A DNA stretch of 32,651 nucleotides. Origin: Chitinophagales bacterium. Lineage in GTDB: Bacteria > Bacteroidota > Bacteroidia > Chitinophagales > UBA2359. How positions within the stretch are numbered: the stretch's first letter is position 1; each line of letters opens with the position of its first letter. Location: contig JAHDDV010000019.1 of assembly GCA_020629205.1 (NCBI GenBank), forward strand, positions 1 through 32,651, written 5' to 3'. The notes under the pieces are model-generated. The model saw only the letters and a list, made by a program, of their open reading frames with translations. It had not been told where the DNA came from and ran no database searches. The position numbers and the translations under genes were made by a program. Shown piece after piece: positions 1 through 32,651 of this stretch.

Positions 1-92
1 AGCCAGCCCAGCTCCGGCATTCACTACGCTATCCAGGCACTTCGTTCCGCTGCGCCCGCGGCTATGCCTCACCAGCATAGCTCGCTCCAGCA
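1..92 (+). repeat. Partial copy 1 of dispersed intergenic repeat (truncated by window edge)
   Basis: Shares gcacttcgttccgctgcgcccg (37-58) exactly with 21110-21131, plus the preceding acgctatc block. Confidence 0.6.
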
Positions 93-128
93 CAAAAAAA
101 AGCCGCTGCAATCTGGTTTGCAGCGGCT
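93..128 (-). terminator. Rho-independent terminator of the PUL operon
   Basis: Perfect ~11 bp stem agccgctgcaa/ttgcagcggct (101-111/118-128), followed on the minus strand by an 8-nt U tract (93-100), just after the stop at 156. Confidence 0.9.
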
Positions 129-155
129 AATTTGTAATTCAGATCACGCGAATGA

Positions 156-3100
156 TTACTGCTTAATCAGTTTTTCAGTGATTTGTTGATCGCCAATCTT
201 AATGTCGACAACATACATTCCCTGGTTCCAATTGCTGGTATTCAGCTGTATTTGTTCCAGGCCTTCGACTGTTGTTTCTTGCGTGTAAACCAGTCTTCCG
301 TTTACATCGAAAACATTGATCGTAGCCTCACTTAATTGTTCGCTAGTAAGGATGATATCTGCGAATACATTCACAATGCCAGGATAGACAGAAGCAGTGT
401 TGTTTCCTGCCTTGCTCACCTGAACAATGTCACTCCAGCGACTATTGTTATCCAGATCAATCATCTTTAGTTGGTAGTAAGTAGTGTTGGGTGAAGGGTT
501 GCTATGAGTGCTCGTGTAGTTGGTCTCACGATCGGAAAAGCCCTGTGCATTCACGCTGGTCAGATAGTCGAAGTCTATGCCATTATTTGAGTAGTAAACT
601 TCAAAAGATGCGCTGTTGGATTCCATTGCCGTAGTCCAGTTGAGGACCACTTCAGCTCCTTGGTATCGGGCATCGAAATTGATCAGTTCCACTTCTAGCG
701 TAGTACAATTGATATTGCTGGAGATACTTGCAGAACAATTTCCCCCTCCAGAAACTTCCATAGTAAGCGGCACTCCCTGAGGCTGAACGAATGTTACAGC
801 ATCACCATATTCGAGGCTTGTAGCAGCTACTCCGGTAATGCTGTATGCAGCATTTGTATCATCGTTTCCATCTTCCGCCAGCAGTTGTGGTAGTCCACCT
901 GTCGCGCTTACGGTGAATGTCTGATCACCGGTCTCTCCATCACATACATAATCGAAGTCCACTTCAACACCAGCCACAACGTAGCTAGCTGCAGCAGCTG
1001 TCTCCAGATCAAAACAGTTGAGCGTGCCCAGCACCTCTACAGCGCTCGCGCCAATCAATGCTCCAAGATCTGCCGGAGCTTCTGCCGGGTCAAGATTTAG
1101 CAAATGAACTCTGTATGCACCGACAGCCATGCCTGAGAAGCTACCAGATGTATTGATGTCTACGATCGTGAATCCTGCATCGTCCAAGGTCAATACATAA
1201 GCACTGGCAAAGTCAGCATTGTTGCCAGAAACGGATGCAGAAATCTGTGCCGCATTTTGGCATTGTGTACCGCTACCATCTGCATCAAAGCTACCAGCTT
1301 CGGCTGCACAACCAACTATGCTACTGCAATTTTCACAGCATCCATAAGAATCCATCAAAGTGGCTCCGGAAGTTCCGACAGTAACAACACGGTTTGCATA
1401 AGTGGAGAAATCGGTAACAGGCGCACAAGATGCACCATTTTGCATGTCATCAATCAGATCTTCCTGAGAGGCCCAGTCATCTACTTCGTAAATGTATTCA
1501 TACTCACCAGCGGCGAATTCGTAAGTAGCGGTCCAAATGCCGTCCCCATCCTCATCGCTGAGTGGGAAGCAGTTGCCACACCAGTCAGTCCATGGACCGG
1601 TCACATATACGATTCCGAATTCCAGTTCGGCATTGTTCATGTCTACGGAGAAATTGACCGGGTATGTAGCGGCAAGTCCAACACAGGCGCAATCATTATT
1701 ATAGGTGTCTCCAGAGGTTGTTTCATCACCGTCATCACAAGCGGTGCCTGGTAATGCGGAACCACCTTCAACGCCTTCGCAATCCGTTTCAAGATCAGGG
1801 CAGGCATCACAGCTTCCATAGGTGTCATTGCTCGTTGCACCTTCAGTAGCCTCGAGGCTTCTGTTGGCAAATTCAAAGAAGTCGGTAATCGGGGCACAGC
1901 TCCCACCAGCAACCATATCGTCTACCAGGTCTTCCTGGCTGGCCCAGTTATCCACTTCGTATTTGTATTCCAAGGTCGTACCTTCGTTAACCGTAAGTGT
2001 TGTTGTCCAGACTCCATCACCATCCTCATCAGATAATGGATAGCAATCGCCGCACCAGTCGGCGAAAGGACCAGTAACGTACACGATCCCAAATTCTACT
2101 CCGGCGCAGGCCATGTCCACATTAAGTGTGATTTCTACTGAGTTGGCAACACCAGCACAGACACAATCGTCTCCGTATACGTCATCACTGGTTGTTGCGT
2201 CTCCATCGTCACAGGCAGTACCCGGTAGGGCAGATCCACCAAGGACGCCTTCGCAATCAGCTTCAGGGTCTGGACAGGCAGTGCAGCTTCCATAAGTATC
2301 ATTTGTTGACGCGCCTTCGGCAACATCCACTGTTCTATTGGCATATTCGAAGAAGTCGGTTACGGGAGCACAACTGCCACCAGCAACCATATCATCTACT
2401 AAGTCTTCCTGAGAAGCCCAGTTGTCAACTTCATACTTGTATTCAATTGTTCCACCAGTGAAAGCAATCGTAGTCGACCAAACGCCATCACCATCCTCAT
2501 CAGCCAAGGGGTAGCAATCGCCACACCACTCTGCAAAGGGTCCTGTAACGTATACAATTCCAAATTCAACACCTGCACAGGACATATCAACATTGAAAGT
2601 CACATCGGTTGAGGATGCAGTACCGGCGCAAACACAATCCTCTCCATAGACATCATCCGTGGTAGTTTCATCGCCGTCGTCACAAGCAGTGCCAGGCAAG
2701 GCAGAGCCTCCGGCTTCGCCAAGACAGTCTGTTTGCAAACCGATCTCACATTCGGTACAAGATCCGTAGGAGTCATTGGTGTCTACATCTCCACCTGCAA
2801 CTTCGACCGTACGGTTAGCGTATTCAAAGAAGTCTGTGACTGGAGCACAGTCTCCTCCATCCACCATGTCATCAACCAGGTCTTCCTGGGAAGCCCAGTT
2901 GTCTACCTCGTATTTATATTCGAAAGTTCCATCGGAAAATTCGTAGCTGGCCGTCCAAATTCCATCCTCATCATCATCAGCGAGTGGGTAGCAGTCTCCA
3001 CACCAGGAAGCCCAGGGTCCAGTAACATAGACTGTACCGAATGAAAGGTCAGCGCAATTCATGTTTACAGAGAAATTGACCATGGAGATGACAGAACCCA

Positions 3101-3650
3101 TACACTCACATTCTTCCGAATATACGTCATTGCTCGTAGCAGGGTCTCCGTCATCGCAAGCAGTGCCCGGTTGTGCTCCTCCGTCGATCACTCCTTCGCA
3201 GTCAGGCTCTCCGGTGCTTGGACAAGCCTCACAGCTTCCATAGGTATCATTGATTACTGCTGGTTCGCTTGAGACACTGACTACGCGATTGGCATATTCG
3301 AAAAAATCTGTTACTGGTGCACAAGATGCCCCATTGACCATGTCATCAACCAGATCTTCCTGGCTAGCCCAATTGTCTACTTCGTATTTGTATTCCTGAT
3401 CCCCTTCTGGAAGAGAAAAGGTGCCCGTGTAGACATTGTCTCCATCGCTGTCTTCAAGCATGTAGCAGTCGCCACACCACCCAGCCCAAGGGCCGGTTAC
3501 ATATACGTTTGAGAATGCAACACCAGCGCATTGCATGTCTACATTGAAGGTGACATCATGTTCCTGAGCGTTTGCCTGAAAGCAGAAGCCCAGACAGAGC
3601 AAGAGCATTAGCTGCTTCCAATAGGATTTTTGTAGATTTGGTATTTTCAT
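156..3650 (-). CDS. T9SS-secreted protein with five tandem Cys-rich putative carbohydrate-binding domains and type A sorting domain
   Basis: Signal peptide MKIPNLQKSYWKQLMLLLCLGFCFQANAQ; five repeats of ...YVTGPW..WCGDCYPL.DEDGDG.W...EYKYEVDNWASQEDLVDDM...CAPVTDFFEYANR...; C-terminal VYPGIVNVFADI...QLNTSNWNQGMYVVDIKIGDQQITEKLIKQ. ORF start at 3782 overlaps the upstream GH3 gene; ATG at 3650 is preferred. Confidence 0.85.
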   Translation of the reverse strand: MKIPNLQKSYWKQLMLLLCLGFCFQANAQEHDVTFNVDMQCAGVAFSNVYVTGPWAGWCGDCYMLEDSDGDNVYTGTFSLPEGDQEYKYEVDNWASQEDLVDDMVNGASCAPVTDFFEYANRVVSVSSEPAVINDTYGSCEACPSTGEPDCEGVIDGGAQPGTACDDGDPATSNDVYSEECECMGSVISMVNFSVNMNCADLSFGTVYVTGPWASWCGDCYPLADDDEDGIWTASYEFSDGTFEYKYEVDNWASQEDLVDDMVDGGDCAPVTDFFEYANRTVEVAGGDVDTNDSYGSCTECEIGLQTDCLGEAGGSALPGTACDDGDETTTDDVYGEDCVCAGTASSTDVTFNVDMSCAGVEFGIVYVTGPFAEWCGDCYPLADEDGDGVWSTTIAFTGGTIEYKYEVDNWASQEDLVDDMVAGGSCAPVTDFFEYANRTVDVAEGASTNDTYGSCTACPDPEADCEGVLGGSALPGTACDDGDATTSDDVYGDDCVCAGVANSVEITLNVDMACAGVEFGIVYVTGPFADWCGDCYPLSDEDGDGVWTTTLTVNEGTTLEYKYEVDNWASQEDLVDDMVAGGSCAPITDFFEFANRSLEATEGATSNDTYGSCDACPDLETDCEGVEGGSALPGTACDDGDETTSGDTYNNDCACVGLAATYPVNFSVDMNNAELEFGIVYVTGPWTDWCGNCFPLSDEDGDGIWTATYEFAAGEYEYIYEVDDWASQEDLIDDMQNGASCAPVTDFSTYANRVVTVGTSGATLMDSYGCCENCSSIVGCAAEAGSFDADGSGTQCQNAAQISASVSGNNADFASAYVLTLDDAGFTIVDINTSGSFSGMAVGAYRVHLLNLDPAEAPADLGALIGASAVEVLGTLNCFDLETAAAASYVVAGVEVDFDYVCDGETGDQTFTVSATGGLPQLLAEDGNDDTNAAYSITGVAATSLEYGDAVTFVQPQGVPLTMEVSGGGNCSASISSNINCTTLEVELINFDARYQGAEVVLNWTTAMESNSASFEVYYSNNGIDFDYLTSVNAQGFSDRETNYTSTHSNPSPNTTYYQLKMIDLDNNSRWSDIVQVSKAGNNTASVYPGIVNVFADIILTSEQLSEATINVFDVNGRLVYTQETTVEGLEQIQLNTSNWNQGMYVVDIKIGDQQITEKLIKQ
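1325..3557 (-). repeat. Five tandem ~470-480 bp coding repeats (last one shorter, lacking the linker)
   Basis: The block tcttcctg..(g/c)cccag recurs near 1461, 1940, 2405, 2881 and 3355; protein repeats are near-identical in YKYEVDNWASQEDLVDDM; linkers follow PGTACDDGD..T..DVY..DC.C.G. Confidence 0.9.
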
Positions 3651-3675
3651 TTGTTTAAAGGTTTGAGGATGTAAT

Positions 3676-5970
3676 TTATTTTTGTTGTTCAGATTTGTTG
3701 TAAGTAAATGGTAGACTATGTGGACCAATATGAAGGGTAAAGTCTCCTTGCTCAATTGACCATTCATTGTCTTTATTGACAAAGGCCAGATCTCTGGTGC
3801 TAATCTTGAATTCTACGACTTTGGATTCTCCTTTCTTTAGGCCTATTTTTTCAAAGCCTCTTAGTCTTTTGACGGAAGGAGTTACACTGGCGTATTCGTC
3901 ACTGACAAAGAGTTGTACTGTTTCTTTTCCCTCCTGTTCTCCAGTATTGCTGAGCTCTACGGAAACTGTAATTGCCTTATTGTCTTCTAGTACTGAGCTG
4001 GAAAGACTTGGCTTTCCATAATCAAATTTGGTGTAGCTCAGACCATGGCCAAACTCCCATTGGGGTTGAAAGGCTTCAAGACTGAAGGTTTGACTGATTC
4101 GATCTGTATGTTTGTGATCATAGGTCAAAAGGGAGTTGGCAAACCTTGGATAAGTAAAGGGCAGCTTGCCACTTGGATTGACTTTACCAACTAGCACTTC
4201 TGAAATCGCTTGTGCTCCTTCATTGCCCGGCAAGTAAGCCATGACAACGGCATCACAAAGCGGTTCTATTTCATGGACCAAACGAGGACGTCCCTCTACC
4301 AGCACCAGAACAATTCGCGTGCCTTGCTCAGCGATCATCTTTACTAGTTCTTTTTGAGCGGCAGGTAAATCCAAATCATCCAGGTCACCTGGTTTTTCTG
4401 TGTAAGTGCTTTCACCCAGACAGACAACAGCAACTTTGGCTTTCTTGGCGGCCTCGATGATCGCTTCTTTGTTGCTCAATTCTTTCATCTCTGCTCCCGA
4501 TACAAAGCTCACCGATTGAAACTCCGCTTTCATAGCCTCTGCAATGGTGGGTTTTTGATGGTTGAAAGTGCTATCTGCCCCTTGCCATGTATGGGTCCAA
4601 CCTCCATTGAGATAATTGAGCGAGTTGGCCGTGGGCCCACAAAGGAGCATCGGTGTATCCTTGCTCAATGGCAACAAATTGCCTTCGTTCTTGAGCAAAG
4701 TTATGGCCTCACGAGTAGCCTCCAGACTGATTAATCGATGTTTCTCACTTGCAAAGTCAGGATATTCATCATGATCGAAGTGGGTCTTTTCGAAAAGGCC
4801 AAGGTCCATCTTCATCTGAAGGATTCGAGTTACTGCCTCATCGATTCTACTCATCGGCACCACACCTTCTTCGACCAGCTCCTTTAGCAGTTTTGGGTAT
4901 TCTGTGTCTATCGGGACCATGCTCAAGTCTATGCCAGCATTAATGGACATGGCAATGGCGTCTTTATAGCTTGCAGCCACTTTATGTCGACTATGCAGGT
5001 ACTTAATGTCTTCCCAATCGGTTACCGCAACCCCTTCAAATCCCATTTCATCCCTTAGCAGCGTTTGCAAAATATCTGGGTTGCAGTGTACCGGAATTCC
5101 GTTTATTTCTCCAGAATTAATCATGACAGAAGCCGCCCCGGCATCAATAGCATCCTGAAAAATTGGTTGATAATATTCTTTGATGTATCTATTCGGAATC
5201 CAGGCTTGTGTTCGGTCTTTGCCTGTAAGGGTAATACTGTATCCGAGGAAGTGTTTCATAGTTGCTGCCACCGATTTTGAATCTGCAAGGTCATCGCCCT
5301 GGTAACCTTTGATCATCGCAGTACCCATTCTGCGAGCTAGCAATACGTCTTCTCCAAAGGTTTCCCAGAGCCTTGGCCAGCGCGGATCTCTGCCAATATC
5401 GAGGACAGGAGAGAAATTCCAGGGAATGGCCGAAGCTCGGGTTTCATATGCGGTTACGCGACCCATGCTTTCTGCCAGATTGGTATTCCATGTTGCGGCC
5501 AGAGCAATTTGCTGAGGAAACAAAGTAGCGTCACGGGTGTAATTGGTGCCGTGAATCGCATCTATTCCATATAGCACAGGTATCTTACTTTCTTTTTGTT
5601 TTGCTACCTCCTGAATCCTGTCAATGATTTCATGCCAGTATTCACGCGTGTAGGAATGTCCTCCGCAATTCAATATGGAGCCCACTTTGAGATCGACGAG
5701 CACTTCCTGCAACTTCTGTTCATCCAGCTCATGCGGTTTTTTTAGGTTGAATGGCTCCCCTACAGACAACATGTCTAATGTTAGCTGAGTCATCTCTCCA
5801 ACCTTATCTTCAAGACTTAGTTTAGAGAGCATCTTAGCTATTTGCTTTGCTTGCTTCTTATTTTGCTTTTTTTCAGGATTGTTGTTTGCATTGCATGGAT
5901 TCGCCAACCCGCTTAAAGTCCATGCGAGTAGTAATGCGAAGCCAATAATATAGTTGAAGTTCTTTTTCAT
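3676..5970 (-). CDS. bglX: Glycoside hydrolase family 3 beta-glucosidase
   Basis: Full GH3 architecture: signal peptide MKKNFNYIIGFALLLAWTLSG, YGIDAIHG, NFSPVLDIGRDPRWPRLWETFGED, KHFLGY, nucleophile motif AVTDWEDI, C-terminal FnIII-like domain. Confidence 0.93.
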   Translation of the reverse strand: MKKNFNYIIGFALLLAWTLSGLANPCNANNNPEKKQNKKQAKQIAKMLSKLSLEDKVGEMTQLTLDMLSVGEPFNLKKPHELDEQKLQEVLVDLKVGSILNCGGHSYTREYWHEIIDRIQEVAKQKESKIPVLYGIDAIHGTNYTRDATLFPQQIALAATWNTNLAESMGRVTAYETRASAIPWNFSPVLDIGRDPRWPRLWETFGEDVLLARRMGTAMIKGYQGDDLADSKSVAATMKHFLGYSITLTGKDRTQAWIPNRYIKEYYQPIFQDAIDAGAASVMINSGEINGIPVHCNPDILQTLLRDEMGFEGVAVTDWEDIKYLHSRHKVAASYKDAIAMSINAGIDLSMVPIDTEYPKLLKELVEEGVVPMSRIDEAVTRILQMKMDLGLFEKTHFDHDEYPDFASEKHRLISLEATREAITLLKNEGNLLPLSKDTPMLLCGPTANSLNYLNGGWTHTWQGADSTFNHQKPTIAEAMKAEFQSVSFVSGAEMKELSNKEAIIEAAKKAKVAVVCLGESTYTEKPGDLDDLDLPAAQKELVKMIAEQGTRIVLVLVEGRPRLVHEIEPLCDAVVMAYLPGNEGAQAISEVLVGKVNPSGKLPFTYPRFANSLLTYDHKHTDRISQTFSLEAFQPQWEFGHGLSYTKFDYGKPSLSSSVLEDNKAITVSVELSNTGEQEGKETVQLFVSDEYASVTPSVKRLRGFEKIGLKKGESKVVEFKISTRDLAFVNKDNEWSIEQGDFTLHIGPHSLPFTYNKSEQQK

Positions 5971-5977
5971 GTCTTTG

Positions 5978-7192
5978 CTATTGGAATACACGTACGTAAT
6001 CGACAATCATTCTCTGCGGGAATGCAGTACTTTGATCAGGAGAGCCTGGCCATTCTCCGCCCACGGCCACGTTAAGTATAAAGAAGAAGGAATTGTTGAA
6101 TGGGTTCTCTTCATCGCTCAGCTCATTCGTTGCGTAGCTCGCATATTCGAGGTCATCCACCAGAAATCTCATTTGGTCTTCTTGCCAGTCAATGGAAAAC
6201 ACGTGAAACTCTTCGTGAAAATCTGGGGCCCCGGTAATTGCTTGACTTGCCGTGGTAAATGCATGTTGAGATTCATTTCTGTAGTGAAGACTTCCATAAA
6301 TTCTGTTTGTCTGGTGGCCCAGCAATTCCATGATATCTATCTCTCCGCATTGGGGCCATCCATCACTGCTGAAGTTATCGCCCAGCATCCAGATTGCTGG
6401 CCAAATTCCCTGGCCTTTGGGTAGTGCAGCCCTCACATCAATTCTACCATATTGGAAAGATTTTTTTCCTTGAGTTATCAAGCGAGAGGAGGTATAGCTG
6501 TTTCCTCCGATAGACTCTTCCTTGGCTTCGATCACCAGAAAATCATCTTCGGCCATGTAGGTGTTTTCTTCAGTGTAGTATTGAAGTTCGTTGTTGCCCC
6601 AACCTCCGTTGCCAGTGCCGGTTTCAAAGGTCCATGCGCTTTGGTCAACTGACGCAGCCTGAAATTCATCAGACCAGACCAACTCCATCCCTTCATAGCT
6701 ATCGGGACTAGTATATCCTGAGTCAGGGATGACCAGTGGTAGGGGACCGGTATCTGCATCATCATCGATGATTGTGCCGATGGCTTCACCATCGACTAGC
6801 TGAGCATTGCTCACATTTGTAGCTACGATTCTGAAGGTCTCGTTTCCTTCATCAAATTCATCTCCGAATACTGAGATATTGATGGCTGCTTCTTGCTGTC
6901 CTTCGGGAATGACGAGCTGAGCATTCTGAATACTCTCAAAATCGATTCCTGCAGCAGCTGTACCATCGAGTGTACTGTAATTGAACACAACATTGCTCAG
7001 TGCAGGCGACTCTAATCTTGCTACAACCTCAAGATTGGCGTTCTCGTCGTCGAGCTCTGTACATTCACCGTCTTGTAAACTAAGACCGATTAGTTCTGGC
7101 TCATTGCCGTTACCTTCATCATCTCCACAGCTGAAGAGGCATAGCAGTGAACAACCCAGGAGTATCAAGATTATCTCTTTCATGCTTCTCAT
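5978..7192 (-). CDS. Glycoside hydrolase family 16 (laminarinase-like) lipoprotein with N-terminal Calx-beta-like domain
   Basis: GH16 catalytic motif GEIDIMELLG; GKKSFQYGRIDVRAALPKGQGIWPAIWML; lipobox LLCLFSCGDD; Calx-beta-like TAAAGIDFESIQNAQLVIPEGQQEAAINISVFGDEFDEGNETF. Confidence 0.93.
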   Translation of the reverse strand: MRSMKEIILILLGCSLLCLFSCGDDEGNGNEPELIGLSLQDGECTELDDENANLEVVARLESPALSNVVFNYSTLDGTAAAGIDFESIQNAQLVIPEGQQEAAINISVFGDEFDEGNETFRIVATNVSNAQLVDGEAIGTIIDDDADTGPLPLVIPDSGYTSPDSYEGMELVWSDEFQAASVDQSAWTFETGTGNGGWGNNELQYYTEENTYMAEDDFLVIEAKEESIGGNSYTSSRLITQGKKSFQYGRIDVRAALPKGQGIWPAIWMLGDNFSSDGWPQCGEIDIMELLGHQTNRIYGSLHYRNESQHAFTTASQAITGAPDFHEEFHVFSIDWQEDQMRFLVDDLEYASYATNELSDEENPFNNSFFFILNVAVGGEWPGSPDQSTAFPQRMIVDYVRVFQ

Positions 7193-7199
7193 AGTAGTA

Positions 7200-8036
7200 T
7201 TAGTTTGTAGGTATGAGTGTAAGTGTAAAGTAGCCCGGCCCACCTCCAGGACAGGGGTTGATGGGTGAACTCAACACCAATTCTGCTTCCGTTATTGAGA
7301 TGATTTCATAGTTTGGGCCAGAGTCTTCGACAGCCAGCCAGGACCCTTCTGACAATTCGACTACTGTTCCTTCCTGTGCTTCTCCACTTTGAGGATTTAG
7401 GAAGTAAGTAGCATTAGGAGGATGCTCGTAGCCAGCAATGGCAACATATCCACTGCAGGCAGAAAATGTTTCTCCTCCGTCGTCAAAGAGGTAGCCCTCA
7501 TTGGTGAAGTTAAAACAGAATTTATCGTTTCCTTGAGTTGGATCATTTCCAGTAGATACAAAATAGTCCGAGGTCAGTGGAGCAGATCCTACTTGCACAG
7601 CCCCTGCAGCAGGGCTTAATGTCCAGCACTGTTGGGTGCATCCACCGGTTAAGAGCGCTACCTCGCCGTCACAAAGTTGTGGCAAGTCTTCAGCGACCGT
7701 AACATTGGTGCTACTGGTGGCGGAGCCGTTTCCACCGCTAGCACTCACATGTAGTGATATGGTGTATTCGCCGGCTCTGGGATAAACAATCGTATCACTG
7801 GCTGCCTTCATCACTGGAGGAGTTCCTCCAGGGCAGTCCCAAAGCCAATCGAAATAGTTGTTGTCGACAAAGCTGACAATAAATCGGTTCCCATCTCCCT
7901 CCACGGGGCTTACCTGCATTTGGGGAGCAGCGGGTAAGTCTAGATCAGCCAGATCTTCGTCTTCGTAGGGATCGCAGGCGCTGTTGCAGAGTAGCGCAAA
8001 TCCCAGGAGCATATACAAGAGTTTATTGAAGGTCAT
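7200..8036 (-). CDS. PKD-domain surface lipoprotein, candidate SusE/F-position glycan-binding protein
   Basis: Lipobox MLLGFALLCNSACDP; PKD-like YPRAGEYTISLHVSASGGNGSATSSTNVTV; lies directly after SusD. Confidence 0.75.
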   Translation of the reverse strand: MTFNKLLYMLLGFALLCNSACDPYEDEDLADLDLPAAPQMQVSPVEGDGNRFIVSFVDNNYFDWLWDCPGGTPPVMKAASDTIVYPRAGEYTISLHVSASGGNGSATSSTNVTVAEDLPQLCDGEVALLTGGCTQQCWTLSPAAGAVQVGSAPLTSDYFVSTGNDPTQGNDKFCFNFTNEGYLFDDGGETFSACSGYVAIAGYEHPPNATYFLNPQSGEAQEGTVVELSEGSWLAVEDSGPNYEIISITEAELVLSSPINPCPGGGPGYFTLTLIPTN

Positions 8037-8046
8037 GTTTTCTATT

Positions 8047-9558
8047 TTAATATCCAGGGTTTTGTTGCGTAACACCATTTGTCGCAAGAATTTGATTTAA
8101 TGGAATTGGGAATACGCGGTGAGTGCTTTCACTGTAGCCCATTTCTCCCAGCACAGACTCTGCACGTCCGGTTCGAACGAGATCAAAGAATCTATGACCT
8201 TCTAAGGCAAGTTCTAGTCTTCTTTCACGATAGATTGCATCCAGCAAATCCTGGCCGGAAGCATCTAAGTCGGGCAGGATATTGCTGCTTGTCCCTCTAG
8301 CTCTTGCTCTGACCATATTAATGGAAGAAAGCGCTTGGGAGATGGATCCCGCATGATAGTGACATTCAGCATGCATTAGCAATACATCAGCATAGCGGAT
8401 CACTCGATCGTTTAAGCCTCCGTTTGGATTTGGATCGCCAAATGGTGCATCCTGCGATGAGTTGGCGAAGTACTTTCTGCTATAATATTGATAAGGATAT
8501 CCGCCAGCATTTTCAATCGTGAATAGCCCTCGATCTCCCATTGGTTCTCCTTGACGGAAAACAGTGAACTTAAGTCTGGGATCTTCGAATCCTTCTTCAA
8601 AGAATTCCTCGACGAGATCTTGAGTAGGAATGTTAAAACCGAAACCGCCAAATTGCCCACGTGCCCTTTGGAAAACAGGCGTAAAGGTTCCTTCGTTCTG
8701 AGCATTTCTTCCCCAATTTCCGCCGGAGGCATTCATGTAGTTAATTTCAAACACTGATTCGATATTGTTTTCACCGTCTTCAGTGAATATGCTGCCAAAG
8801 TCAGCTACCAGAGCGTACTCATTTGAGTTGACAATTGACTCTAGATGTGGGAGTGCTTGGTCGTATTTGCTTTGATACATCAGTGCTTTGGCCAGTAGCG
8901 CCTCGGCTGCTCCTTTTGTGATCCTTCCAAGATCCGCCGCGGCATATCCACTTCTGTTTGGCAAGCCTTCAATCGCGACGAGCAGATCTGCTTCTATGAA
9001 GGCCCAGACTTCGGAAGGTTCTGACTGCTCAAGCAAGTATTCGCTAGGAGAAAGAGTATGATCAACTAAAGGTACCCTTCCGAAGATGGTTACTTGATTG
9101 TAGTGAAACCATGCTCTGATAAATCGGGCTTCCGCGAGAATTCTTGTTTGTAGGACTTCATCCATTTCTATATCTGGTACTTTCTCAAGCACAATGTTTG
9201 CTCGGTAAATTCCTAGATAATTGGATTCCCATTCAGAGTTCAAGAAGTCTGTATCAGTTGGGCCCTGAAAGTTCTCCAATGCAGCCAATGCCGGTTGGTC
9301 ATTGTCACCACTACCTCCTTTTACAGAGTCATCAGACATAATGTCACCCCAAAACCATCGGAAGTGGCCGGCAGGTGACATCTCAAATTGTAAAGTTGCA
9401 TAGGCGGCATTAACTGCCGCTAAGGCATCAGCCTCAGTGACATAGAAATTGGCTTCTGAAGTCCCAACCAGCGGCTGACGATCCAGAAAGTCATCTTCGC
9501 ATGCTGCTATTGAAAATATCAATAGGGCAAGGACAATTTGTTTAAGTATCTTTTTCAT
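8047..9558 (-). CDS. susD: RagB/SusD family nutrient uptake outer-membrane lipoprotein
   Basis: Lipoprotein signal MKKILKQIVLALLIFSIAACEDDFLDRQP; RYADVLLMHAE; YRERRLELALEGHRFFDLVRTG; FPIPLNQI..N..QNPGY. Confidence 0.96.
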   Translation of the reverse strand: MKKILKQIVLALLIFSIAACEDDFLDRQPLVGTSEANFYVTEADALAAVNAAYATLQFEMSPAGHFRWFWGDIMSDDSVKGGSGDNDQPALAALENFQGPTDTDFLNSEWESNYLGIYRANIVLEKVPDIEMDEVLQTRILAEARFIRAWFHYNQVTIFGRVPLVDHTLSPSEYLLEQSEPSEVWAFIEADLLVAIEGLPNRSGYAAADLGRITKGAAEALLAKALMYQSKYDQALPHLESIVNSNEYALVADFGSIFTEDGENNIESVFEINYMNASGGNWGRNAQNEGTFTPVFQRARGQFGGFGFNIPTQDLVEEFFEEGFEDPRLKFTVFRQGEPMGDRGLFTIENAGGYPYQYYSRKYFANSSQDAPFGDPNPNGGLNDRVIRYADVLLMHAECHYHAGSISQALSSINMVRARARGTSSNILPDLDASGQDLLDAIYRERRLELALEGHRFFDLVRTGRAESVLGEMGYSESTHRVFPIPLNQILATNGVTQQNPGY

Positions 9559-9569
9559 GCATCTGTTGA

Positions 9570-12500
9570 TTAAAAGCTAAGGGAAAAGCCAGTTCTGTAT
9601 GTTCTGGCCTGTGGGTAAAACCCTTTGTCAATTCCGAGTTCTAGTCCATCTGGGTTTCCATCCTTCCAGCCAACAGAACCGATTTCGGGATCGAGTCCAC
9701 TGTACTTGGTGAATGTCCAAAGGTTTTGAGCGGAAACGTAGACCGTCGCTTTCTTGAAGCCAATCCGCTTCAACCATTGATTGGGAATACTGTAGCTCAA
9801 TTGCACTTGTCGAATTCGCATATAACTTCCATCTTCGACAAAATAGTCGGAGACGCGGTAGTTGTTGTTTGGGTCATTGAGATTTACTCGTGGCTCTGAA
9901 TCTGAAGTCCCAGGACCAGTCCATCTGTCCATCAGAGACTGTGGACGATTCGTGTAGAAGAAGTCGTGACGAACAGAGTTGTTGAAGATTTCATTGCCTT
10001 GACTTCCCTGCAGAAATACACTGAGTTCAATACCTTTAACTTCTATACCCCCTGAGAGGCCATAAGTGTAGTCCGGGCTCGGGTTTCCGATGAAAGTCTG
10101 ATCTTCCGAGTCAATTACTCCATCATCGTTCAAATCTGCGAATCGAAAATCACCAGGTGCAGTATCCTCTGCTTGAAAAGCATGAGCATTAATCTCCTGC
10201 TGGCTTTGGAAGATTCCGTCGGTTACATATCCATAGAAGGAAGCGACAGGATGACCGATATCAGAGCGAGAAGCGAATCCCCCAGGGAAGATTGATCCAC
10301 TAATCTGTGGCTCAGCATTATCGCCTAATGCCACTACCTCATTATTGACAAAGGAGATGTTACCGGATACATTATACTTAAAGCGCTTTGCACTGTTTCT
10401 GTAGTTTAGCGCAAGTTCGAGTCCTTTGTTCATCATCTCACCGACATTGGTGAAGGGAGCATCTGCCCCTACGATTGCTGGTACTGGGGGATTGTAGATC
10501 ATTCCCTCGGTCTTTCGAATGTAGTAGTCAGCAGTAAAGCCCAAGCGACCAGCAAACATGTCAATGTCGACGCCGATGTCTGTCTGGATGTTTGTCTCCC
10601 ACCTGAGGTCGGGATTGCTAGCCGCGATCGTAACACTTCCGTTCGTTATGATTTCATCTTCTCCAAATGTGTAGTTCTGTCCTCCCAATACTACTGAGGT
10701 AAAACGGTAGTTAGGGAATCTGTCGTTTCCATTCTTCCCCCAACTAGCACGTAGCTTCAAGAAGTCCACAATTCCACTAGCCCAAAACTCCTCGCGTGAC
10801 ACAATCCAACCTAGAGAAACGGCAGGGAAGGTGCCAAATCGGTTGTTTCTTCCAAACCTGGACGAACCATCTCTTCTTAAACTTGCGCTCAGCAAATACC
10901 TGTCTTTATAATCATAATTTACTCTCCCAAAATAGGAGAGGAGCGCATATTCGTTTGCATCATCACCAGCTCCCTGCGAGGCTATCGGGTCGATGGTATT
11001 TGCCAAATAGGCTGCGGCAAAGTCATTTGCAGGCAAGTTGGAATTGGAGCCTGTCAATTGATCGTATTGTTGCTCTATGGCTGTGGTTCCTAAGGTGCTA
11101 CTCAGGTGATGGTCACCAGTGAATTGAAACTCATAGGTCAAAATGTTCTCCCACTGTAGGTTCCGCCAGGTGAGGTCTTCTTTTGATAAATTGTTTACAT
11201 CATTTTGCTCGACTCCTGGAGCATCATTGAGTTCGGGGAACAGACTCAGGTCAAAGATTGGATAAAAAATGTTCCTGGTGGCATAAGTCGCATCGATACT
11301 CAAAGCTGTTCGGAAAGATAAGCCAGCAATTGGTCTTGCTTCCAGGTATACACTTCCTACGGCTCTATTGGTGGTCCACTCATCAAAAGTCTGTTCGATG
11401 GCATTTACTGGATTGGCTATGTCAGTATCAGCGTAATTCGAATAAGCATAGCTGCCATCTGCGCGTTTTACTGGCGTGATTGGATCGATGTTTAATGCAC
11501 GGATTAAAGGGGAGTTGTTGGGATTATTTTCAGGCAGAATGTGCTTCTTAAACCAGGTAAGGGACAGGTTGTTTCCAGTTGTAAGCCATGGTTTGACATC
11601 AGTTTCGGCATTCAGTCTAAGCGTCAATCTCTTGAAGTCTGATTTGTCCCCACCCACGATGCCGTCCTGACTAAAGTAGTTGGCCGACATTCCATATGAA
11701 GATTTCTCGCTACCGCCGTAGAAAGAAAGATTGTGATTTGATATTGGTGCATCTTCGAAGATTGCTTCTTGCCAATCAGTGCCATCGCCTAGCGCATCCG
11801 GATTTGCAAACTCCGGTAGTGGGGAAACTCCAGCCGCTATATGTGCCTCATTAGATAGTATTGCATACTGTCGGGCTGTCAGCAGTTTTTTCTTTTTCCA
11901 AGGGGACTGCATCCCAAAGTACTGTTCGTAGCTCACTGTACCTTCTTCGTTCTTTTCACCCGACTTTGTTGTGATTAGAATCACTCCATTTGCTGCCCTT
12001 GTCCCATAAATGGCAGCAGCAGCAGCGTCCTTCAAGACGCTGATGTTTTCTACATCGGAAGGGTTCAAATAGTCGAGGCCCTCCACAGGTACTCCGTCAA
12101 CAATATAGAGTGGGTCGGCATTTTGCAATGTTCCAATACCACGAATTCTTACATTGAGATTACTTCCTGGACTACCGGAATTTTGAGAAACCTGTATGCC
12201 AGCAGTTCGACCCTGCAAGGCTGTTTCCAGGCGACTGGCAGAGTTTTCAGAAATCTCTTCGGAGTCAATTGTAGAGACCGCTCCACTAATGTTGCTTCGC
12301 TTCTGAACCCCATAGCCGATTACTACAACTTCGTCAAGCAACTGCTCGTTACTGCTCAATAAGACTTCCAGAATCGGACCTGAGCTTGCAGGAATCTCCT
12401 GTGGCAACATGCCCAGGTAGCTGAATACCAAAATAGAAGCATCATCAGGAACCTCTAGTTTGAATGCTCCATCAAGATCAGTCACCGTCCCCTGGCTTGT

Positions 12501-12644
12501 TCCCTTGATGACCACATTAACGCCGGGTAGAGGAAACTGATCGGTCGCATCTAGAACAGTGCCGGAGATGCTGCGCTCTTGTGCTTGTAGAGTAGCAAAG
12601 GCTACGAAGCAGAAGGCTATGGAAAACGTCAGTAGTTGCTTCAT
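9570..12644 (-). CDS. susC: SusC/RagA family TonB-linked outer-membrane protein
   Basis: N-terminal CarboxypepD_reg-like domain ISGTVLDATDQFPLPGVNVVIKGTSQGTVTDLDG; plug LDEVVVIGYGVQKRSNISGAVSTI; LYIVDGVPV; AAAIYGTRAANGVILITTK; terminal TYRTGFSLSF. Confidence 0.97.
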   Translation of the reverse strand: MKQLLTFSIAFCFVAFATLQAQERSISGTVLDATDQFPLPGVNVVIKGTSQGTVTDLDGAFKLEVPDDASILVFSYLGMLPQEIPASSGPILEVLLSSNEQLLDEVVVIGYGVQKRSNISGAVSTIDSEEISENSASRLETALQGRTAGIQVSQNSGSPGSNLNVRIRGIGTLQNADPLYIVDGVPVEGLDYLNPSDVENISVLKDAAAAAIYGTRAANGVILITTKSGEKNEEGTVSYEQYFGMQSPWKKKKLLTARQYAILSNEAHIAAGVSPLPEFANPDALGDGTDWQEAIFEDAPISNHNLSFYGGSEKSSYGMSANYFSQDGIVGGDKSDFKRLTLRLNAETDVKPWLTTGNNLSLTWFKKHILPENNPNNSPLIRALNIDPITPVKRADGSYAYSNYADTDIANPVNAIEQTFDEWTTNRAVGSVYLEARPIAGLSFRTALSIDATYATRNIFYPIFDLSLFPELNDAPGVEQNDVNNLSKEDLTWRNLQWENILTYEFQFTGDHHLSSTLGTTAIEQQYDQLTGSNSNLPANDFAAAYLANTIDPIASQGAGDDANEYALLSYFGRVNYDYKDRYLLSASLRRDGSSRFGRNNRFGTFPAVSLGWIVSREEFWASGIVDFLKLRASWGKNGNDRFPNYRFTSVVLGGQNYTFGEDEIITNGSVTIAASNPDLRWETNIQTDIGVDIDMFAGRLGFTADYYIRKTEGMIYNPPVPAIVGADAPFTNVGEMMNKGLELALNYRNSAKRFKYNVSGNISFVNNEVVALGDNAEPQISGSIFPGGFASRSDIGHPVASFYGYVTDGIFQSQQEINAHAFQAEDTAPGDFRFADLNDDGVIDSEDQTFIGNPSPDYTYGLSGGIEVKGIELSVFLQGSQGNEIFNNSVRHDFFYTNRPQSLMDRWTGPGTSDSEPRVNLNDPNNNYRVSDYFVEDGSYMRIRQVQLSYSIPNQWLKRIGFKKATVYVSAQNLWTFTKYSGLDPEIGSVGWKDGNPDGLELGIDKGFYPQARTYRTGFSLSF

Positions 12645-12647
12645 GTA

Positions 12648-14183
12648 TTAATGCTTGTAGAATTTGACAGATGCGGATTGTGCTCCTGTACCTACGGTGA
12701 TAATGTAAAGACCAGATGCAAGTTGGTGAATGGGCAGCTTGACTTGGGTTGCATCGGTAACAGTCTCTCCAATTCTTTGTCCCACAATTGAGCTCATGAC
12801 AATTGGGCTTCCAATTGCCAAGCCTTCGACTTCCACGGTTAACCAGTCGCTAGACTGTCCTAACAGTGTGATAGTCGACTTGTTCTCAAGTTCTGCTATG
12901 TCAGTCGGAATTCCACCGCATTGAGCTATGCTTCCGCATAATCCATAGCAAGCGTCAATTATGGTAGGTCCTGAAATTGCATCCATATATCGGTCATTGA
13001 AATTCTCGACTCTTGCACAATCCTGACCTTCTAAATCTTCCTTGCAACTCCAGTCAGGGCAGTTCCCGTTTGCAAATGAGTAATAGCCTTCAAAGCCGGG
13101 AAGACGAGTGAAACTGATCGAATAGACTCCGTCTCCATCCTCATCAGTCATCTTGAAGCTCCCTCCCGGTACACCAAACTCTTCTCCTCCTGCGAGGTAT
13201 ATGTCTCCATTAGGGTCAGGATCAGTCCCATCAGGAAATCCTAGGTTTATCGTAACTTCAACGCCTTCTCCACATTGATAGCAACTGTTCCAGCATACAA
13301 GGGGCATGGTTGTGTCTTCGGTGAGTAATACCTGGCGATTGACAAATTCTCCATCTGGTGAAGCCAGAATGCATCCGGACTGTTCGGTCCCATTGAAAGA
13401 CTCAATAAGGTCAGGGCCTTTGATCCAGAATAGATATTCATGTAATCCGATGGGCAGCTCAATGGAGGTCTCATAAATTCCAATACCGTTGTTAAAAAGT
13501 TCATTGGATTCATTCCAATCATTGAAAGTTCCCATTACGAAAACCTGATCGAATGGATCTGCAAAATCCGATAGATCAAGACTTAGATCAAGGACAGCTG
13601 TTTGATTGGCCGAGCCTTCCTGAATGGTGATATTATCAAAATAGCTGGTGATAAACTCCCCGTTTCCTCCGATATTGAAATCAAAGAACAGAACGAGTCG
13701 ACCAAAGCTGTCTCCGTCCGCTCCCTGGAAAGGGGCCTCAATTGAAGGCAGACTTGTGTTGAAGCAGACCTCAGTCCACTCATCCACGACATCGTTCTCC
13801 ACAATGAAAATCCAATCTGGGCCCTCGCTTTGACTCTGTTCAAGTTTTAATGCGAGATTTCCGGGATGGTCTACGTGAATCTGAACGCATATTTCACCAC
13901 CTTCACTTAGATCTATGCTAAGGTTTTCATTTAGTGAAAAGGCTCCTGCCCATCCTTGTGCATCGGGACCTTTCACGTAGGTACCAACATTTTCACTGGT
14001 ATTGATGCCACTAACATTTGGATTGGCGTCAACTGTGGTCAATAGGCCTTCTTGTGTAACACTCCCAAAGTACTGAAAGTCCGAGCTTGTTTCTGGGCTC
14101 TCAAAATCGATGAGGATTGTCTGGGCAATCATGCTGGCCATGGTAGCCAGACTCATTAGTAGTATTAAGCTGAGTCGTTTCAT
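12648..14183 (-). CDS. T9SS-sorted secreted protein with glycan-binding-like modules
   Basis: Signal peptide MKRLSLILLMSLATMASMIAQ; beta-sandwich-like modules; NCPDWSCKEDLEGQDCARVENFNDRYMDAISGPTIIDACYGLC resembles the repeated domain of 156..3650; C-terminal sorting-like tail IGSPIVMSSIVGQRIGETV...LASGLYIITVGTGAQSASVKFYKH. Confidence 0.75.
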   Translation of the reverse strand: MKRLSLILLMSLATMASMIAQTILIDFESPETSSDFQYFGSVTQEGLLTTVDANPNVSGINTSENVGTYVKGPDAQGWAGAFSLNENLSIDLSEGGEICVQIHVDHPGNLALKLEQSQSEGPDWIFIVENDVVDEWTEVCFNTSLPSIEAPFQGADGDSFGRLVLFFDFNIGGNGEFITSYFDNITIQEGSANQTAVLDLSLDLSDFADPFDQVFVMGTFNDWNESNELFNNGIGIYETSIELPIGLHEYLFWIKGPDLIESFNGTEQSGCILASPDGEFVNRQVLLTEDTTMPLVCWNSCYQCGEGVEVTINLGFPDGTDPDPNGDIYLAGGEEFGVPGGSFKMTDEDGDGVYSISFTRLPGFEGYYSFANGNCPDWSCKEDLEGQDCARVENFNDRYMDAISGPTIIDACYGLCGSIAQCGGIPTDIAELENKSTITLLGQSSDWLTVEVEGLAIGSPIVMSSIVGQRIGETVTDATQVKLPIHQLASGLYIITVGTGAQSASVKFYKH

Positions 14184-14223
14184 AAACATCAAGTTTTAGT
14201 GAATCACCAAACTGCATTCTTGT

Positions 14224-14405
14224 CAACTTTGCTACGTAACAGGACAGTTGGTACTACCACACGGCAACTTGCTGCGAGACAAGTAAACATATAGAAGCAG
14301 CTGATTGTGAGCGGAAATTAACAGTAAATAAGTGGAAACGGCATTTTTTGACTACTCATTCACTACGACATTGCCCAAATTTGCACTACTTTACTACTAC
14401 ATTTG
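14224..14405. promoter_or_regulatory. Divergent PUL regulator/operon promoter region with direct repeats and a TAnnTTTG candidate
   Basis: caactttgctacg (14224-14236) and caacttgctgcg (14265-14276) lie 41 bp apart; TACATTTG at 14398-14405; several ACTAC units at 14351-14400. Confidence 0.35.
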
Positions 14406-14446
14406 TAATTCTTTTCCTCTATTTCTGAAACTGTGCATCAACTCAC

Positions 14447-17290
14447 ATGATTGTTCATCGTACCTGCTGTTTTTTTCTGCTTTTTTTGCTTGCAGTTCTA
14501 TGCATAACAACTGAGATTGAGGCCGAAGAAAGCATCCTTGCTGTTCCTCCGATCGAGAATTTTGGAAGAACTGAGCATCAGGGCGGGACTCAAACATGGG
14601 ATGTCGTTCAAGACAAAGATGGCAGAATGTTGTTTGCTAACAACGACGGAATGTTGATCTATAATGGCAGCGAGTGGTCACTGATACCCTTGCCCAATAG
14701 CACCATCTTGCGTTCAATAAAGGTAGCTGAAGATGGGTTAATCTACGTGGGAGGACAAGGGGAGCTGGGATATTTTGCGCCGGATCATCAAGGTTCCCTA
14801 AAGTTTCATGATCTTACTGGCACCTTTTCGGGCAAAATGCCTGCCTTTACAGACGTTTGGGATATTGAATTTCACCACTCAGCCCTGTTCTTTAGAACTG
14901 CGGAGTACGTTTTTCGATATGCCGAAGGGCACTTAACGACTGTCATGGCTGGCGCCAGCCACTACATGGGTAAAAGTGGTGATCAGCTCTTCGTCCAAAA
15001 TCAAGTAGGTAAACTATTCTTATGGACCGATCGCGAGTTTCAACCTTATGGAATATCTCGGTTTGAAAGTGAAATAAAGGCAATTCACAGTACTCAAGAG
15101 GGCTTCGTAGTGTTTACACGCTTACATGGCATCTTGATGCTGAAGGATCAGGAGGTTAAGACCATCGAGCATCCAATAGTTTCCGATCTGATTAGAGATC
15201 GTATGTACGCGGCGATTAAGCTACAATCAGGAGGTTATGCCATAGGAACAACACTTAACGGACTAATCGTACTTAATGCAGCACTCGAGATCGAACACCA
15301 CGTCACCAAGGCCAATGGGTTCAGAAACAATAATGTCCTGTCAATTTTTCAGGATTCTGCAGGCAGTCTTTGGTTGGGTTTTGATAACGGAATCGCCAAG
15401 CTGGATTTCGCCTCGCCATTTCGAAACATTGTTCCTTCAAGACAATTAGAGGGAGCTGCTTACGCTGCTGCTGCACATCATGGGCAACTATACCTTGGCA
15501 CCAGCAATGGACTATACACCTGCGAGCTCTCGGAATCTGGATTCCTGAAAGGAAATCAGTTTAAAAAAGTAGCAAACTCCACCGGTCAGGTCTGGGGGCT
15601 TGACCAGATTGGCTCTGAACTTTGGATGGGACATCATGATGGAGCATTCTTGATCACCGGTGATCATGCCGAGCGGATCTCTAACAGTAGTACTTGGAAA
15701 TTTACCGCTGTCGGTGATACCGCAGTCATAGCTGGGCAATATGATGGTCTTTCAATTTATAAAAAAGAACAAGGGGAGTGGAAGCAGAGCAAAGTCTTCG
15801 AAGACTTTTCAGAGTCTAGTCGAATATTGGAGTTAGACGGTAAACGTTTGTGGATGTCGCATCCCTACCGTGGGGTTTATTCATTTGATTTGTCCAATCA
15901 AAGTGATTGGAAGTTTTTTGGAGAAGAACAAGGCTTACCCTCAGATCTTAATAACTATGTGTTTTCTGTTGATAGAAGAATCCTCATTGGCACCACAAAG
16001 GGAGTTTTTGAGTTGGGTGAGGACAACCGGTTTCATTTGAGTAGCGACTTGCACCAACGACTACCGGAAGGGGAGAGGATTAATTATCTCAGTTATGATT
16101 TGAATGACAGACTTTGGTATGCATCCGAATCCTGTTTAGGCTTTCTGTCAATGGGGACTGAAAGTGATAGTCAGATTTTTCCTGAAATAAAACCGCAGCT
16201 AGTTGGTGGCTTTGAACTGGTTTATCCTCTAAATCAAGAAGGAGTATTGATCGGACTTGAGAATCGGTTTTTGCAGTATGCTACAAAAGCCCTCGATGAG
16301 TCCCTGCTTCAGCAAGCTCCAATCATTGAAAAAATGTCACTGACCGGGGATCGCGATAGCTTGCTCTATCAAGGCTACGGAACTCGAACGCCTTCAACAA
16401 TCCACTTTGCAACAGAAGAGAATTCGGTTACTTTCCATTTTGCCTTCCCCAATGCCAGTACAAAGATACATTTTCAAACCCGTCTAAAAGGATTTGAAAA
16501 AGAATGGAGCAATGCTTCCGCTCAATCTCAAAAATCCCATAGCAATCTACCTCCGGGAGAATACAGCTTTGAAGTGAGGGCGTTACTTGGTGCAGAAAAA
16601 TACTCCCAAATTGCTACTCAGTCTTTTGCGATTGCCAAGCCATGGTATCTCACAAATGCAGCAAAATTTGCCTACCTTTTGTTGACTGGAGCTTTCATCG
16701 CTATCCTAATATCGATGCAGAGAAAGCGGCATCTGAATGAAAAGCAAGAGCTGCTGCAGCAACACAAAAGTGAGGTGGAGGCAAAGGAGTCCGACCTCGC
16801 GGAAGGACAGGCAGAAATTGACAAGTTAAGAAGAGAGAAGCTAGAAGCAGAGGTAGAATACAAAAATCGAGAACTCGCTTCAGCGACACTCCATTTGGTG
16901 CAAAAGAATGAGCTGATATACAAAGTACAGAGTAAACTAAATAAACTCCTTCACGAAGAGTCCCTCGATGATACTTTTGTCGAACAGGTTCAACAGACTC
17001 TGTCTATGATCAAAACGGATGCAGACTCGGAAGAGCACTGGGTACAATTCGCACAATACTTTGATCAAGTACACAGCGACTTCTTGAAAAAACTTCGCGC
17101 TCAATTTCCCAATCTTACGCAAAATGACCTTAAGCTCTGCGCCTATCTTCGACTCAATCTTAGCACAAAGGAAATCGCTACTTTAATCAACATTTCAATT
17201 CGAGGTGTTGAAGGCAGCCGATATCGATTGCGAAAGAAGCTTGCTTTAGCCACTGAACAGAAGCTTTCTGATTTCCTCCAGCAAATATGA
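14447..17290 (+). CDS. Membrane-spanning beta-propeller/Y_Y_Y regulator with LuxR-type HTH output (no histidine kinase domain visible)
   Basis: Signal peptide; propeller repeats; Y_Y_Y-like FQTRLKGFEKEWSNASAQSQKSHSNLPPGEYSFEVRAL; one TM helix FAYLLLTGAFIAILI; coiled coil; C-terminal LTQNDLKLCAYLRLNLSTKEIATLINISIRGVEGSRYRLRKKL. Confidence 0.9.
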   Translation: MIVHRTCCFFLLFLLAVLCITTEIEAEESILAVPPIENFGRTEHQGGTQTWDVVQDKDGRMLFANNDGMLIYNGSEWSLIPLPNSTILRSIKVAEDGLIYVGGQGELGYFAPDHQGSLKFHDLTGTFSGKMPAFTDVWDIEFHHSALFFRTAEYVFRYAEGHLTTVMAGASHYMGKSGDQLFVQNQVGKLFLWTDREFQPYGISRFESEIKAIHSTQEGFVVFTRLHGILMLKDQEVKTIEHPIVSDLIRDRMYAAIKLQSGGYAIGTTLNGLIVLNAALEIEHHVTKANGFRNNNVLSIFQDSAGSLWLGFDNGIAKLDFASPFRNIVPSRQLEGAAYAAAAHHGQLYLGTSNGLYTCELSESGFLKGNQFKKVANSTGQVWGLDQIGSELWMGHHDGAFLITGDHAERISNSSTWKFTAVGDTAVIAGQYDGLSIYKKEQGEWKQSKVFEDFSESSRILELDGKRLWMSHPYRGVYSFDLSNQSDWKFFGEEQGLPSDLNNYVFSVDRRILIGTTKGVFELGEDNRFHLSSDLHQRLPEGERINYLSYDLNDRLWYASESCLGFLSMGTESDSQIFPEIKPQLVGGFELVYPLNQEGVLIGLENRFLQYATKALDESLLQQAPIIEKMSLTGDRDSLLYQGYGTRTPSTIHFATEENSVTFHFAFPNASTKIHFQTRLKGFEKEWSNASAQSQKSHSNLPPGEYSFEVRALLGAEKYSQIATQSFAIAKPWYLTNAAKFAYLLLTGAFIAILISMQRKRHLNEKQELLQQHKSEVEAKESDLAEGQAEIDKLRREKLEAEVEYKNRELASATLHLVQKNELIYKVQSKLNKLLHEESLDDTFVEQVQQTLSMIKTDADSEEHWVQFAQYFDQVHSDFLKKLRAQFPNLTQNDLKLCAYLRLNLSTKEIATLINISIRGVEGSRYRLRKKLALATEQKLSDFLQQI

Positions 17291-17344
17291 TAAACAGCAG
17301 TTCTTAGTACGCTCTAAGTCTCTTCCTTCTTCTCCTTTTGCCAT

Positions 17345-17361
17345 TGTCATAAATAATGACA
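17345..17361. promoter_or_regulatory. Short inverted repeat tgtcat-aaata-atgaca, candidate operator
   Basis: Perfect 6-bp arms with 5-bp spacer, upstream of the HmuY-like/TonB pair. Confidence 0.3.
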
Positions 17362-17506
17362 CAACTGTGACAGAGACTTGTTCGTTTTCTCAAAGGATTA
17401 TTGGTTGTAAGCTCTTGATTTACAGGTTTTTGTGTAATTGTCTTGGCCCTTTGCTTGTCAATGGCGCCAATAACCGCCAAATGACAATTATTAGGTCAGC
17501 TTGCTG

Positions 17507-17514
17507 TAGCTTTG
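17507..17514 (+). promoter_or_regulatory. Candidate Bacteroidota -7 element (TAGCTTTG)
   Basis: Matches TAnnTTTG and lies 24 bp before the ATG at 17538; no convincing -33 TTG. Confidence 0.35.
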
Positions 17515-17537
17515 TAGTGATAAATAAAAAAAGCTTC

Positions 17538-18791
17538 ATGAAAAGATTATTACTATTTGCAGCGCTAGCCTTTAGCGCATTGCATTGTTATGCTCAGGTG
17601 GATCAAACAACTGTAGGGCCTGGCTATACACAACAGACTTATTACAGCCTCAGCTCTGGTGAATCGAGCTCCGTTAATCACGATAGCTGGGACCTGGCTT
17701 TCTCCACAAATCCAATGGATGCGGGGATTTTCCATAATGATGGTGCATCCCTGGGAGGAGGTGCCATATCTGCGTATCTTCTGAGTGGCACAGACTATGC
17801 AAATCCCGATACTTCTGGTATGCAATTGATCACTTCACAAGAGCAGTCATGGTCGGCAGGTGCCTTCAACCTTATTGCAGATCCTTCGAATCCCTTTGAT
17901 ATGGGCTGGGGAAACTATGATGTGGTAACCCATAGCACTACCGGTACCAAGGTCTTTGTGATTGAAAAGAGAGATGGTACTATGCTCAAACTAATGGTTG
18001 AGTCATTGGTCGATGGTGTCTATACGATCAAGTATGCAAACCTTGATGGTTCTAATGAACAAACCGCAGAAATTAGCAAGATGGCCTTCGGTCAGCGTGC
18101 GCTTGTCTACTTCTCTTTTGACAGCAATGAAGCCGTGGATTTGGAGCCCAGCACTTGGGATCTTATGTTCACCAGATACAAAAGCTTTGTCGAAAATCCA
18201 GGGCAAGAAGGTGAATTTCTTGACTATGGCGTCACCGGAGTGCTGTGTAATACAGACATGTTAGTGGCAAGTGCATCGGGCATTGACCCAACAACTGCAA
18301 ATCACGAAGACTATGCTTTTAGCTCTGACATTGATGCTATTGGTAGTGACTGGAAAACTTACATTGCACCTACCTGGGTGATTTTTGACGATGTGGTTTA
18401 CTGGGTTAAGACACAGGCTGATGAGCTATGGAAAGTTCAATTCCTCGATTTCGAGGGTTCTGCGACCGGTACCATTACCTTGGAAAAGACTTTTCTAGGG
18501 ACTTTTACAAGCACTGAGTCTACCAATGAATTGCAGTCTGAAAACTCTCTAATCCTGTATCCGAACCCAAGCCAAGGCACACTAAACCTAGCCATTGAGA
18601 GCAAAGATGGTAACAAGTCGATTGACTTGACTATATACAATCAGTTGGGGCAACGGATGGATTTCTATCAACTACCCGCAGGGACTGGTTTAAATGTACA
18701 CAGACTAAATCTGGACTATCCAGCAGGTTTCTATCGAGCCGAAATATTGGTGGATGGACAACAAATGGTGAGGTCATTTGTACTACAGTAG
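17538..18791 (+). CDS. HmuY-like secreted protein with T9SS type A sorting domain
   Basis: Signal peptide MKRLLLFAALAFSALHCYAQ; YYSLSSGESSSVNHDSWDLAFSTN and LEPSTWDLMFTRYKS resemble HmuY family motifs; C-terminal LILYPNPSQGTLNLAIES...YPAGFYRAEILVDGQQMVRSFVLQ. Confidence 0.8.
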   Translation: MKRLLLFAALAFSALHCYAQVDQTTVGPGYTQQTYYSLSSGESSSVNHDSWDLAFSTNPMDAGIFHNDGASLGGGAISAYLLSGTDYANPDTSGMQLITSQEQSWSAGAFNLIADPSNPFDMGWGNYDVVTHSTTGTKVFVIEKRDGTMLKLMVESLVDGVYTIKYANLDGSNEQTAEISKMAFGQRALVYFSFDSNEAVDLEPSTWDLMFTRYKSFVENPGQEGEFLDYGVTGVLCNTDMLVASASGIDPTTANHEDYAFSSDIDAIGSDWKTYIAPTWVIFDDVVYWVKTQADELWKVQFLDFEGSATGTITLEKTFLGTFTSTESTNELQSENSLILYPNPSQGTLNLAIESKDGNKSIDLTIYNQLGQRMDFYQLPAGTGLNVHRLNLDYPAGFYRAEILVDGQQMVRSFVLQ

Positions 18792-18845
18792 TACCCTTCT
18801 AGAAAGGCTCTGAAATAGCCAAAAGGAATTTTATTAGAATATTTT

Positions 18846-18874
18846 AATGGGTGTCGATTCATTCGGCACCCATT
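18846..18874 (+). terminator. Stem-loop between HmuY-like gene and TonB receptor
   Basis: aatgggtgtcg / cggcacccatt, 11 bp including one G-U, loop attcatt; no strong T tract, so it could be an attenuator or processing site. Confidence 0.45.
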
Positions 18875-18888
18875 CTTGAAGTTGACCT

Positions 18889-20967
18889 ATGGCAGCAAGA
18901 ATCCTGTTTCTCTTTTGCTTTATCTTCCATGCCACTACCTTACACGGTCAGGATCTTTGGGAAGACATAGATACAAGCCTTTTCAAAAATATTGATTTGA
19001 GTGAAGTTGTTGTGACAGCACAGTATGCTCCAACCGACAGTCGCAATGCCGTACATGAGGTCAAAGTCATCAAGTCAAAGGACATCCAGCAGCAAGGTTA
19101 CACAAACCTTGCAGAAGTCTTAAACCGTCAATTAAATTTTCGAATCACGGCGGATCCGCTTATTGGCAATGGACTAATCATCCAAGGAGTGGGAGGAGAG
19201 AATGTACAGGTAATGATCGATGGTGTAGCGGTGATTGGCCGAGTGAATGGGGTTGTGGATATCTCACAGATTAATCTAAACAATGTTGCCAGGATTGAAG
19301 TGATCGAAGGGGCTATGTCAGCTCAATTTGGTAGCAATGCCTCCGGGGGAGTAATCAACATTATTACCAATAAATCTCAGGTAGAGCGAGTTTCTCTGGA
19401 ACTTCGTAATCAAGCGGAATCTATAGGGATTCTCAGCAATAATCTTGCTCTGGGCCTACAGTTTGGGAAGGTCTACGCCAGTATTAATACTGGTAGGTTT
19501 CGCAGCAAGTTTGCTCCCACAGATAGCCTGCGTGTGTATGAGGAGTTTGTCTTCGCTTCGGGAGAAACCCGAAAAAGCAAAAAGCATCCATGGAATCCCA
19601 AATTGCAATATTCTCTGGATGGAATGCTCCGCTATAAGTTTACAGACTCCATCGATGTACGTTACCAATACAGGATCTTTGATGAGGAACTTCTCAATTA
19701 CGGCGAGTTGCGAAGACCACAATTCAAGCCCTATGCCTTTGACGAATCTTATAATACTAGTAGACAAGATCATAGTCTTTCCGGAGATATCTATTTGAAT
19801 TCTCATTACTACTTGACTACACTTACAGCCTACAATACCTTTGATCGGGTACTTACAACTGAGCAGTATTTCTTCGAAAATGACTCCTCCTCTTTTGTTG
19901 CTTCGGAGGCGGATACCTCAACCTTCAATGCTTTTCTGCATCGCTCCGTATTCAGCTCCATTTATGATGGAAATTGGGATGCACAATTAGGCTTGGAGCT
20001 GGCAAATGAAACAGCCACTGGTAAGCGAATTGCTGATAGTACTTCTACACCCATCAACGAAACATCCCTGGCAAATTATGCTGCCTGGCTTGGGATTCGA
20101 TATAAGCCGACCCAAAACATGACCATCTTAGGGAACCTCCGATACGGTAGCAATTCGAAGTACGACCATCCCCTAATTCCTTCTCTTCACTTAAGTTGGA
20201 AGCCCAATAGAGATTTGACCATCAAGGCCTCCTATGCCCACGGATTCAGAGCGCCCTCTCTAAAAGAATTGCATTTCAGTTTTATAGATGTTAATCATTA
20301 TGTGGTAGGTAATTCCGAACTGGAAGCAGAGTACTCCAAGAATATCACCGCAGGGGCAACTTACAAACTAAATCTACCGGCAGATAGGCAATTGTCCTTG
20401 TCTGGCAAGGTCTTTTACACCAAAATCAGGAACCGTATAGTCTTGAGCGAGTTCGCACCGATTCAGTACACTTACCTAAACCTTGATTCTTATGAGACCA
20501 ATGGATTTAACGCTAACGCAAGTATAGATCCCATCGATGGCCTGAGTATCCAAACTGGCATTGCCTACACCCGGCTGTTTAATGAATTGTCTCGTACCAC
20601 CGATATCGACAAGTTCAATGGCATCACAGAATTACAAAATGAACTGCATTATCGCATCCCGCTGATCGAGACTAATTTCAATATCAGTCATCGATTTTTC
20701 GGAAAGCAAGCGCGCTACTTTACTAATGCAGACGGAGACATCACTCAGTCATTTCTGTCAAATTACAATTTGATTAATGTCAATCTGAGTCGCAACTTTT
20801 GGCAGAATCGACTCTTCGTTTCTCTGGGGATCAAAAATCTATTGGACCAGCAAAGTTTACCGATTGTCGGTCAGGATGAAGATCAACACAGTGCCGGAGG
20901 ACGTTCACAATTAATCGACTTCGGTCGAACCGCTTTTGCTAAAGTCAATTTGCGTTTCTCTTATTAG
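18889..20967 (+). CDS. TonB-dependent outer-membrane receptor (likely heme/metal uptake with the HmuY-like protein)
   Basis: Plug domain LSEVVVTAQYAPTDSRNAVHEVKVIKSKDIQQQGYTNLAEVLNRQ; VQVMIDGVAVIGRVNGVVDISQINLNNVARIEVIEGAMSAQFGSNASGGVINIIT; terminal FAKVNLRFSY. Confidence 0.92.
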   Translation: MAARILFLFCFIFHATTLHGQDLWEDIDTSLFKNIDLSEVVVTAQYAPTDSRNAVHEVKVIKSKDIQQQGYTNLAEVLNRQLNFRITADPLIGNGLIIQGVGGENVQVMIDGVAVIGRVNGVVDISQINLNNVARIEVIEGAMSAQFGSNASGGVINIITNKSQVERVSLELRNQAESIGILSNNLALGLQFGKVYASINTGRFRSKFAPTDSLRVYEEFVFASGETRKSKKHPWNPKLQYSLDGMLRYKFTDSIDVRYQYRIFDEELLNYGELRRPQFKPYAFDESYNTSRQDHSLSGDIYLNSHYYLTTLTAYNTFDRVLTTEQYFFENDSSSFVASEADTSTFNAFLHRSVFSSIYDGNWDAQLGLELANETATGKRIADSTSTPINETSLANYAAWLGIRYKPTQNMTILGNLRYGSNSKYDHPLIPSLHLSWKPNRDLTIKASYAHGFRAPSLKELHFSFIDVNHYVVGNSELEAEYSKNITAGATYKLNLPADRQLSLSGKVFYTKIRNRIVLSEFAPIQYTYLNLDSYETNGFNANASIDPIDGLSIQTGIAYTRLFNELSRTTDIDKFNGITELQNELHYRIPLIETNFNISHRFFGKQARYFTNADGDITQSFLSNYNLINVNLSRNFWQNRLFVSLGIKNLLDQQSLPIVGQDEDQHSAGGRSQLIDFGRTAFAKVNLRFSY

Positions 20968-20982
20968 AAGCACAGCTGAATT

Positions 20983-21160
20983 CGGTCGTTGCTGGCTGCT
21001 GCCCGTGCTCCGCTAATACTCAGCACTCTGCTAGCTGCTACAGCTCAGCCACTAGCGTCTCCTCCTATCGTCGGAGCCACTATTGGCTGGCTTCCGCCAC
21101 GCTATCATAGCACTTCGTTCCGCTGCGCCCGGGGCTTATTGGCCACGGCGATTTAGCGCG
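20983..21160 (+). repeat. Copy 2 of dispersed intergenic hairpin repeat
   Basis: Blocks shared exactly with the reverse complement of 28438-28571: cccgtgctccgctaatactc (21002-21021), ctcctatcgtcg (21062-21073), cgttccgctgcgcccggggct (21116-21136). Confidence 0.85.
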
Positions 21161-21184
21161 CTGGCATTTCTCCTTGAAAGTCTC

Positions 21185-22327
21185 TTATCTGTAGTGAATA
21201 GCCAGCTGGCCAAGTTGTCCAACAATCTTAATGGAATCTTTCATCGACAAGTGAGATCCATCTTCATGTATCCAACGTTTCAATGGCTGTTCACAAATCT
21301 GTGCCGTAGCCTGTTTATCCCCGTAGAATTTCTTCATCCTCAAGAATATCTCTACATCAAACAACCAACTGGTCAGAAAAGGCTTTTCAAACATGTTCTC
21401 AGCGACCTCCCTCGTCATTACCTTTGCCCCGCACTGTGTATCGTTGAAGGGCATTCCAAGTATTCGCCTGATAATTAAATTGACGGATTTACTGATGATG
21501 GCTCTGGAGTCTTCTTTGGTTATATCTGCACCCATTCTGGCCATTCTAGAACCACCCACAATTTGGTAATTGCCAGTAGAAATGGTTTGCACCAAGTCGT
21601 CAAAGTCGCGAAAGTCAGTCGATAGATCTGCATCCAGATATCCAAAGTAGTCTAGCTGGGTGTCTTTGCTCAAATGAAGGATACCTTGTCGGACAGCCTC
21701 AGCTTTTCCTCCGTTTTTTTCACAGTCGAAAACGCTAATGTGATCAGGATTCTTGCTGGCTAGTGCAGTTAGAACTTCCAGCGTTTTGTCTTTGCTTCCA
21801 TCATTCACAAAGCAGAGATGATAGCCAAGATTACTATTGGCAAAATCGAGAAATTTTTGGCTGTTGATTCTGTTTTCTTCATTATAGCAAGGAATGACTA
21901 CCCCCACTAAGTCCTTTTGAATCCTCTGTACTTCCTGATTGGGTTGGTAGTTGTTATTGAGCAAGAGCGGTTGTTTGAGCAACTTTTGAATTCGGATCAA
22001 TAACTCATTTAGACCCACTGGTTTTTGAATATAATCATCAGCACCTGCTTTGAAGGCTTGTACGATTGCATCTTCAGCCGCTTCGCCCGACATAACGATG
22101 ATCGGCACATCACTTTGTCGCTGTTTTCGAATACTTTCCAGCACTTCGAAGCCCGACATATTGGGCATCTTGAGGTCCAGAATCATCAGATCTGGCTCGA
22201 CTTGATCGAATTTCTCAATGGCATTCAAGCCGTCATTGGCAAAGTGAATGTCAAATCCCTCATTTTTTAGTTTATGATCAATTGATCTAAGGATCATTGG
22301 TTGGTCATCTGCTGCTAAAATTTTCAT
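21185..22327 (-). CDS. Response-regulator receiver domain fused to ALG5/DPM1-like family 2 glycosyltransferase
   Basis: REC: acidic D7/D8, phospho-acceptor D51 (MILDLKMP), S80 (VMSGE), K102 (IQKPV). GT2: VVIPCYNEE, FVNDGSKDKT, YLDADLSTD, DTQCGAKVMTREVAENMF, SWLFDVEIFLR. Confidence 0.93.
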   Translation of the reverse strand: MKILAADDQPMILRSIDHKLKNEGFDIHFANDGLNAIEKFDQVEPDLMILDLKMPNMSGFEVLESIRKQRQSDVPIIVMSGEAAEDAIVQAFKAGADDYIQKPVGLNELLIRIQKLLKQPLLLNNNYQPNQEVQRIQKDLVGVVIPCYNEENRINSQKFLDFANSNLGYHLCFVNDGSKDKTLEVLTALASKNPDHISVFDCEKNGGKAEAVRQGILHLSKDTQLDYFGYLDADLSTDFRDFDDLVQTISTGNYQIVGGSRMARMGADITKEDSRAIISKSVNLIIRRILGMPFNDTQCGAKVMTREVAENMFEKPFLTSWLFDVEIFLRMKKFYGDKQATAQICEQPLKRWIHEDGSHLSMKDSIKIVGQLGQLAIHYR

Positions 22328-22456
22328 TGTCTCTCGATTTCTTTTTTTTCCACAATTAGCTCCAGAATTTGGCGGACCAGAATTATCTGTCTAAAGCAAG
22401 AAAACTGTGCCAATGGGAGAAAAGAGTGGAATCTCGTTCGACTGGCTGGGCTTGCA

Positions 22457-22471
22457 ATACCACTTTGGTAT
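22457..22471. promoter_or_regulatory. Inverted repeat ATACCA-ctt-TGGTAT in divergent intergenic region
   Basis: Perfect 6-bp arms between the REC-GT2 gene and the GT-C-like gene. Confidence 0.3.
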
Positions 22472-22512
22472 GATTATTAACGTAGTAGCCAGTAAAAGAA
22501 AACGAAGTTGAG

Positions 22513-25500
22513 GTGAGCATAAGAGAAGAGGATCGATATTACTATCTAGCCATAATTGTAGGCCTTGCCTTCCATGCTACGGTGCTATTCTCTACCTTTA
22601 CGAAGACGTATGACGCCTATGTGCACATGTTTTTCGCTGAGCACTATGCGAATGACTGGTTTGGTTCCTGGAGTTTCAAGTGGTATACAGGGTTTACAGT
22701 TACTAGTTACCCTCCATTGATACACCAACTGGTGGCTCTTGTATCCAAATTTTTAGGCATAAAGCTTGCCTTTTTGTTGGTAGCCAATCTTGTGGTGCTG
22801 GTTTATCTAAGAGGTGTATACACCTTTTCAAAGATTTGGGTTACAGATCAGGCAGCTGCAGTAGCAACGATGGTGGCCGTATTTTACCCTTCCTTTGTAG
22901 AAGCACTGCATTTATTCGGACAGCTTCCAAGTATTACTGGCGTCTCTTTGCTGCTAAATGCCTGTCCATTTGTGTACCGCTGGGTACGATTCAATCAGTG
23001 GAAGTATCTCCTGGGTTCGCTTAGCCTTCTGGCAGCCACAACCTCGGCACATCATGTTTCCACCATCTTTGGGATGGTATTTTTTGTTCTGCCAGTGATG
23101 GGCACAGCTTTAATAGATCGTACTGCCGACCAATCTGTCGATAGGGAGGTTCGCATGAGAGCTTTTCTTGTTGCCATTGTGAAAATATTACCCAGGGCCA
23201 TTGCATTTGGTCTCCTTGTAATTGCCATAGTAATCACCTTTGTTTTTCCCTATTGGTATTGGTCGAAGGCTGATCCTATTGCACAGGTTTCGATTCCACA
23301 TGGCAGTAGAGACAACTATCTTGAGGTCTTGTCTTCAGGATTGGTTTTCTTTCTTATACCCTGGGCCTACCTGCTCTTTGTGCTACCCTACATCTTTCGA
23401 CGTGCTTTTCAAAAGCGTTTTGTGTTTCTTGGTCTTTCTCTGACCCTGGCCTTTGTACTTGGAACAGGAGGCACAACACCGATTGCCCGTACTTTATTGG
23501 GCGATACGGCTTTTGAAATTCTTACTTTGGATAGATTCACCTTTTGGGCAACAATGCTCAGCTTGCCTTTTGTAGGCGAGCTAATGCATCGAGTTTTGTC
23601 TGGTGATGGAAGGGCCTTGATTTCCAAGTATTGTGGACTCACTTTTCATAGGATTCTCATGGCCTGCACAATGCTCGGCGCAGTGTTGACAGCAGTGTTG
23701 ATAATCAATACGGGTTACTTTCGACCACTGCAACCACAAGAGATCGACATCAAGCCAATCGTCAATTTCTTGAGCAAGGATATGCACGATCATTGGCGGT
23801 ACCTGACGCTGGGTTTTGGTGATCAGATGGCCTGGCTTTCTGCCAACACCTCTGCTTTAACTGTTGATGGGAACTACCACTCTGTTCGACGTCTACCGGA
23901 ACTTACAACAAGGGCTGTCGAGCGTCTGGAGAATGCCAAATATCTGGGAGAGGATGGACTTGCCGCCCTTCAGCAGTTTCTGACACTGCCGGAAAAGTAT
24001 CACTTGAAGTACATTTTTTCGAATGATAAATTCTATGAACCACTGCTGAATTTTAGCGGCTGGCTTCGGACAGGACAACTTGAAAATGGTATAGTAGTAT
24101 GGGAAAGACCGGATGTGCCCCCATTGCCTGAGATCTTGCCCAGCAAGCAAATTCCTCCATATCAATCGCTGATGTGGGGAATCCTACCGCTTAGCTCTTT
24201 GCTGCTTGTGTTGATTGTGCAGACGGCAAATCGTGGCTTTCCAGAAATTAGCCGGAGCCTGAATCAAGGCATTCCATATGAGAATGACCGATTTGAAAAG
24301 CTGAAGCTGGGTTTGCACGCGCTCTACATCCTTTTTGCTACAGTGATTGCTATTGCTTTTTTTAAGCACATTTACGCCACAAATCACAAGCGCTTTTCTC
24401 CCGACAATCTTGTAGAAAGTTACTTTGACGCTCTGGACTTCAAATACTTCCGGGCTGCCTATAATTTGTTTGATCCTACCTTACGTCCTTCATTCGAGCA
24501 GTACATGCTGGAGCTGTCACTTGAAGATGGAATCCTGGCATCATATGCCAAACTCAACTCGGTGCAGTGCCAGCAGTTGCCAAGTGAAGATGGGACCATT
24601 GTACCTCTTAGAATACAGGCTGAGTGGATGACCTCCCTGATGACCTACGATACCAATCACTACATGGAGGCAATAGAGCTAGAAGATGGCTGGCACCTTT
24701 TGCCCCAACCGGCGGAAATCCGAATTCCCCCAGAACAATTTTATGGGATACCTGCAGTGGATTTCAAGAAGCAAGGTCGAAGGAAAGCTACAGTAGGTAA
24801 GACAGATCGAACAGACGAGTTGGATCGGCCTGATGTCTATATCACTCAAGCAAATCTTGTATCTACCGGAGATGGCTACGCTGTAGTAGGAGAACTAGTC
24901 AACATTGATACTCATCCAGCTTATGTCAGCGTAACTGCCGTGTTATATGATGACAAGAATAGGGAGATATTGAGGTATAATGCCAGGGATATAATGAAAC
25001 ATCATCTGCTGTCCAGGGAGTCTACTCCATTCAGAGTGGACTTTGATGAAATTGCAAGACAAAGCAAGATCAACATGGGCGCTGACTCCAGCTTTCTCAG
25101 CAAAGCGCCTCATGATTTTGTTGTATTTGTGAACTCTATGGTGAGCTCCGACAGCCACTACGTAGAATATGGCCTGCAGGAGATAGCTGTTGATTCAAGC
25201 TTTAGAGCTGTAGTTTACAATTATGGAGCTCATGAGATCAATGTGCCACAGGTGCTTGCCGCACAGTATTTGCATGGAAAGCTGCAATGGGTGGAAGGGC
25301 AGTACCTTCCTATGGGCATTCGTCCCCAAAGGTGGAAACAGACAAATGTGACTCGAAGGGATCTTACTGAGCTCAGAATCCTGAGAGAGGGCAGTGACAG
25401 AAACTTATTTGTTAACAACAGCAGCAGATCAATTTATTCCCAGAATTTGCCGGACCTGCTGCAAGGGCAGTTGTTTGAGATCGGAGATGGTGAGCAGGTG

Positions 25501-25539
25501 CAGCTGCTATTGAATCCCTTCGTTAATTTTTCCAATTGA
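22513..25539 (+). CDS. Multi-spanning GT-C-like membrane protein (PTPS-related membrane family look) with C-terminal NTF2-like and FxLYD-like extracytoplasmic domains
   Basis: Many TM helices; early loop YDAYVHMFFAEHYANDWFGSWSFKWYTGFTVTSYPPLIHQL; later SPDNLVESYFDALDFKYFRAAYNLF and VYITQANLVSTGDGYAVVGELVNIDTHPAYVSVTAVLYDDKNREIL; GTG start at 22513. Confidence 0.75.
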   Translation: MSIREEDRYYYLAIIVGLAFHATVLFSTFTKTYDAYVHMFFAEHYANDWFGSWSFKWYTGFTVTSYPPLIHQLVALVSKFLGIKLAFLLVANLVVLVYLRGVYTFSKIWVTDQAAAVATMVAVFYPSFVEALHLFGQLPSITGVSLLLNACPFVYRWVRFNQWKYLLGSLSLLAATTSAHHVSTIFGMVFFVLPVMGTALIDRTADQSVDREVRMRAFLVAIVKILPRAIAFGLLVIAIVITFVFPYWYWSKADPIAQVSIPHGSRDNYLEVLSSGLVFFLIPWAYLLFVLPYIFRRAFQKRFVFLGLSLTLAFVLGTGGTTPIARTLLGDTAFEILTLDRFTFWATMLSLPFVGELMHRVLSGDGRALISKYCGLTFHRILMACTMLGAVLTAVLIINTGYFRPLQPQEIDIKPIVNFLSKDMHDHWRYLTLGFGDQMAWLSANTSALTVDGNYHSVRRLPELTTRAVERLENAKYLGEDGLAALQQFLTLPEKYHLKYIFSNDKFYEPLLNFSGWLRTGQLENGIVVWERPDVPPLPEILPSKQIPPYQSLMWGILPLSSLLLVLIVQTANRGFPEISRSLNQGIPYENDRFEKLKLGLHALYILFATVIAIAFFKHIYATNHKRFSPDNLVESYFDALDFKYFRAAYNLFDPTLRPSFEQYMLELSLEDGILASYAKLNSVQCQQLPSEDGTIVPLRIQAEWMTSLMTYDTNHYMEAIELEDGWHLLPQPAEIRIPPEQFYGIPAVDFKKQGRRKATVGKTDRTDELDRPDVYITQANLVSTGDGYAVVGELVNIDTHPAYVSVTAVLYDDKNREILRYNARDIMKHHLLSRESTPFRVDFDEIARQSKINMGADSSFLSKAPHDFVVFVNSMVSSDSHYVEYGLQEIAVDSSFRAVVYNYGAHEINVPQVLAAQYLHGKLQWVEGQYLPMGIRPQRWKQTNVTRRDLTELRILREGSDRNLFVNNSSRSIYSQNLPDLLQGQLFEIGDGEQVQLLLNPFVNFSN

Positions 25540-26759
25540 TGGTTCTCTTGAGATACATATTGTCAGTGGGTTTACTGGTATTGCTTCTTGCTTGCTCAGA
25601 TAGGGCTGGCCAGTCGATTGTGTATCAAAACGAGCGAGGGCATTTTCTCCTGTTAGACTCCGTCTATCTGGTCGGAGAGGAGCTTCGAATTCCTTTTGTA
25701 CATGAGGGTCACTTGACTAGACCTTCGCTTTTAGTTAGCAATTCACAGACTGATCTGTTGATTGCTGCTGAGGCAGATAGTTCGGTGTTTGTATTGACCG
25801 AAAATCACAGCAATCGGGCTGGTATAGTGTTGCTCAGCTTGCTTGGACAGTCCAGACTTCTTGATGAACGAAGCATCGCGTTTAGGCCAAGGCAGGCCAA
25901 TGGTTTGATAGATCTCTTTACTGGCCCAAACACAGTAATGGCTGGTACTGGTGCACCAATCATGACGGTTGCTATATTGAGAGATGAATTTGGTAATCCT
26001 GTTAGCGAGGGCACTCTTGTTGAGTATACAAACACCTCAGCTGTGGGGATTGGTGAATTTCTAGATACAACGAAGCACTTGTGTAGCTATCAGAAATTTT
26101 ATGGAGGGGAGCTTCGTGACAAACACTTCATTGCCGTCGCATCCGGAAATGCTCATTCCAGGCAAAACGAGTATCGAGTAGAAAGTGCCTGGCCAGCAAA
26201 CTTGCAGATTCAATTGGAGGAATTCTTTCCTTTCGCTGACTCGCGACAGGTCTTGTGGATCTCTACACAGCCAATTTTTGATTCTTTTGGGAATGAAATG
26301 CCAGATGGGACATTAGTAGATTTTGAAGTATGGCAAGAGGAATCGCAGATCGCCGCCTATGTATCTAAAACGGTCAATGGAATCGCTAAGGTTCGAATCC
26401 AAAACCCTTCTACTAGCTGTCTCTGGAGCATCAATGCTAGTTGTAGAAATGCAGTCCAAAGCAATGTTCTCCATTTGGAATTCGATGCCATTGTTGATAA
26501 GATCGCAGTGCAGTTTCAGGAAGATTCTTGTCAGTTTCTTATCGGACCTGTTTCCTCCTCTTTGGGGCAGGTGGTGCCGGACGGATTTCCCATTGAACTG
26601 CGTTTTGTCTCACGTGATTTCGAATACTATCAGGACCTTGAGTTGCTAGGGGGTTATTGCTCCTACAAACTCCCTAGAGAACAATTTCAGCCGGATAAAG
26701 ATTATGATTGTGAAGTTATTTCGGGAGGAGTGAAGCGTATCATTAGGTTTGAACTATGA
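25539..26759 (+). CDS. Putative lipoprotein with repeated invasin/Big_1-like Ig motifs
   Basis: Lipobox LVLLLACSD; repeated D.FGN...DGT.V.F motifs: LRDEFGNPVSEGTLVEY, IFDSFGNEMPDGTLVDF, SSLGQVVPDGFPIELRF; start overlaps the upstream stop. Confidence 0.65.
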   Translation: MVLLRYILSVGLLVLLLACSDRAGQSIVYQNERGHFLLLDSVYLVGEELRIPFVHEGHLTRPSLLVSNSQTDLLIAAEADSSVFVLTENHSNRAGIVLLSLLGQSRLLDERSIAFRPRQANGLIDLFTGPNTVMAGTGAPIMTVAILRDEFGNPVSEGTLVEYTNTSAVGIGEFLDTTKHLCSYQKFYGGELRDKHFIAVASGNAHSRQNEYRVESAWPANLQIQLEEFFPFADSRQVLWISTQPIFDSFGNEMPDGTLVDFEVWQEESQIAAYVSKTVNGIAKVRIQNPSTSCLWSINASCRNAVQSNVLHLEFDAIVDKIAVQFQEDSCQFLIGPVSSSLGQVVPDGFPIELRFVSRDFEYYQDLELLGGYCSYKLPREQFQPDKDYDCEVISGGVKRIIRFEL

Positions 26760-28249
26760 GTAGGCAATGGAAAATACTTAGACGGTTGTTAGCAGCCGTG
26801 ATTTGTCTGCTAGTGATGTTCAGTGCGGTGATGATCTTGGGAGCTATTGAGGCCTACTACAAGCAAGGAGCAGAAGCAGAGCCAATGCTTCACTTGACCA
26901 AGGATTTACTCACAAGCCATCATCCAGAAGTTGCCTGGCTCCCTGATAGTAAGAATCTGGAAGGGGAAATCAACATGTACCTACGGGCTAGCATATCAGA
27001 GGCCTACGCGGAGAGCTGGCATATGGCAAACCTTTGCTTGAAAAACAAAAGCGAACTGGGCTTAGCAGATTACTTTGGCGAACGACTGGCTGAAGCGCAG
27101 AAGGCTGCCTTCCCGAGCAATGATACCAAAATCGAGCGTGTTGATCTTAAGCATCACTTGAAGTTGCATCTACTTAGTTTGGATAAGCGATTGGTTGCCT
27201 TTTCAGATTCTGCAGTTTGGCTCAAAAAGTCCATTCAGAGTCATCCTGAAGGTCCAGCAATTGTTCAGGATTTCCAACATTCTTACTCAGTGATAATGAC
27301 TCTTGAAGACGGAAGGTGGAGAGTTATTGAAATGCATCAAGAGCAAGCAAATTCTATGGTGTCGACTGCTTCTCCAACAAATACTACGAATCTCGATACA
27401 ATCGAAGCCATTAACTACTACCCGCCGGAAAAGCCCTGGAAACTCTTTTGGTCAGCATATGATCACGATCTTGTAGAACGCGATTTTGGAATTATTCAAG
27501 CGCTAAAGTACAATGCTGTTCGGGTGTTTATACCTTTCGATGAGTTTGGTGGAGCGAGAGTGAAACAGAAGCACTTAGAGAACCTGCTTCATCTGCTGGA
27601 CATAGCTTCATGCAATGATCTTTCCGTAATTGTTACGCTGTTCGATTTTCCTGTTGGATTCTCTCTTGACAAGTACACAGCATACGATAGTCAATTGAGA
27701 AGTATAGTTCCGGAGCTTAGTGGACATAAAGCCCTGATTTTGTATGACTTAAAGAATGAGCCAGATATAGATTTTCGGTATCACGAAGAAGCTGAAGTGC
27801 TGAGATGGTTGGCTCACTTTGTCAAGCGTATCAAGGACTTAGATGCTGTTACCCCTGTCACCATTGGATGGGCAAGTATTGAGCATGCCGATAAGCTTCA
27901 GGAGGAGCTTGATATTGTTTCCTTTCACTACTATGGTGATGCAGACAAACTTGGCTCGAAGATCGATGTACTTAAGCAGGCTGTAGGCGCGAAGCCAATA
28001 CTACTGAGTGAGTATGGAATGAGTAGTTATCGCTCTCTTTGGTATCCGATTGGAAACAGTCTGGAGAAAAGGCAGAGTTATCTTTCAGAGATTGAAGCTG
28101 TGATTGCAGAAAAAGAGCTACTTGGAGCTGCTCTTTGGTGCTACTCCGATTTTGAAGAAGTTCCTTCCTATGTGGCGGGGAGTAAACCCTGGATCAAGGC
28201 CACTCAGTCCAGGTTCGGTTTGTTAGATGAAAATCTGGAATTGAAATAG
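26756..28249 (+). CDS. Membrane-anchored GH5/clan-A-like glycoside hydrolase with N-terminal NTF2-like region
   Basis: N-terminal TM; LYDLKNEPDIDF (acid/base Glu), VSFHYYGD, ILLSEYGMSSY (nucleophile Glu), ALWCYSDFEE; ATGA overlap with upstream stop. Confidence 0.8.
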   Translation: MSRQWKILRRLLAAVICLLVMFSAVMILGAIEAYYKQGAEAEPMLHLTKDLLTSHHPEVAWLPDSKNLEGEINMYLRASISEAYAESWHMANLCLKNKSELGLADYFGERLAEAQKAAFPSNDTKIERVDLKHHLKLHLLSLDKRLVAFSDSAVWLKKSIQSHPEGPAIVQDFQHSYSVIMTLEDGRWRVIEMHQEQANSMVSTASPTNTTNLDTIEAINYYPPEKPWKLFWSAYDHDLVERDFGIIQALKYNAVRVFIPFDEFGGARVKQKHLENLLHLLDIASCNDLSVIVTLFDFPVGFSLDKYTAYDSQLRSIVPELSGHKALILYDLKNEPDIDFRYHEEAEVLRWLAHFVKRIKDLDAVTPVTIGWASIEHADKLQEELDIVSFHYYGDADKLGSKIDVLKQAVGAKPILLSEYGMSSYRSLWYPIGNSLEKRQSYLSEIEAVIAEKELLGAALWCYSDFEEVPSYVAGSKPWIKATQSRFGLLDENLELK

Positions 28250-28271
28250 GCAGGTGCTAAAGTAGCTGAAA

Positions 28272-28373
28272 CCTTCAAGGGCATCTAATTCTATCCTCCT
28301 TCGAGGGTCGTCAGTCGCATGACCAAGGCTCTTCCTCGCACTCTGGCTGACGAAAAGATTGCTTCCTTGAAGG
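28272..28373. repeat. Nested inverted repeats in intergenic region
   Basis: ccttcaagg (28272-28280)/ccttgaagg (28365-28373) enclosing tcgtcag (28308-28314)/ctgacga (28347-28353). Confidence 0.5.
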
Positions 28374-28427
28374 CGTCGCATGGTTTGTTTACATAGCGCT
28401 AAAGCATTCTCAGCTACGAGTTTGGTC

Positions 28428-28580
28428 GGTGCTAAATAGCCCCGGGCGCAGCGGAACGAGCGCCGCAGATGCCGTGGCGATTGCCAGGCTGACGGGGGCT
28501 CGACGATAGGAGAGACCACGTCAGCCCGGCAAGAGCAGGCAGATGTGGTGGGAGTATTAGCGGAGCACGGGTAGAACGAC
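28428..28580 (-). repeat. Copy 3 (inverted) of dispersed intergenic hairpin repeat
   Basis: Reverse complement carries the same three blocks as copy 2 at near-identical spacing; internal 14-bp hairpin ttgccaggctgacg (28481-28494)/cgtcagcccggcaa (28519-28532). Confidence 0.85.
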
Positions 28581-28628
28581 ACTACGAGTCGATCTGCAGG
28601 GCTCCAAAAATAAATTGATAAGCAACAG

Positions 28629-30671
28629 ATGGGAGAAAATAGAATATATGTGTGTTGGTTGCTATTATGCTTGACCTGTCTTGGCGTTCAAGCACAACAG
28701 AGTCTCGAACAGGGATTTTCCTATCTTGAAGAAGGTAAATTAGATGAGGCCGAGGCCTTTTTTGAACGTGCGATTTCACAAGAGCCAGATTCAAAGACGG
28801 CAAGACTTTGCTATGGACGTGCAGTCGGATTGCAGGGGGAGACTGAGCGTGCGATGGGGATTTTTGAGGATTTACTTACAAGTTACCCAGGAGATTTCGA
28901 ACTGCTACTCAACAAGGCTGAAGCACATATGTGGATGGAGGATTATGTCGCAGCAGAAAAACTCTATGCTAATCTGGTGAGTCAGAAGCCTGCTGATTTT
29001 GTCGCAAATCTTGGTTACGCAAACGCCCTGACTTCATTAGGAAATCACGTGAAATCGCTTGAGTATATAAAAAAATGTATCGAGGTAAATCCATACAGCG
29101 AATCGGCTTTGGTTTCGAAGAAGTACATTTTGCTCGCCAATGCAAGCGAACTTCGAGATGGAAGAAATTATGGATTAGCAAGGGACCATCTACTTGAAGT
29201 TTTGAGTGATTTTCCTGAAGATAGGGAAGCGCTTATTAATCTTGCGATTGTTGAGTTGCATCGGCAGAAGCCACGACGGGCTCAAAGATATTATCATCGT
29301 TTGTTGCCGAGTGATCCCTATGAATCAGCACTTGGCCTATCCTCTGTCAGTTTGATACTGGGTAGAAAGAAAGAGGCTTTGTCTTATGCGGAGGATGCAC
29401 TGAGAGAATCGCGGGATGCAGGAGATATTCGTGCTGATATTCAGTATTTAAATTGCCTAGGAGCAATGGGCAGGTTTTCCAAAGCCGATACAGTTCTGCA
29501 CGAACTGGAGGACCGATATCCCAAACGAGCGGAGGTGACCTTGGCAAAGGGTCGGCTGCGTATCTGGGACCAGGAGTATCAAGAGGGCTTTCATAATTAT
29601 GCTCGTCTCGATACTTTGAATGGATTCGAAGTATTGCTTGGATTGGCCGAAGCGGAAAGGGCTTTGGGTAATAGGACAGCTGCAATCCAGCGAATCAATC
29701 GGGCTTTACAGGTTCAGCCACAAAATCTTGATGCGGAAAGACTTCGGGAAGCGATCTATCGAGAAGGGGCAACATCCTTTGAATTGGCACATTGCATTTC
29801 GACCGATGCCTCCGGTGTTTGGGCTGATATTTCAAGCCTCAAGCTTGGTACACCAATCGGCGAAAGACATCGACTTTTGGTTAGTGCATCTAGTAGGGGA
29901 GTACGTTGGCAATCAGAAGGGTCCAGTATTAGGCAGTCCATCTTTGAGTTGGGGGATGAATGGCGTGCTTCCAGAAATACAAATTTGCGGGCTAGTGTTG
30001 GGCTTGCAAACTCTTCGAATAACTCACCAAGGCTACTTTTTGGAGCCAGTGTTGATCAAAAGATCGGCAAGTATCAAGGACTTGGTGCGAGATATTATCA
30101 AGAGTTGCATAATTATACGCCAGAGCTTGTGGCCAGTGGAATTACGATGAATCACTTTTTGTTAAGTTATTCCTATTCGCGTCAACGAGTTCCTGGATTG
30201 TACGCCCAGTTGATGCACACTCGACAGTCGGATGGAAATAAACGGAATTTGCAATTTGCGTCTTTATATTATGGATTACGGCAGTCACCCAGCTGGAAAG
30301 CCGGGTTGAATTTCCTTCGTTTTAGTTTTAGCGAATCAGTTCCGGAATTGTATTTTAGTCCAGATCGGTTTTTATCCTTTGAGGTCTTTACTCAGGCCGA
30401 CAATCTGTACGTAGAGCGACAGCGGTTTAAGTATATTGGGTTGCTGGCCATCGGTCAGCAATGGGTTGAAGACAACGCTCGACAGAATAGCTTGCGGCTG
30501 GAAGCAAAATTGGGATACCGGATGTTTCATGAGTTTCTTTTGTATGGTTTCTATCAGTATAGTAGCGCCTCTCAAACTTCCACCTTGGGATTTAAGTCAA
30601 GTCGATTTGGGCTGTGCCTAGAAGGTAAATTGTACAAAGTAAAGAAACCCGAAGCAGCATCTAACCTTTAG
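28629..30671 (+). CDS. TPR-repeat protein with C-terminal outer-membrane beta-barrel (YaiO/PgaA-like arrangement)
   Basis: Signal peptide ending VQAQ; TPR-like repeats (GFSYLEEGKLDEAEAFFERAISQEPDSKTARLCYGRA); C-terminal alternating aromatic beta strands such as GLGARYYQELHNYTP and LLYGFYQYSS. Confidence 0.82.
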   Translation: MGENRIYVCWLLLCLTCLGVQAQQSLEQGFSYLEEGKLDEAEAFFERAISQEPDSKTARLCYGRAVGLQGETERAMGIFEDLLTSYPGDFELLLNKAEAHMWMEDYVAAEKLYANLVSQKPADFVANLGYANALTSLGNHVKSLEYIKKCIEVNPYSESALVSKKYILLANASELRDGRNYGLARDHLLEVLSDFPEDREALINLAIVELHRQKPRRAQRYYHRLLPSDPYESALGLSSVSLILGRKKEALSYAEDALRESRDAGDIRADIQYLNCLGAMGRFSKADTVLHELEDRYPKRAEVTLAKGRLRIWDQEYQEGFHNYARLDTLNGFEVLLGLAEAERALGNRTAAIQRINRALQVQPQNLDAERLREAIYREGATSFELAHCISTDASGVWADISSLKLGTPIGERHRLLVSASSRGVRWQSEGSSIRQSIFELGDEWRASRNTNLRASVGLANSSNNSPRLLFGASVDQKIGKYQGLGARYYQELHNYTPELVASGITMNHFLLSYSYSRQRVPGLYAQLMHTRQSDGNKRNLQFASLYYGLRQSPSWKAGLNFLRFSFSESVPELYFSPDRFLSFEVFTQADNLYVERQRFKYIGLLAIGQQWVEDNARQNSLRLEAKLGYRMFHEFLLYGFYQYSSASQTSTLGFKSSRFGLCLEGKLYKVKKPEAASNL

Positions 30672-31333
30672 CTGGATTTTGCTTTGCTGTACTTGTGATA
30701 GTTGATATGGGGAAGACAGAGCACTGCCCAGACGATGAAGGCAAAGAGTAGCGAGAAACCCATGTATTGGATGATGTTGTCAACTCGACGTATTGCGGAG
30801 ACTGCCATCGGATCAGAGAAACCTGCTTGAAGTTCACCATAATATCGCGCAAATTTTGTACCTACGGCTGTAAAGGATTGCAGTGCTACCAGAGCGAATA
30901 TCGAGAGGCATCCCAGAGCAAGCGCAATCAATTTGCGCTTAATGGATATTGGCGTGGATAGGCAAAGTGCCAGAAAGAAACTGAGGATCATTCCCAATTT
31001 TACCCAAGAGTTTACTGGATAGGTCACCGGGCTAATTTGTGCGCTGTTTCTTCCCTCTGCTTTTGCTTTCTCAATTGCAATTTCTTGCTGCCTTTCACTG
31101 GAAAGCTGTACTAGAGAATCAAATCCCTTGAAGCGACCTAGCTCTTCGGGACGCAGGCTCCTGAATTTTGCCGTTCCGCCATCGCGATAGCTGCCAGTGG
31201 CCATATTTCCAATGGCATTGTATGTCTTGCTAATAAGGGATTTGACTGGTGCCACATGACCAAGAATCAAGAGCCCAAAGTAGAGAAACAGAAAGAGGCC
31301 AATTCTTTTGGCGATAAGCATCCCTAGTTCCAT
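30668..31333 (-). CDS. Exosortase-associated multi-spanning membrane protein
   Basis: Overlaps the end of the exosortase gene; N-terminal TM, an extracytoplasmic segment of roughly 70-80 aa, then three TM segments. Confidence 0.6.
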   Translation of the reverse strand: MELGMLIAKRIGLFLFLYFGLLILGHVAPVKSLISKTYNAIGNMATGSYRDGGTAKFRSLRPEELGRFKGFDSLVQLSSERQQEIAIEKAKAEGRNSAQISPVTYPVNSWVKLGMILSFFLALCLSTPISIKRKLIALALGCLSIFALVALQSFTAVGTKFARYYGELQAGFSDPMAVSAIRRVDNIIQYMGFSLLFAFIVWAVLCLPHINYHKYSKAKSS

Positions 31334-31914
31334 TGCAGTTGATTCTTCTTATTTGTCCATCCAATCCAATACAGTAAGCAGGCAATTGTTAATGCTATAA
31401 AGAGCACTTGCCAGACACTGACATGCATTAGCTCAAATAGAGACGGAATATTGATTCTAAACCAATAGAGGCTGACTATTCTGATGATATTGAGAATTAC
31501 CAGAAACAGAGTCCCGAATACCAGAGCTGAGACTTTGTCCTTCCATATTGTAGGAAAAATCAAAATGCCAACCCAGAATATAGCAAGGGCCTCAATTCCA
31601 TCACAACCGTTCTTGATATTGATGGCGATACCTTCACTTGTGATTGAATCCCCAATTACTTTTACTGGATAGCCCACGAGGGAAAGGATGGCTCCGCTTA
31701 TCCAGGCATAGAATTCTGAAAGCGGTTTGACAAAACCAGATTGAAAGAATGGGGTAGACCACAGCAGATAAAAGAGTCCAATCAAAGCGACGAACTGTAT
31801 CAAAAGTCGATTGACTGTGATTGCCCATAGATCTTTGATTTTCTGTCCAATCGATCTATTGGGTGATCCTAAATTCGAATCAGATTTCACAGACCCATTT
31901 TCATTCTTGGTCAT
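31324..31914 (-). CDS. Exosortase family transpeptidase/protease, candidate XrtH type
   Basis: Multi-TM with exosortase catalytic triad context: Cys in NGCDGIEALAIF, Arg in LNIIRIVSLYW, His in FELMHVSVWQ; VPTMGTWG protein next door. Confidence 0.88.
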   Translation of the reverse strand: MTKNENGSVKSDSNLGSPNRSIGQKIKDLWAITVNRLLIQFVALIGLFYLLWSTPFFQSGFVKPLSEFYAWISGAILSLVGYPVKVIGDSITSEGIAINIKNGCDGIEALAIFWVGILIFPTIWKDKVSALVFGTLFLVILNIIRIVSLYWFRINIPSLFELMHVSVWQVLFIALTIACLLYWIGWTNKKNQLQWN

Positions 31915-31963
31915 AGAGAAGAAAGTTTAGCACTTGTTCAGTTGGTGGTTGTCACAAAATAAG

Positions 31964-32018
31964 AAAAGGTTTTCACAAAGTCGATCCAGCGAAGGAGCGA
32001 GCAATGTGAAAACCTTTT
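31964..32018 (-). terminator. Strong stem-loop, terminator-like, between the VPTMGTWG gene and the exosortase gene
   Basis: 14-bp perfect arms aaaaggttttcaca (31964-31977)/tgtgaaaacctttt (32005-32018), 27-nt loop, U-rich cttatttt downstream on the minus strand. Confidence 0.7.
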
Positions 32019-32032
32019 TATGTCATACAGAG

Positions 32033-32049
32033 CGTGAATCTAGTTCACG
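32033..32049. repeat. Small inverted repeat cgtgaa-tctag-ttcacg
   Basis: Perfect 6-bp arms, 5-nt loop, just after the stop of the VPTMGTWG gene. Confidence 0.5.
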
Positions 32050-32057
32050 ACTAATTT

Positions 32058-32651
32058 CTACTTCTTAGAATTGATCATTGCAACAAGGTGTAGCAAGTAG
32101 GCGAAAATTGGAGCAGCGATGGCTGTACCAATGATATCAACCATAGCCAAAGTGCCATATGTCAATAATGTCCAGCCAGTTGCAGCCAAAACCAGCGCTC
32201 CAACAAACAAGGCAGCTTGCTTGAACATGAAGCTGTTGAATGGGTAGCTGCTGAACTTATTCCACTGGAATAAATTGATTTCCGAAGTACTTCCATTGGC
32301 AGTTTGGATTCGACCGACAATCACATTCAGGAACAAAAAGTTCAATGTCAATAATGCCAAAATCATCAAGCCCCAAGTACCCATTGTTGGTACGGTAGAG
32401 ATGTCGACTGCAGTACAATCAGCATCACAAGAGTTTGAAATTGGCAGTGTATCTACGCCATTGGTAAAGCTTGCGCTGTATCCAGTGCCTGGAACGTGGT
32501 AGAAGTTAGTGAAATAAGTTCCAGCAGGGTTTTCTGTCCAGACTGGAGTTGTAGCAACACCAGCTGCATCAAGTACACCAGTTGCTCCTGCAACCATTGT
32601 CCATGTTTCGCCTGGTCCAGAAGTAATGATTACTGTTTCGTAGAAGAATTC
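32058..32651 (-). CDS. Membrane protein with internal IPTLxxWG-CTERM-like motif (5' end truncated by window)
   Basis: VPTMGTWGLMILALLTLNFLFLNVIVGRI followed by two more hydrophobic segments; frame stays open upstream of the listed Met to the window edge (EFFYETVIITSGPGETWT-MVAG...). Confidence 0.75.
   Translation of the reverse strand, partial: EFFYETVIITSGPGETWTMVAGATGVLDAAGVATTPVWTENPAGTYFTNFYHVPGTGYSASFTNGVDTLPISNSCDADCTAVDISTVPTMGTWGLMILALLTLNFLFLNVIVGRIQTANGSTSEINLFQWNKFSSYPFNSFMFKQAALFVGALVLAATGWTLLTYGTLAMVDIIGTAIAAPIFAYLLHLVAMINSKK

Follow-up and report, generated by a model that had tools for sequence, protein, structure and literature searches.

Response regulators mostly work through DNA binding or second messengers, and response regulators with enzyme outputs are also known. 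A glycosyltransferase (GT) output has been described in archaea: REC-BcsA-like regulators of Methanobacteriaceae (MTH_548) combine one or two receivers with a GT2-superfamily glycosyltransferase (PMC5847659). In Vibrio fischeri the HnoX-HahK-SypF(HPt)-SypG pathway, in which H-NOX, kinase and HPt proteins act together, governs the syp polysaccharide on nitric oxide (NO) (PMC12369376, PMC8738867); more widely, H-NOX and NosP-type heme NO sensors influence biofilms via kinases, and the output of these circuits in Proteobacteria is mostly c-di-GMP turnover (PMC8738867).

Here we analysed a 32,651-nucleotide stretch of a Chitinophagales genome (contig JAHDDV010000019.1, assembly GCA_020629205.1; hereafter the window), in which one gene encodes a receiver fused to a GT2 domain (REC-GT2). 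Like REC-BcsA, this protein has the form of a response regulator with a GT2-superfamily enzyme as output; REC-BcsA, however, is archaeal, has a PF13641 output and is reported from three genera only, whereas REC-GT2 carries a soluble ArnC/ALG5-type GT and belongs to Bacteroidota, and REC-BcsA is not reported to be tied to H-NOX/FIST phosphorelays or to an exopolysaccharide locus of the kind seen here (PMC5847659). The concept of a receiver-GT is thus not wholly new, since a receiver with a BcsA-like GT had been reported from Methanobacteriaceae (PMC5847659). A sequence-only reading of the window that called a direct sugar-transferase output unusual is partly borne out: computation supports a canonical receiver on a GT2 domain of the polyprenyl-phosphate sugar transferase type, and its suggestion that phosphorylation may gate synthesis of the sugar donor is a prediction. 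The output of the V. fischeri pathway is the DNA-binding SypG, whereas here the receiver sits on the sugar transferase itself (PMC12369376, PMC8738867); and in contrast to the c-di-GMP outputs of Proteobacteria (PMC8738867), the window's own genome gave no GGDEF match. Within the incomplete coverage of the open-access literature, we found no papers on REC-GT fusions in Bacteroidota or on their linkage to H-NOX or FIST genes.

A receiver and a GT2 domain share one intact reading frame

The minus strand of the window holds a single intact ORF of 380 codons at the position where the sequence-only reading had placed a receiver and a GT2 domain in one frame, a placement that is correct apart from the strand, which it had left unsaid; the plus-strand frame over the same interval contains several stops (Table 1). 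Pfam recognised Response_reg at residues 3-113 and Glycos_transf_2 at residues 143-312 (E 6e-22). The receiver had been described as complete, and indeed all residues expected of the class are present, namely the acidic pocket, the phospho-acceptor Asp, the Thr/Ser and the Lys (D7, D8, D51, S80 and K102). The GT2 domain contains a DAD motif at 232-234, DTQCG at 296-300 (DTQCGAK, 296-302) and WLFDVE at 321-326 (WLFDVEI, 321-327), the latter two as the same reading had reported. Hydropathy analysis across the 380 residues found no hydrophobic stretch above threshold, and no transmembrane segment is predicted.

Table 1 Features of REC-GT2 and its flanking genes in the window
Feature	Position	Strand	Basis
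REC-GT2 fusion protein, 380 aa, complete ORF	21185..22327	-	ORF, Pfam, conservation
Receiver domain, residues 3-113 (D7, D8, D51, S80, K102)	21989..22321	-	Pfam PF00072 E 1.3e-29
Interdomain linker, about residues 115-141	21905..21985	-	Alignment; low pLDDT 124-131
GT2 domain, residues 142-380, resembling polyprenyl-phosphate sugar transferases	21188..21904	-	PF00535, nearest solved sequences/folds
Divergent partner, 1008-aa membrane protein with C-terminal beta-sandwich region, GT-C-like	22513..25539	+	Weak PTPS_related match
Ig/invasin-like protein with N-terminal membrane segment, family F2	25536..26759	+	
Membrane-anchored glycoside-hydrolase-like protein, family F5	26756..28249	+	Weak GH2_C / GH158 similarity
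TPR protein with barrel-like C-terminal part, family F6, weakly PgaA/PrsT-like	28629..30671	+	

The fusion is conserved in Bacteroidota

A frameshift or an assembly join between two genes would have undone this architecture; both are ruled out by our scan of a genome collection, in which the fusion is kept essentially full length, at 58-80% identity, in at least 77 independent named loci, so that it is neither a chance arrangement nor a chimera. These 77 loci, the best matches listed from that scan, are all from Bacteroidota and include Flavobacteriaceae, Saprospiraceae, Chitinophagaceae and Leadbetterellaceae; the Flavobacteriaceae genera carrying the fusion include Maribacter, Zobellia, Aquimarina, Cellulophaga, Winogradskyella and Algibacter. 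Among 120 relatives the fusion is found at 54-81% identity, with unfused GT2 homologues in two. In a sample of 396 genomes from the phylum, 15 gave a match at E 1e-40; 12 of these genomes carry the fusion (the window's own counted) and three an unfused GT2 only. In the window's genome full-length REC-GT2 is present as a single copy, the remaining matches being ordinary receivers or GT2 proteins.

Alignment of 102 fusions shows that D51 and K102 are each invariant (102/102), that position 80 is always S or T, and that D8 is kept in 100, the other two having His. Both acidic residues of the GT DxD motif are similarly constant (D232 in 101 of 102, D234 in all), on the last receiver helix E108 and R112 hardly vary, and the linker between positions 118 and 142 varies from 19 to 26 residues. 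In a tree of the GT domain a single change is enough to part the fused rows from the unfused ones. One fusion event would fit this pattern, but with only six distant unfused rows the tree falls short of proof. The two sequences with His at position 8 are second, tandem REC-GT2 copies in two genomes (L123:8445-9584 and L120:10186-11358), and both retain D51 and K102; they are possibly altered receivers partnered with a canonical copy.

The GT2 domain resembles polyprenyl-phosphate sugar transferases

Solved sequences matching the GT part at E < 0.001 were restricted to ArnC, the Pyrococcus furiosus dolichyl-phosphate-mannose synthase (DPMS) and GtrB; every one of the seven is a member of the polyprenyl-phosphate sugar transferase class, although the similarity is distant (phmmer E 8e-10 to 1e-7, with fold matches at about 22% identity). 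A predicted structure of REC-GT2 (pLDDT 84, built from 42 sequences) gave the same picture: in a fold search its GT part, modelled as a GT-A fold with the DxD motif, was led by the ArnC, DPMS and GtrB classes, and its receiver matched VicR/YycF-type receivers. The DTQCG and WxFDVE motifs are like those of ALG5-type enzymes. PF00535 is the top Pfam match to the GT (78.7 bits) and PF13641 scores 23.0 bits, under its cut-off of 27, which rules out an orthologue of the archaeal REC-BcsA.

REC-GT2 therefore shares with ArnC, GtrB, DPMS and ALG5 a GT-A domain with DxD, and has its nearest solved sequences and folds among them, but differs in its N-terminal receiver, in the phosphorelay genetically tied to it in relatives and in the lack of detectable membrane helices. 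The C-terminal transmembrane helices typical of ArnC and GtrB are absent, so we do not regard REC-GT2 as an orthologue of either; sequence and modelled fold together suggest that its GT2 domain resembles the polyprenyl-phosphate sugar transferases.

The surrounding genes resemble an exopolysaccharide locus

Upstream of REC-GT2, and divergent from it, lies the gene for the 1008-aa membrane protein, which most relatives have next to REC-GT2 or no more than 10 kb away. Within flanks no longer than 10 kb at the best 77 loci, we found this GT-C-like family near REC-GT2 in 56, the Ig-like family in 55, the hydrolase-like family in 54 and the TPR/barrel family in 51; the counts for a GT4 and a flippase are 57 and 58. 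The GT-C-like gene was not seen in the fetched flank at the other 21 of the loci listed, partly because of short contigs. In relatives the locus unites GT4 glycosyltransferases, a Polysacc_synt_3 flippase and the TPR/barrel protein, while the GT4 and flippase homologues of the window's genome are neighbours on a different contig (C258). Judged by its gene families, this conserved set looks like an exopolysaccharide locus, with the TPR/barrel protein as a candidate outer-membrane export component. The GT4, flippase and TPR-porin call to mind PelF, PelG and PelB; those proteins matched no Pel model, and we therefore do not claim a Pel-type identity.

STT3, PglB and AftA are users of polyprenyl-linked sugars, and a model of the 1008-aa partner (pLDDT 68) bears a weak resemblance to them, with low TM-scores. 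Its Pfam matches to PTPS_related are also weak (best E 0.00028; the one scored against the cut-off falls below it), and together these weak matches and the moderate model are no more than suggestive of a GT-C-type glycosyltransferase. In two relatives the neighbour of this membrane protein gene, again divergent from it, is an unfused GT2, so the pairing of GT2 and membrane protein exists without a receiver.

STAS-domain proteins recur in REC-GT2 loci (for example L054:12561-12863, L113:18532-18876, L107:11175-11456 and L035:8066-8455), one family being present in 25 of the 77 listed, and are found beside unfused GT2 genes as well; they are a possible further regulatory input to the locus. In the nearest relative, G001, a cytochrome P450 gene (L110:5575-6936; L034:11258-12619) adjoins REC-GT2; it is not there in the window.

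H-NOX, FIST and phosphorelay genes often accompany the fusion in relatives

Of the 77 loci listed, 28 encode a small protein that matches Hpt weakly (Pfam E 0.02 to 0.0002) and in which the motif VHK(L/I)K never varies. In at least nine Aquimarina loci this HPt gene is immediately next to REC-GT2 and convergent with it, with no LytTR gene beside; many loci also encode a kinase together with a LytTR regulator, and FIST plus FIST_C proteins and H-NOX proteins are found at some. Genomes of two orders share a conserved run of receiver, H-NOX, PAS kinase, FIST, kinase, HPt and LytTR genes, followed by TPR/barrel and polysaccharide genes; the LytTR regulator and the single-domain receiver of this operon could be the main outputs of the phosphorelay. 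The H-NOX proteins of relatives have the HNOB domain (PF07700, E 2e-37 to 2e-51) and the proximal His of the family, and the YxSxR heme motif is present in all ten examined.

Across the sample of 396 genomes, H-NOX is found in 11 of 12 genomes with REC-GT2 and in 15 of 384 without (Fisher p 1.1e-13, shared ancestry being ignored), and FIST in 10 of 12 against 78 of 384 (Fisher p 8.5e-6, with the same simplification). In eight of the 11 genomes H-NOX lies on the same contig, 14-22 kb from REC-GT2; physical linkage in several families is support separate from the co-occurrence tests. The sole exception among the 12 fusion genomes is that of the window, a draft (91% complete) in which we found no H-NOX and no free HPt of the Maribacter type. 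Its contig C288 does have, at one end, a FIST gene and then a kinase of the same type, and its contig C26 encodes a PAS-kinase-REC-HPt protein, whose HPt is the only one detectable by Pfam in this genome and which is 39% identical over 607 aa to a Lacihabitans kinase encoded next to H-NOX and near REC-GT2. These parts are scattered over different contigs of the draft assembly.

A proposed route from signal to polymer

The fusion, its residue conservation, its neighbourhood and its co-occurrence with sensor genes are computational observations; catalysis, the sugar, the pairing of HPt with D51, the direction of control and the role of NO as cue are what we infer from the families concerned. We think it probable that REC-GT2 serves a phosphorelay as its response regulator and that its output is the making of a polyprenyl-phosphate sugar destined for an exopolysaccharide. 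A cue would act through a kinase and an HPt protein on D51; the GT2 domain would most likely transfer sugar from a nucleotide sugar to undecaprenyl (polyprenyl) phosphate at the cytoplasmic face, and the lipid-linked sugar would probably go to the GT-C-like membrane protein whose gene runs divergently, in a pathway that would also include the GT4, flippase, hydrolase-like, Ig-like and TPR/barrel proteins. Phosphorylation of D51 would probably alter GT activity, oligomeric state or membrane placement, and altered sugar-lipid synthesis would in turn change the polymer that the membrane enzyme makes for export. In relatives the phosphate would come from a kinase-HPt phosphorelay linked to H-NOX and FIST, whose genes lie beside the locus, and in the window's organism the likely inputs would be the FIST-kinase pair and the kinase-REC-HPt protein; an extracellular cue, plausibly nitric oxide, would set polymer synthesis post-translationally.

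A different arrangement, which we regard as rather unlikely, is that the H-NOX/FIST phosphorelay drives only LytTR and transcription while another kinase feeds REC-GT2, the linkage then reflecting one co-regulated biofilm programme. Such an arrangement would suit an operon in which the LytTR response regulator gene follows that for HPt, and a window genome without H-NOX, but it sits poorly with the Aquimarina loci, where HPt adjoins REC-GT2 with no neighbouring LytTR gene, and with the way in which H-NOX tracks REC-GT2 over the sampled genomes. We consider it improbable that the receiver is instead a constitutive docking or dimerisation module, bringing the GT to the membrane or to a biosynthetic complex with phosphorylation playing a minor part: the strict conservation of D51, K102 and S/T80 would be needless in an unphosphorylated scaffold, and an HPt phosphorelay is linked to the locus, even though an enzyme without a transmembrane helix would need recruitment, and the near-invariant E108 and R112 lie on the last receiver helix, which participates in OmpR-family receiver dimers.

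The remoteness of the match to ArnC, DPMS and GtrB, and the lack of their membrane helices, would suit a GT2 domain that is a receiver-regulated polymer-forming or glycan-decorating transferase acting on a soluble or lipid-linked glycan, instead of a polyprenyl-phosphate monosaccharide synthase; against this stand the uniform class of the seven solved sequences, the ALG5-like motifs and a partner membrane protein that may be of GT-C type, and we give this reading little credence. With the fusion placed in a conserved polysaccharide locus in many Bacteroidota, and nitric-oxide-sensor genes usually close by, polymer synthesis may be switched by an environmental signal directly, not via expression. 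More tentatively, and as a possibility to which we would not yet commit, a gas-sensing phosphorelay (H-NOX, FIST/NosP, kinases and HPt) may phosphorylate a lipid-linked-sugar enzyme and bypass both transcription and c-di-GMP, an alternative NO-to-biofilm wiring in Bacteroidota. Bacteria without c-di-GMP synthases could then couple the making of their matrix to a gas signal by controlling the enzyme itself. The predicted output, the sugar-lipid step of a polysaccharide pathway, occurs in cultured, largely marine and testable genera (Maribacter, Zobellia, Aquimarina, Cellulophaga and Winogradskyella), and an otherwise unnamed conserved locus gains a candidate function.

Other features of the window

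At the contig end, on the minus strand, an XrtH-like exosortase gene and a gene for a protein with a VPTMGTWG motif and a hydrophobic stretch lie side by side (31324-31914 and 32058-32597); the motif resembles the IPTLxxWG-CTERM sorting signal, and the two are a possible exosortase-substrate pair. Exosortase control of the polysaccharide locus was considered and set aside, because the XrtH-like gene has no counterpart in relatives' loci, and we treat it as separate.

An interspersed intergenic repeat, GC-rich (55-58% vs 45%), occupies 20968-21184 and 28250-28628 and also occurs at L131, L003 and L152; its copies are up to 91% identical within the genome, some of them inverted, and copies about 70% identical are found in the related genome G001 (L110, L132). 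At 17367-20967 a T9SS-sorted HmuY-domain protein adjoins a TonB-dependent receptor of heme/siderophore type; the two, a probable heme-acquisition pair, are conserved together in G001 (L110). The minus strand from 156 to 14192 carries a polysaccharide-utilisation locus with a SusC/SusD pair, a PKD protein, a GH16 with Calx-beta, a GH3 and a T9SS-sorted protein with starch-binding-type modules, and divergent from it, at 14447, is the gene for a two-component-propeller (Reg_prop/Y_Y_Y) protein.
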